From: Antedon mediterranea
Taxonomy: Eukaryota; Echinodermata; Crinoidea; Comatulida; Antedonidae
Direction: 5' to 3'
Length of the DNA stretch: 64,000 bases
NCBI RefSeq assembly: GCF_964355755.1
Contig: NC_092671.1
Coordinates: 37,837,304-37,901,303 of the forward strand
Shown here: in pieces, positions 1 through 64,000 of the stretch
Layout: each line of letters starts with the position of its first letter
Position numbering within the stretch: position 1 is the first letter of the stretch
Position numbers and translations under genes: made by a program
The notes under the pieces: model-generated
Database searches by the model: none
Told to the model about the DNA's origin: nothing
Seen by the model: only the letters and a program-made list of their open reading frames with translations

Positions 1-133
1 GACAAAAAAATGAATGTGATGTGCCCATTATATTTACATGATGTCATATCACTACCATATTTGGGTATATCACTACCATATTTGGACACATCACACTTTT
101 TTTGTCAAGATAGTTTGACAGAGACAGAGCTTA
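1..133 (-). mobile_element. family-A MITE copy 1 (cut by window edge)
   Basis: Right end GTTTGACAGAGACAGAGCTTA; interior GTGATGTGCCCATTATAT. Lies in a carboxylase intron. Confidence 0.75.
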
Positions 134-313
134 AGCATTTTTTACCTTCATATTAATTAAAAATGATTTAATATTTTTTTATTACAACCATGTGCAATGT
201 TCAGTATTTTATTCAAGCTTAAACAAAAACTTTTTAAATAAAAAAAGTAAGATATTTGAAGGTGTTGTAAATAGATCCTTTTCAGTACTTCACTTTTGTT
301 TTAACATTGTCAG

Positions 314-3300
314 GTTGAAGAAGGGCGTGAAGTGACAGACTACCGTTTTTTTGTACGTGCCATCATCCGACATTCTGACATGGTCACGAAAGAAGCATCT
401 TTTGAATACCTGAAAAATGAAGGAGAGAGGATGCTCTTGGAGGCTCTTGATGAACTGGAATTGGCCTTCTCACATCCAAATGTGAGTATTAATAATTATA
501 TTTGTATTAATTAATTTCTCAGACAGTTCACCTTTCTTTAAAGATGTATTTTCCCCCTAAAAATAGCATTTTTAGTAATTTTCTATGACCAAAAAATAGA
601 TTTTAAAAAAAATATTTACCTGGAAAAAATGTAATTTAAAGCAAAAAATACCAAAATTGTCTGTCAGACAATGTTTTTGGTTAAAATTAAACATTTCTTT
701 TGTCTTTTTACAAGTGAAATAAATATTTTTTTACATAAGATAATAACTAAAACTGTAAAATGGTCTATTTAAAGTCCAATTTATTAATCTTCATTTTTTA
801 TATTTTTTGGGACAAAACATCTTCAATATTTACAGCAAACCCATATAAAATAATGTTTATTTTATACATTTTTTAGTTTATTTTCTTTAATTTATCTTTA
901 TGTTCTTTAGTCTAAGCGTACAGACTGCAACCACATCTTCTTGAACTTTGTCCCGTCTGTCATTATGGACCCAATGAAGATTGAGGAAAGCATGAGATCA
1001 ATGGTGCTGCGCTATGGCTCACGACTGTGGAAGCTACGAGTGTTGCAGGCTGAACTTCGCTTTAATGTTAAGTAAGTACAAACATTGTTGGCAAAAAATC
1101 GTGTGTAGTCATATATAATGCATGTGAGTGAGTGTGGCCGAGCGGTTAAGACAGTGGAACCGTAATCCATATCCATAACATCGGCAAGGGTTCGAGGCTC
1201 ACTCGCTCCATGGTTCTGGTGGTAGAACAAGTTTTCTCGGATAAGGACTATAAACCGTAGGTCCGGTGTACATCTGGCTCATGTGCACTTTAAAGAACCT
1301 AGTACATCTTTCGAGACGAGTAGGGGGTTACCCCGGTGTACTAGTTCATACACACACACTGTCGTGGACAGACGTAATGGCGCCATAGTTGGCTGCTGAT
1401 GACACGTTGGGACCCTTAGGGGAGAAGAATGTTGTTGAAAAGGTGTAACAAATTAGTCCACAGTCCCTTTGATCACTTGTTGCTGGAATTGTTGCTTTAA
1501 TGTTAAATATGTACAATACATATAAATTGTTGGCAAAAAAACCGTGTGTAGTCATATATAATACATGGTTGCTTTAATATAATGTTAAATATGTACAAAA
1601 CATTGTTGGCAATAACTGTTTGTAGTCATATATAATACATAGTTGTTTTAATGTTTCGTCTATGATATCTAGAAATGATATCCATTCAGACTATGTTGCA
1701 ATGACCAAGATTGCTTATGCTTATGCACAATATTTAGGAAACAAGCCTTTTTACCCAATAACACAATAATCACACTATAATCACTGAAGAAATGTTTACA
1801 ATTATATCGTGTATCCAAATTCTATATTTATTTTTATAAACTTTTGAATTGTTTTCTACGTAAATTTACAGGAAGAATTCCAACAGTACACCAATAGCAA
1901 TGCGTTTCTTCATAACCAATGAGTCTGGCTATAATTTGGACATCAGCTCGTACCGTGAAGTGACCGATATGGCATCAAGCATGGTCAGTTTTGTTTAAGC
2001 AAAAATGAGGCTAAAGCTCTGACTACACTATCAAACTAGTTTGACAAGAAAGTGTGATGTGCCCAAATATGGTAGTGATGTGCCCAAATATGGTAGTGAT
2101 GTGCCCAAATATGGTAGTGATGTGACATCATCATGTCCATATATAGCCACATCACATTTTGTTGGTTACATAAACTTTGATAGTAGAGAGGTTTCGCAAT
2201 CTTAAGAATACAATAACGAAAACGGATACGTCACGCACACGTATTCGTTTTCGTAAGCCATAACAAAATCTGTTTCGCATGGCAACGAAATATTGAGGCG
2301 CGTCCAAAATATGACTGCGGTAAATTTGAGCGAAGCGCAGGTACGTGTTGCTTGGGCCTTGCCTGCCTAGGCCTAGCGTAACATCAAAGCGAGTGAGGAC
2401 TTTAAAAACTGCTATTTATCAAAATTGACTTGGCATTTTAGTAAATTAAAAGGTAAAGGTGAGTCCCGTGTTCTCTGAACGTAGGGGAATGAGCTGTTAG
2501 GAGCTCATTGTACTAAGCCTCGGCATTATGTGGTAGGGTGGCCAGTTCCTTTGCACGCTTTAGTAAATTACTTTAGTAAATTACTTTCAATAAATCTATA
2601 ATTATATTATAATCATGAATCATTCCTGATTCAAATGCAAAATGTGCAAAATAGATCAAAAACTATACTCGTTTTGTAGTTACGAATATGACTGGTGATA
2701 TTCGTCAACACAAATACGCTTTACGAATATGAAAAGGGGATCAGCTCAAAAGTTTCACAAATGTATGACGTATCCGTTTTCGTTATCGTATTTGTAAGGT
2801 TGCGAAACCTCCCTAGTAGACAGAGTTTAAAATATAATGTACTAAATTCAATTAATTATTATTTTAGGTATAGGAATTAATAAGGTAAATATTGTGTATG
2901 TTATTAAAATCTCATCAGTCTCTCATAGATTGTGTTAGTCTGTAATTCTCTGCCTACACTATGACAAAAGCATGTGATGTGCCCATATATAGATATGATG
3001 AGATCATATCACTACCATATTTAAGCATATCACCACAATATTTGGGCACATCACAATTTTTTTGTCAACCTAGTTTGATAGTGTAGACAGAGCTTTAAAC
3101 AATTCAGTCTTTTCTCCCGCCATTTACAGGCAAATATAACAACAATTTTATATAACAAATTTGATTAATTTCTTAACCTTTATTTTCAGATAAAGTTTGT
3201 ATCCGCGGGACCACGACAAGGACCATTACATGGACGCATGTTAAATATGTCTTACATGACCAAAGATCACCTACAACTTAAAAGATACAATGCATCCAAG

Positions 3301-6300
3301 TTCAACACTACCTATGTGTACGACTACCCAGACATGTTTAAAAAGGTAGGTGTATGTTTTACTTGTGTAGGTGTATTGTCCCCCTGAAAAAAAAAAGTCT
3401 TTTAATTTTTAATTGAATATGCCATTTTGGCTTCGACCAAAAATGGGATAAAAATAAAATGCATTTATCTGAAAAAATGTAATTTATAGCAAAAAATAGT
3501 CAAATTAGGCTGCCAGCCAATAGGGTTTTGGTTGAATTTAAATATTTTTTATATTTTTTTCCCTTTTTTTTCTATGGAAGTGATTACATTTATTAAAACT
3601 ACAAAATAACCTATTCAAAGTCTAATTAAATTAATCTTCATTTTTCACGTTTTGGGGGACAATACATATTTATTAAAAATAAAGAATATATTTCTGTTTT
3701 ATTGAGATAGTATCTTCTAATCTTCTAATATCACAAACTCGTAGAACACCTTTACAGTGGAATTTCATTGATTGTTACAGAACTTGGTCTCAATGTGGAA
3801 CAAACACAGCAAACTCTCAGGCAGTAAAGAAGAGGCCCCAGAAGATGTAGTAAGAAAAAAATCTCTCACTTTGTGTACTTAGCTCCATCTTTTTCAACTC
3901 GTGAAAATGTTCTCCCTGTTCAATAACTGTATACTATTATGCAGTGGCATAATGTAGAAGTCCGAGACCCCTGGATTAGGAACCCTAAGTAGCCCTTCAA
4001 CACTGGAGGCGTCAGGCGTTTTTAGCCCTTTTCGACATATTTTAATGCCTTTTTTTCCCTCTGGGTACTGCTCGGGGGCCCCCATAGGCCCCTGGGTTTA
4101 GCCAGTGAGATGTTACGTATTTTATGTAAGCTTGATGTTTACATTGCTGTATTTGTTTCCTTGTAGATCACTTGTTCTGAGCTTGTACTTGATGCCAATG
4201 GCCAAATAATCACCATGAATCGAATGCACGGTGAAAACACGGTAAGTTTTTAATCATCTGTTTGATCTAGTTTCCAATCAATAAATATTGACATAAAACG
4301 AATACAACTTTATGTAATTCAACATTTTAAATATTTTTTTGTTTCAGATCGGTATGGTTGCTTGGAAAATGACCTTTAAAACTCCAGAGTATCCAGATGG
4401 TCGAGATGTTGTCTGTATTGCCAATGACATCACTCACCAGATAGGATCATTTGGGCCGCAAGAAGACAATCTCTTTGAGGTGAGATTCTGCTGATTGCTT
4501 TACCATAATTAAAAATAATAATAAAATGAATTATTTGTTTTGTAACTTATACTTGAAAAGTAGTTATTTTTCATTATCAACAAGGGAATGTTGTCATCAC
4601 ATCTCATCTCATTACTTCTGTACTAATGTTTTTCACAGAGAGCATCAGAGTTGGCCCGTGCTCAGGGTATTCCAAGGATTTACTTGTCTGCCAATAGCGG
4701 TGCCAGGATAGGCCTTGCAGAGGAGGTTAAGCAGTTGTTCAAAGTGTCATGGGATGATCCTAGTGCACCAGAGAAGGTATAGAATAAGAGCCAATTTATG
4801 TCAATAATTTTTACCTTAAAACACTACACTATCAAATTAGTTTGACCAAAAAAGTGTGATGTTCCCAAAAATGGTAGTGATATGCTTAAATATGGTAGTG
4901 ATATGACATCATCATGTCCATATATGGGCACATTACATTTTTTGTCACATAAAGTTTGATAGTATAGACAGAGCTATACTTTCGTTGATCAACTTGAAAT
5001 GTTGTGACATTTTAGAATGAAAATTGTTTTTATAATTCACTTTCCTATTTTACAAATATTGTTTATTTTTCGCAGGGTTTTAAGTATTTATATTTGACTC
5101 CAGAAGACTATAAAAAGCTTGATGGCTCTGTCCATGCCGTTCATATGGAGGATGAGGGAGAATCCAGATACAAGATTACTGACATCATTGGTAAATTTTT
5201 ATCTTTTTTCATAATTATATTAAGATAATTTATAATATAGGCCTATTGTGCTTAATATATTTAGCAACCATTTCAATGCAATTTCTTTCTGTTTGTACTG
5301 TAGTAATCTTGTATCTAAATAATAAAGATGATTTATATATAATTTGAATTATTAACCATGACATACACATATTTTTTTCTTAGGCCAAGAGGATGGAATA
5401 GGTGTTGAGAATTTGAGGGGCAGTGGGATGATTGCTGGTGGTACATCTAGAGCTTATGAGGAAGTGATCACACTAAACATGGTGGGTATTTTAAGAATTA
5501 TAATTAACATGGCTTTTATTGTTTCTCTGCACACACACATAACATTGACATTGAAAAAAACAAAGTTACACTAGTAAAAAAAAGTGTGCAGAAGGAGACC
5601 AAAATAGTTTGGAGACAACTTTAAGTCATGGCCACCAGACAGTAGTTTGATAAGAAAATAGATTCACATGTAAATTGGTTTTGTTCACAGGTGACATGTA
5701 GAGCAGTTGGTATTGGTTCATATGTTGTACGTCTAGGCCAGCGAATCATCCAGGTGGAGAACTCGCCTATCATCCTGACTGGCAACCAAGCTCTTAATAA
5801 GGTATGATAAGCTATGAATATTCATTCACTAGAACATGTCAAAGTTCAAAGGGCTATGAATCAGTAGTTTTAAGAAAATACCTCTCTTTTTTCAATTAAA
5901 TTTATGGAGAGCCAATTCGATAGTACTTGGCATTCATGACAATCCACAGGTTGCTGCACCGCTGTCATGTTTTATATGTTGTTGTTTGTACCTGAAAAAT
6001 GAATAAAATAAAAATTTAAAAATTCCATATTTCTGTTTTAATTACCTTCTTATGCTTTGATAAATATTCTGTTTTTCATAATTAGGTTCTAGGTCGTGAT
6101 GTTTACACGTCAAACAATCAACTTGGCGGTATTCAGATCATGCATAACAACGGAGTAAGCCACGCTGTTGCACGTGACGATTTCCACGGTGTTTACACGC
6201 TTCTCAAATGGCTCTCATACATGCCAAAACACAAAGGAGCTAGCGTTCCTGTTGTACCAAGCATTGATGTCGTCGAACGAGATGTCCAGTTTGTTCCGAC

Positions 6301-9300
6301 AAAAACGCCTTATGATCCGAGACATATGCTGGCAGGGCGCCCTCATCCAGGTACAACATCTCTGCCTTCACATACACTACAGTATATTTTAGATTAATTT
6401 TAAATTGATTTTGACCCCAAAAATGGATCAAAACATTCAAACAATACTTTTTGTTAAAATTAACTATTTCGTTTGTCTTTTTATAAGTGAAATAATAAAT
6501 TTTAAATGGATAGTTTGTGAAAATACTTAATGAAAATATGTTATACAAACAACCCCTAATTGTATATACTTTAAGAGTATTGATATTTTTAAATCTGATA
6601 TTTACGTATTCATTCAAAATTGCTTATTCTATTATACATTAATTATATATATTTTTTATTCCAGATATTGCTAATGAGTGGCAATCAGGATTTTTTGACA
6701 AAGATTCCTTCATGGAGATTATGCAGCCATGGGCACAAACAGTTGTAGTTGGCAGAGCTAAGTAAGTTAAATCAAACTAGTTTGACAAACAAAAGTGTTA
6801 TGTGCCCAAATATGGTAGTGATATGCTCAAATTTGGCAGTGATATGACATCATAATGTCCATATATGAGCACATCACTTTTTTTAGTCACATAAAGTTTG
6901 ATAGTGTAGACAGAGCTTAAAGCTATTTTTGTTACTAAAAAGTATTAAATATTATAATCCATTTATGTTATTGAGTGCACTAAGTAGTAGCTTGTTTTGT
7001 TTGCTTCTGTAGACTTGGTGGAATCCCAATGGGTGTTATTGCTGTTGAAACAAGAACAGTGAATCTGGATATCCCAGCTGATCCAGGCAACCCAGACACA
7101 GAATCCAAGGTAAAGATAATCAATCACATTTTAATCACCAGTGATCTCTAAGCTTTGTCTACACTATCAAACTAGTTTGACAAAAAAATGTGATGTGCCC
7201 ATATATGGTAGTGATGTGCCAAAATATGGTAGTGATATGACATCATCATGTCCATGTATGGGCACATCGCATTGTTTTGTCACATAAAGTTTGATAATGG
7301 ACACAGAGCTTTAGTGTTGTATTCTGTGATAGTAACCTGTTGTATTATGTATTATAGGTGATAGCACAAGCTGGTATGGTCTGGTTCCCTGACTCTGCTT
7401 TCAAGACAGCACAAGCAATCAAAGATTTCAACCGTGAAGAATTGCCTCTTATCATCTTTGCTAATTGGAGAGGTTTCTCAGGAGGAATGAAAGGTAACCA
7501 TTCTGAATTGACATCTTGAATAATATGTAAATTAGATAACATACCTGTAATTACAGAAATATAAGCACATTAGATTTTATTAAAAGGAATATCAACTGTT
7601 AAGGCGAGAAACTGGGGAGAGAGGGGGAGGAGGATATCAGCATGAAAATAGAAAAATATAAACTTTTATTTTGTTAATGTATTAATATATGTATGAATTT
7701 CTTTTTTATATAGTTACAAAATTAACATTGTATAACTTTTGTTTCAGATATGTATGAGCAGGTGTTGAAGTATGGGTCATACATCGTAGATGCATTGGTA
7801 GAGTACAAACAGCCTGTGATGGTATACATCCCACCAAATGGTGAACTTAGAGGAGGGTCATGGGTGGTCATTGACCCTACAATCAACCCAGAACACATGG
7901 AGATGTACGCTGACGTTGATTCACGGTAATAATACTACACTTTATTTTCTTTTTTATTTTATCAACACTAAAGCTCTGTGTCCACTATAAAAATGTATGT
8001 GACGAAAACTGTGATGTGCCCATATATGGACATGATCATTTCATATCACTAACATATTTAAGCATACTACTACCATATTTGGGCATATCACTACCATATT
8101 GGGGAGCATCACACTTTTTTTGTCAAATTAGTTTGATAGTGTAGACAGAGCTTTAATGTGTTTATTATATTTATGTTTTATATTTCATATTTTATATGGT
8201 TATTGATTTATGCTTTCTTTTTAAGGGGTGGTGTCTTAGAACCTGAAGGCACGGTAGAGATAAAGTTTAAGAGAAGAGATTTACTAAAGGCCATGCGGAG
8301 GATTGACCCCAAGTACCAGGAATTAGAGAAATCATTGAAGGTCAAAGGACTAATTGATAAGGAAGAGAATGGTACGTTTACACAAATCATTTTACATACA
8401 TAATCTGACTTCTGTAGCTGATGTATCTTTAAATGCCTGGGATAGTAATTGTTTTGACACATAAAAATATACTGTGTTGTTTTTATACAGAAATCAAGTC
8501 CAAGTTAAGGGAGAGAGAGGAACTACTGCTACCAATCTACCATCAAGTTGCCGTCAACTTCGCTGATCTTCACGATACCGCTGGCAGAATGCAAGAGAAG
8601 GGGGTTATATCAGTAAGTCATTAAGATTTTGCTAGCAATCTTAATTTGGTAAATGTTCACTTATCTGAAAACAGATGACAAACGACATTGGTTAATCTTC
8701 TGTTTGTTCTGTGTTTATTGGAAGTGAATAATAATCATGTATACATCTTACTCGGATACTATTTTAGAGTCCGTGTTTCTGCAGCCATTTATCCAATAAT
8801 TATCCGATGTGAATGAGATAATTATCGGTTAATTTTTCGATTAAACGCTGTTTCCACAGGCATTTAATCGGTTAATTTTTGGCTGCACAAACACGGCCTT
8901 AAAGTAAGAATATTCAGAATTATAATAAATTGGTAAATGAATTTAATAATCACTTTTTTATCATTCTCTCTAATTTATTCTTGCAGGAAAGTTTACATTG
9001 GAAGAATTCTCGTAAATTCTTCTACTGGCGTGTGCGTAGACTTTTGCTGGAATACAAAGTGTGTGCTCTGATACGCAAGGCTAACGATACACTGTCAAAT
9101 GTTGAGATTAAGTTTATGCTTAGAAGATGGTTTGTAGATGACCAAGGCGCCCCTAAGGTATGACTTGTTATTGTCTTGTATAATAAAATGTGTAATTTAA
9201 ATTTCTGAATACACAGTCAACTCTCCCAATACCGGACACCTTTGGGCCGGCCTAATATGTATGGTTTTCCAGAAAATTTAAAAATTAATTTTGGACTTTT

Positions 9301-10372
9301 TGAAGAAAAGTCTGGTTTTAGGAGAGTTTCTGTTTTCAGAGAGTCCGGTATTGTGAGAGTTGACTGCATATTTTTGTTGAAATACTGTATGTAATTAATT
9401 TGTACATTTAGTAGACACACTGTGGATTTTGTTTGAAATGATTTTATTTATTTTAAACAGGCATATCTATGGGACAACAACCAAGCTGTAAGTGAGTGGC
9501 TACTGGACCAAGAAAGACAACAAGTCACTAAAGGTCATTCCAGTATCCTAGATAACGTTCAATCAGTGAGGCGTGACCAACTAATTCTTCAAATTCGCAA
9601 GTAAGTTAGGTCAGCAAAACCAAGCCGTTGAGCATTCCAAGTTGCACAATTTGGGAATGAGGCACTAGTGGATTTTGCATTTTTGGTTATTCATTTGGTA
9701 TTTAAGTTTTTCTTGTATCCCTTTATGGTATCTGTTTTCGATTTTTAATATTTGCACTACACTACATAGTAATGAGTTGATTGAATGCAGTTTGGAGATC
9801 ATAAACATGATACTGTAACTCCCTGGACGTCAGTAAATACTTAGTAATTTTGATACATGCTTAATGGAACAATTTTTGGGGCACCTTAAGCTTTCATTTG
9901 GATACTCGCAATAAGAAAACTTCTTTGCTTGTAACTTGCTCTTTCCCAATACTTCTATCTTTATGATGATACTGTAAAACAAATAAAGATATCAAGTAAC
10001 AATTTCTAAAGCTCTGTCTCACTATCAAACTTTATGTGACAAAACAATGTGATGTGCCCATATATGGATATGATGTTATATTACTACCCTATTTGGGCAA
10101 TTCACACTTTTTTTGTCAAACTATTTTGATAGTGTAGACAGAGCTTTACATGTTTTCAATACCTTTAGATATAAGTATCCAAATTGTGTAGTACTGTAAA
10201 ATAATAAATATTATTAAATGATTAATATTTATCTTTCAGACTTGTAAATGAAAACCCAGAAGTTGTGATGGATTCAGTCGTCCACATGACCCAGAAGATG
10301 ACCCCATCTCAAAAGGCTGAAATTATCAAAGTATTATCAACCGAAACACCAATAGATTCCGACAGCAATTAA
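314..10372 (+). CDS. ACACA/ACACB homologue: acetyl-CoA carboxylase, 3' part (21 exons, C-terminal 939 residues)
   Basis: Biotin-dependent carboxylase that makes malonyl-CoA, the committed step of fatty-acid synthesis. The window holds the end of the central region and the whole carboxyltransferase domain. Exons (all with AG/GT borders): 314-481, 911-1071, 1872-1983, 3190-3345, 3781-3849, 4167-4241, 4348-4479, 4639-4776, 5076-5190, 5384-5481, 5691-5801, 6086-6350, 6665-6761, 7013-7109, 7358-7493, 7748-7925, 8226-8371, 8491-8612, 8987-9157, 9461-9600, 10240-10372. They sum to 2820 bases, in phase throughout, ending in TAA. Family motifs seen include [15 protein letters not shown] (exon 1), [13 protein letters not shown] (exon 8), [10 protein letters not shown] (exon 10), [11 protein letters not shown] (exon 12), [18 protein letters not shown] (exons 15-16) and GGSWVVID (exon 16). 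No frameshift or lost motif was found. The 5' half (biotin carboxylase, biotin carrier) lies left of the window. One gene with this layout is typical outside vertebrates, so I do not choose between paralogues 1 and 2. Confidence 0.97.
541..823 (+). mobile_element. family-F MITE, complete copy
   Basis: Ends AAGATGTATTTTCCCCCT and TTTTTGGGACAAAACATCTT are inverted repeats. The interior has TTGTCTGTCAGACAATG. Lies in the intron after the first visible carboxylase exon. Confidence 0.7.
1059..1656 (+). repeat. ~75-bp unit triplicated around a splice donor
   Basis: Copy 1 (1059-1124) contains the last coding bases of carboxylase exon 911-1071 and its GTAAGT donor. Copies 2 (1494-1567) and 3 (1570-1640) repeat CTTTAATGTTAA, ACATTGTTGGCAA and GTAGTCATATATAAT, with the donor changed to ATATGT. 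A SINE separates copies 1 and 2. Confidence 0.88.
1125..1490 (+). mobile_element. tRNA-derived SINE, copy 1
   Basis: Head with A box TGGCCGAGCGGTTAAG and B box GGTTCGAGGC (Ser/Leu tRNA-like), then a body with GGATAAGGACTATAAACC and GAGTAGGGGGTTACCC. Carboxylase intron 2. Confidence 0.8.
2012..2829 (+). mobile_element. family-A MITE copy 2, interrupted
   Basis: TAAAGCTCTGACTACACTAT at the left; three tandem GATGTGCCCAAATATGGTAG units; split by the 627-bp transposon 2187-2813; right end resumes ACAGAGTTTA. Confidence 0.9.
2187..2813. mobile_element. 627-bp DNA transposon nested in a family-A MITE
   Basis: Terminal inverted repeats of about 46 bp (AGAGGTTTCGCAATCTTA and GGGAGGTTTCGCAACCTTA read inward, sharing AACGAAAACGGATACGTC), flanked by TAGTAG on both sides (2181-2186, 2814-2819). 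No transposase frame. Confidence 0.85.
2946..3097 (-). mobile_element. family-A MITE copy 3
   Basis: TCTCTGCCTACACTATGAC to GATAGTGTAGACAGAGCTTT. Carboxylase intron 3. Confidence 0.85.
3370..3669 (+). mobile_element. family-F MITE, copy 2
   Basis: Ends GTGTATTGTCCCCCTG and GGGGGACAATACAT, same interior as 541-823. Carboxylase intron 4. Confidence 0.7.
3942..4119 (-). mobile_element. family-E element, copy 1
   Basis: GCAGTGGCATAATG at the left and GCCAGTGAGATGTTACGTAT at the right, with CCCCTGGATTAGGAACCCTA inside. Carboxylase intron 5. Confidence 0.6.
4817..4976 (+). mobile_element. family-A MITE copy 4
   Basis: ACACTACACTATCAAATTAG to GATAGTATAGACAGAGCTA. Carboxylase intron 8. Confidence 0.85.
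6411..6515 (+). mobile_element. family-F MITE, internal remnant
   Basis: Only the middle (AATACTTTTTGTTAAAATTAAC, split here across a block, then TTTCGTTTGTCTTTTTA and AAGTGAAATAA) resembles family F. No ends. Confidence 0.3.
6771..6919 (+). mobile_element. family-A MITE copy 5
   Basis: Left terminus is lost; starts ATCAAACTAGTTTGAC only 9 bases past the splice donor of carboxylase exon 6665-6761. Confidence 0.85.
7149..7313 (+). mobile_element. family-A MITE copy 6
   Basis: TAAGCTTTGTCTACACTATC to ACACAGAGCTTTA. Fills most of carboxylase intron 14. Confidence 0.85.
7969..8155 (-). mobile_element. family-A MITE copy 7
   Basis: Longest complete copy, with extra CATATCACTACCATATT units. Carboxylase intron 16. 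Confidence 0.85.
8767..8900. mobile_element. palindromic element, ends CCGTGTTT
   Basis: CCGTGTTTCTGCAGCCA (8771) pairs with TGGCTGCACAAACACGG (8880). An inner ATCGGTTAATTTTT segment is repeated. Carboxylase intron 18. Confidence 0.6.
9214..9366. mobile_element. palindromic element, ends CAGTCAACTCTC
   Basis: CAGTCAACTCTCCCAATACC and GGTATTGTGAGAGTTGACTG are inverted repeats. CAGT-type ends recall pogo/Tigger-like MITEs, but no TA duplication is visible. Carboxylase intron 19. Confidence 0.65.
10007..10148 (-). mobile_element. family-A MITE copy 8
   Basis: TAAAGCTCTGTCTCACTATC to GATAGTGTAGACAGAGCTTT. Carboxylase intron 20. Confidence 0.85.
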
Positions 10373-10937
10373 GACTCAAAATAATATATGGATATTTAAA
10401 AAAACAGCAATGTTGAAGTGGGGGGGGGGGGGAAGCTGTAGATAAAAACACAAAAGAAGTTATGGCATATAAACAAAAATTTAACTGGAGAAAACCAGCG
10501 AAGAACTCGTCAATTTGATTGGATTATTGGCAGAGTACAAAATGGATTAATGGTTCTGAATAATATATGGGATTAGCTAAAGCCATAAACAAATATCACA
10601 AGAGGAAAAATGAGTGGATATAAAAAACAGCAATGTTGACTTGTGGGGGGAAACCTGTAGATAAAAAGAAAAATAAAGTTATGGCGTATAAACAAAAATG
10701 AACAGGAAAAAAACAGTTAGGAACTTGTCAAATGGATGTGATTGTTGACAGAGTACTAAAGGATTTCCAAATACAGTAATATATGGTATTAGGTAGAAGC
10801 CATAAGAGATATATTTAGAGAGTGCAGCTGAACAGATTATTTATACATATATTATTTAGAATTAACATTAGACTAATTATAAACTTGATATGGATATTAT
10901 TTTATTAATTGACAAAACACGAAAATATGCATTTCTG

Positions 10938-11080
10938 TAAAGCTCTGTCTACTATCAAACTAGTTTGACAAAAAAAATGTGATGTGGCCAAATATGGTAG
11001 TGATATGACATCATCATGTCCATGGGCACATCACACTTTTTTGTCAAACTATGTAGTTTGATAGTGTAGACAGAGCTTTA
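10938..11080 (+). mobile_element. family-A MITE copy 9
   Basis: Both ends intact, short interior. Carboxylase 3' UTR region. Confidence 0.85.
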
Positions 11081-11121
11081 GGATTTTATGATACAACTTC
11101 AACATGTTTTGTTGATGAATC

Positions 11122-11170
11122 TAAAGCTCTGTCTACACTATCAAACTAGTGTGATGTGCCCATATATGGT
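11122..11170 (+). mobile_element. family-A MITE copy 10 (left-end fragment)
   Basis: TAAAGCTCTGTCTACACTAT through GATGTGCCCATATATGG, then unrelated DNA. Confidence 0.7.
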
Positions 11171-11402
11171 TTAAAACTGATGCAAATGATGAGAGAAGAT
11201 TCATGCGATTTCCACAACATGCAAATTTATCATATTTTAAGTTTAATTTGAGTGAATTGTTTGGAATTTTGATAACATAAAATATTACATTCCTATGCAA
11301 GTTTAAATGACAACAATATAGGGAATTTGTATATGTTGTTAATGTACAGTACAATAATTGCCTTATTGTACAACAGTGCCTCAGGGATTTTGAATACTGC
11401 AA

Positions 11403-11550
11403 TACACTATCAAACTAGTTTGACAAAAAAAAGTGCTCAAATATGGTAGTGATATGCCTAAATATGGCAGTGATATGACATCATCATGTCTATATATGGG
11501 CACATCACATTTTTTCTGTCACATAAAGTTTGATAATGTAGACAGAGCTA
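11403..11550 (+). mobile_element. family-A MITE copy 11
   Basis: Left terminus shortened to ACACTATCAAACTAG; right end GATAATGTAGACAGAGCTA. Carboxylase 3' UTR region. Confidence 0.85.
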
Positions 11551-12582
11551 GCATTTCTTGATATAATCCCAGTTTGAATTTAATCATCTTTATGTTCTGT
11601 GTAATTGTACGGGACCAGTTTTATGCAGATCATGGAATATTTTCTAAATACAGCTTCTTTTTTTTTTCAAAATCATGAAATGTTATAAACACAGTATTGA
11701 AAAGGTCTGAATAAATAAAATAAGTAAATTGTTGTCATGGTAATGACATTTTATAAATAATTAATATTGTTTCTACTTGAAAATGGTATAAAATGTTGTG
11801 CAATGTATTGATAATATTATTGTAGGTTTCATAATTGTAAACAACCTTTTTTCTTTGGATTAAAATTGGCCAAAGATTTCATGTCCAATGATGTGTGTTA
11901 TTTAAAACAATCCAGTCAATATTGTATCACATGATGGAAATATTAAAAAAATACTCATAATTAAAGAATATGGTTTCCTTTTTCAAGTCTTAGTCAATAG
12001 TTAAATGTGAATCACCACAGTAATTATTTAAGCTATTCAATATTTGTTATTTGCACAAAGCTTCAATTTTACGTGATATTTGCGTGATAAATTATTCGGA
12101 AATATAATTAAATGTGCATCTTTCAGAACGTATCATCTGCATTTTTGGAACATTATTTAACAAAAATTCTATAAAAAATATAGAGGGCGGCAGACCGATC
12201 ATTTCTATTAATAATAAAATATATTATGACGAAGGAACTGCTGATAGAAAGTGTGGACAGTTTATTTTGTTAAATAACAGCCAGATTTTACAGTTTTCCC
12301 GTGTTAAGAGTGACCAATTATCAGTAAGTTTTTCTTTTATACCAATGTATGTTGTTATTGTTTACAGAAAAGACTTTCCTATGCTTAGTTGAGTCGTCGG
12401 CTAGGAGGAGGAAGCGGCGTGGAAGATCAGAGCAGAGCCTCCAGTGGGCTAGCCTAACTAAGCCTAGGCCTAGTAGTAGAAAGTAGGGCCTAGCTGGCCA
12501 TTGTCTGTAGCATCCTAGGCCTAGCAATAATAGAAGTAGTCTACGCCTACTTAAATTGTTGTTGTTTTGTTTTTACAGAATA

Positions 12583-15500
12583 ATGGGGCAGTATGACGCT
12601 CAAGTAAGACAACAATTATCAAAGGTAAGAACATGCATGAACTTGTTTACAAAAAAGTGCATATCTGATATCAATTATGAATTATCATCCACTTCATCAC
12701 CACATGAATGATTCAGATGACCATATGGACGGACTCGCTCAACCAGAACTAATTTGCTTAAATGGTATAGGCCTAGGGCCTAGTAGAGGTCATTGTATTA
12801 GCCTACATACACAATACACAAAAAAGATCCCCCAAGCGTCAGTCAGCAGAAAAGACAAGTAGGCCTAAATGACATGGGTCACATCATATTGCTAAATGCT
12901 TTTCAATGACCCAACATTATCAAGCAAAAATCAAGTACAGTATTGAACAATTACCTAACTAAAGGATGTTTTTAACTTTTTTCATCAGTATAAACACAAG
13001 GACTTGGCGCAACGAGATGTTCTAAATGTGTTTGCCTCCTTTTCCGATTTAAAACCAAAAATTGATAAATATGGTAAGAATCTTTTTTTGCAGTACCTTT
13101 CATATTCTATGATTGTTATAATTATTATTCTTTTTCAATAACTTGTTATCTTTTATATATCTGAGAATCAGTACAATTATTTCTTACTATTATAATGGGC
13201 TGTACGCTTAAAGCTATTCGCTTACAGTACTGCCCCTTCACATGTTTCATTTCATACTTTTTATATTTTATTTTCAATTACAAAATGTTACTTATCTTTT
13301 GTCAAATTTTGAATAAATAAAGTGATTCAAACTTGAATCTATTTAAGATATCTTTAAATTAGTTGTTGAAAACAATCTAAAATGTTTAATTTATTTTCTT
13401 TCAGCTTTTAATGATGGATCAGTTAAAGATTTATTGTGTATTGATGGAACGATTCCAGTTCATTACAAAGGTACAAACAATACATTTTTTTTTCGATCAA
13501 ATTTTTGATCAAACTGGATATCTATTGTGACATTAAAATGGCATATTCAACAAAAAAAGAAAAAATTTACGTTTATTATAAGTATTGATATTATATTGTT
13601 GTGTTGTTTCTATAGGGGCAAAGTACAATATCCCAGTTTGTATATATGTGATGGATACGCACCCATACAACCCACCAATGTGCTTTGTTAGGCCAACCAA
13701 AGACATGTTGATAAAACCGTCTAAAAATGTGGATGCAAATGGCCGAATCTACTTGCCATATTTACACGAATGGAAATTTGTAAGTTACTCAAATTTTTTT
13801 TTTGAGTTTTTAGTTTGATTATAAACTTATGTCAATGTGACTTTTTTTCTTTTTAGTTAATACCATTTTGTATCTATACATTGTGTTTTGTCAATTTTTT
13901 TTTGTCAACTATATCTGAAACATTTTATATAACACCTAAATAGATTCCTGTCATTAGATTAGACCAGTAGGTCACATGACATGATATCAAGTGCGCGGCG
14001 TATTTATATTTTGTCAGCGGAAGACGCAACCTTCCATAACATAATATTTCCATTGAAGGAATGGTACAAATAATTTTATTTGGTGAAATTCCATTTCAAT
14101 TTTGTCTGTTGCCTCATGAAAATATAACTCTTTATAATTCACCTCGTGAAATTATTTGTACCATTCCACTCATACTGTAAACATTCATTAAAATGTTTTG
14201 TTAATATAATCTTTATCTTAATAGTACTTTTTTTATTTCTTAGCCAAATTCAGATTTGATAGGACTTATTCAAGTGATGAGTGTTGTGTTTGGAGAAGCC
14301 TCACCAGTTTATGCAAAGCCACAGAGGGCAGCACCCCCTCGACCAACATACCCTCCTGGGGGTTCGTCACATCCCCAACAAAGTACCCCTTACCCCACAA
14401 ATTCAGGTGAGCTATTGTGAAAGCAATATTAGCATTACTTAAACTCTGTCTACACTATCAAACTAGTTTGATTAAAAAAAAGTGTGATGTGCCCAAATAT
14501 TGTAGTGATATGCCCAAATAGGGTAGTAATATGACATCATCATGTCCATATTGGGGCACACCACATTTTATTGTCACATAAAGTTTGATAGTGTAGACAG
14601 AGCTTTAGCAAAATTCCTAAAATACATGCATGAATACTACTACTGTATAAGTTTTATCTAAGTTATTTCTCTTTTTTAATTGTCAGCTTTCATGCCGATG
14701 CCTAATGCTAGTGGACAACCACAGAATTCCGGCTACTATCCCCCGCAAAATCCTCCAACAAGTTCATACCAACCTTCGAGTTACCCCTATCCTGCGCCAG
14801 CAACGGGTTACCCCTACCCCCAAAGTTCATCAATTACACCCTACCCAACCAACACACAGCCTCAAATGACCACAGCAAAACCCCCTCCTGGTAAGTGAGT
14901 TTTGTAATTTTAATAAATAATAATCTACTTTATTGAAAGATAATTCTTATGAATAATAAATAAAATTAGATTATGATAATAACTAAGCCTTGGTGTTATG
15001 TGGTAGGGTGGCTAGTTTCCACACCGCCTTATCCTCCCTAGTGTTTTTTCAACCAGATACTCATTTGGAGCTGAGTGGACTGGGAGATGTTCTTATCGAA
15101 AACTGAACCCAGGCCTTACTGTATGATAGTGATTACGTAGCCATAACATAGACAAGGGTTCGAGGCTCACTCTCTCCATGGTTCTGGTGGTAGATCGAGT
15201 CTTCTCGGATAAGGACTATAAACCATAGGTCCAGTGTACACAACCAGCTCATGTGTAAAGAACCCAGTACATCTTTCGAGATAAGTAGGGGGTTACCCTG
15301 GTGTACTAGTACACACACAGCCACTGATCATAACTGGGCCCTCTGGGAGACCAGACTTTGACTAAAGAGGTCGCCCAGTATAAATAATATATTTCAATAT
15401 TTCATCCTCTCGGTTAATGCAACCCCAAGTTGTTACATTGTATAATGATATGTGTTTGTATTCAAAGGCTCTGTAAACATGGATGTACTTTCAATGAATA

Positions 15501-18500
15501 GTGAATCATATATAGGTACAGTAATCTTGGGAAGAAGAGGGCTTTGATTTTTGTGTAGATATTTATAAATAAAATTGTTTCGGAGGTTTCTAATTTGAGC
15601 AATTTCTTCTGGTGTCTATGTAAAGCTCTGTCTACACAATCAAACTAGTTTGACAAGAAAATGTGATGTGGTATGCTTAAATATGGTAGTGATAGGACAT
15701 CATCATGTCCATATATGGGCACATCACATTTATTGTCACAGTGTAGTGTAGACAGGGCTTAAAGAAGTAGACCAGACATTTATTTTTGTAAAACCACTGT
15801 ACATGTACAAACATTAGTTGTACAAAAATAAATTTCTTATCTATGGTACTACTTGCTAACTTTGTAAAAATTCATTGTTAACTTTTATGCAATTAAGGTG
15901 TTCACGCTTGCCATACTAATCACCTCACCTTTGATGTCATTTGGGTAATTTATTAGGTTTCAAATAATTTCAAATCCTTGTTATTTATAATTAAGCTAAT
16001 ACCTTGTTTTCTCTTCCAATAACTGTTATCATTACCTGGTGGACTACTGAATTAAAAAAAATCTTTGTATTTTCTTTAACTCTTCACTACTTTTTAAGGG
16101 TCTTTCGATTTAATTTGCTGGCGCCAGAACAGTGACAAGACCCTTTAGATTAGTAAAATATTATTCCTATGCATATCATATGTTAACTCTTCAATTCTTT
16201 TATTTGTTGCCAAAAAGCTCCATTTTTTAATTGTATGCATTAAATATTGTAGACTAAGTTATATAATTCGGCTTAATTTATTGGAAAAAGATGTTGGCAC
16301 ATATGACGTGTCATGAGTATACTTGGGGTAGACTAGCAAAAAATCAAAATGATCACTGCATAATATTAGACTGAAACTTATTAGATTGAAACATATTAGA
16401 CTGAAACTTATTAGATTGAAACATATTAGACTGAAACCTAATTGATTGAAACATATTAGACTGAAACCTAATTGATTGAAACATAATAGACTGAAACCTA
16501 ATTGATTGAAACATAATAGACTGAAACCTAATTGATTGAAACATATTAGACTGAAACCTAATTGATTGAAACATATTAGACTGAAACCTAATTGATTGAA
16601 ACATAATAGACTGAAACCTAATTGATTGAAACATATTAGACTGAAACCTAATTGATTGAAACCTATTAGACTGAAACCTAATTGATTGAAAAATATTAGA
16701 CTGAACCTACTTGATTGAAACCTATTAGACTGAAACCTAATTGATTGAAAAATATTAGACTGAACCTACTTGATTGAAACCTATTAGACTGAAACTTACT
16801 AGACTTAACCTATTAGACTGAAACCTATTAGACTGAAACCTATTTGATTGAAACATGTTGTGATTTATTAATCCCTCTGTGGATCTGAGTTGCATGGTTC
16901 CCTGTTTTTAATCTAATGGTGTTTTTTTTTTCATTTTGTTAGTTAAAAGTCAGAATAGCTTATCAGACGATCAGGTAAGAGCATCTATACAATCAGCAGT
17001 AGAGGATAAGTTAAAACGACGAAGTAAAGAAGTTTTACAACAAATGAAAGTAAGCTTCATTTCGTTTTTATTTCTTTTCTTTTTTTTTAAATACCTTAAG
17101 CTCTGTCCACACTAACAAACCTTATTTGACAACAAAATGTGATGGACATGATGATGTCATATCACTACATATTTGGGCACCATCACACTTTTTTTGTCAA
17201 ACTAGTTTTATAGTGTAGACAGAGCTTTACTCTGTGAAAAGAGGTCAAATAATTCTAGTGTGAAAAATACTGTATTATCTATTTTATAGAGCGAGATAGC
17301 AGTTTTAACAGAAACACAAAATAAGTTAAAACAGGGTCAAGAAACTTTAGAAAGAATAACAAATGAGCTTGAACAGCAGCATGTAAGTTAAGATTTATAC
17401 TTAAGCTCTGTCTACACTATCAAACTTTATGTGATGTACCCATATATGTACATGATGATGTCATATCACTACCATATTTGGGCAGATCACTTTTTGACAC
17501 ATAAAGTTTGATAGTGTAGATATAGCTTTACTCATATTATTATTAAGCCATCACTCTTCTCAGTTTTAACAATACTCTATTGCTTACAGTAATTATAAAA
17601 AAAATGATTCTATGTTTTAATAAAATAGGCTGAAGTAGAACAGAATACAGCACTTCTTATGCGTAAAGATGAAGAAATAAAACAAGTTTTAAACAAGATG
17701 GAAGGACAACAGGAGATTGATATTGATGAGGCAGTGGTTGCCACGGCACCGCTATACAAACAGTAAGATGTGTTCTAATTATAAAGCTCTGTCTGCACTA
17801 TCAAACTAGTTTGACAAAAAAAGTATGATTTGCCCAAATATGGTAGTGATATGCCAAAATATGGTAGTGATATGACATCATCATTTCCATATATGTGCAC
17901 ATCACATTTGTTTGTCACATAAAGTTTGATAGTGTGGACAGAGCTTAAAGCACTGAATTTCAGGAGACCATACCTATCCATTTGTTTCTATAAATGCTTC
18001 ATTATTGTGGAAAAACCATTATAAATAATCTTTTTATTTTTTTCAATTTAATTTGTTAAAGTTCAACAAATAATAATTTGTGGTTCTCGCGAGTAATTTT
18101 AATTTGTTTTTTCCTTAGGTTATTAAATTTATTTGCTGAGGAGAATGCTATTGAAGACACAATGTATTACCTGAGTGAGGCACTACGAAAGAACGTCATT
18201 GAGACCGAAGTTTTTTTAAAGGTAGTGTTCTATAATTCCTTTTTTCAATCTTATCTCTCTAAATGATGGCCTTAAGGCCTATTTACACTAGGGCGATAAC
18301 GATTGACGATAAAAAGATAAATATGCATTTTTCATACCTAAAATAAAAGAATTTTAAAAAGTTTTCATCCTAGAACTATAGGATTATCATCTATGCTGCC
18401 TTTGATGAAAATAATATTTCCACACGTCCAATCAAATGACGTCATGATTAGTAAGAGCAATAATATCGTTGCAATACAAAGATTTTATTATTTTTATTCA

Positions 18501-18992
18501 TCATGACGTCATTTGATTGGATTTTCAAAAATATTATTTTTATCAAATACAGCATACATGATTATACTATAGTTCTTGAACGAAAACTGTTCTAATTGCT
18601 TTCGTTTTATCCAAGAAAAATGTATGTTTATCTATTTATCGTCGATCGTTATCGCCCTAGTGTAAATGGGCCTTTAAGCTCTGCCTACACTATCAAACTA
18701 GTTTGACAAAAAAATGTTTGATGTGCCCAAATTTGGTAGTGGAGACAGAGCTTTAAGAACACCACCACTAAAACGAAATTGTTTGCTATGAGTGCATGTA
18801 GATCATCTTATCTATTATTGCACTCATCAGTTGCCTTTAAGCAAAATTGTTTGTGAGATCTATCAAATAGTTGTTTTATCAATATATTAAATATATTACA
18901 TACAGCATGTAAGAGAACTATCAAGAAGGCAGTACGTTGTGAAAGCATTGATGCAGAAGGCACGTATTAAGGCTGGACTTACTCTGCTCTAG
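12583..18992 (+). CDS. TSG101: tumour susceptibility gene 101 protein (ESCRT-I subunit), complete, 11 coding exons
   Basis: ESCRT-I component that binds ubiquitinated cargo and PTAP-type motifs and drives multivesicular-body sorting and membrane abscission. Exons: 12583-12624, 12989-13073, 13405-13470, 13616-13779, 14244-14406, 14687-14890, 16943-17049, 17290-17382, 17629-17762, 18119-18221, 18906-18992; total 1248 bases, 415 residues, TAG stop. Residues 1 to about 140 form the UEV domain: GTIPVHYKG and YNIPVCIYVMDTHPYNPPM match the PTAP/ubiquitin-binding region, and where an active E2 has its cysteine this protein has Tyr (NGRIYLPYL), as expected for an inactive variant. About 145-242 is Pro/Tyr/Ser-rich, 243-340 a predicted coiled coil, and 345-415 the steadiness box (APLYKQLLNLFAEENAIEDT and a Lys/Arg-rich end). 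The start ATG lies 4 bases after a strong acceptor (TTTTTACAG), so the 5' UTR is spliced. Exon 7 contains an internal consensus donor (see findings). Family-A MITEs sit in introns 5 to 10. Confidence 0.97.
14058..14167. mobile_element. hairpin element related to 46441-46598
   Basis: Arms GGAATGGTACAAATAATTTT and AAATTATTTGTACCATTCC around a ~45-base loop. The flank 13920-13985 (TATATAACACCTA, TTCCTGTCATT, GTCACATG) matches 46660-46745 in reverse. TSG101 intron 4. Confidence 0.6.
14440..14607 (+). mobile_element. family-A MITE copy 12
   Basis: TAAACTCTGTCTACACTATC to GTGTAGACAGAGCTTTA. TSG101 intron 5. Confidence 0.9.
14985..15375 (+). mobile_element. tRNA-derived SINE, copy 2 with altered 5' part
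   Basis: Shares CAAGGGTTCGAGGCTCACTC and GGATAAGGACTATAAACC with the first copy. Its 5' part instead carries GTTATGTGGTAGGGTGGC, also found at 2495-2540. TSG101 intron 6. Confidence 0.75.
15621..15761 (+). mobile_element. family-A MITE copy 13
   Basis: Interior deletion near each end; right end GTGTAGACAGGGCTTA. TSG101 intron 6. Confidence 0.85.
16365..16855. repeat. 30-bp minisatellite of two 15-bp halves in TSG101 intron 6
   Basis: Alternating GATTGAAACATATTA and GACTGAAACCTAATT, about 16 double units. Its open frame (MFQSIRFQS) is a by-product of the 15-bp period. Confidence 0.93.
17097..17229 (-). mobile_element. family-A MITE copy 14
   Basis: TAAGCTCTGTCCACACTAAC to ATAGTGTAGACAGAGCTTT. 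TSG101 intron 7. Confidence 0.85.
17402..17530 (-). mobile_element. family-A MITE copy 15
   Basis: Begins about 20 bases after the donor of TSG101 exon 17290-17382; right end GATAGTGTAGATATAGCTTT. Confidence 0.85.
17782..17947 (+). mobile_element. family-A MITE copy 16
   Basis: Begins about 20 bases after the donor of TSG101 exon 17629-17762; both ends intact. Confidence 0.88.
18273..18676. mobile_element. 404-bp inverted-repeat element
   Basis: Ends TTTACACTAGGGCGATAACG and CGTTATCGCCCTAGTGTAAA are inverted repeats. A second inner pair (AATCAAATGACGTCATGA / TCATGACGTCATTTGATT) lies in the middle. It abuts a family-A MITE in TSG101 intron 10. Confidence 0.75.
18675..18755 (+). mobile_element. 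family-A MITE copy 17 (81 bp, internally deleted)
   Basis: TAAGCTCTGCCTACACTATC directly abuts the 404-bp element; right end GGAGACAGAGCTTTA. Confidence 0.8.
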
Positions 18993-20700
18993 GCTAGATG
19001 TTTACCTCTGGATATTGGAAGCTGCAGCTAACTTTTATTTGGCAATTACAAGACTCCAGCAGACTGATACAAGCCATCATCTTTTGTCTATTTCAGTTCT
19101 AATTTTTATGTACTTTTATTTGAATGTTCGCTCATTTCTTATTGAGTAACATTTTCTTTTTTGGAACTTTATCGATATCATTGTTTATGTTTCCATCTTT
19201 TATATTTGCACACGTTACACACTTAGATCCTAAATATCAAATACCAAAAAAGGTAATTTTATCTCAATGATTTATTTCTTATTTTATTTTGTTTTGGAAC
19301 AAATCTGAAACTCTGAAAAATATATGTTACTTTTCCATAGTTTGAAAAATAGGCAATTGCCTGCAATATCTATAAAAAAATCCTGTATAATGATATAATA
19401 ATTTGTGACTGCATATTACACTGATAAGATATTAATAGAAGACTAATTATGAAATTCAAAATTATACAAAGAATAGACTTTTTACTTTATTATACAAATA
19501 ATTTATTAATATGCACGAGGTTAGTCTTAATTCACTGTTATTAAAATAGCAGTGTGTACTATGATATATTATATTGTACATAATATGTAAATATGTGTTG
19601 GGTAAAGTGAATCATGTTTAAAATTATTAAATGTGGATACGTAAATAAACCAATTACTGTAACACGTCGTTGGGAGTTTAGAATTGAGATGAGACACCAT
19701 TTGGAATATCATAAGAACAGTGAAATTACAAATTATTGTAAATTACATTTTAATATATCACTCTTTCCTGGGAATACGTAGTACTTTGATGACTCTTTTA
19801 AGAAACAATTAAGTTATTATTGGAAATATTTCTTTAAAAAAACAAAATACAAAGAGCTGTTATCAATATTGCAGTAGGTTGCATAGTTCGTTTATAATTT
19901 AAGTAAAGTAAATTTAAATTTAAAGTAAATTTAAGTAAAGTACATAAAACATTGTCTTTACTATTATTCTCTTTCAAATTTACAAACATTTTAGTTTAAA
20001 TCATGGTAGGAGTGAATAGGGGAATTTTGTTTTAACTATTAAGGATCATATTTATGTTATTATTTTAATTAATTACATTTCAAATAAGAATAACATTCAT
20101 GATCGACGAGTTTAGTTATCGTAAAATTTGTTTTCATTTAATTTTACTTTTTTCCCTGTTGAGAAACATTTCCAAATATCAAATTAGGATATTTATTTAC
20201 ATATTATATTTATGCGAAATTGTTCCGTTTATATTATGTAAATTATAAATTCAAAAATCACGGGATAAATAACAATCTTAGAAATGTATTGATTGATGTT
20301 TTATTTATTTTAATTTCATTTCGATCAGACAGAAATTTCCAGGAAAATCTTATTCAGGCATAATGGTAATTTGATTTAGAAAATACAATTTAGCTTGGTT
20401 TCAATTGAGATAAATGACAAATAAATAATCAGAAGCTAAATTGGAAAACACTATTCCTTCGTCATGAGTAGCTTTATAATACCTATTTTCTCAAATCTTA
20501 ATTTACTATAAAACAAGTGCATTAAAATTTGAAATAAATTATGAAGTAGTAACAACGTTACATGTAAATTTTTGTTCTTTCCACAAATAACATTGAAGTG
20601 CGAGCATATAAAATAAAGAACAGAGAGTTTGAGCCATGGGTGATGTTCTTGAGCAACACGTGAGATCGTTATGAATCAAAATACCCGCGTTTGTATCTAC
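18993..20700 (+). other. TSG101 3' UTR and following AT-rich non-coding DNA
   Basis: No coding signal on either strand. Several AATAAA-type hexamers occur, for example at 19644-19649, so the TSG101 transcript probably ends in this stretch. No repeat family of the window is recognisable here. Confidence 0.4.
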
Positions 20701-21246
20701 GGCAGAAACTGTTCTGTGATTGGTTGATAATTTAAATCTAGTTCAGGCCGCCAAACTACCAATCAAGTTCTTGTCCGTTCTGCGTATAAAGAGTGTCACT
20801 CATACACGTGACATGTACCTACTTGTTCACCCACCACCTACTAACCCTGCTGTAGTCGTTTTCGGTCGTGTAGTAGTACTAGGCCTAGTAGTAGTAATAG
20901 AAAATGTTCCACAACAAAGTGTATATGTTTTGTGTGACATTCAAAACTTCTTTTACGTGACAAGAAGTATTTTTGCGAATTGCATGATCTGCATGCACGC
21001 AACATGAAGGCAAAATGAAAACTGCTAGCCCAGGCCTAAATCGAAGTCTAGGCCTGGGCGGGTGGGGATATAATCTAGATTGACACCATCTTAGCGCGTA
21101 TACGTAGACGACGACCCGGAAAGTGAGCAAGTTCGACATAGCATCGAAGAAGTAAGGATGGTAAGCTTATACAGTGTTTTTAACTCTTACTTTTGTTGAT
21201 TTTATATGAACAAATAGTAGGCCTAGTGGAATCTTTGTGATTTATT
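20700..21246. other. non-coding, slightly GC-richer stretch
   Basis: Contains a TATAAA at about 20786, several AGGCCT palindromes and, at 21158-21166, an ATG directly followed by a GTAAGC donor-like site. It could be a promoter with a first exon, but no downstream exon could be matched to it, so I do not call a gene. Confidence 0.2.
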
Positions 21247-22700
21247 AGGTTATATGCATGATATGCATATAACCTCTTGATTCTGTCAAAATCTTTATTT
21301 ATTTATTTATTTATTTATTTATTCTTTCCTTAGCACTATTTGTCCGTGAATTATCTTGGCATCAGTTTCATCTATCTAAGTCAATTTTTCAGAGTATATT
21401 CCTTATGGCCAGGAATCGATGTGGTTATGTTTTCACGATGCGCAATCAAAAATTACGCGGTCTACGCGCGATTTAACGAAATCACGTTTGTAATCATATC
21501 TTCACAAACATGAATCACTTTTAAACAAAATTTGGTACTCATAAATTTCAGGTCATATTTCATCATATGGCAATACAATTACGTGCGTAGCGCATATAAC
21601 GCATGCGTACGCGCGTTTAAAATGTTGAAAATTGTCAGAATTTATTTTCGATGAAATTAGAGTACGTTTCAGGCAATTTTAAGCGTTTAAAAAATTGCCA
21701 TGAGTGCGCAGATTTTTGCGTTAATGCGCACTGTTTGTGTCCGATTACTGTTGTATAACCTTTCTTTAATAATATCATCATATTTTATTCACTTTTCAGC
21801 GCGAAACAGCGTTATACGAGCACGTCAAAAGTGACGGGCTACGCAGGTGTAAGTTAACAAAATGGTGAAAATATGCTAAATTTTAAAATTAATATATATC
21901 GTTAGAATGCTCGGGAACACGTATTTTTTATTTAATTTTCTTGAAGTGTATGTATCATATGTATGATTTATTATGAAATTAGAAGAACAAAAGTTGATTA
22001 AGTCATCATTAATGGCATATTAAATTTAACAAAATTAATTTCGACAATCAAACAAATTATAACATTTTCTTAGGCCAAAATAACAAACTTAACGTTAACT
22101 TTCTTCCTTAAGAAGTTCATATATTAAAGTTAAAAGTATATAGTTTGACAGTGCATCATTTTTTTTAATTTTTAAAGATGCCATCATAGTAAAACATTAT
22201 AATTCATTGCGGTATGTAATAATCTATCTGCACCAAAGTGGTTACTGCATAGTAAATACAGGGAGGAATCTTTCCATAACTTTTAGTCAGTTGTGTATGG
22301 CTCGGTGGTCTTTGCTCGTGTCTATAGCATTCAAGTACCGAGATCGAGTCTCACCTGGGGAAACGAAACAAAATAAATTTTTTTTTATTATCCTTATTGT
22401 TTGTTCAAATTTATTTCTTAGTGTATAGATTATACACATGATTTATAATGAAATCTAGATAAAAATTAACTTATGTCTTTATTATTATGTAACAACAAAT
22501 GTGGTTTATGACATTATACGCATATGGATCTTTGATCGGATTGTGATACCGGCTATGGTGTTCGCGTTAGCAAGGTCCTATCATATATTATAAATAATTA
22601 AAGATTCTGAGAAAATCAATCAATCAATATATCTTTTAAAAATCAATTATCTTTATTTAAATCAATGCATATAACCTATAATTCGTCATAGTGACGAATT
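21247..22700. mobile_element. 1.45-kb non-autonomous element, copy G1
   Basis: One end is the hairpin AGGTTATATGCATGATATGC (21247-21275); the other is ATGCATATAACCT followed by the palindrome ATTCGTCATAGTGACGAAT. Inverted relative to copy G2 at 46861-48483. Contains an (ATTT)n run at about 21298-21325. Confidence 0.55.
22290..22375 (+). mobile_element. tRNA-like (SINE-like) segment
   Basis: TGGCTCGGTGGTCTTTGC resembles an A box region and GATCGAGTCTC a B box. Inside element G1. Stems do not pair fully, so no tRNA gene is called. Confidence 0.35.
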
Positions 22701-23168
22701 AAATCTAGTTAATATTTTAATATTCATAGTTAGGAACAATATGTTCAATAAGTTCAATAGCTAATACAGGGCCTAGCTAGGCCTATCATTTATTTTAATA
22801 TAATATCAATTGTCCTAACATTTCCCAATACAGTTAGTTTGTACTGTGACGACACAAGAAGAGTGTAATAAAAGGTACTACATATTATTAAAACAAAATA
22901 CTTTAACAAAAATGGTGTTTGCACTTTTTTACTTCATTACTAATGTTTTTATTTACTTTCATGACATTTTATATACGTTGAAAACAAATTGCACAATTAT
23001 TACAAAAAAAGAGGAGGAAAATGTGGGAATGTGGCGTAATAGGCTAATCATGACGTCACACAGTATTCCTATACGCATCATCAGTAGGCCTAACGTCACG
23101 TATATTACGCATAACTAAAAAACAGCCAGCGTAATTGTGTGCATCACTGCTATACGCGGTTGGTGTGG

Positions 23169-25214
23169 TTACGGAAGCTTGAACGTGACACTTTTTTCTG
23201 ATTTTTGCCCTAATGATGTATTATATTGAACTTTCGTTTCATTATGAGTTGTTTTATCGAAACTATCATGAGATGTGTCTTTTATATCTTCATTTGTATT
23301 ATGTTCAGTGGCCATATGTTCATAGACCGTATGTTCATTGGCCGTATGTTCATTGGCCGTATGTTCATTGTGTTCATCGTTGTTGTTATCGCCATTCGGG
23401 TTTTTGAATAGAGTTTGTTCGGATGCAACTACTTGTTTATTATTGTCTATGAATTCGTCATGTTCGGTTATAGTTTGTACAGGCATGCAGTTAGAATTCT
23501 GAAATTGCTCGTTTTGAACTACTGTGTCATTAATGACGTCATCATTACGAACTTTTGTTTCTTGCGATTTTTTCTTTGATTTGGTAGATTTGTTCTTGTT
23601 CCCATCATTGCTACCTGTTACTTTTAACGACCCGTTAGGTGCTTTAATATGAGGTGTTTTCAAAGATCCCAGTTTCCTTGGTGCTCGTCTTGATGGCATC
23701 GTAAACGGGAAGACCTGATCGGCTTCATTAGATGTCTGATCAAACACCCGTAGTTGTATAAAGGTGCTCATTGGTATCATGGCTTGTTTACTTCTCTCGT
23801 TTGTCTCATATGAGTACGTTTGTTTCTGTTTCTTACTCTCTCCTCCTGATCCTGCATCGGCGGTTGTCCATTCTCTTCGGATTGTTGGCATATTTCCTCG
23901 TGGAATATCAGTATACAGGTTTTCATGTTGAAAATTGATATCAATTACAGACATTTCTTTGTGTAAACGCACTGTAGTCTGTGTTTGTCTGGAATCGTGA
24001 AGTTCGCGCTTTTGTAGATTCGAATGGTTGTTTCTAACAACATACGGTTGTTCTTCTTTTATGTAAACACCATGTGTCGTGGAGTATCTCCTTGACGTGT
24101 CTGAGATCCCGTTCGGCGCGTCCATTAACGACAGCAAGAACGTCTTGATATGTTGTCTATCTGTTGTTGGTTTACTTGATGTCATTCCCAAATTATATCC
24201 ATTATGTTGTGTTTCATCTCCCGTCTGTTTGTCTGTCTTTTCCTCTAATGTACTTGTTGAATCCCCATTTGATTGAGCTTTTTCTAAATGTGTTCTTGCA
24301 ATACCATTTCGAGTGTTTCCATGTTTTAGTTTTTGCTTTGTCTGTTGTTTTAAGTTGTGTACTTGTCTTAAAGCAGCTGGACTGGACAAAGATAACTGAC
24401 TTAGGATACGGTTCTTTGTTTTTAAACTACTCAATGGTAAACTGCGGTGCACGTAGGACTCCAAATCGGTAATTTTTATTGCCTTATTTTTAGGATGTTT
24501 ATTGAGGCGTAACTCCTCTTTCCAGTTGTCCGTCGAGCCATTCATTCTTTTGCCCATTTTATGAATCCAGTTTCCAACAAATTCAATATTTGCGTCGTCT
24601 GCTGGCTTTGATCGGATCTTCGGCAGTAAAATTGTGTTGCCATGTTCGTCGAATGTCACCACCTTCTGGCGATTGGCTGGTAAAGGACGTTTTGATTTTG
24701 GTTTAAGCATTTTCCCACAATCCTTAACACCACCATGACTTGGTATATCAGAAATCATGATATGAGGCAGACCATTATGCCTACTTTCTTTAGTCAGGTT
24801 TACTGGAGATTTTCTACTTGGACTTTTTGATGTTCGATACATTTCAATCGCATCCGATTCTAAATCAGTGAATTCAACAGACCTGTTTTGAAGTTTTGTA
24901 TTTGAAACCAGTTCATGGTTATGTTCATTTTTACCATTTCCCGTCTTTTCTAACTGCCTTTCTCGTCGAATAATTTCATCACTTTGCGAAGAACTCTGTT
25001 TGTTTTCCATATGTGCCTGTTGCATCAGTTTCACGAGTTCACGATGCGAGTCCGCAAGATACCACTGGCGAGGATTTGTCAAGTCCTGCATTATGCTTTC
25101 ATGAGGTCGAGTAAGAATATCGCGAGGGCTAACCATGGCATTCGTTACTGAATCATTGAGGTCTTGCTGTAAAGACTTTTGCAACGTCGCTGTATACTGT
25201 TTTAATGACTCCAT
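23169..25214 (-). CDS. uncharacterised low-complexity protein, 681 residues, intronless coding region
   Basis: I do not recognise this protein. It is hydrophilic, rich in Lys, Asn, Ser, Thr and His, with no signal peptide or membrane segment, and is probably largely disordered. It holds three RVxF-like motifs, the docking signature for protein phosphatase 1: RSVEF (111-115), KVVTF (184-188) and KSVTF (674-678, three residues from the end). TDLES occurs twice (116-120 and about 249-253), each time in a similar context. Near the C-terminus is a short tandem repeat built on NEHTA/YEHMATEH. The first Met is preceded, 11 bases upstream, by an acceptor-like tract (ATCCTTTCAAG), which fixes the start and implies a spliced 5' UTR. 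Length of the open frame (2 kb in AT-rich DNA) and even composition argue that it is real. A phosphatase-regulator role is inference only. Confidence 0.75.
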   Translation of the reverse strand: MESLKQYTATLQKSLQQDLNDSVTNAMVSPRDILTRPHESIMQDLTNPRQWYLADSHRELVKLMQQAHMENKQSSSQSDEIIRRERQLEKTGNGKNEHNHELVSNTKLQNRSVEFTDLESDAIEMYRTSKSPSRKSPVNLTKESRHNGLPHIMISDIPSHGGVKDCGKMLKPKSKRPLPANRQKVVTFDEHGNTILLPKIRSKPADDANIEFVGNWIHKMGKRMNGSTDNWKEELRLNKHPKNKAIKITDLESYVHRSLPLSSLKTKNRILSQLSLSSPAALRQVHNLKQQTKQKLKHGNTRNGIARTHLEKAQSNGDSTSTLEEKTDKQTGDETQHNGYNLGMTSSKPTTDRQHIKTFLLSLMDAPNGISDTSRRYSTTHGVYIKEEQPYVVRNNHSNLQKRELHDSRQTQTTVRLHKEMSVIDINFQHENLYTDIPRGNMPTIRREWTTADAGSGGESKKQKQTYSYETNERSKQAMIPMSTFIQLRVFDQTSNEADQVFPFTMPSRRAPRKLGSLKTPHIKAPNGSLKVTGSNDGNKNKSTKSKKKSQETKVRNDDVINDTVVQNEQFQNSNCMPVQTITEHDEFIDNNKQVVASEQTLFKNPNGDNNNDEHNEHTANEHTANEHTVYEHMATEHNTNEDIKDTSHDSFDKTTHNETKVQYNTSLGQKSEKSVTFKLP

Positions 25215-26990
25215 TTTAAAACGAACTTGAAAGGATAATGCAGTTGTTTACCCGGTGAGGTAATCTATACCTTAACTCCTGTGGAAGCAACAATAGTAAC
25301 TATTAGAAGAAAGATCTGTTGACGCTTATGTAAACAAAATCTTTAGAATTTGGAACTTACTATGCTATTTCAAAACAGACTATAAGGCCTTCAATAGATG
25401 TTTTCCAGCAGTGATATTATTGTGAAGTGCTATGTTATCTCATTCCATCTTTAACAAGTAGTTTTCTAGTTAAATTAGCCTAAACAGTACGAGGCCATTA
25501 TCTAAATTTGGAAAATTACATTAAGATGTAAAGAAGCCTTGAAATAAGAATTAAATAATTTATCAATAAACGTATAGAAATGATCCTAATTGGATTTACA
25601 AGGACATTAATACAATCATATCTGATGATATTAATAGCACCAATTTTGATAACGACATGTAGGCCTAACACTTCTTGCTGTCTCTAATTGAAATACATGT
25701 ATCTTTGACATACATTGTCTAAAAGTATTGGTATGCCAGACTTAAATATAGGTTAGTTTAGTTGGTGTGCTTAGTTGTTCGTAACCCGTTGTTTTACTCA
25801 TACACTGTTATACATTCAACAAATTGTGAACAAAATAAAATTTCGTTTTTATTGTCTGGAAAAAGTGTGAGTAAGATTCCACAATGGTCATAGATTTGGT
25901 TGAATAATCAAGGCATGAACGTTCTGAATCAAACTTCGCGGATGGTACGACTCTGTAGGCCTAGGTAGAAATAATAATTATATAGGCCTATATAATAATG
26001 GACGAATTATTATTACATTCATTCCTACCCTTGTTTGTCGCAATATACAGCAGTAAGCAAATCACGGGACCTACGCATAACATATACTCTTATAGGCCTA
26101 GTAAAATTAACACCAATTAATAGTTCTTACCTCAGAAGAGGAACCTCTTGCCAGCTACAATTATTAGTTAACTTCAGCAGTCTGGACCTCAGACCCACTC
26201 AATGAGTTTGATAAACAAGTTGTTACTTAAATAATCGATTCTTCTGATTAGATTTTACAAGTCATATCCAGTGAATCCGCGTGTTTGCGTTGACATCGTT
26301 ACACACGTTAATCAGTTTTTTTTCTTCATAAAGGATATCAGCAAACGAGGAATGAATCTTTGGTTGATTCCATTTGTTGATCGGGTGGTCCATTTATAAT
26401 ATTAAAGAGTTATTTAAACGGTAATTTGCATTCATACAGCAAACCATAACCAAACAATATAACTCACTTCGTTCATCCTGTTTATTCGGTTGCTAAGGAA
26501 ACGCTATAGGTGTACTACAAAGCTTTCAAAAATTGTTAAAAGTTAATGTGTTATTAAGGATATTTTCAAAAATCAGACGACAATACGATGTTTAATAAAC
26601 CTTATATTATCGCTCTTTAATGAGAAGTTAAAAATAGTTCTAGGTCATTACGGTAGTTAAAGTACATACTAATCAGTTTTTACACGTTTTGTTCAAATGT
26701 CAATTTTGTAGCCTAGCTACGAATGACAATTTAAAAATCACCCCGTGTAAATAAAGTGCAATATCTTCATTTTCCGCACTGCGCATTGGACAAAGAAAGA
26801 AAACAACAATACATATAGCCTAACTTTTTTCAAAATGACATATTTAAAGTTTGAGTTTATCATCTTTAGTTTATATATTTTGGGGGACAGTACATCTTTC
26901 ATCCATAGTCTCCCAACGTAGATCTAGATATCGAGCAAAAGAGCAGGTCATATCCGACATAATCTTTATGAGGCTATGATCGTGTCCGTT
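25215..26990. other. non-coding DNA upstream of the 681-residue gene
   Basis: Presumably holds the 5' UTR exon and promoter of the minus-strand gene, which I cannot locate. Many AGGCCT palindromes occur. A 5'-truncated family-F MITE remnant ends near 26900. No coding signal seen. Confidence 0.3.
26833..26900 (+). mobile_element. family-F MITE, right-end remnant
   Basis: Matches only the right-hand end of the 541-823 element (AATGNCATATTTAAAGT and the terminal GGGGGACAGTACATCTTT). The left part is missing. Confidence 0.5.
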
Positions 26991-26994
26991 TAGT

Positions 26995-27190
26995 GGTAGA
27001 AGACAAATAGATTTGATTTGATTTGAATTGAATTTATTAGGAAAATCATCATAAAAAATACACATACAAAGTGATAACATAAATTACGGACATTAAAAAT
27101 AATACATTTATAACAGATTTTCCAGGATAGCCCAAAAAGCTTATTAGCTTATTTCCATTGGGATCCTTTTACAACCGTGTTGCAAGAGAT
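26995..27190 (-). mobile_element. 3' end of a non-LTR-type retroelement, copy 1
   Basis: Read on the minus strand, a short open end HGCKRIPMEIS-stop is followed by a 3' UTR and a tail of AATTC/AAATC-type simple repeats near 27000-27035. This layout is usual for LINE-like elements truncated at the 5' side. No reverse transcriptase remains. Confidence 0.4.
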
Positions 27191-27394
27191 ATCAACCAAC
27201 TTTATTGATGACCTAGCATATCAAATGAAGAACTGTTGCGTGGCATGGTAAACTCCATCCGGATGAGTCCGCTTGATGACATCTTAGTTTTATTAGGTCT
27301 ATTACTAAGAAACTAATCACGTGCCATAATTATTAATGTCGTTTTAACCTACGCATTTGTACCCGGGCTTGTTTGGCTTGAGGATGTGATTTGA

Positions 27395-27545
27395 TTTTGA
27401 TTTTTTTTATATCAGTATAAAAATACACACAAAGTGATAACATAAATCCTAAATACATTTAGAAAAGATTTTCAAGGATAACCCCATGAAAAACTTATAT
27501 TAGCTTAAATTTCCGTTGCGATCTTTTAGCGCCATCTGTCACGTC
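27395..27545 (-). mobile_element. 3' end of the same retroelement family, copy 2
   Basis: Shares TACACA-CAAAGTGATAACATAAAT, AAGATTTTCAAGGATA and TTAGCTTAA.TTTCC with copy 1, in the same orientation, with small indels. The tail lies at about 27395-27412. Confidence 0.4.
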
Positions 27546-27559
27546 TACCCAGCCAAATA

Positions 27560-28867
27560 GACCCAGACAGATTGGCCATTTGTATAAATATCAACCACTA
27601 TATTAATTATTTTGCTACTTAATTTTGAAATATACCCATCCGGGAAGATATAATATTTAAAATGTATGAATTTAAAACTATTTAGACTTAGACAACCACC
27701 AACCATTATTTAAATACAGCATGAGATTGGCCGCACAATTTTGTATCTTCAAGCCTCAAAATTACTTAATTAAAATTCTGGAGTAAGATGCAGTTTATGT
27801 CTTTCTATGTATGGGAATTGCTATGTGTTATTGTATAAGTCTAATAGTTGGCCTATTGTGTGTAACGCCCATGTTTGTGACAGAACGATTAGAGCTGACG
27901 CGTTTTGACTTTAGGTGGAAATTCCCTGACCCTAAAATAGATTGTATCCGGCACACGTGTCTCCATTGTTGCATTACGCATCCATGCTTGACTGTCATTG
28001 TCACTGGATTTTCTGTTGGGCTTGCACGTCTCATATCCTAGGCCTAAATGGTATCGATGATTTGGTAAGGTAAGCGTAATTAGGGTGTATTATTGATTCG
28101 AAAATAAATGTGTGCTTTTAGGAGCACACATAAACGCACATGTTCGGTCGGTTGTGTGATTTGAGAGGGACAAGAAAAGTGTGCCATTAGGCCTAGCTGG
28201 AAGGAGGCGGCTGAAATAACTGGCGTTAGTTTTATAATATGCTGTAACATGTCATTGTCATGATTTAAATGAATACATTGTAAATATTCATCAAGAGGGA
28301 GAGCTGTGTGTAAACGTTGCGTTTAATTCGTGATTACTTTCTTTCTTCTACGTCTTCCCGTGGAAATTCCCAACCAATTGTGATGATGATTAATATCTGT
28401 ACCCCGGATAAGTAAGTTATTTCTTCATGATAAACAGACTAACAAAAATTCAAACACTATTGGTGAGCATAACAAATTCGAATCAACGTGTTTCCTTTCA
28501 ATTCAAGTAGTTTTCGTTAAAGCATAACATAATATAAGCTATGGATTGGTATACATAGTTAGGTGTAGGCCTAACATAAATATTGTGGCAATCGCAACAT
28601 TATTTATTAAAACCGGAAACCATAACTTACCCTATTCCGGAATTGGAGAAATTGGCATGTAGCCTATTATTTTGAACGTTACATTATAGCTATACTTCGT
28701 ATGACAGTACTTCTTTCGGTTTCGATATGAAAGCGTGTCAAGATTTACCGTGTGATCTCGTTTCGTGCATGTTTAGCAATTGACTATTAAGATTGTAGAT
28801 ATGGATGTTATATTAAACATTTATAACATGAACCACCATTAAAACCATCAAACATTGTTAATTCCAG
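27560..28867. other. non-coding DNA upstream of the ankyrin/death-domain gene
   Basis: Expected to contain the promoter and untranslated first exon of the downstream gene. No open frame of substance and no recognisable repeat. The stretch ends in an acceptor-like site (TTGTTAATTCCAG) at 28867. Confidence 0.3.
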
Positions 28868-28875
28868 GAATTAAA

Positions 28876-31800
28876 ATGGGAAAAAACTTGTCAAGGCAAC
28901 TTTTAAGTGCAATCGAGAATGGCGAATTGTGTATTGAGCTGCAAGATGCTCTGAGGGACAAAGATTATAAAACTGTTTTTGATGTGCTCCTTAGCAATAA
29001 CAGTTACAGTGATGACAAAAGTCTATACATAAGCCTTGTTCTACACTTCTGTATCAAATGCAAATTTCGCCAACAAATACAAGTTTTGCTTAAAAAAACT
29101 AGTAAACATTTACAGAAATGTCACTTGAATAGTCTATGTATGCTGGCTTCTGAAGAGGGTTGTTTGTCATCGGTCCGAGTATTGTGCGATTATGGTGCTA
29201 ATATCAACGCATTGTCACCCAATAGCTACACGGCATTAGCATATGCCGTAAAATATAAACACTCAGACATTACAGCATTTCTATTATCAAACGGAGCCGA
29301 CTGTAATGTAACTGACGATCATAAGAATACTGCGTTAATCCACGCAATTGGGAACAGAAATGATGCTTCCACTGTATCTCTTATTCTGGATAACAAAGCC
29401 GATGTGTCTGTGTGTAATGTGCGTAATAGGAATGCCCTATTTTATGCAGTATACGAAAATATGATTGAAGTAGTGAGAATGCTGTTAGCACGTGGGGCAA
29501 ATGTTAATTCGGCTGACGACCAAGGTACCACCGCTTTAATGGTGTCGTCATTTCATGGCTACGTGCATATTACTGAAGTTTTGGTATCTAAAGGAGCTTA
29601 CGTGGAGATGGAAGATAACGAAGGCTTTTCGGCTCTCATATGCGCTGTACAAAACAAGCAATACTCAGTTATCCAACCGTTAGTTACGCACTACAGTATA
29701 ATGAAGTCTCGAAATACTCATATCATGCAGGCACTGAAATATGCCGTTGAAAACGATTCAAGTAAAACCGTTAAGATACTATTGGACGTTTACAATTCGA
29801 TCACTAATCCACAATTGATACAATTACTGACATTAGCTTTAGAACATGCATCTGGAAAAGACGTCGTGAAGTCTGTGGTCAGTCAATTCAAAGATTTATT
29901 GTTTTATGCAGCTTCAAATCCCAGACATGAAGCCGTTTTAAAGTTGTTGATTGATAATGAAATTCCTATGGACTATTTTGATAGTCAGGGTAACTCTGTG
30001 TTAATATATGCTGTTGCCAGAGGTAGTTTAACCATGTTAAATGATCTCTTGCGTGCAAATGTTTCTGATATCAAAACGAAAAATCTGTATCAACAAGATG
30101 CCCTCTTATTCTCTGTGTCTGTCGACGACGTTGCCAAAGCAGAAGCACTGATAAGATGTAATGCCGATGTTAATTCTGTAGAAGAAAATGGATACACGCC
30201 GTTGATGTGTGCCACGCTGCGTGGTTCGATTGCCATGTGCCAGTTACTTATGAGACACGGTGCTGACGTCAACATGGAAGAAGTGGAAGGTTTCACCGCG
30301 TTGATGGCTGCTTCTCAAAACAACCACGTTGAAGTAGTCAAGGAGCTGTTAGTTCATGAAGTAGAAGTACAGAAGAAGAATGTATACGGGCACGATGCGT
30401 TATTCAAAGCGGTACAAAATAACAATCATGAGGTAGTTTCAGTACTTCTTCAGCACGGAGCGTCTGTAAATTCAGTCGATAATTGTGGAAACACACCGTT
30501 AATTGAAAGTTGTAGAGTCAGTGGGTCTATTACAACACTCAAAATGTTACTGGATGCAGGTGCAGATGTGAACGACCCAGGGGAATACAAGTTGACTGCT
30601 GTAATGTGGGCCTGCAAGACTGGCTCAACTGAAATTACTAAATTGTTGCTGTCACATGGTGCCAATCTCGAACTCATAGACGATTCCAGCCGTGATGCCT
30701 TTCATATAGCAGTATATCACGGCCATTTTGACATTGCAGAAATTATTCTTCAACAATCCAGAGAATGTCTTGATAGGAAAGACAATCGTTCAAACACACC
30801 ACTCATCACAGCATGTTACAGAGAAAACGTCGAATGTGTAAAAATGTTGCTTCAAAATGGAGCATCCATTCAGTCGGTCAACAAAAAAGGTTACACAGCA
30901 ATAATGTTTGCAATACAGCTAGGAAACGATCGTTTAGTGAAGATGTTGTTAGACGAATTGAATTATCTGTATGAAATCGGAATGTGTACAGATTCCGACT
31001 ATCAGTCGCATACTGACAATCCGTTCACTAACGGAATCAACCTGATTTCGTTCGCAGCATACAAGGAGCAGCATCATCTTATTCGCATGCTTTCTTTCAG
31101 TAAGAATGATAGAAAACACATTTTCGTACACCAAAGTGAAAATTATGTCGACGTTTACGCATGTGCAGGGTTGTCGGAAAACGCAGAAGTATTGAAAAAT
31201 GTTTTATACAACGATCCGAACGTCTTGTGTAGACCAGTTAAAATTGATCAACTGGTAACAGCTTTTGAGGACAGCTGCGCCGCGAATGACATTGAATCTT
31301 TAGTTGAACTCGATCGTACTTCAAATATCAAAATGTTGCCAGTACTTAAAGCTGTTGGGTGTGCTGCCGCAAAAAGAGATTCCATCAGAATAGTGAGAGC
31401 ACTATTGCAGTTACCAAACTGTAGAAATGATGAGAAATTTATCAGTTTAATAATGTTAATTTCTTGTCTGTATGGGAGTGAAAGTGTGATGACGTTATTG
31501 GTGAAAATGTCAGCTAATGTCAACATATCATTTGCTCCTCGTTGCGAGACACCACTTGCTGTCGCACTGATGTTTAGACCGGACAACGTTACAAACATCA
31601 TTTCAATTTTGGCACCAGTTAGTGATCTTAGCAAATGCTTCTCACTTGCTATCAGTGACCAGTATCCAGTGGATGTAACCATTCTGATGTTTGCTAGTTT
31701 GACGGGCAACATTGCTGCTGTTTCTAGTCTTCTCGAACATGGAGCTTCTGTTGATCAAACAACCGTTTTCGGGTTAGGCGCTGTCCACTTTTGCTTATTT

Positions 31801-33126
31801 GGACGAAGAGGAATGAAATGTCCTGAAAGTAATTCTCATGAAGTGGATTCAGTTGTGTCCTCAAATTCGCTCCTGAAGTCTTCATTGAATTCACGTAGTT
31901 GGTCTGAAGACGAATTTAAGGGAATATATTGTGATATATTAGAAATGTTAATGGCGAAATGCAGTGATATCACTGAAATGCGTACTGAGGATGGAATCAA
32001 TCTAATATCCTGGGCTCAACACTTCAATTTGGAAGATTGTGTTAAAGTAATACTGAAATACCATCATGACAGCCGTCTACATGTTGATCAGTTGTCACCT
32101 GCAGATAAATTTCATGAAATGATCCCAGCTATTGTGAGTCAAATGATGGGTTTGCTTAAACACATAGACTGCAATAACAAGCCGGGTCTATATGATCAGC
32201 AGTATAGTTTTGCTGAAAGACTATCAGAAACGTGCAGCACACTGACAGATGCCATGGAGAATATTAATAATATGGACGAGCCATTTAGCTTTTTTGAAAG
32301 TCTTGTTGACGCCGACGATGTACCAGAAAAGTTACCAACAGACCTAGACAGCTTTATAGTTACTCCGTTTGGTCTTTACAAGCTTGCAGAAAAAATCGAA
32401 GCTGAAAATTGTTTAAACAAGGTGGCAACGTTTCTTGGTGTCACATGTAATAAAATAATCGTCACCCAAGAAGAAAACAAGAATGATAACATTGAGGCGT
32501 CTTATCAAATTCTGCGTTATTGGTACGAATCATTAACAACTGGTGACAGGCGTAGAGTTTTTAGCTTACTTTCAGACGCATTGAACAAATCGGGGTTAAA
32601 TGAAATTGCACGTGACCTGGGTGAACTATTTACAGAAAGAAGACAGTTGTCATCATACAAGAGGATGAAAAGGAAATGTAAATATAGATTAAGAAGAAAG
32701 AGTGAAAGCGAGTTACACAAGAATTTACACAGGCTGGAAGAAAGTTTGGAGTTGCCTGACGTCTTTGAGAATGAACCTCGAACTAATACTGGAATTGATC
32801 AACGCAAACCTATCAAAGTAATCGGAGAGTCCGTAACAAATGACAAATTATTTGTTGAACTTACAGCAGGACATGAACAGACGATTTTAAAAAACAGGGC
32901 TAAATTATCAGTTAACCTTGCTCTCGAAGATGTAGATTTGAAGGCGGTCGAACGTAGATGTAATAATAAACCATCTTTATTTGCAGTCGAACTCCTACGG
33001 AAATGGTTGTTTAAATGGGGAGGAGGTGCAACAGTGAATCGTTTAATCTTGGCATTTAAAGACTCCGGACTCCACGACGTCACTAACAACATTAAGCTTA
33101 TTGGGGGAGCCTACTCTACTCTGTAG
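28876..33126 (+). CDS. ankyrin-repeat protein with two C-terminal death domains, 1416 residues, intronless coding region
   Basis: Begins MGKNLSRQLL; the ATG lies 8 bases after an acceptor-like AG (28867), so an upstream non-coding exon is likely. About 17-18 ankyrin repeats fill residues ~85-700, with another near 940-975; consensus pieces such as GYTPLMCA and LLMRHGADVN are clear. Repeats are organised in larger blocks of about 99 residues (see findings). Residues ~1160-1250 fit a death domain (LYKLAEKI, VATFLGV, ILRYWYESL, GLNEIARDL). A basic linker (KRMKRKCKYRLRRK) follows, and residues ~1316-1406 form a second, more diverged death domain (LLRKWLFKWGGGATVNRLILAF). No kinase, NACHT or membrane segment. 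Death-fold domains mediate assembly of apoptotic or immune signalling complexes and ankyrin stacks bind partners, so a scaffold role in such signalling is likely but inferred. The lack of introns contrasts with the carboxylase and TSG101 genes and suggests an old retrocopy. The stop codon falls in the first unit of a minisatellite. Confidence 0.88.
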   Translation: MGKNLSRQLLSAIENGELCIELQDALRDKDYKTVFDVLLSNNSYSDDKSLYISLVLHFCIKCKFRQQIQVLLKKTSKHLQKCHLNSLCMLASEEGCLSSVRVLCDYGANINALSPNSYTALAYAVKYKHSDITAFLLSNGADCNVTDDHKNTALIHAIGNRNDASTVSLILDNKADVSVCNVRNRNALFYAVYENMIEVVRMLLARGANVNSADDQGTTALMVSSFHGYVHITEVLVSKGAYVEMEDNEGFSALICAVQNKQYSVIQPLVTHYSIMKSRNTHIMQALKYAVENDSSKTVKILLDVYNSITNPQLIQLLTLALEHASGKDVVKSVVSQFKDLLFYAASNPRHEAVLKLLIDNEIPMDYFDSQGNSVLIYAVARGSLTMLNDLLRANVSDIKTKNLYQQDALLFSVSVDDVAKAEALIRCNADVNSVEENGYTPLMCATLRGSIAMCQLLMRHGADVNMEEVEGFTALMAASQNNHVEVVKELLVHEVEVQKKNVYGHDALFKAVQNNNHEVVSVLLQHGASVNSVDNCGNTPLIESCRVSGSITTLKMLLDAGADVNDPGEYKLTAVMWACKTGSTEITKLLLSHGANLELIDDSSRDAFHIAVYHGHFDIAEIILQQSRECLDRKDNRSNTPLITACYRENVECVKMLLQNGASIQSVNKKGYTAIMFAIQLGNDRLVKMLLDELNYLYEIGMCTDSDYQSHTDNPFTNGINLISFAAYKEQHHLIRMLSFSKNDRKHIFVHQSENYVDVYACAGLSENAEVLKNVLYNDPNVLCRPVKIDQLVTAFEDSCAANDIESLVELDRTSNIKMLPVLKAVGCAAAKRDSIRIVRALLQLPNCRNDEKFISLIMLISCLYGSESVMTLLVKMSANVNISFAPRCETPLAVALMFRPDNVTNIISILAPVSDLSKCFSLAISDQYPVDVTILMFASLTGNIAAVSSLLEHGASVDQTTVFGLGAVHFCLFGRRGMKCPESNSHEVDSVVSSNSLLKSSLNSRSWSEDEFKGIYCDILEMLMAKCSDITEMRTEDGINLISWAQHFNLEDCVKVILKYHHDSRLHVDQLSPADKFHEMIPAIVSQMMGLLKHIDCNNKPGLYDQQYSFAERLSETCSTLTDAMENINNMDEPFSFFESLVDADDVPEKLPTDLDSFIVTPFGLYKLAEKIEAENCLNKVATFLGVTCNKIIVTQEENKNDNIEASYQILRYWYESLTTGDRRRVFSLLSDALNKSGLNEIARDLGELFTERRQLSSYKRMKRKCKYRLRRKSESELHKNLHRLEESLELPDVFENEPRTNTGIDQRKPIKVIGESVTNDKLFVELTAGHEQTILKNRAKLSVNLALEDVDLKAVERRCNNKPSLFAVELLRKWLFKWGGGATVNRLILAFKDSGLHDVTNNIKLIGGAYSTL

Positions 33127-34025
33127 ACTAAATCAGGAGAACTCGCTCTGTACCATCAGGGAAACTTGATCTACCATCAGTAAAACGTGCTCTACTATGT
33201 AGACCTAATCGAGGGAACTTGCTCTACCATCATGGAAGCTTACTCTACTCTGTAGACCTAATCAGTGAAACTTGCTCTACCATCAGAGAAGCTTGCTCTA
33301 CTCTGTAGACCTGATCAGGGGAACTTGCTCTACCATCAGAGAAGCTTGCTCTACTCTGTAGACCTGATCAGGGGAACTTGCTTTATTATCGGAGAAGCTT
33401 GCTCTACTCTGTAGACCTGATCAGGGGGAACTTGCTCTATTATCGGGGAAGCTTGCTCTACTCTGTAGACCAGATCAAGGGAACTTGCTCTACCATCAGG
33501 GAAGCTTGCTCTACTCTGTAGACCTAATCAGAGGAACTTGCTCTACCATCAGGTGAGCTTGCTGTAGAACTGTACCATCAGGGAAGCTTGCTCTACTCTG
33601 TATACCTGATAAGGGGAACTCGCTGTACTATCAGGTGAGCTTGCTGTAAAACTAATCAGGGAAACTCGCTGCGCCATCAGGAGCTTGCTGTAGAACTAAT
33701 CAGGGGAACTCGCTGCACCATCAGGAGCTTGCTGTAGACCACATAATCAGGGGAACTCGCTGCACCATCAGCAGCTTGCTGTAGACCTAATGAGGAGAAC
33801 TCGCTGCACCATCAGGAACTTGCTCTACTCTGTAGACCTGATCTGAGGAAGTCGCTGTACCATAAGGAACGCTTGCCTACCCTGTAGACCTGATGAGGGG
33901 AACTCGCTGTACCATCAGGGGAGTTTGCTGTAGACCTAACCAGGGGAACTCGCTCTACTATCAGGAAAGCTTGCTCTATACTCTGTAGACCTGATCAGGG
34001 GAACTCGCTTTACCGTCAGGCAAGG
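33104..34025 (+). repeat. 53-bp minisatellite starting inside the last codons of the ankyrin/death-domain gene
   Basis: Tandem units of 53 bases in the best-conserved part (33288 to 33341 and on), each made of two related halves containing AGCTTGCTCTAC and AACTTGCTCTACC, with CTCTGTAGACCTGATCAGG between. Units degrade and shorten towards the right. The first unit overlaps the coding region and supplies its TAG. Confidence 0.9.
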
Positions 34026-34140
34026 TCACTACCCATTTACTCAACCCGTGGCCTAAACATTTGATATAATTTGGAAAGAAGACTTTTTTAAAGAATATCA
34101 TGTCCGTATTTCAGAATAATTTCTATATATCTTTACCACT

Positions 34141-34337
34141 AAAGCGTGGTTCCCACTAGCGACGCAACACAAGGACGTAACGCAACGCAAGTGAATTGAC
34201 CAATCACAAGCGATGGCTTATTCGCTTGTGATTGCTAACTGTCTATAACTTCGCTTGTCATTGGTTAAAACGTTTGCGTTGCGTTTACGTCCTTGCGTTA
34301 CATTCTAGCGTTACGTTCTAGTGGGAACCAAGCTTTA
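34141..34337. mobile_element. family-B MITE, copy 1
   Basis: 197-bp palindromic element with ends AAAGCGTGGTTCCCACTAGC and the complementary TAGTGGGAACCAAGCTTT, an AT-flanked target and an internal CAATCACAAGCG/CGCTTGTGATTG hairpin. Nearly identical to the copy at 53651. Confidence 0.8.
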
Positions 34338-35110
34338 AGTATAACTTTTACTGGACGAGTACTGGCTAGTATTCATTAAAAAAAACCAATACCGGTAACT
34401 AGCAATAATGATGTCTTTCCGCTTTTTTGCTGGAGACAGACGGTAGTGTTAACTCAGTTTGACACCAACACAATGTACAAATATACTTATTTATTAAATT
34501 AAAAGCTACAAACCTTTCTATAAGTTTATGGACACTTAAAAATGAACGCAATAACTATTTATATTTTCATATGGTATTTTTAATATTAAGATTGTAACGT
34601 TTATTTTACCTCATTCTAATTATATAGCGAGTTATAAACCTTAAATCTAGATTGGAGGTTTTCTTTTTAATTCAAAACTTTGTATTTGTTGAACACAGTA
34701 TTTTGTAGTATTAAATATAAGAAGGAATTCGCCTGTTGCCACTTAACTGCCACTTCTTTGCGTTCTTTTTACACGAATACAATACGAGTTAAAGTATTCA
34801 TCATAATAATATGAACGTGTTACCTTTGTTTTTTGGCAAATAAACATGTCATAATGTTTCATAATTTTATTCGTAACGGAAAACAATATTTTTATATTAC
34901 CGGAACTTAAAATATCTCTATAGGCCTATTTACAGACAGTTATACAAAACGAAAGTTATACCTATACTCAACGGTTATACCAATTAGATATCGCTCATAA
35001 ATTCCATTATTACAAATTATTGTAAAATGTCAGCATCTAACACCTCGAATAATTACGGTGGTATGAATAAAGAATGAGATAAATCGAATAAATTACACGT
35101 AATGTCATAA
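34338..35110. other. AT-rich non-coding DNA
   Basis: No coding signal or recognisable repeat between the family-B MITE and the duplicated region downstream of the next minus-strand gene. Confidence 0.3.
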
Positions 35111-35111
35111 T

Positions 35112-35487
35112 AGATCACGTGAGAATTAATAACATAGATGGATATTACACGAATTGGAATCAGTTTAAACGTTAATATTATCTTATTATTAATGTAGCGT
35201 ATTTTCTGCACTTGTACCACTGTCGAACCTGACGAGTGCAATATAATAAATAAATGCATTGACGATGACGAAAGCTATAGTAAGAACAAAATAAGTTGAT
35301 TTGTTCAGATCACGTGAGCATTAATAACACAATGGATATTATACGAATTGGAGTCGGTTTAAAAGTTAATAATAGTAAATACTGTATTGACAATAATGTC
35401 CACTATCGAACGGTGCAATATAATGAATAAATGCATTGGGCGATGACGAAAGTTTAGTGAGAGCTAAATAAGTTGATTTGTTCATAA
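35112..35487. repeat. direct tandem duplication of about 197 bp
   Basis: Unit 1 (35112-35308) and unit 2 (35309-35487) both begin GATCACGTGAG-ATTAATAACA and both contain GTGCAATATAATGAATAAATGCATT and GATGACGAAAG (short segments, each matching with few changes). It lies immediately past the stop codon of the minus-strand 493-residue gene. Confidence 0.8.
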
Positions 35488-35494
35488 TTAAATA

Positions 35495-36976
35495 TTATAC
35501 TATGTCTGTAATTCCAGGGAGGAAAATGTGAATCGATTTAGTGTTCTCCGTGCAGTCGTCACTAACGATCGGTGAGCTCGTGGTGGCACTGTACGAGGAG
35601 TCTACAGAGTCTCGCCAGCCAATCGGGGTGTTGGCTGGTGTGTATGGCTCACACTCCTCAACATGATAAAATGAATGTACTAGTTGTTCGGTAACGTTAT
35701 CTTCTAAGTCACTCATTAAAGAATTTTCTCTCGTAGTTTTACTTGTTTTCATTTGTAACCGAGCAATATTAGGTGTCTGGTTTTTGGCGCCCGCGCGGTA
35801 TAGTCTCGGTAATCCAGACTCTTGCTGATGGTGCTTTCCATTGCCTCCATTCCAGTCGTTTACGCTTAATTCGTAAGGTTGTAATAGACCTCTTTTAAAT
35901 GCTATCGTAGCTGCTGTCCGAGGGCTTGTTCTACCCGGTGAATATTCTCCCCAGCTTGCATAAGGTTCGTATGAATTGGAGCATATTTCATCAAGAAATA
36001 GCGGAACGCAGTGAGGGGGGACACGTTTATGAATCGAATGTCTACATTCATCATGTATGTCGTCTGTTCGATGCGTTTTCAAATCGTGATCATTTCCTGT
36101 GAATTTGGTTTTCCGGTAACTTTTAGCTTGCGAGTTTAAGATATTTAGACGCTGTCTTTGTTGCGTCACACGCTCGTTTCTTAAGTTTGAATTTGTTACC
36201 GAATAAGAAGAGACCGTACTCGGATGTTTCAAATTATTGTCCGGAAAAATCCGAGGTTCGTTCGATCGTCTGTTCGGTTGTGATCTCGTCATCATTGTAA
36301 ACCCGAGTTTTGAATCGGTTCGTAATTGTCGATGTCGAGTGCCATTTTTAGATGATTTTGGAAGTTTATATAAAGGTACTGTTTGTCTTGGATTGCTTGT
36401 CTTTTTATGTGTGTTTTGAACATCATCTTGTTTTGACGTCATGCCCTCGTTTTCATCTAATTTAATGTTAACCATCTTCATTATATTGTACATGTTTAAC
36501 TTATCAGGATCTTGTACGCTTATGACGTCATCATTTACACTTCTATTATCCTGATGCGTTAAAGCAGGTTCTGTTGCGCGCGCTGATTCTGTTTTGGACT
36601 TTTCTGTATCAGTTTTAATTGGACTATTCGTAATGTTTTCTCCAGCATACTTTCTCATTTCATTTGTATTTTCTCCGTTTCCGTCGTCGCTCATAACAAG
36701 GTGTTCAATATGTTCAAACCTCTTTCTAAAACTGTTCTGTCTATCTTTGAGTGAACCCATATACCGTACACCTGAACCAATGGGAAGGCTGCTTCGTGTA
36801 ACTGCCAACACTGGATACTGTCGTTCGCTCGAGTATCCGAGCGCCTTCTGTGATGTTAGATCTGTGATTATGCATGAGTTATGTCCATCTACGCCTTCCA
36901 TTGGTTGTTGTTGAATGCTGGTAATTTGCATTGCGGGACAATTTATTGATGATTTTAAGGCGAAACACGTTGACAT
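35495..36976 (-). CDS. uncharacterised Ser/Thr/Asn-rich protein, 493 residues, intronless coding region
   Basis: I do not recognise it. I start at MSTCFALKSS because a good acceptor (TTTTCATGTTTACGTTTCAG) ends 9 bases before that ATG; the frame stays open further upstream into the intron, which I take as chance. The sequence is hydrophilic and probably disordered for its first 300 residues. The C-terminal third is less biased (VPPHCVPLFLDEICSNSYEP, SWGEYSPGRTSPRTAATIAF, HSFYHVEECEPYTPANTPIG) and may contain a conserved segment. No transmembrane segment, no zinc-binding pattern, and unlike its three minus-strand counterparts no RVxF motif. It shares with them strand, single coding exon and composition, but I see no convincing sequence homology. 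Confidence 0.72.
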   Translation of the reverse strand: MSTCFALKSSINCPAMQITSIQQQPMEGVDGHNSCIITDLTSQKALGYSSERQYPVLAVTRSSLPIGSGVRYMGSLKDRQNSFRKRFEHIEHLVMSDDGNGENTNEMRKYAGENITNSPIKTDTEKSKTESARATEPALTHQDNRSVNDDVISVQDPDKLNMYNIMKMVNIKLDENEGMTSKQDDVQNTHKKTSNPRQTVPLYKLPKSSKNGTRHRQLRTDSKLGFTMMTRSQPNRRSNEPRIFPDNNLKHPSTVSSYSVTNSNLRNERVTQQRQRLNILNSQAKSYRKTKFTGNDHDLKTHRTDDIHDECRHSIHKRVPPHCVPLFLDEICSNSYEPYASWGEYSPGRTSPRTAATIAFKRGLLQPYELSVNDWNGGNGKHHQQESGLPRLYRAGAKNQTPNIARLQMKTSKTTRENSLMSDLEDNVTEQLVHSFYHVEECEPYTPANTPIGWRDSVDSSYSATTSSPIVSDDCTENTKSIHIFLPGITDIV

Positions 36977-37040
36977 GTTATTGCTCTGAAACGTAAACAT
37001 GAAAATATTAGAATAAAAAAACATGCGTGTTGTTTTCCGT

Positions 37041-37234
37041 AAAGCGTGGTTCCCACTGGCGGCGTAACGTAACGCAACCTACGCAACGTAAGAAAATGCC
37101 CTTCCAATAATTGTGTGAAATCAAACCTACGATGTTCTGCAGCACTATTGGGTCGTCGGTTCCCACTTTTGATTACGCAATACATCACGTTGTGTCGATA
37201 CGTTACGTTGCGTTCTTTTAGGAACCACGCTTTA
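37041..37234. mobile_element. family-B MITE, diverged copy 2
   Basis: Ends AAAGCGTGGTTCCCACTGGC and AGGAACCACGCTTTA. More diverged internally than the other two copies. It lies in the presumed first intron of the 493-residue gene, 65 bp upstream of the acceptor. Confidence 0.7.
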
Positions 37235-37794
37235 GCCCACCTTAATACTAAGATTTTCAGTACCCTTCTTTTCGATTTAACGGGACACACAGAGGAAAGC
37301 TTTTGATTTGTGTTATTTGCAATAAATGCGGATTCACACCTGTGGTTCAATTTCGACATCTATTACGTCAATTAATTGGCGTTATCACCTTAAATCTAGG
37401 AGGGGCTAGGCAATTGTTTGGCATGACTGTTTACCATGTAAACACATTTGAAGTGTTACAAACCAATAAATCCAAATATTTTGCACAGTAATTGATGACT
37501 TTGTAGCTTTTTAACTCAGTATTACCTATTTGGAATTGTAGGTCCTTTTTACAGGAAACAAATTTAATTTTTAAGTTGAGTTGTGAAGTTACGATTGTTT
37601 AGTACAAGATAAGGATAAACAAACCGGCTTGTCAAAACACAGATTTGATGGATTGTTCTATTTGAATACAGTTACAAGTTGGTAAATATGATCATAACTT
37701 TATCAAAAAGAGATTGCCTAAATTCAAGTTCCCAAATATTATAGTACAGTACTCTCTAGTTGTCACATATCTCTCATAATATACTCGATAAAGC

Positions 37795-38285
37795 CTCGTC
37801 GCCTCGTGAAATACAGTACTCGATAAAACCTCGTCACATAATCCATATAACATTGCCACATACTTGATAAAACCTCGTCACATACTCGATAAGACCTCGT
37901 CACATACTCGACAAAACCTCGTCACATACTCGATAAAACCTCGTCACATACTCGATAAAACCTCGTCACATACTCGATAAAACCTCGTCACATACTCGAT
38001 AAAACCTCGTCACATACTCGATAAAGCCTCGTCGCTTCGTCACATACTCGATAAAGCCTCTTCGCTTCGTCACATACTCGATACAACCTCGTCACATACT
38101 CGATACAACCTCGTCACATACTCGATAAAGCCTCGTCGCTTCGTCACATACTCGATAAAGCCTCTTCGCTTCGTCACATACTCGATAAAACCTCGTCACA
38201 TTCTCCATACAACCTTACCATATAGGCCTACTAGATAAACCTCATCACATACTCGAGAAAATCTCGTCACATACTCGATCACACA
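37795..38285 (+). repeat. 22-bp minisatellite
   Basis: About 20 units of CATACTCGATAAAACCTCGT-CA type. A variant block carrying GATAAAGCCTCGTCGCTTCG and GATAAAGCCTCTTCGCTTCG occurs twice in the same order (from about 38012 and from about 38117), so part of the array was itself duplicated. Confidence 0.9.
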
Positions 38286-38290
38286 TTTAG

Positions 38291-38890
38291 GCCTACGTTA
38301 TGAAATGAATAGATCCTCATTCATACAGATACAACAACGCAATACTGTATGTGTATGTTGAATCTGTTCTTTCGGTTCACCTTGGACTACTGATAATATT
38401 AATGCTAACGAACAATAGAAGTCATGGTGTTGTTGACGCTCGAGATCTTCTTCTTATTGTCTATCTTCGATCCTGGATTAACTCGAGTAATTAAATGAAA
38501 GAAATCACTTGCACATCGGGCAAAATGGTACCAGTTTATAATAATTAGTCATTTCGCCCTATTCATGGTCTGTGACAAACATTAATGTAACCCGGTGTGT
38601 GCAGGCCTATCAAGTGTAAAAAGGTGTGAAATCACTGAATAGCATATGACAGCTTGAATATGTCATGCTTACATACATTAATTTATATTGATGTATCGTG
38701 TTTAACCAAATTAATCTGATATCAATGTACACCATGGCTACGTACGCGCGTTGTTACTAGCATTGGAAACAATATTTATAACCATTTTATTCGAAGATAG
38801 GTCGAAGCATATAATTTTTCATCGTAGTTTTAATAAAGGTATGCCTTTATTGTATAGGCCTAACGGTATTGGCAATAAATGTATTTCTGA
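38291..38890. other. AT-rich non-coding DNA
   Basis: No gene, tandem repeat or MITE end recognised between the 22-bp minisatellite and the next duplicated segment. Confidence 0.3.
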
Positions 38891-40080
38891 GAAGAAATAT
38901 TTTGTGTAGATTATATATAATTTATTATTTAATACGTAAGTCCATGCTATTTGATGCGCACGTTATCACAATGCGTGAATTAGGCCTACTGGATGAAATA
39001 GGTCCGAAATATGTCCGATTAATTATCATTCTTTCAAGACAAATCAATACAATAGTTGTCTAAAATAATAATTTGAGGTGTAAAAAGCAAATCTTACCCG
39101 CCCTTCTGCATCATACAGCTGACCAAGGTACAGAGGCCTATTGAAAATTGGAATAATACGACAGCAGAAATCACGTCAGTGTGTTTAGATACACTATCTT
39201 ATACAAAATGCCTGGTCTCGCTTCACTTTCAATCGATTTTAAAACAAGTGACGTTCTCGGCCTTCCGCGAAAAAAAAAACCAATTTATGGACATGCGCAT
39301 TGCGGATAGTCGGTGCTGAGTGTACTATGAAAGAATTCTTCTTCGTGGAATTACATTATAAGACACGATTGGTGATTTAATTTCTCCATTTTAATAATTA
39401 TTTTAACTGACTTGACTAATGTTTTCAAACAATTTAGCACTTTAGATTTTTTTTACTGGAATCTTGTTCTTTTTGATATAGGCAGACCCGACTCAAGATC
39501 CTGTATCTTTCTGGGATCTTGCCTTCTTCCTTCCCCCAGATTTCTTAGATGTTATTTTTTATTCATTCCATTATTGTTTAAATCTTAAAAGGAAGTAAAT
39601 AAATGTTATTTTGAATTGAATAGGCCTATGTTATGCTAACAAAACACTTGAGATATTAGATTTGTATTTATATAGGCCTACCTTTCACTTTTTTAATTTC
39701 TTGAGCTTTCGGCTGGATGTTATCGTCGTACAAAGTTCGATACGTCGTCTTATTATCTTTTATAATATTAAATGCAATATTCCATAGTTCTTTATTCATT
39801 CTCCCTTCGTTTAAAATGTCAAGCACGCTTGTTAAACCATTGCAAAATCTACGTCTGTTCACGTGGATATAATAAGACAGAGAAACAACCAGTTGGCCAT
39901 GACACGGTAGATAGATATTTCTTTTAGATTACTACAAATTTGATTCGACTATTTAATACGTAAGTCGACTATTGCGGCGCGCACGTCATCATAATGCGTG
40001 AATTACTGGATGAAATCTACGTCTGTTTACGTGGAAAAAATAAGACAGAGAAACAACCAGTTGGCCATGAAACGGTAATG
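38891..40080. repeat. tandem duplication of a ~175-bp unit, first copy split by ~845 bp
   Basis: Segment A (38891-38999) and segment B (39846-39910) are separated by 845 bp, while their second copies (A' 39911-40015, B' 40016-40080) are joined directly. Shared strings include ATTTAATACGTAAGTC, AATGCGTGAATTA and CAACCAGTTGGCCATGA. The joint has AAAT at both edges of the interrupting block. Confidence 0.75.
39681..39847 (-). CDS. possible isolated coding exon, gene unknown
   Basis: On the minus strand a 56-codon open stretch (containing LTSVLDILNEGRMNKELWNI and TTYRTLYDDN) is bordered by a pyrimidine-rich acceptor (CCACGTGAACAG) and a GTAGGC donor. The translation has the amphipathic look of a helical protein rather than random AT-rich DNA. 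No partner exon was found, and the acceptor region is duplicated at 40016-40080 without the exon body. It may be a real exon, a decayed one or chance. Confidence 0.25.
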
Positions 40081-40458
40081 ATGGTTTTATCAGTCCTGGA
40101 AATGACGTTTCTTGAACAAAAGGTTTGGTGGAAATTATCGTTTATGGTCATGCGTAGCATATGCACAATTTAATATGTGTATGATTGATAGCGATAAGAC
40201 GGAAATTTTATAATACTGCACCCGAAGTAAAAGCATATTAAAATTCTAGCTGCCATCGATCAGCTTGCAGACGAAAATAAATGATACAAAAGAAATCAAA
40301 TTATATAAGCAACGAACATGCACAAAACCAGAATTTTGACTTCAGTTATATTATTAATTGTACGGCTATATATTTATAACTGTCTTCACAACTTTCGCGG
40401 TGAAGTTAATTTTATAAATTTGCAGCAATATTACATAATTTTGATCCAAGTTTTCAGG

Positions 40459-40720
40459 GAATAGTTCGTGCGAATCAAACGATGGTCTCTGATTGCGCTT
40501 TTTTTTACAATAAATATTTTTCATCCATGGGTTCCAAATTATTGCATGACCATACCACCTGTATACAGTTTGTATTATTTAGTGAATTACCAATGTTAAT
40601 GTGTGTTACGTTATTTGTGGTATATTCGCACGATCTGAATATCACCGGCTCTTCAATAAGTTCCACGCAAATAGTTCGCGCGAATATCAAACACTATGGT
40701 TCTTGATTGCGAATTTTTTC
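40459..40720. repeat. pair of ~48-bp direct repeats
   Basis: AATAGTTCG-GCGAAT-CAAAC, then TTGATTGCG, occur at 40459-40507 and 40669-40720, about 211 bp apart, in the same orientation. The DNA between them is not recognisable. Confidence 0.6.
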
Positions 40721-40794
40721 GCGCCACAAAATATATATGAAAATATGAAAACAAATGCGTATTTATAGCCAACGCGTCCAAAGCACGAATTCAC

Positions 40795-40939
40795 TAAAGC
40801 TCTGTCTACACTATCAAACTTTATGTGACATAAACATGTGATGTGCCCATATATGGACATGATGATGTCACAGCACTGCCATATTTGGGCACATTATACT
40901 TTTTTGTCAAACTATTTTGATAGTGCAGACAGAGCTTTA
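40795..40939 (-). mobile_element. family-A MITE copy 18
   Basis: TAAAGCTCTGTCTACACTAT to GATAGTGCAGACAGAGCTTT. First copy after a 22-kb gap. Confidence 0.88.
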
Positions 40940-41271
40940 GTGGAAAACAGGCTTTAGTATAAAATTAAAGCCTGTTTTCCTGTTATGTTTATTCGTATTT
41001 ATGTGTCTGCATGGTGTCATTTAAAAAGAACAATAATAATTTAAATAGACCTACTCAAAGACAACATATTATTAAAGTTAGCAACGTGGTGTCTGAGAAA
41101 GTGATACCTGCTCACAATAATGTGCCCATGCATATGATGACATTAATTACGGGTTTGAGACTAACAATGTAAGATAGACTGTAGAAAACATGTCGAGTTT
41201 CTGTTTTTTACAGTCAACACATGTTTTACACAGGTAAATTACGATTACATATAAATTAAGTTTTAAAACTT

Positions 41272-41352
41272 CAAGCTCTGTCTACACTATCAAGCTCATT
41301 TAAGCATACCACTATGGGCACATCACACTAGTTTGATAGTGTATAGAGCTTA
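41272..41352 (-). mobile_element. family-A MITE copy 19 (81 bp, internally deleted)
   Basis: CAAGCTCTGTCTACACTATC to AGTTTGATAGTGTATAGAGC, with a shortened interior. Confidence 0.8.
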
Positions 41353-41360
41353 AATCTATT

Positions 41361-41527
41361 AATTATCAAACTTTTTGTGACAAAAAAAGTGATGTGACCA
41401 TATATGAACATGATGATGGCTTATCACTACAATATTTGGGCATATCACTACCATATTTTGGCATATCACTACCATATTTTGGCACATCACTTTGTCAAAC
41501 TAGTTTGATAGTGTAGACAGAGCTTTA
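41361..41527 (-). mobile_element. family-A MITE copy 20
   Basis: Left terminus diverged (AATTATCAAACTTTTTGTGA); three CATATCACTACCATATTTTG-type units; right end intact. Next to copy 19. Confidence 0.85.
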
Positions 41528-41751
41528 AGTTTCAAAATATGTTTGGAAACTTACCTGCTAAGCAAATTTGGATTCACGCTAGCGATCATAGAACATGTTG
41601 CTTCCAAGGAAACATAATGTCATATGGATTTAATGTCAATATGTCAATTCAACAAAATATTAGCATTAGGACTGACGCTCTTGACTGATCGATGACAAGA
41701 TAACATGTTTATTATAATTGTTCAAATATGAGCACAAAATAATTTAGTAGT

Positions 41752-41820
41752 GGAGCTGTAGCTTGGTGGTTAACGTGCTTGCCTTCTAATCCCAGGGTAC
41801 AGGGTTCAATCCTGACCTAG
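41752..41820 (+). mobile_element. tRNA-derived SINE head
   Basis: TAGCTTGGTGGTTAAC resembles a pol III A box and GGTTCAATCC a B box, with an anticodon-like CTTCTAA loop between them. The 5' and 3' acceptor-stem halves do not pair, so this is not a functional tRNA gene. Confidence 0.55.
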
Positions 41821-41930
41821 TGCCGGGGTTCAATCCTGACCTGGTGCCAGGGGTCAATCCTGACCTAGTACCGGGGTTTAATCCTGACCTAGTGCCAGGG
41901 TTCAATCCTAACTAGTACCCAGGGTTGTAA
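41799..41930 (+). repeat. tandem array of the SINE B-box segment
   Basis: Five copies of a ~25-bp unit (GGGTTCAATCCTGACCTAGT plus GCC-G) begin exactly in the T-arm of the tRNA-like head, giving five successive B-box-like sequences. Confidence 0.8.
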
Positions 41931-42951
41931 CTCTCGAATTTGTCAACTCCACTCCCTAAACTTCAAATGAGATTTAGTTTATAAGCACGATACATGATAA
42001 AATCCATCCTGTAATTGGTGAGTGTGTGCACGCTGTTGGATGCGTATGAATTTTTTTTTTAAAGAAAAGGTAATGGTAACGGCCAAAAATTGTATTATTT
42101 CGTTTAAAAAGTGAATTCCCTCATTATATTGACTACTTCTAATGCACTATATTTAGCCAGGTTTTATTTGTCTTGATTTTAAAATATTTTAATGAAAATT
42201 ATTTCAAACCAATAAAAAACAAAGCAATATGGCTGTGTCGCGCGTGCTCAAATTTGAGTTATTGTTTACCGACCGACATAGTGAGCTGTAGAGTCGCGTT
42301 TGCGACTAAAAACCCCGTTATAATACCAGATAAAGGAAGATGCTGTTTTTATTGTTGCGAAATTAATTGAACACAATAAATTTTATTCGTTTAGAAAATT
42401 AACTTTTTTAATATCTTCCTGAAATATGTAACATCTGAGTCCATAGTGCATAGAGACTATATGTATTATGCGATATACAAATTTACAACCATTAACCATT
42501 AAATAAAGTCGCCTCAATCCATACTTTAACTCGTGACTGTGTTGACTATTTGGCACCAACGGCCGCCCATAATGCTATGTTACCGAAGTTAATATTTAGC
42601 ATATTAAACATTGCCAATGTATATAATATTAACCCTATGGACATAATCGCCAACTCATTATTTTAACAGATGATGATGGAATAAACTTCGTTTATCAATG
42701 CGATAGGATCAAAACACGTGTAAATTTATCTAGTAATAACCATACCTATCTAGATAACAACATCGTATTATCTTTATTTCAAATAAGTTTCACTAAAAAT
42801 ATTTGCAAATCAACGCCATATTATGCATGGTAAATATAATTAGTTAATATTTGTGAAGAGCAGCGGTAATTTCGTTTCCATAAATGAATTTAGGCTTAAT
42901 CAGGGGCAGATTTAATGGACATCCCTAAATGTCGCAAATTGTACTGCAAAA

Positions 42952-43782
42952 GATAGGACAATCAATTTAAGCTCAGCCCCTCATTTCAGGCCCTGCCACC
43001 ATGCAAAAGATAGGACATCAATTTAAGCTCAGCCCCTCATTTCAGGCCCTGCCACCATGCAAAAGATAGGACATCAATTTAAGCTCAGCCCCTCATTTCA
43101 TGCCCTGCCACCATGCAAAAGATAGGACATCAATTTAAGCTCAGCCCCTCATGTCAGGCCCTGCCACCATGCAAAAGATAGGATATCAATTTAAGCTCAG
43201 CCCCTCATTTTAGGCCCTGCCACCATGCAAAAGATAGGACATCAATTTAAGCTCAGCCCCTCATTTCAGGCCCTGCCACCATGCAAAAGATAGGACATCA
43301 ATTTAAGCTCAGCCCTCATTTCAGGCCCTGCCACCATGCAATAGATAGGACATCAATTTAAGCTCAGCCCTCATTTCAGGCCCTGCCACCATGTAAAAGA
43401 TAGGACATCAATTTAAGCTCAGCCGCTCATTTCAGGCCCTGCCACCATGCAAAAGATAGGATATCAATTTAAGCTCAGCCCCTCATTTTAGGCCCTGCCA
43501 CCATGCAAAAGATAGGACATCAATTTAAGCTCAGCCCCTCATTTCAGGCCCTGCCACCATGCAAAAGATAGGACATCAATTTAAGCTCAGCCCTCATTTC
43601 AGGCCCTGCCACCATGCAATAGATAGGACATCAATTTAAGCTCAGCCCTCATTTCAGGCCCTGCCACCATGTAAAAGATAGGACATCAATTTAAGCTCAG
43701 CCGCTCATTTCAGGCCCTGCCACCATGCAAAAGATAGGACATCAATTTAAGCTCAGCCCCTCATTTTAGGCCCTGCCACCCC
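42952..43782 (+). repeat. 56-bp minisatellite with a 278-bp higher-order unit
   Basis: About 15 units containing AAGATAGGACATCAATTTAA, GCTCAGCCCCTCATTTCAGG and CCCTGCCACCATG. Five consecutive units with their private variants (GGATATC, CATTTTAGG, GCAATAG, GTAAAAG, GCCGCTC) recur in order from 43181 and from 43459. The array ends in a run of 14-15 C. Confidence 0.93.
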
Positions 43783-43987
43783 CCCCCCCCCCTATTTAAA
43801 ATCCTCTGAGGTCCCTTAAAAGTTCCCTTAACTATTCAGTACCTTGGTTGTGCTGACGATTCTGTATGTGCGAGTACTATGCCTACTTGTAGATGGCCCC
43901 AGTCTAGGCTAGGTAGAGATGCTAGGCCCCCCTGTTGTTCTGCCCACTAACCAGCCTAGGATTCATATGTTTGGTTTGAGAGCATCA

Positions 43988-44081
43988 TTTGGATTTGCAC
44001 AGTATACGATATATTGGAAACACTTAGCAGTGGAGGATAATTTAAGTGTTTCCAATATATCGTATACTGTGCAAATCCAAA
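43988..44081. repeat. perfect 39-bp inverted repeat
   Basis: Left arm 43988-44026 and right arm 44043-44081 are exact reverse complements, with a 16-base spacer. The arms start TTTGGATTTGCACAG and include CGATATATTGG. No second copy was seen in the window. Confidence 0.95.
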
Positions 44082-44350
44082 TTTAAATGAATATAGAGTT
44101 CATTGGCTCCACACTGCATTTCAAATTTACATACATTGCAGGTGTAAAACGTAAAGATGATATAACCTGACGGTGATATTATTAGGTTGGCAATCACCAT
44201 GTGAGTATAAGAATGTTACCGTATTTAGCTGCAGACTAAGTTTTGTTCATGTTGCCTTGCATAGTATAAGTTTTCGGCATGGTTTGTGAATACCGTGTAA
44301 CGTAAGTCAAGCCTCTTTTTGAAACCATCCTAAAATCTACCACATTATTT

Positions 44351-44514
44351 GCAAATTAGTTGGAAAAAGACTGATGTGCCCAAATATTGTAGTGATGTGC
44401 CCAAATATGGTAGTGATATGCCCAAATATGGTAGTGATATGCCATCATCGTGCCAATATATTATGGGCACATCACATTTTGTTATATAAAGTTTGATAGT
44501 GTGGACAAAGCTTA
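44351..44514 (+). mobile_element. family-A MITE copy 21
   Basis: Left terminus diverged; three GTGATATGCCCAAATATGG units; right end GATAGTGTGGACAAAGCTTA. Confidence 0.8.
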
Positions 44515-44671
44515 AGTCATGTTTAGTTGCCACTGGCACACTGTTACTTAAAGTACGTTTGGTTTTGTGGATACCGTATGTTTATCTCAATTTCCCTGTT
44601 AGCAAAACTGTATTCTGTAAAACACACTTAATTTTTATAAAATATAGCAATTTTCAAACCACTGGAAGGTT

Positions 44672-44771
44672 TAAGCTCTGTCTATGGACCTGATGATGTC
44701 ATAGCACTACCATATTTGGGCACATCACTCTTTTTTTGTCAAACTGGCTTGATAGTGTAGACAGAGATTTA
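44672..44771 (-). mobile_element. family-A MITE copy 22 (short)
   Basis: TAAGCTCTGTCTATGGAC, missing the inner left arm; right end GATAGTGTAGACAGAGATTT. Confidence 0.8.
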
Positions 44772-46440
44772 GTCTTAATTAGCCATAGTTTGATTGTTAA
44801 TTATAGAATCAAGATACATTCGCATTCTGTAAATTGTTTTTGAAGTGTTAGCTTATATTTTGCACTAACGTTAACCAAATCAAAATTAGTCAATCTTTAA
44901 TTATTATCAAATGTTATGACGTAACAAATTGATTTTCCCCAAACTGTAAAGTAGGTCATAATAGAGTAGGACTGTCCACGTTTGTGGATGCGTACTCAAA
45001 TGTAATTTAAATGTAATTAAGTCTATTAATTTATAAAGCACACACGTATTAGTATGTTTTACCATCAGTGTATCTACTAGCCAGCAGACGATAAGTACAT
45101 AGCCTACTTACCAGCATTGACAATGTCTTCGGTTTCCAAAGTTGCACGGGTTGTCCTGATGATGACGTCATCTGTACGCGTATAGTTTAAATCACTCGTA
45201 TAGGCCTAACGTAATTTAAGTTTCGACGTGTAACATATCCCGCCTTTCAGTTTGGCTATTTTAATTGTGATATCATAACTAGCTGCCTATCATTGCGTAG
45301 CCCTCTCGAACGAAGAACAGCCCTGGAGTTATTTGTAGCAAACCGGCCCGGTTGGCTAAAATTTGCACCACGACGAAACCACACACCCAAGTTGCTTAGT
45401 AGCAAACTCAACAACCTCGCTATGTATAAGATAATGTTTCAACTGCTGTTTAAATGTAACAAATACTAATGAGTTTTATATGTTATCTGTTTACTTGTAG
45501 TACAAACATTTAGATATGATTTTATCATTAACCGAAAAGAAATTAATATGAGAAGCATCGTTGACCATATACAATGCATTAGAAATGATCTTTATTAGCG
45601 AATTATATTAAATATTGTAAATCATAATATTGATTTTTTTTTATTATGTCATATGTTAGCGGGTATTAATATTATGTTAATACAATAACAGGTTAGGCCT
45701 GCTATTGATATTACAGCATTAGACTCCGTTAATAATTATAGATAGATGTTTTTTTACAACAGAAGGTCTTAAACAATACAAGGAAGAGTTTATAGTTTTT
45801 AGAGTTTAAGAATAATTATCGTAAACGTCTTTATTGATGAAATTTTAATTTAATTATGATATTATAATAAATATGCTTAGTTATCGAGAACGCTGTAGCC
45901 TCACTGTTGTGTATATTAACACCATTTAAAAGGTAGAATTTCCGAATATCAGACCATTACAATCGGTTACAGTACAAGTTGTGTACAGTATTTGACACTC
46001 ACATCCCCACCCTCACCCCAATATCTAATGCAGAGTAGATACACTCTCTACTTATATTAGTTCATAAGGTGAGTTATATCTGCTATATAACATGTGTCAT
46101 CACATGTTCTCTAAACTGCTTATCAAAGTGTGTAAGTCAATATTAAATATATTTCATTGACATAAAATACCCATGTTGCTACCACCGGCCTTTGATAACA
46201 TGATTTTAAAAGGTATCATATCTGATAATATAATTACGACGAGTAGCAACAGAATTATGATACATTGATAATGTTATCTGGGATGATAGCTACATTCTTT
46301 CAATGAATACATATCTCTATGTAGATAGACCTTATATTTGGGTGAACAGCGATATCAACTCGTTTGTTTTATGTTAAACTCACCAAAATCATGACAAATG
46401 TGTACCGATTGAGAGAAGTTCTGGCATTGTATAGTATACA
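44772..46440. other. AT-rich non-coding DNA
   Basis: No coding signal on either strand and no member of the window's repeat families recognised. Confidence 0.3.
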
Positions 46441-46598
46441 AATAATGAATGTTTATGAGTGTAATGGTACAAATAATGGCACGAGGTGAATGATGAAAGG
46501 TTATATCAACGAGGCGATGAGCCGAGTTGATATAACCTTTCATCATTCACCAAGTGCCATTATTTGTACCATTACACGAATACAAAACATTCATTATT
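46441..46598. mobile_element. long hairpin element (arms ~70 bp)
   Basis: Arms 46441-46510 and 46526-46598 are inverted repeats with few mismatches and a 15-base loop. The inner arm reads GATGAAAGGTTATATCAAC, the outer GGTACAAATAATGGCACGAG. The flank at about 46660-46740 matches, in reverse, 13920-13985 next to a related hairpin. Confidence 0.8.
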
Positions 46599-46860
46599 TG
46601 TTTTATATAACATCTAAATAACAAACAAAAATGTTTCAAAAAGTACTATTTAACGATCGTTGAATAGTGCGTACTATTGCACGCCATGTGACCCACATTC
46701 GTCCAATCAAATGACAGGAATTTATATAGGTGTTATATAATATGGCATAGTAAAGGTCATTAAAGATATATTTTGCCTTATTAATGATTAATGTTTTGTT
46801 GTGAATATGCAATGTCTCATAATAGTTATTTATTTTGACCAAAAACTAGATCAACTAGAA

Positions 46861-48483
46861 TTTAATTCGTCACTTTGACGAATTATAGGTGATCATTTTT
46901 ATCATTTTAATAAAATTAACATTTTTTAAACATGCATGTACGTTAACATACGATCGTTAAAAGTTGATGTACGCCATCCTATGACATGATGCATATACAC
47001 ATAGTGTTGAGTTCTACCTATTATGTGTCATACAATATGTACAGTATATACTGTGTATCTATATACACAGTGTAGCATAGGTGAAATTACGGGACTCATA
47101 TCGTGTTCTAATTTTTTGGTATGATGGAATTTTCAAAATAAACTCGAAGATGCCAATTTCGAAAGATAATGAATTGAGTAAATACATATAAGGATTGGAA
47201 AAAAATTTGACACGTAGAAGCGCAATGCGCGGTCTTTGAAATTTGTATAACTTTGACTAAAGAAATTTAAAAACTACTTTTTAACTTCAACTGGCCATAT
47301 GATAACATCACAACATCCGATAGGCTTCATTTTTATATGAATTCATATCTACATTTCATCAGCTTTCATAATAAGTTATAATCTTCAAGGTCACCTTTAA
47401 TTCTGAAGAGCTATAAGATATTCAAATGTATGGTGTAGCTGAAATTACACAACCTAGGTTATTACGCGTGATGACGTCATTAAAATAAAAATGTTGACAA
47501 CTCATTAGAAGAATAATTAATTGAGCAAGCACATACTAAAAGTTGTGCGAAAATCGGGCTCAAATAACGGAGATGCGCTCTATTGAATGTGATAACCCAC
47601 ACAAAAAGATAAAAATTCCTAATTTTTAAATTCAAGTGGCCATTTGATGACGTCATACCATTTTGTACGTCTAATGTGTATATACATTTGTATCTACAAC
47701 TTATTGGCTTCCATAATAAGTTAAAAAAATTGGGGGTCACCTGCCATTCTGAAGAGTTATATTCATTTTAAAAAGTCCTTATTTTTTACCATTTTTAGCA
47801 CTTTTGTACAATTAGTGTGCGCATTTTGTCATTTTTAACGTGCTCGTATAGCGTTATTTTAAGTCGGAATGAACTCAAAATTGGTGAATGTACTAAGGAT
47901 TGTGAGTAGAATGTGATTTATACATCAAATTTTATTTTTTACGCATTTTAAGAATCGTGCGCACAAAAACGCATTTTTGCGCAGTAATTTTTTGAAACGC
48001 GCAAATGGCCTAATTCATGCTCTAAATTGATCAAAACCTAATTTTGCGCGTTTTAAATTTTTAACGCGCGATTTCACGTGCATGACCTTGAAACGCGCAA
48101 CTTTTTATTTGCTAATATTTTTACCCTTGACCTGAAGTTTACCTGTAGTGAATTTCATTAATATGTCATAATGAATTATGGAGATATGATTGATAATGAA
48201 TCAATCAAATAATGAATGAATCAATCAATCAATCAATAATGTGATTTCACAAAATGGCGTATAAATGACGTCACGGATGAATGATCACGCTGGAAAGCTC
48301 ATTAGGATTAAGTTATATTATTTGAAAGATATTCTGAAATTTTGGTAATCATTGATATTAAACTTTTTGAGATAATTGTTACACAAAATAGTGTACAGAA
48401 ACAATAAAAAGAAAAAAAAAAGAAAAATAATAAAGATTTCATACAATAACAATAGGTGATCATTTTATTCTAAATGATCACCT
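46861..48483. mobile_element. 1.6-kb non-autonomous element, copy G2
   Basis: Starts with the palindrome ATTCGTCACTTTGACGAAT followed by AGGTGATCATTTT and ends with a hairpin AGGTGATCATTT...AAATGATCACCT (48454-48483). Internal GCGC/ACGCG-rich segments match 21.2-22.7 kb in reverse (for example AACGTGCTCGTATAGCGTTA). No open frame of note. Confidence 0.55.
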
Positions 48484-48670
48484 AAAAAGAAATATTTACC
48501 TGAAAAAATGCAAATAGAACTTTCAGACAATGAGTTTTTTGGTTAGAAATAATTTTTTTTTCTTTATATATATAGGTGTGAAAAATTCATTAAAACTGCA
48601 AAATGGCCTATTAAAAGTCTGATTTTATTAATCTTCATTTGTCGTGTTTTTGGGGGACAATACATCTTTA
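48484..48670 (+). mobile_element. family-F MITE, 5'-truncated copy abutting element G2
   Basis: Begins at AAATATTTACCTGAAAAAAT and ends in GGGGGACAATACATCTTTA. The left end is replaced by the terminal hairpin of G2 at 48483. Confidence 0.6.
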
Positions 48671-48758
48671 AATGTAAATGTAGGCCGGTAGATAATGTGT
48701 AATGGCGTACTGTAATTAAAGTATGTGGGTTAGACCTCGGAGTTACAAGTAACATACG

Positions 48759-48923
48759 TAAAGCTCTGTCTGCACTATCAAACTTTATGTGACAACAAAT
48801 GTGATGTGCCCATATATGGACATGATGATGTCATATCACTACCATATTTAAGCATATCACTACCGTATTTGGGCACATCACACTTTTTTGTCAAACTAGT
48901 TTAATAGTGTGGACAGACCTTTA
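48759..48923 (-). mobile_element. family-A MITE copy 23
   Basis: TAAAGCTCTGTCTGCACTAT to ATAGTGTGGACAGACCTTTA. Confidence 0.88.
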
Positions 48924-49272
48924 TATAAAGTATGATTCAAGTTTATTAACATTCAATAGGCAGGCTATTTTCTGTTTTCACTCGCGATCGAAAAATGACA
49001 ATTCTAAATACAGTATTTATTTCGTATAGAATAAATTATGGATATGCCTATATTTACAGTGTTTTATTGATAAATAAAATCGATTAAAATATAATATAAT
49101 TATGTAATTCATGTCCTCATAACTTCGTATTACTTATTGTTTTTTTAAGGGTCTCGGCTTAAAAGCTTTGCTTATTTTCAGTTTCTATTTCCATAACTTA
49201 TTTTGATTATATAGGCCTATATTTGTACATATCCTTAGTTTTATGGAATAAATTGATTTAGATTGATTGTAT

Positions 49273-50664
49273 TTAAGATGATTGGGGATCGTCTGCACTT
49301 TCAGTGACGTCATTCTGTTTGCCGTTATTCCCATCGTCGATTCCGCCAAATTTAACCACACTGGCCGCTTCCATTTCAACCATTGCATCACTTGCCCGCT
49401 GACGTAGATGAGTTATAGTAGGAGCCCGCGGAAGCTGATAACTACTATCACTACCGGCATAGAAGCTTGGCGGTGGACCCACTGCCGATCTCGACAGTAG
49501 AGGGGGTGCGAAATAGTTGGCGTAGTGTTTGTCCTTATTGTCAACAACCTCAATATCAACTTCAGCACTAGGTATCGTTATGTATTCCGTCACGTCAAAT
49601 TTAACACCTTTCCGAGCCTTTTTCTTTTTCTCTTCTTCCATTATTTGTGAGCGAAGATCAGAGAAGTTTAAAAAGAATCCAAGTCCGTCTGGGACACCGA
49701 ACGCACTTATTCTACGGCGACGCGATGCCGCCGGCGGTTGACTTTCTTCCATATCAATGGTGCTCTTACGTCGCTCTGATAACTTTTCGCGGTTTAACTC
49801 ACCCCTAGCGATATTCCCGTCGGCTATATTATGTTGTATATCTCTAGAATCCATATCGGGTAAAAGTCGTTCTACTAATGTAAGAGCCGAGAGGTTTTCC
49901 GTATTAATTCCTATTGTTTCGTAATTCGATTCGTTCCACGCTCCGTAATATTTACGTTTATGAACTTTATCGCAATTGAAGCAATGTTTAGGCCCAAGAA
50001 CGTCACACCATTCCATCGACAAGGCGTTCATTTTGTTCGACGTTCGCTGACGCATTACCGAAGATTCCCGAACGCATGGTTTTCTTCGTATGATTTCGGA
50101 ATAATAACAAGGGTCAATGCCCGGGTCAATGTTAGATGACGTTGCAATGTCTGGACACATTGTCTTAGCACTATGACACCGCAGAGTCCTATTCACACAT
50201 CTATGTCGTTCAGTCGACATCGATTGATATTCTTGTTCATTTGCGATTGAAACTAAATCAATTGCGTTCAAGTCTATACTGTCATCCTCAAAACTTCTGT
50301 TCAACCTTGGTGGCGCTGTTGTACTCCTATGATATCGACTGGTACGAACTTTTGATCTGGATTGCGGCGGAGTTCCTCTCCACCAAATGTTATTTTCCTC
50401 TAATGTTATAGATTTGTCCCTCTGTAATTCGACGGATTTTCCTAAATGTGGGAAATATTTCTGCACAGACGATTGAGTTCGTACGGGATTGCTTTTTCTT
50501 GATTTAATTTCATACCAGGTTTGATCAATCGAGAACTCTTTTTTCGGCATAACTGATGGTTTGTTAGGCCTTTGATTCGCACTTGTAGAACATAAGAGAT
50601 CACGGTGCAATGGATCAAATTTTAGTGTTGATTTTGTTTTCACATTCCCTTCACTCACCACCAT
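49273..50664 (-). CDS. uncharacterised protein with an RVxF-like motif, 463 residues, intronless coding region
   Basis: I do not recognise it. The ATG lies 8 bases after an acceptor (GTTGTTTATTTTCAG), so the 5' UTR is spliced and the start is well set. Composition is Ser/Arg/Lys-rich, probably disordered. Visible features are HCFNCDKVHKRKYYG around residue 225 (a CxxC with neighbouring His, too small for a known zinc finger), RRRRISAFG (a basic, kinase-site-like stretch), an EEEKKKKARK charged run, KGVKF at 352-356 (fits the protein phosphatase 1 docking pattern) followed by DVTEYITIPSAEVDIEV, and RQRASDAM near the end. The segment KAR-GVKFDV resembles KARTVRFNV of the 383-residue protein at 56196-57347, the only hint of kinship among these genes. 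Function unknown. Confidence 0.77.
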   Translation of the reverse strand: MVVSEGNVKTKSTLKFDPLHRDLLCSTSANQRPNKPSVMPKKEFSIDQTWYEIKSRKSNPVRTQSSVQKYFPHLGKSVELQRDKSITLEENNIWWRGTPPQSRSKVRTSRYHRSTTAPPRLNRSFEDDSIDLNAIDLVSIANEQEYQSMSTERHRCVNRTLRCHSAKTMCPDIATSSNIDPGIDPCYYSEIIRRKPCVRESSVMRQRTSNKMNALSMEWCDVLGPKHCFNCDKVHKRKYYGAWNESNYETIGINTENLSALTLVERLLPDMDSRDIQHNIADGNIARGELNREKLSERRKSTIDMEESQPPAASRRRRISAFGVPDGLGFFLNFSDLRSQIMEEEKKKKARKGVKFDVTEYITIPSAEVDIEVVDNKDKHYANYFAPPLLSRSAVGPPPSFYAGSDSSYQLPRAPTITHLRQRASDAMVEMEAASVVKFGGIDDGNNGKQNDVTESADDPQSS

Positions 50665-51384
50665 GCTTTTTCCTGAAAATAAACAACAATAATTAACATA
50701 AGAATCAGAATTAATAACAATAATGTGGAGAGTCGATAATGTTCAATGTAATTATTGACATTTCGTCAGCACGTGACAAGCACAAACAGGTTTCATTACG
50801 AAATAAAAATCCACACCATTGTCGCACCTTGATTCTCATACAAGCTAGTGTAAAGATAATATATTGTCCCCCTAACAAAATAATGTTGTTAATTTTTTTT
50901 TAATATGCCATTTTAATGTCACGTAATAGTTATTGACTTAAAAAAAACAGGATCGAAAAGAAAAATTATTTTCCTGAAAAAAAATACCTGTCTGTCAGAC
51001 AATGTTTTTTTTTTTTAAATTGTATTCATGTTTTTTTAACGAAATAAATAAAGATTGAATTGAATTTAAATTAACTCACTACCCGTTTTAATGTCGTGCA
51101 TACAATTCGTATAATTGCCATGCTCTTTGTACCGAAATATAAATTCTTGATTGACAATAATGTTTGTTTTAGAAATAAATTGCATTAAACAATAGACAAT
51201 TAAAGCAGAATTCAATTAAAACTATTGTACTAATGAGCTTTGGCCGTAATTAAACATTATAAATTCTTTTATCAGGTCTAACTGTCGTTTATTCATTTTG
51301 GGCATAAGAAAGAAGAAGATCAATAAGAAGATCAATATCAAGTTCAGATATTCGGGAACGGATACCGGTATCGGGCTGCGTAAG
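50665..51384. other. upstream non-coding DNA of the 463-residue gene
   Basis: Holds the presumed 5' UTR intron and a truncated family-F MITE (50852-51010). A LINE-like tail (AATAAATAAAGATTGAATTG) lies at about 51045-51065. Confidence 0.3.
50852..51010 (+). mobile_element. family-F MITE, 3'-truncated copy
   Basis: Left end AATATATTGTCCCCCTAAC and interior CTGTCTGTCAGACAATG are present; the right end is lost near a LINE-like tail. Confidence 0.55.
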
Positions 51385-51566
51385 GGCCAATTCAGACTGC
51401 GTAGTACGACGAGGCCCGACGAAACGTCTTGACTCGCCGGTGCTGTCTGAGTTGAATCCCGACGAGACGATTCGTCTTCAGATAGCGTCGTGCGTCGTTT
51501 TTAGGTCGTCGGCATGAGAATATTAAACATGTTTAATTTGTTTCCCGACGCAGTCTGAGTTGATAG
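51385..51566. mobile_element. palindromic element with ends CAATTCAGACTGCG
   Basis: Left end CCAATTCAGACTGCG (51387) and right end GACGCAGTCTGAGTTG (51547-51566) are inverted repeats; CGACGA-rich interior. Single copy in this window. Confidence 0.5.
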
Positions 51567-51989
51567 TTGCTTTTGACGAAACTGAACGTTCGGTGTTAAT
51601 TAAAAAAATATATATATTTTTAAAGCATTAACAACAACAACATTAGGCATAGGCCTAATGTTTAATAGGCCTTTTTGTTAGGCGGTCCATCACATACATT
51701 TGTATTAGATTTCTCCGCTTAGATAAACGTTATTCTAGAAATCTAAACTCAAAGGAGGCAACGTTTTATAGTATGTCACTATCAATATTCTCGTTTATTG
51801 AGCATTATTTAGGTCGCCGCCGCTGCTGCAATCAATACCGAATGTGTGCCATTATTCCTGTACGAAATCTCAACAACATTTTGTAATTAGCTACGGTACA
51901 TAAGCACCATTCAACTATTCAAATGGTTTCATTTTAAAACAAATTTCGTAACTACTATACCACTACAAACCTTAAATGCTATTCTCACT

Positions 51990-52330
51990 ATAGTTAGTCA
52001 CCTAAGTTTCACTAAACTACTTTGTATATAGCTTACCACAAACTTATACTGGTTCTATGATGGTTTAGTCTACCACACACCTGTGGTTCTAATATACTAT
52101 AGGTTTAGTTTACCACAAAGCTATACCGGTTCTAGTACTAGGTTTAGTTGACCACAAACCTATACTCATGGTTCTACTATCTATGGTTTAGCCTACCACA
52201 AACCCTATATTGGTTTTAATGCAATATGTTTAGCTTTATACCACAAACCTTTACTGGTTCAACTCCCGGTTCTACTATGGTTTGCTTACCACAAACATAG
52301 GTTCTACGATAGAGGTTTAGTTTGTACCAA
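51990..52330. repeat. degenerate ~55-bp minisatellite
   Basis: Six or so poorly conserved units, each with GGTTTAG-CTACCACAAACC-TA and a GGTTCTA element. Spacing varies between about 45 and 65 bp. Confidence 0.6.
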
Positions 52331-53166
52331 AATGTTCTAAGCGTCAACACTCTAACCTTTTACAATTGCAGGCAGATGAATGAATGGACTAAAATCCACA
52401 ATTGGAAATTGGCTTTGCAGACTAAAGTCTATACCTGCTGGTCGTCTGTTTTCAACTAGCGGCGGGAGAAGTTGCTCCTTTACTACGTGAAGTTTAATAG
52501 ATTCCTTTTTGTACACTGTCATTTTGTTACATTGTTGAAACCAATGGTCTCTGATCACATAAAGCAGCTTATCACATAAGCCCCCATTACTGTACACTGA
52601 TAAAACATCATTAAGATTTTATAGTAGATTATTGCGGTCATGTTTGGGGAATTTTTAAATCACCTGTTAACAATGTTCATTGGTTATACTAAACAAATAA
52701 AAATATATAGCAATCTGGGTAACATAAAATATGATGTTTAATTTTCTGAGGGGCCTATACCGTAACGGTCGCCCATAGTTACAACGACGTACTTTTAAAG
52801 GACTCAAATATCTCTGAATTCTTTTAACTTTTTTTTATTCAACAGAACATTTAATACATTATTTTCCTTAAATTAACTTTTGATACTTTCAAATTGGAAA
52901 TTCCATTTTCGAAGATGCTATATCTAGATAAATAATAGTATTGTTTTACCAAGAATTATATGCTGCATGCTTGAGCATTAAATAATATTGCTTAATATTA
53001 AAACCTATCGTCTTACATACCATATAAGCTTAATAGCAGTTGCTTCCATTTAAAGACCAGTTGTAGGACCGGAATGTTAGGTGTCTTTATCAGTTTGTTT
53101 TCAATTAAAATCACTTTGAATGGTTAGGATATAAAATGACCCTTACCGTACATAAGAGAAATTCAG
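52331..53166. other. AT-rich non-coding DNA
   Basis: No gene or recognised repeat. Confidence 0.3.
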
Positions 53167-53338
53167 GTAGTAGCGTAACGTCTATGAGCGGTCACTGGCT
53201 ACACGAGAGCTTATGGGGGACTCTGAGCAGTGCCCAGAGGAAAAGGCATTAAAATATGTCGAAAAGGGCTAAAACCGGCCAAGGGCACTTATAAGGGTTC
53301 CCAAACCAGGGGCATCAGTTCTCTACGTTACGCCATTG
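53167..53338 (+). mobile_element. family-E element, copy 2
   Basis: Opposite orientation to copy 1; ends TAGTAGCGTAACG and CTACGTTACGCCATTGA. Contains AAAATATGTCGAAAAGGGCT. Confidence 0.65.
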
Positions 53339-53650
53339 AATTCAGGGAGAATTACACGGTGATAGGGCCTTCCAAATTAAGTAGTGGTGACAGAAATGTA
53401 CCCAGCCTGCAACATGACCAAACCATGACAGATTATAATTGTAGCATGAATAACCTATTTTAAGTACCCTTGTATCCTATTTGAACATTGTTCAATTGGT
53501 GTGTCTATTGATTGTCAAGTACCCTTACGTTACGTGAAAGGTCGCACCATTATAAATGATCGTAAACAAACTATCTTTGTATATTAAATAGTTCCTCAGG
53601 ATTAGTATTTTTAATGGGATAAATATATTGTGTTTTAATGTTCTCGTCCT

Positions 53651-53830
53651 AAAGCGTGGTTCCCACTAGCGACGCAACACAAGGACGTAACGCAACGCAA
53701 GTGAATTGACCAATCACAAGCGATGGCTTATTCGCGTGTGATTGCTGTCTATAACTTCGCTTGTCATTGGTTAAAACGCTTGCGTTGCGTTTACGTCCTT
53801 GCGTTAGGTTCTAGTGGGAACCAAGCTTTA
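53651..53830. mobile_element. family-B MITE, copy 3
   Basis: Nearly identical to 34141-34337 except for a few substitutions and two short deletions, one removing a repeated TCTAGCGTTACGT segment. High identity suggests recent activity. Confidence 0.8.
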
Positions 53831-53940
53831 TGACCATTTACACACAAGGCGTGGATAGAAGATAGATACAGATTCTACGTGGGACAAGCTACGCGGTTTT
53901 CCGCTTACCATTACCGCTCGTCTGTGTAAATTAGCCTTGT
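53831..53940. mobile_element. small inverted-repeat element abutting the family-B MITE
   Basis: Ends GACCATTTACACACAAGGCG and CGTCTGTGTAAATTAGCC form imperfect inverted repeats. The TTTACAC ends recall the larger element at 18273-18676. Confidence 0.4.
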
Positions 53941-55181
53941 GTAGGCCTATTTTGGATTGGATAAACATTGTTGGCGCTCGAGAAATTAAGCTGAACGGCA
54001 CCGTGCCACATGGTGAAAATTGGGCCTACCTGTAAAGGTACTTCTGCTACTACTTTCACCTCTTTTTGAACTAAAAATGTGTATGATTATTTTGTATTTA
54101 TAACTATTTTAAAGACATTTACAGCAGCTGGTTTTTAGTCTAATAATAACTACTAAATTTCCGCTTGTGAGGAACGAAGGAATACTGCTCGACATATACT
54201 AGTCGTATGTCATTTATATGTAAATAACATTGATTTAAAATTATATATTTTATGTAATGGTATAAATTGTGTCTTAATAGAGGCAACTGAGCAATTTAAT
54301 TTTATCTATGTTTATATTATCTTTCATCTAACCATGGAAAAATAAATTAGTATAACTTATTTTTCCATGATCTAACAAATGGAGAAATAAAATTGTACCG
54401 GTAGTAAGTAATGTCAGGATTATAGAAGAATTAAATGTTTGCAATGAAAGATCGAAATAAAAATTTTTTATAAAAACGTCTAAATGATAATTTCTATTAT
54501 TGACATAAACCTAACGTGAATAAATGAAAATAAAATCGTACCGGTAGTAAATAATGTCAGGGATTATAGAGGGGAAGTTAATGTTTGTAATTGAAAATTC
54601 GAAATAAAAGTGTTGATATAAAGGTAATGATAGGCCTAATATCTATTATTTACACAAACCTAACGTGACTACTATACACAAAAGGTCGGCCTAACAATGC
54701 TTTTTTGTGACCTGTGCTTAGTTACACTTCACAATCGACAATTTCCTTAACAACAATGTTAATTGTACTTGTTGATAACTTTAGTGTTACATCGTAGCCT
54801 AACCACTCGGCACACATTAACTAAAATATCAAACTTATATATTAAGCCAGTAAAAGTATGTGCCTACTCACCTTAGGCCTATAGATCATGTTTACTCGAT
54901 CCCTTCTTTCTACGTTAGTATACGTGGCTATTGATAATTTCACCGAGTTGTCAATAAACAGCTTTTCATCTGCTCAAAGGCAGGATTAAGGGTTCAATTA
55001 AAACACTATTCAAACACGTTTTTTGTGATTTAAATTCGACTATATAGCGCCACCTTCTGTTTGTGTAAACAATGAAGTAGAACTGTAAATGTATCTGATA
55101 TTGATTTAAAAAAAGTGCAATAGGCCTACAAGTCAACCAATGTAGGCTAGGCTTCTCTTGATCATCATAATCAGTGGTGTA
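53941..55181. other. AT-rich non-coding DNA
   Basis: A diverged direct duplication is visible (about 54370-54500 and 54520-54660; shared TACCGGTAGTAA-TAATGTCAGG). No coding signal. Confidence 0.35.
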
Positions 55182-55364
55182 AAGCAGAGGCATGATGCCC
55201 CTGGATGTAGGAACCCTACGTGGCCCTCCAACGCTGGAGGCCTCGGGCGTTTGTAGCACAAAACAAATATTAATGTCTGTTTTCTTCTGGGCAATTGCAC
55301 TGCTCAGCCCCCCCCCCCCCCCCATTTAGCCAGTGAGCCCTCATCATAGTCGTTACGCCACTGA
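55182..55364 (-). mobile_element. family-E element, copy 3
   Basis: Ends CAGTGGTGTAAAGC and GTCGTTACGCCACTGA, with a run of C near 55310 and CCTCCAACGCTGGAGGCCTC inside. Confidence 0.7.
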
Positions 55365-56025
55365 GCATAATGCTTGTTTATTAGAGTTCCCATTCGGTGT
55401 GTAAGCGTCATCGTGCAATATCCATGAAAATTCGGATGTTCATAATTATATACTTTAGCCCAATCACCGTCGTGTCTTGTCGAGTCATGCGCATCGTGCA
55501 TTAAATCTGTGTGTGTCAGAGAGGTCGAGAGATCATGTTACATACTGGTCATTAGGTTACTCCATAGATAGTATAAGTTCAATTTATGATATCTATGTTT
55601 TGTACAGAGTAAAACTTCTCCCGGTTGTATTAGGATTTAGGGCACTAGTCAGTTGGGTTCTGTGAGTCGCTTATTTTACAGTATGTAATTATATTAAGTT
55701 ATTGCTTATTCTTTCGCTAATAAATATAAAAATACAAAAAGTTTTTAAATTACATTGTCTTTAAATACAATTCTTTATTCAATATATCGCTCTAAATTTA
55801 TTTTCAGTAATGACACAACAACGGCAATAACACACCATAACATACAAAATTAGTGTTAAATAGATTTATAGTGAGCAATGCTTATTCGATTCTATGTTGA
55901 ATGCAAACTACAACACCGGGTGCTGTATATGGCACGGAGATAATTGAGGATTTTTGGTACAGTTAACGTTGAAAAGGGGGTAAAAAAAACAATCATGGGT
56001 TGTGTGAAGAACTTTTCGTTTACTA
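55365..56025. other. non-coding DNA downstream of the 383-residue gene
   Basis: No gene or clear repeat. The family-A MITE at 56026 separates it from the gene's stop codon. Confidence 0.3.
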
Positions 56026-56170
56026 TAAAGCTCTGTTTACACTACCAAATTTGATGTGCCCATATATGGACACGATGATGTCATATCACTACCATATTTA
56101 GACATATCACTACCATATTTGGCCACATCACACTTTTTTTGCCAAACTAGTTTGATAGTGTAGACAGAGC
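56026..56170 (-). mobile_element. family-A MITE copy 24
   Basis: TAAAGCTCTGTTTACACTAC to GATAGTGTAGACAGAGC; ends 25 bp from the stop codon of the 383-residue gene, so it is probably in that gene's 3' UTR. Confidence 0.88.
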
Positions 56171-56195
56171 AAAAAAGAATTGAAGAACTTTTCGT

Positions 56196-57347
56196 TTAGT
56201 CTAATAAAACGAGCTCGTCGTCCTCCTCGTCTGTTTCTACGTCAACCTTATACTCGCGTACGTGAGTTTGGACGTTGAAACGCACCGTCCTCGCTTTAGT
56301 ACCTCCGTCCACTTCTGTATTCGGTGAAATATGCTCACTAAAATCATCGTTATTGATGAGAATTGATGTGTATTCGCTAATAATAGATTGCCGTTTGATC
56401 CAATTTGTAACACAAGGTGACGTATTTTGCGTCACCGCTGTGCGTTCATCTGTTGCAACCAATGTTTCCTTTTTTGATGATTCTGTTTCACATGTTTCTG
56501 TTGTCAGTGTTTCTTCATCACTTCCTGAACTATGTATGTGCTTTTTACAGTCCTTTGAATCAATTTTCTCAATTATAAAGTTATCAGAATCGGTTTCTTC
56601 TTTCAATTCTTTCATTTTGTTGCCAATACTATGAGAAATATTTTGTTCTGATTTTGGTTCAGTATGTTTAGATCTCGATATTTCTAGAGTACTTACAGAC
56701 CTACTAAGTACCGGTCTGCCGTCTGTTTTTCCTGGTTTTCTAGACAGGTAAAATGACTTAGTTTTAGTACTTAGATTGTCAGTGTGTTTTAACCTCGGTA
56801 GATGGATGTTGCTTTTCTTGCTGTACTCTCGGGAAATGTTTTGCATTGTCGACCCTCTTTTCATCATTCTCGAAACCTCTTGCGAGTTCATCAGATCCAA
56901 TCCAGTTAAATCGGCAAGTCTAAGTTTCGATCTTACTTCCGTGTCTTGGTGGATGGCTGGCATGTACGTGTAGTTATCTATAACACCATTTTCATGCCTC
57001 TGCTTTTGTCGAGAACCATTTCTTGTGGAGGCCAACACGAACGATGGTATTTCGTTCACGGCGTTTTTATAATTTGAAGACGCTCGTTTAAGATCGTTCT
57101 TAGTAACTGCATATTTACATCCCTGATTTTTCAATGTGTTGTCAGAGGTAGATTTTTTGTCATAAGATGGGTATGATCTAACTCTGGATCTTGTAAAACT
57201 ACTTCTTTTATTCATAAAGTCTACGTCCTCAAAAACGTTGTCAGTTTCGCTGTGTATTCTAGGAAGTGTACGTACATTAAACTCATCCGTTAGTGACGGA
57301 CTCTTCTTTTTCTTTAATGTTTGGTACGATACGCTCGGTCGCTCCAT
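56196..57347 (-). CDS. uncharacterised protein with an RVxF-like motif and acidic tail, 383 residues
   Basis: I do not recognise it. The frame opens with MERPSVSYQTLKKKKSPS and ends in an acidic tail (DVETDEEDDELVLLD). Composition is Ser/Lys/Thr-rich and probably mostly disordered. A less biased segment, RSKLRLADLTGLDLMNSQEV (~145-165), may be a short helical interaction motif. KARTVRFNV near residue 351 contains RTVRF (353-357), fitting the phosphatase 1 docking pattern and resembling KARKGVKFDV of the 463-residue protein. No clear acceptor precedes the ATG, unlike the three other minus-strand genes. A family-A MITE begins 25 bp past the stop. Upstream lies duplicated DNA (57830-58265). Confidence 0.72.
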   Translation of the reverse strand: MERPSVSYQTLKKKKSPSLTDEFNVRTLPRIHSETDNVFEDVDFMNKRSSFTRSRVRSYPSYDKKSTSDNTLKNQGCKYAVTKNDLKRASSNYKNAVNEIPSFVLASTRNGSRQKQRHENGVIDNYTYMPAIHQDTEVRSKLRLADLTGLDLMNSQEVSRMMKRGSTMQNISREYSKKSNIHLPRLKHTDNLSTKTKSFYLSRKPGKTDGRPVLSRSVSTLEISRSKHTEPKSEQNISHSIGNKMKELKEETDSDNFIIEKIDSKDCKKHIHSSGSDEETLTTETCETESSKKETLVATDERTAVTQNTSPCVTNWIKRQSIISEYTSILINNDDFSEHISPNTEVDGGTKARTVRFNVQTHVREYKVDVETDEEDDELVLLD

Positions 57348-57829
57348 TTCAAACGGATTAAATAGTGATACTAACCGGTTATTTAGTTCCGTTTTTGATA
57401 AATCACTGTTATGATATCCTTATGCTAATAAAAATCTTCTTCGACACAGACATATACTTCCAATATCGTTTGTAAACCGCCTAATTCAGGTTGCCGGCTC
57501 AGACAGGATTCAATATAAAGCAGGGCCTACATCTCTGGGAGTATTACACCTATACTTTGACAGCAGGTATGTAAAATAAGAATGAATCCATGAAACATGA
57601 GTATATTTCTGTTTGGAAGCCCTATTATGCATAATAAAGTCACAGTAGAATAATTTTCAATATGCGTGGAGTATATCTGTAGAAAGGAATACCCTGTTGC
57701 TATGACGACGAGTATTCATAGGTTAACTATATTCATATCAAATTGTTTTCAAGTCACGAAGTTTTGTAATCATACTCCACAGCTTCATTACGTTATTTAT
57801 TCGATCACAGTATAGTGTAATTAATTAAA

Positions 57830-58265
57830 AAAACAATACTTTAAAAAATATATCCTGCGCTCAATATAGATCCACAATGATAGTATACTTTTGGTAGCAT
57901 TTCTAGGCCTGACAATGATGAAAACCAGTCGGAGCTGGAGTAAAGTAATTATTTACCTGAAGCCAACAAGCTTGAACAGAATAGTTATAATTAATTAACA
58001 AACAATACTGTTAAACATGTAACCTGCGCTCAATATAGTTCCAATAATGGTTGTACTTTGGTAGCATTTAGCTATTGGCCTAAAAATTATGAAAACCAGT
58101 CGGAGGAGTATTATTATTCACCTAAAGCTGCAAGCTCTGACCATGGACATTTGAACATCCTTCCTTTAAAATGATGAAACCAGTCGGAGCTGGAGTAAAG
58201 TAATTATCTTCACCTGATGTTGCAAACTCTGGACATGGACACTTGAACATATCCTTCCTTTACAT
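57830..58265. repeat. nested duplications upstream of the 383-residue gene
   Basis: A ~165-bp segment (57835-57975) recurs at 57990-58135 (shared TGCGCTCAATATAG-TCCA, TGGTAGCATTT, ACCAGTCGGAG). A ~100-bp part (58085-58165) recurs again at 58170-58260 (shared CTC-GGACATGGACA-TTGAACAT and ATCCTTCCTTTA). Confidence 0.75.
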
Positions 58266-59006
58266 GTTCGTAAACCTGAATACGTCTCGTATCCTGCAAT
58301 GTTTGCATTTTGAGCAATTACGTTCAGGAAAGTGACTTAATATTTACAAACTGTCAGTAATGTGTGTAGTTATCTATCTAGTTATCCGTCCTATATTGAC
58401 AATTTCGAGAGGCACGATGCTAAGTCTTCTTCTTCACTATACCTGGATTATTGAACAAATTTACCCGTGACAAAGAGAATACGTGACGAATGTAATTGTT
58501 TGCGCCACAAAGACAAACTTTATTTTAATGTTGGTGTTCTTACTGTTTAACTAACGGTTTAATAATATTTGACTTGTTATATTGTTGACTACCGTACTAC
58601 ATCTTTAAAAATATGTTTGTGTAACGAAATGCTCATGCTCACAATGTGTATACATATCATACAGCCGATTCTGCTACTGTCCCTATGTGGTATCTGTATA
58701 ACTATAGCAAGTTATCCACGTTGCTGTCTGCATAAATGCTGTACTTTTAACACCGTACACTGTCATGTAGCACAGTGTCTGTTGACAATTTACAATGAGT
58801 TTATTACCTTAATTACAGCATACACTTTATATCGTTATACAGATACATACCTATTGACAGTAACAGAATCGGGTCCAGTATCGACTCAAACTTATTATTA
58901 TTTTACTTGTTTTATTGTATTTATAGGTTGGAATATAATAGTAAATAAAGGAAAGCCGCGTTGTAAAACAAAAATTAAAAATGATGTCATTACAAAAGAC
59001 TTAACT
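58266..59006. other. non-coding DNA
   Basis: A 146-codon open frame at 58569-59009 (+) is Tyr/Cys/Ile-rich without any motif and runs into a MITE fragment. I treat the stretch as non-coding. Confidence 0.35.
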
Positions 59007-59048
59007 TAAAGCTTGTCTACACTATCAAACTTTATGTTATAAAAAGTG
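59007..59048 (-). mobile_element. family-A MITE copy 25 (end fragment)
   Basis: TAAAGCTTGTCTACACTATC and ACTTTATGTTATAAAAAGTG only. Confidence 0.6.
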
Positions 59049-59431
59049 TCCAGCACAACTCTGTCGAAATAAAATAGTAAAATGATACAAAAGTGTATAC
59101 TGTATGTCAGTAAATTGTGTAATTGTTATAGAATGTCTAATAATATAATTTATTATGATTAAATGTATAAAAGGCACAGGCGAAACAAGCTATTTTTTGC
59201 TTGGACCTAATACATATCATGTCAACATAACAATATAGGCCTAAATAATATCAAGCAACATCGATATGATAAACACAGTATTGGTTTGTGGTGTGTGAAC
59301 CATTGAGTTAGGTGGGAAAGGATTATTATTGCTGTGCCTGTGACTTGACATTACCAGGTATCGACCAAACGATTTCAAATAATCATAGCTGGCCTAGACT
59401 GTCAAATGATAAAGGATAAAACTGTGTTGAT

Positions 59432-59630
59432 CAGTGGCGTAACGGCTATGAGCGAACACTGGCTAAACCCAGGGGTCTTGAAGCTTATGGGGGCCCTAAG
59501 CAGTGCCCATAGAAAAAAAAACAGGAATTGAAATATGTCGATAAAGCTAAAAATGCCCGAGGCCTCCAGCGTTGGAGGGCCACTTAGAGTTCCTAAACCA
59601 GGGGTCTCAAGTCTCTACGTTACGCCACTG
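59432..59630 (+). mobile_element. family-E element, best-preserved copy
   Basis: CAGTGGCGTAACGGC and CGTTACGCCACTG are inverted ends. Interior GAGGCCTCCAGCGTTGGAGG is itself a palindrome. Non-coding. Confidence 0.75.
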
Positions 59631-59997
59631 ATGTTGATATACTTGAAATGTTGGTGGGTTAAGAGGGAAGTCAGTATAGGGTTGTTCAGACTGGCTGGTT
59701 GTACGACCAGTAGGCGTAGTATCAAATCTGAATGCAGATATTCCAATAGCACCTTCAATCAAACAATCAATCGTTCGATTAATATAGCGCCATTCCAACA
59801 GTCATTGCTCAATCATGGTGCTGCCAAATATCAGAAAGTATGAGTTTTGAGTAGTGACTTAAAGGTGCTCACATTTGAAAAAAAACTTTCACTTCTTTTT
59901 TTTTCTCGTCACTGCTCTTCCATCTATTGGACTTAATGTAAACATTGTGATGTAACAATGTTAATACTGGATACTTTCTTGTACAGCATGATGAATA

Positions 59998-60747
59998 TCA
60001 ATATAACATTGCGTTTTCAAGTTCTTTTTTCCAATAATGAGCATCTTCCATTATTTTACTAAATGTCACTGCAGTATTAAACACTTCCATTGCGTTGTCT
60101 AATTTAAAGTACTCCTTACGCGCTGTTTCTTTAACTTCACTCACTCCCTCTTCCGCACGTCTTGAGAAATATTCAAATGAAAATATCGTGTCATGTCGGC
60201 GGAATTTTTTAATGTTTTGTATCGGCCATCTTTTAATGTTCTTTTTACCTTTAAAGTATATATGCGTGGCAGTCACTTTCAGGTTACCTAAGACATTAAA
60301 AACATAGTTAAATTAAAAACAATTCAATTCTGCATACGTTATTGGGACGTAAAAAGCAATTCAATTCTGCATACGTTATTGGGACGTAAAAACAATTAAA
60401 TTCTGCAAACGTTATTGGAACATAAAAACAATTCAATTCTGCATACGTTATTGGGACGTAAATAACTAATAATGTAATTCATTTATTTCTGGTAATGATT
60501 GATTGTATTATAGATGAAACGTTCTGAAATGATGTTGTTGACCATAAAGGAATGATAAATATTGGGACCCGCCCATGATTTAAAAACACGCCCACTGTGA
60601 TAATGGGCACATAAACATGGGGCTCTTACCTATTTCTCTTACAACAGGATCTTGGACGTCCAGCAGCACTGCCTTATACCATAAACTCCCGCCAATCGGT
60701 GTGACTACAGTCTGGTGCTGATGAACCATACCACTACTATTACCCAT
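59998..60747 (-). CDS. small PTB-domain (IRS/FRS-type) protein, two exons, 135 residues
   Basis: Exon 1 60747-60630, exon 2 60287-59998, joined in phase across a GTAAGA donor and a TCTTAG acceptor (VREI-G-NLKVTATHIYF). The middle of the protein follows the IRS-type PTB pattern: YKAVLLDV strand, a turn, LKVTATHIYFKGKK, then RWPIQNIKKFRRHDTIFSFE (compare the family's W-P-L-x-x-I-R-R-[FY]-x...F-x-F-E core), EYFKLDNAMEVFNTAV and a final helix. I chose MGNSSG, which has a better start context (A at -3, G at +4) and a Gly2 that could be myristoylated as in FRS2; an in-frame ATG nine codons upstream (60774) is possible. Such domains bind NPXY-type receptor tails; a membrane-linked adaptor role is inference. 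It is much shorter than FRS2 or DOK proteins, having almost nothing beyond the domain. More exons upstream cannot be excluded. Confidence 0.65.
60316..60461 (+). repeat. four tandem ~37-bp units in the intron of the PTB gene
   Basis: Units share CAATTCAATTCTGCATACGT followed by TATTGGGACGTAAA. The third unit is the most diverged. Confidence 0.85.
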
Positions 60748-61669
60748 TCTGTGACCCACCAATGCTTTGATCATCCGTGTATCTTAAATCATTTTACCAT
60801 CTTCTATAGCTATTCCATTTTCAACGTTGATTTATATGTAAAATTACAAATAAAATGTTAACAAATCCAACATCAATCCTTGACGTGCAGCATCCTCATA
60901 GGTTAGGCCTCATTAGTGAGGTGATGTAGGCCTATATTCATACATGTACATGGATTCATCACTATTTTTCAAAATCCTTGACTTTCGGCGAAAATTGTCC
61001 AATTGCGGACTTTTTGAAATCCGATTAAACCAACAGTACAATACGTTTGTCGATGATTGAATAGAAGGAGGGGTTTTTGTATCATGCATTAAAAAAAATA
61101 ATATTCGCACCTCTCCACAATTAATGTATTGATTGTTTGACTCACAAATACTGATGCGATGCACACCCAATAAACAATTATCAAAATAATCATTTCAATT
61201 GAATCAACAAGCTGGTCTGATTTCGTTATTTATTTTCAATGATCACTTGGCATTAATTTCAGATTTAAATATGTATATTTTTTGTAATAATGCAAAAGAA
61301 TAAATGAGACTAAAAATAACATTCTTCGTGACGTCACATTTTAAAGCATAATTTTAGCCATGATTTTGATTGTGATTGGTTGGATATAAGTATAGCAAAA
61401 TATTTAGTTCAAAAGGCAAATTACTGAGAAAAAAAGACAATGCTGTGGGTATCAGTAACGGGATCTCAATACATAAGCAAAAAGCTAAATTGAAACAGCT
61501 AGAAAGTCAAAAATATAAATGTTACAAGATATGAGTCTCATTTGGGTCCCCGTAGTACCATCGCTGATACACAACGTATCGCGCAAGGGGTAAAGGTCAA
61601 TTGAAAAATACACACAGCTGTGTCAGTACACATGAGAAGAAACCACGTTGACTAATTATTTTAATTAAA

Positions 61670-62553
61670 ATGACACGAATCGCAAGAAAAAAACAACATC
61701 GTGGTTATACACATTTACAAAAGAAGTATAGAACTAGACGAAAAACCAAAGATCTTGACCAAATCCACGAAGATTTAGAGCCAGATAACAAGGAAAAGCT
61801 TCTTCATCAGACTATCGATTATGATAAGCCAGGCTCGGGCCAGTTCTACTGCCTGACATGTGCGTAAGTACCTGCTGTGTGCTCTGGTCGTTTCGTCCGA
61901 TAGGCCTGCTTGGTCAGTCGATAGTGTTTACTATAAATTATCTATTTTTAAATCGACTAAATTTAACCATCTTGGCCTAATGACAATAAGAATTAATATA
62001 CTTTAAAGGATTAAATTGTCAATCGATGATTGAATTGGTGTTGGTAAAAAAACTAATTTATATTCAATTAATATTATAATAATACTATAAATAGTAAACC
62101 TTTTTTTCGCCCATTTTTTAGGAGACACTTTATCAATAAAAATGCCCTACAGGAACATTTTCGAACAAAATTACACAAGAGAAGGTATGTATGTTATTAT
62201 TTACAAACAATACTGTATGTACACATTGAGTGATCAATTATTATTCAATCAATCAAGATCAAGTACCATATACATTACAGTTATGTTTGCTATAACCGTA
62301 TGAAAATTGTTAACAAATGAATCCATTGATGCTACAATATATTAAAAATACCATGTATATTTTTTCAATCATTAAATATGTATGCCATTTGTGTCAAAGG
62401 TTAAAGGCGTTACAAACCGAGCCATACACCCAGAAGGAAGCAGAGGCTGCGGCCGGTATGGGCTCGTATCAACCAAGACGACAAATGAACGTAACGTCAC
62501 AAGAAAAGGAATCTGATGAGAATATGCAAGATGTGTCAACAAAGTCTACATGA
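61670..62553 (+). CDS. ZNF593: zinc finger protein 593 / Bud20 homologue, complete, three exons, 136 residues
   Basis: Exons 61670-61863, 62122-62184 and 62400-62553, in phase, TGA stop; 136 residues, about the usual length. The basic N-terminus ([20 protein letters not shown]) and the extended [12 protein letters not shown] segment are typical of the family. One C2H2 finger spans the exon 1-2 junction: CLTC, 12 residues, H, 5 residues, H (the C-x2-C-x12-H-x5-H form of Bud20/ZNF593). The [17 protein letters not shown] motif follows. In yeast and animals this factor travels with pre-60S ribosomal particles to the cytoplasm. No stop-free rival frame, no missing ligand. The acceptor of exon 3 is poor in pyrimidines immediately before the AG (GTGTCAAAG). 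Confidence 0.95.
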
Positions 62554-62598
62554 TAAACTTTTGTTACCATTTTATTGTGAATGTGAGAATTATGATAG

Positions 62599-62604
62599 AA
62601 TAAA
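62599..62604 (+). other. candidate polyadenylation signal of ZNF593
   Basis: AATAAA 46 bases after the ZNF593 stop. Confidence 0.45.
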
Positions 62605-62790
62605 TGTTGAACATTGAATGAATGAGAATAACAATAAACAGTTCCTTGGTTATCCATGGCCAAATATTCTGGTCTTTTTACTTTTTCTACTAAAAAAACA
62701 CACCTTAAATCTTAGGGGGTTTTTTTGTTTTGCACAAGCGCCACTAGTTTGGAACCAGCTTCCACTCCATATCCATCAATGTAAATCTCT

Positions 62791-62915
62791 TAAGCTCTTT
62801 CTACTATCGAACTTTGTGTGACAAAAAAATGTGATGTGCCAAATATGGTAGTGATATGCTCAAATAGGGTAGTGATGTGACATCATCATGCTCATATATG
62901 GGCACATCACACCAT
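62791..62915 (+). mobile_element. family-A MITE copy 26 (right end decayed)
   Basis: TAAGCTCTTTCTACTATCGA through GGGCACATCACACC; the right terminus is not recognisable. Confidence 0.75.
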
Positions 62916-62955
62916 TTCATCATCACATCACAAAGCATTTTGTTGTGCAATAGTT

Positions 62956-64000
62956 TGAAAAAATTATTAAAAACATGTACTGTAAAATGCTAGTTTTGTC
63001 TCTTTTTAAAACCACTTGGGCAAGGAAGAAAGAAAGAAGGCATTTCTATGTCATACCAGGGAGTTGTAAAATAATAAAAATAATAAAATTATTTTACAGC
63101 TCCCTGGTCATACTGTATAAATTAAAAGTACAAAGATTACTTTGTTCATGTTTTGGAATTACAAATTACAAGATCTTTAATAAAACATACAAGTGATATT
63201 ATTTATACTTTTTGGTCTGTGACTGTGTAGTGCAATTATGCGCCGCGCTGTCGATCAATTCATGATGGATACACTGAGCAGATCTAAAGATACAGTATCG
63301 TTCATTGTTAGAGAGGGCGCTATTTGTAAAATACTCTCAGAGCCATATTATATATATGGCTCTGAATCTTGCTGTATACGTGGAAAAAATATTATTGAGA
63401 CCCTTTTTGCAGGAATCATGGCTCAGCTACAGTGATTAAGTTCACTTAGGTTGACCCTGGTCTCCCCAATTTCAGTTTTTTTTGTTTTGTATATACTTAA
63501 ATAGACCAAACAAATAATGAAATGAAATCCAAAAACCATCACAATTTGAAGGAAAGTACACATGTAACGTTTTCTCGGGTCAACCTACATTCAGCGCAGA
63601 TGGACTCACCTACTAAGATAAAAAGTTAGAGAGTTGGGGTAGGATAGTCGAGTCCCCATACCCCACTGTCACTGGTTATGTGTGTTAAAAGTTCTATGCG
63701 CATATGTACTTGTATATTTTGTTAATCTCCAATGTGAAAGTTTGTGCGCGCGTCACACATACGTTAAACTCGAACCGAAGTTTGATTGCTCAAACCCTAT
63801 CAAATTTCCATCAAAATCATTCCCTTTAAAGAATTTCATCGCGCGTAACAGAAGAACTAAATACAATCTAAGTCACCGTGTTGGTCATCTCTTCATAACA
63901 AAAGTTGATTGTCCTAACCATTTTATATGCAAACTACTAAGCCATACTAAGTTCTTTTGTATTGTTTATGTAACAATAGAACTAATCATGCCTTCATTCA
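62956..64000. other. non-coding DNA to the window end
   Basis: Only a short hairpin (63051-63110) and a small palindrome around GAGCCATAT/ATATGGCTC (63340-63365) stand out. No coding signal. Confidence 0.3.
63051..63110. repeat. short hairpin
   Basis: TCATACCAGGGAGTTGTAAA and TTTACAGCTCCCTGGTCA are inverted repeats around an AT-rich spacer. Confidence 0.7.

Follow-up and report, generated by a model that had tools for sequence, protein, structure and literature searches.

Several described protein families join ankyrin repeats to a death domain. ANKDD1A and ANKDD1B have no enzyme domain and end in a death domain that follows their ankyrin repeats. A death domain is likewise found in the classical ankyrins, which nevertheless serve the membrane skeleton as adaptors; its presence thus need not imply a role in death or immune signalling. 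Among invertebrates, lineage-specific TRADD-N proteins combine one to three death-like domains with ankyrin repeats in genomes with expanded repertoires (PMC8195603), and amphioxus is noted for novel combinations of death domains (PMC2575513); a survey of human proteins names no tandem of two death domains (PMC8564539). The gene analysed here, from the crinoid Antedon mediterranea, places two dissimilar death domains behind one long ankyrin stack.

The window, by which we mean the whole 64,000-nucleotide stretch of DNA analysed, corresponds to C2:37837304-37901303 of a 354 Mb assembly in 18 contigs, in which no COX1 match was found. One intact frame of 1,416 codons runs from ATG to TAG on its forward strand, exactly where the original prediction had placed it (Table 1), and, given the base composition of the frame, the chance of a stop-free run over 1,415 codons is ~10^-44. 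The ankyrin-death-death gene is an intact animal gene with its coding frame in one long exon. With ~20 distinct ankyrin frames of at least 400 aa in this genome, a single ankyrin exon of large size is nothing exceptional.

Table 1. The ankyrin-death-death gene and its immediate flanks, in window positions.
Feature	Position	Strand	Basis or remark
Possible splice-acceptor AG, 8 bases 5' of the ATG	28866..28867	+	sequence; would end a 5'-UTR intron or follow an upstream coding exon
Coding frame, 1416 aa	28876..33126	+	ATG to TAG
Main ankyrin stack, residues 83-703, ~18 repeats	29122..30984	+	Pfam and repeat profile
Degenerate ankyrin-like group, residues ~830-964	31363..31767	+	repeat profile; ends with a strong repeat at 933-964, 40.8 bits
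Death domain 1 (DD1), residues 1167-1248	32374..32619	+	Pfam PF00531; 29.4 bits with own-genome profile
Basic linker, residues 1255-1277, RRQLSSYKRMKRKCKYRLRRKSE	32638..32706	+	between DD1 and DD2
Death domain 2 (DD2), residues ~1343-1407	32902..33096	+	Pfam 23.9 bits against a cut-off of 22.6; 19.9 bits with own-genome profile
Minisatellite, 53- and 44-bp units	33105..34021	+	opens within the final seven codons of the gene; the stop codon belongs to it

In the 1416-aa protein, Pfam finds ankyrin stretches, which number 7-14 depending on the model, and Death, and no Rel homology, ZU5 or other domain besides these. A repeat profile that began as a general consensus and was then refined with this protein gives 13 repeats of at least 36 bits and eight that are weaker or partial. 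When the main stack is counted in the 33-residue register it comes to about 18 repeats, and the 17-18 originally proposed are a fair description of it; with such an array of ~33-residue units, the protein belongs among the ankyrin repeat proteins. The solved structures closest to the stack are ankyrin-1/-2 and designed ankyrin proteins, matches that are generic and are expected from any long ankyrin array.

Pfam Death (PF00531) scores 41.7 bits across two stretches of the whole protein, and the best of these, DD1, spans positions 4-82 of the 86 in the model. DD1 lies above the curated cut-off of the family, and by sequence comparison its assignment is secure. When the C-terminal 117 aa containing DD2 are scanned alone they pass the same model marginally, over positions 20-83. 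An independent profile, for which 22 death domains were taken from other genes of this genome and DD1 and DD2 were left out, recognises both domains (Table 1), and 200 shuffles of DD2 score at most 4.1 bits against it. The DD2 match to this profile covers positions 15-78; its first helix is unrecognised and a tryptophan common in that region is missing. DD2 is divergent, and its binding might have been lost. A family profile of the death domains of the genome that includes DD1 and DD2 matches the death domains of FADD, THOC1, RIPK1, ankyrin and PIDD among solved structures; the C-terminus searched against solved structures as a single sequence gives no death-domain match. AlphaFold2 run without an alignment returned a mean pLDDT of 36 for residues 1050-1416 and of 48.7 for DD2 alone, a confidence too low to use. 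Because structure prediction was uninformative, the six-helix death fold predicted for DD1 and DD2 rests on homology.

The two death domains align poorly with MAFFT and match each other little better than shuffled sequences do (z 1.9), and their best matches in the genome sample differ, being L003 and L021 for DD1 and L001 and L020 for DD2. Given this low score and these different best partners, DD1 and DD2 do not look like the products of a recent tandem duplication. The architecture first read from the letters, an ankyrin stack with two different death domains separated by a basic linker, is thus supported by Pfam, by the own-genome profile, by the dissimilarity of DD1 and DD2, and by the linker itself.

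The expanded death-fold repertoire invoked in the original prediction is present in this genome, which holds at least 149 Death and at least 103 NACHT matches; the two death domains of the window are not among the matches listed. Of the 149 listed death-domain matches, 56 form 25 clusters (same strand, within 2.5 kb); random placement would give ~0.1 pairs, and local gene duplication contributes to this clustering. In large arrays at C3:19-26 Mb (+) and C5:12-14.5 Mb (-), genes in which two or three death-domain exons follow one another recur many times with near-equal scores, and L007 has four successive death-domain exons on one strand and is probably a poly-death-domain gene. NACHT-bearing open frames reach 3,822 aa, and giant single-exon NACHT-LRR frames lie at C7:6877000-6886900 (L069) and C4:35118000-35127900 (L070). 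The GT29 sialyltransferase family is also very large genome-wide, forming clusters on C9 (6.9-7.2 Mb) and at 20.8 Mb of C7, and a family of this size suggests a deuterostome. Together with the death-fold and NLR expansion it agrees with an invertebrate deuterostome, though it is no proof of an echinoderm or amphioxus.

A search of the rest of the genome with the C-terminal 267 residues gives nothing significant (best E 0.08), and the whole protein matches other genes through its ankyrin repeats only, at 24-43% identity. Among the genes so matched is a second single-exon gene, L041 (C3:38808562-38811051), which lies on another chromosome and encodes ankyrin repeats followed by two terminal death domains. 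L041 thus shares with the window gene its single exon and its order of ankyrin stack and two death domains, but at 821 aa it is shorter, and its own two death domains are alike (z 11.5) whereas those of the window gene are dissimilar. The paralogue search suggested at the outset therefore yields a second gene of the same build and no close paralogue, and the statement that tandem death domains after an ankyrin stack are uncommon is too strong inside a genome that has this second gene and in which tandem death-domain exons are common. In so death-domain-rich a setting, and with L041 present, the window gene is less surprising. With L041, the ankyrin-death-death build counts at least two instances of origin or retention, and the likeness of its two death domains makes an independent doubling in the two genes possible; the window gene and L041 may have doubled their death domains separately. 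A death-domain tree, with 15 of 21 inner branches open, supports neither a shared nor a separate origin of the two ankyrin-death-death genes.

The gene had been called intronless, which is shown for the coding frame only: an acceptor-like AG lies just 5' of its start codon, and the frame reads through this AG without a stop as far back as 28843. This AG could be the acceptor of a 5'-UTR intron. It would also suit a longer protein, with more N-terminal domains, of which this frame is one large exon, internal or last, a reading compatible with the scaffold function proposed below. We regard a longer protein as unlikely, because no forward-strand frame in 20000-28870 is coding-like by the codon use of this gene (best 5.1, against 11.9 for DD2), a weak test in that other coding frames of the window also score low, and because L041 likewise begins just past a likely acceptor, as a 5'-UTR intron would have it. 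In L041 this is a pyrimidine-rich CAG shortly 5' of the ATG, a clearer acceptor than the AG of the window gene.

We propose, with a probability of roughly 55%, that the window gene encodes a large cytosolic scaffold or adaptor of an apoptosis or innate-immune pathway. Its ankyrin stack would bind one or more partner proteins, and DD1 and DD2, two subtypes split by the basic linker, would dock homotypically onto two different death-domain partners. The docked partners would thereby be brought or kept together for apoptosis or innate-immune signalling (NF-kappaB-type), a scheme in which we infer cytosolic location, partners, pathway and direction of effect alike. Support for a scaffold comes from the domain content, with no Rel homology, ZU5 or other domain present, from the dissimilarity of DD1 and DD2 and their different best matches, from the same domain order in L041, and from the match of the death-domain family profile to FADD, RIPK1, THOC1, ankyrin and PIDD. 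The divergence of DD2 and the example of the classical ankyrins count against it. A more specific proposal is doubtful, namely that the gene belongs to a class of ankyrin receptors or scaffolds that is specific to its lineage and emerged repeatedly in this genome, with two dissimilar death domains that bridge two separate death-fold pathways.

Ankyrin repeats followed by a death domain are also the layout of the C-terminus of p105 and p100, and an inhibitor resembling IkappaB or the C-terminal half of p105, p100 or Relish would have candidate clients at the Rel loci on C10, C6 and C7. In such an inhibitor a Rel protein would be kept cytosolic by the ankyrins, with the death domains receiving the signal for its release. 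That role seems improbable for a protein with about three times the repeat number of IkappaB and two death domains, and with no Rel domain in it or near the window; a fusion of NF-kappaB type was rejected on this absence of a Rel domain. The scaffold proposed here must also be weighed against an adaptor of the membrane skeleton or of trafficking, on the pattern of the classical ankyrins, whose death domains would be structural or regulatory. The best solved-structure matches of the stack and the match of the death-domain family profile to ankyrin death domains would both agree with such an adaptor, but the former are of the generic kind described above and Pfam finds neither of the ankyrin-defining modules, ZU5 and UPA, which makes this quite unlikely.

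A pseudogene or unexpressed retrocopy whose frame is still open would fit the single exon and the locus-specific minisatellite that extends into the last codons, for which no second site was found in the genome, but it is very improbable for a run of 1,416 stop-free codons to which the genome offers no parent gene, the best ankyrin match reaching 32% identity. A viral or prokaryotic origin was rejected, there being no related locus in the viral or prokaryotic collection.

Elsewhere in the window lie four long single-exon frames on the reverse strand (23169-25247, 35495-37078, 49273-50742 and 56196-57419) that have no Pfam match above cut-off and are mutually dissimilar. A dispersed repeat of ~130-190 bp has CTCTGTCTACACTATCAAACT ends and occurs in both orientations (for example 2972-3104, 17429-17538, 48743-48931 and 56021-56181); it resembles a short non-autonomous transposon. 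Further tandem arrays (15/30 bp, 22 bp and 55/56 bp) and a 203-bp near-palindrome are found at 16303-16765, 37817-38279, 42922-43836 and 18269-18679.

Set beside the known systems, the window protein is like ANKDD1A and ANKDD1B by domain order, with ankyrins, then a C-terminal death domain and no enzyme domain, but those proteins are much shorter and are characterised by a single C-terminal death domain where this one has two. With ANK1, ANK2 and ANK3 it shares a long N-terminal ankyrin stack and a C-terminal death domain; the ZU5-ZU5-UPA unit that lies between the two in classical ankyrins has no Pfam match here, and the death domain is again doubled. The C-terminal halves of p105, p100 and Relish likewise have ankyrin repeats with a death domain next, but the N-terminal Rel homology domain that marks p105 and p100 is missing from the window protein, which has many more repeats and two death domains. 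The TRADD-N proteins resemble it in joining several death-superfamily domains to ankyrin repeats, but in the reverse order, with the death-like/TRADD-N unit N-terminal and the ankyrins C-terminal (PMC8195603), and TRADD-N itself has no match in the window protein. Both the order of ankyrins and then death domain and the combination of multiple death-like domains with ankyrins in invertebrates are thus of an already known kind, and what remains unusual is the joining of one long ankyrin stack to two dissimilar death domains in a gene with no close paralogue. With death-death tandems so common, two of them after ankyrin stacks, this genome would be a place to ask what is gained by a second, different death domain, be it a second partner or cooperative assembly.
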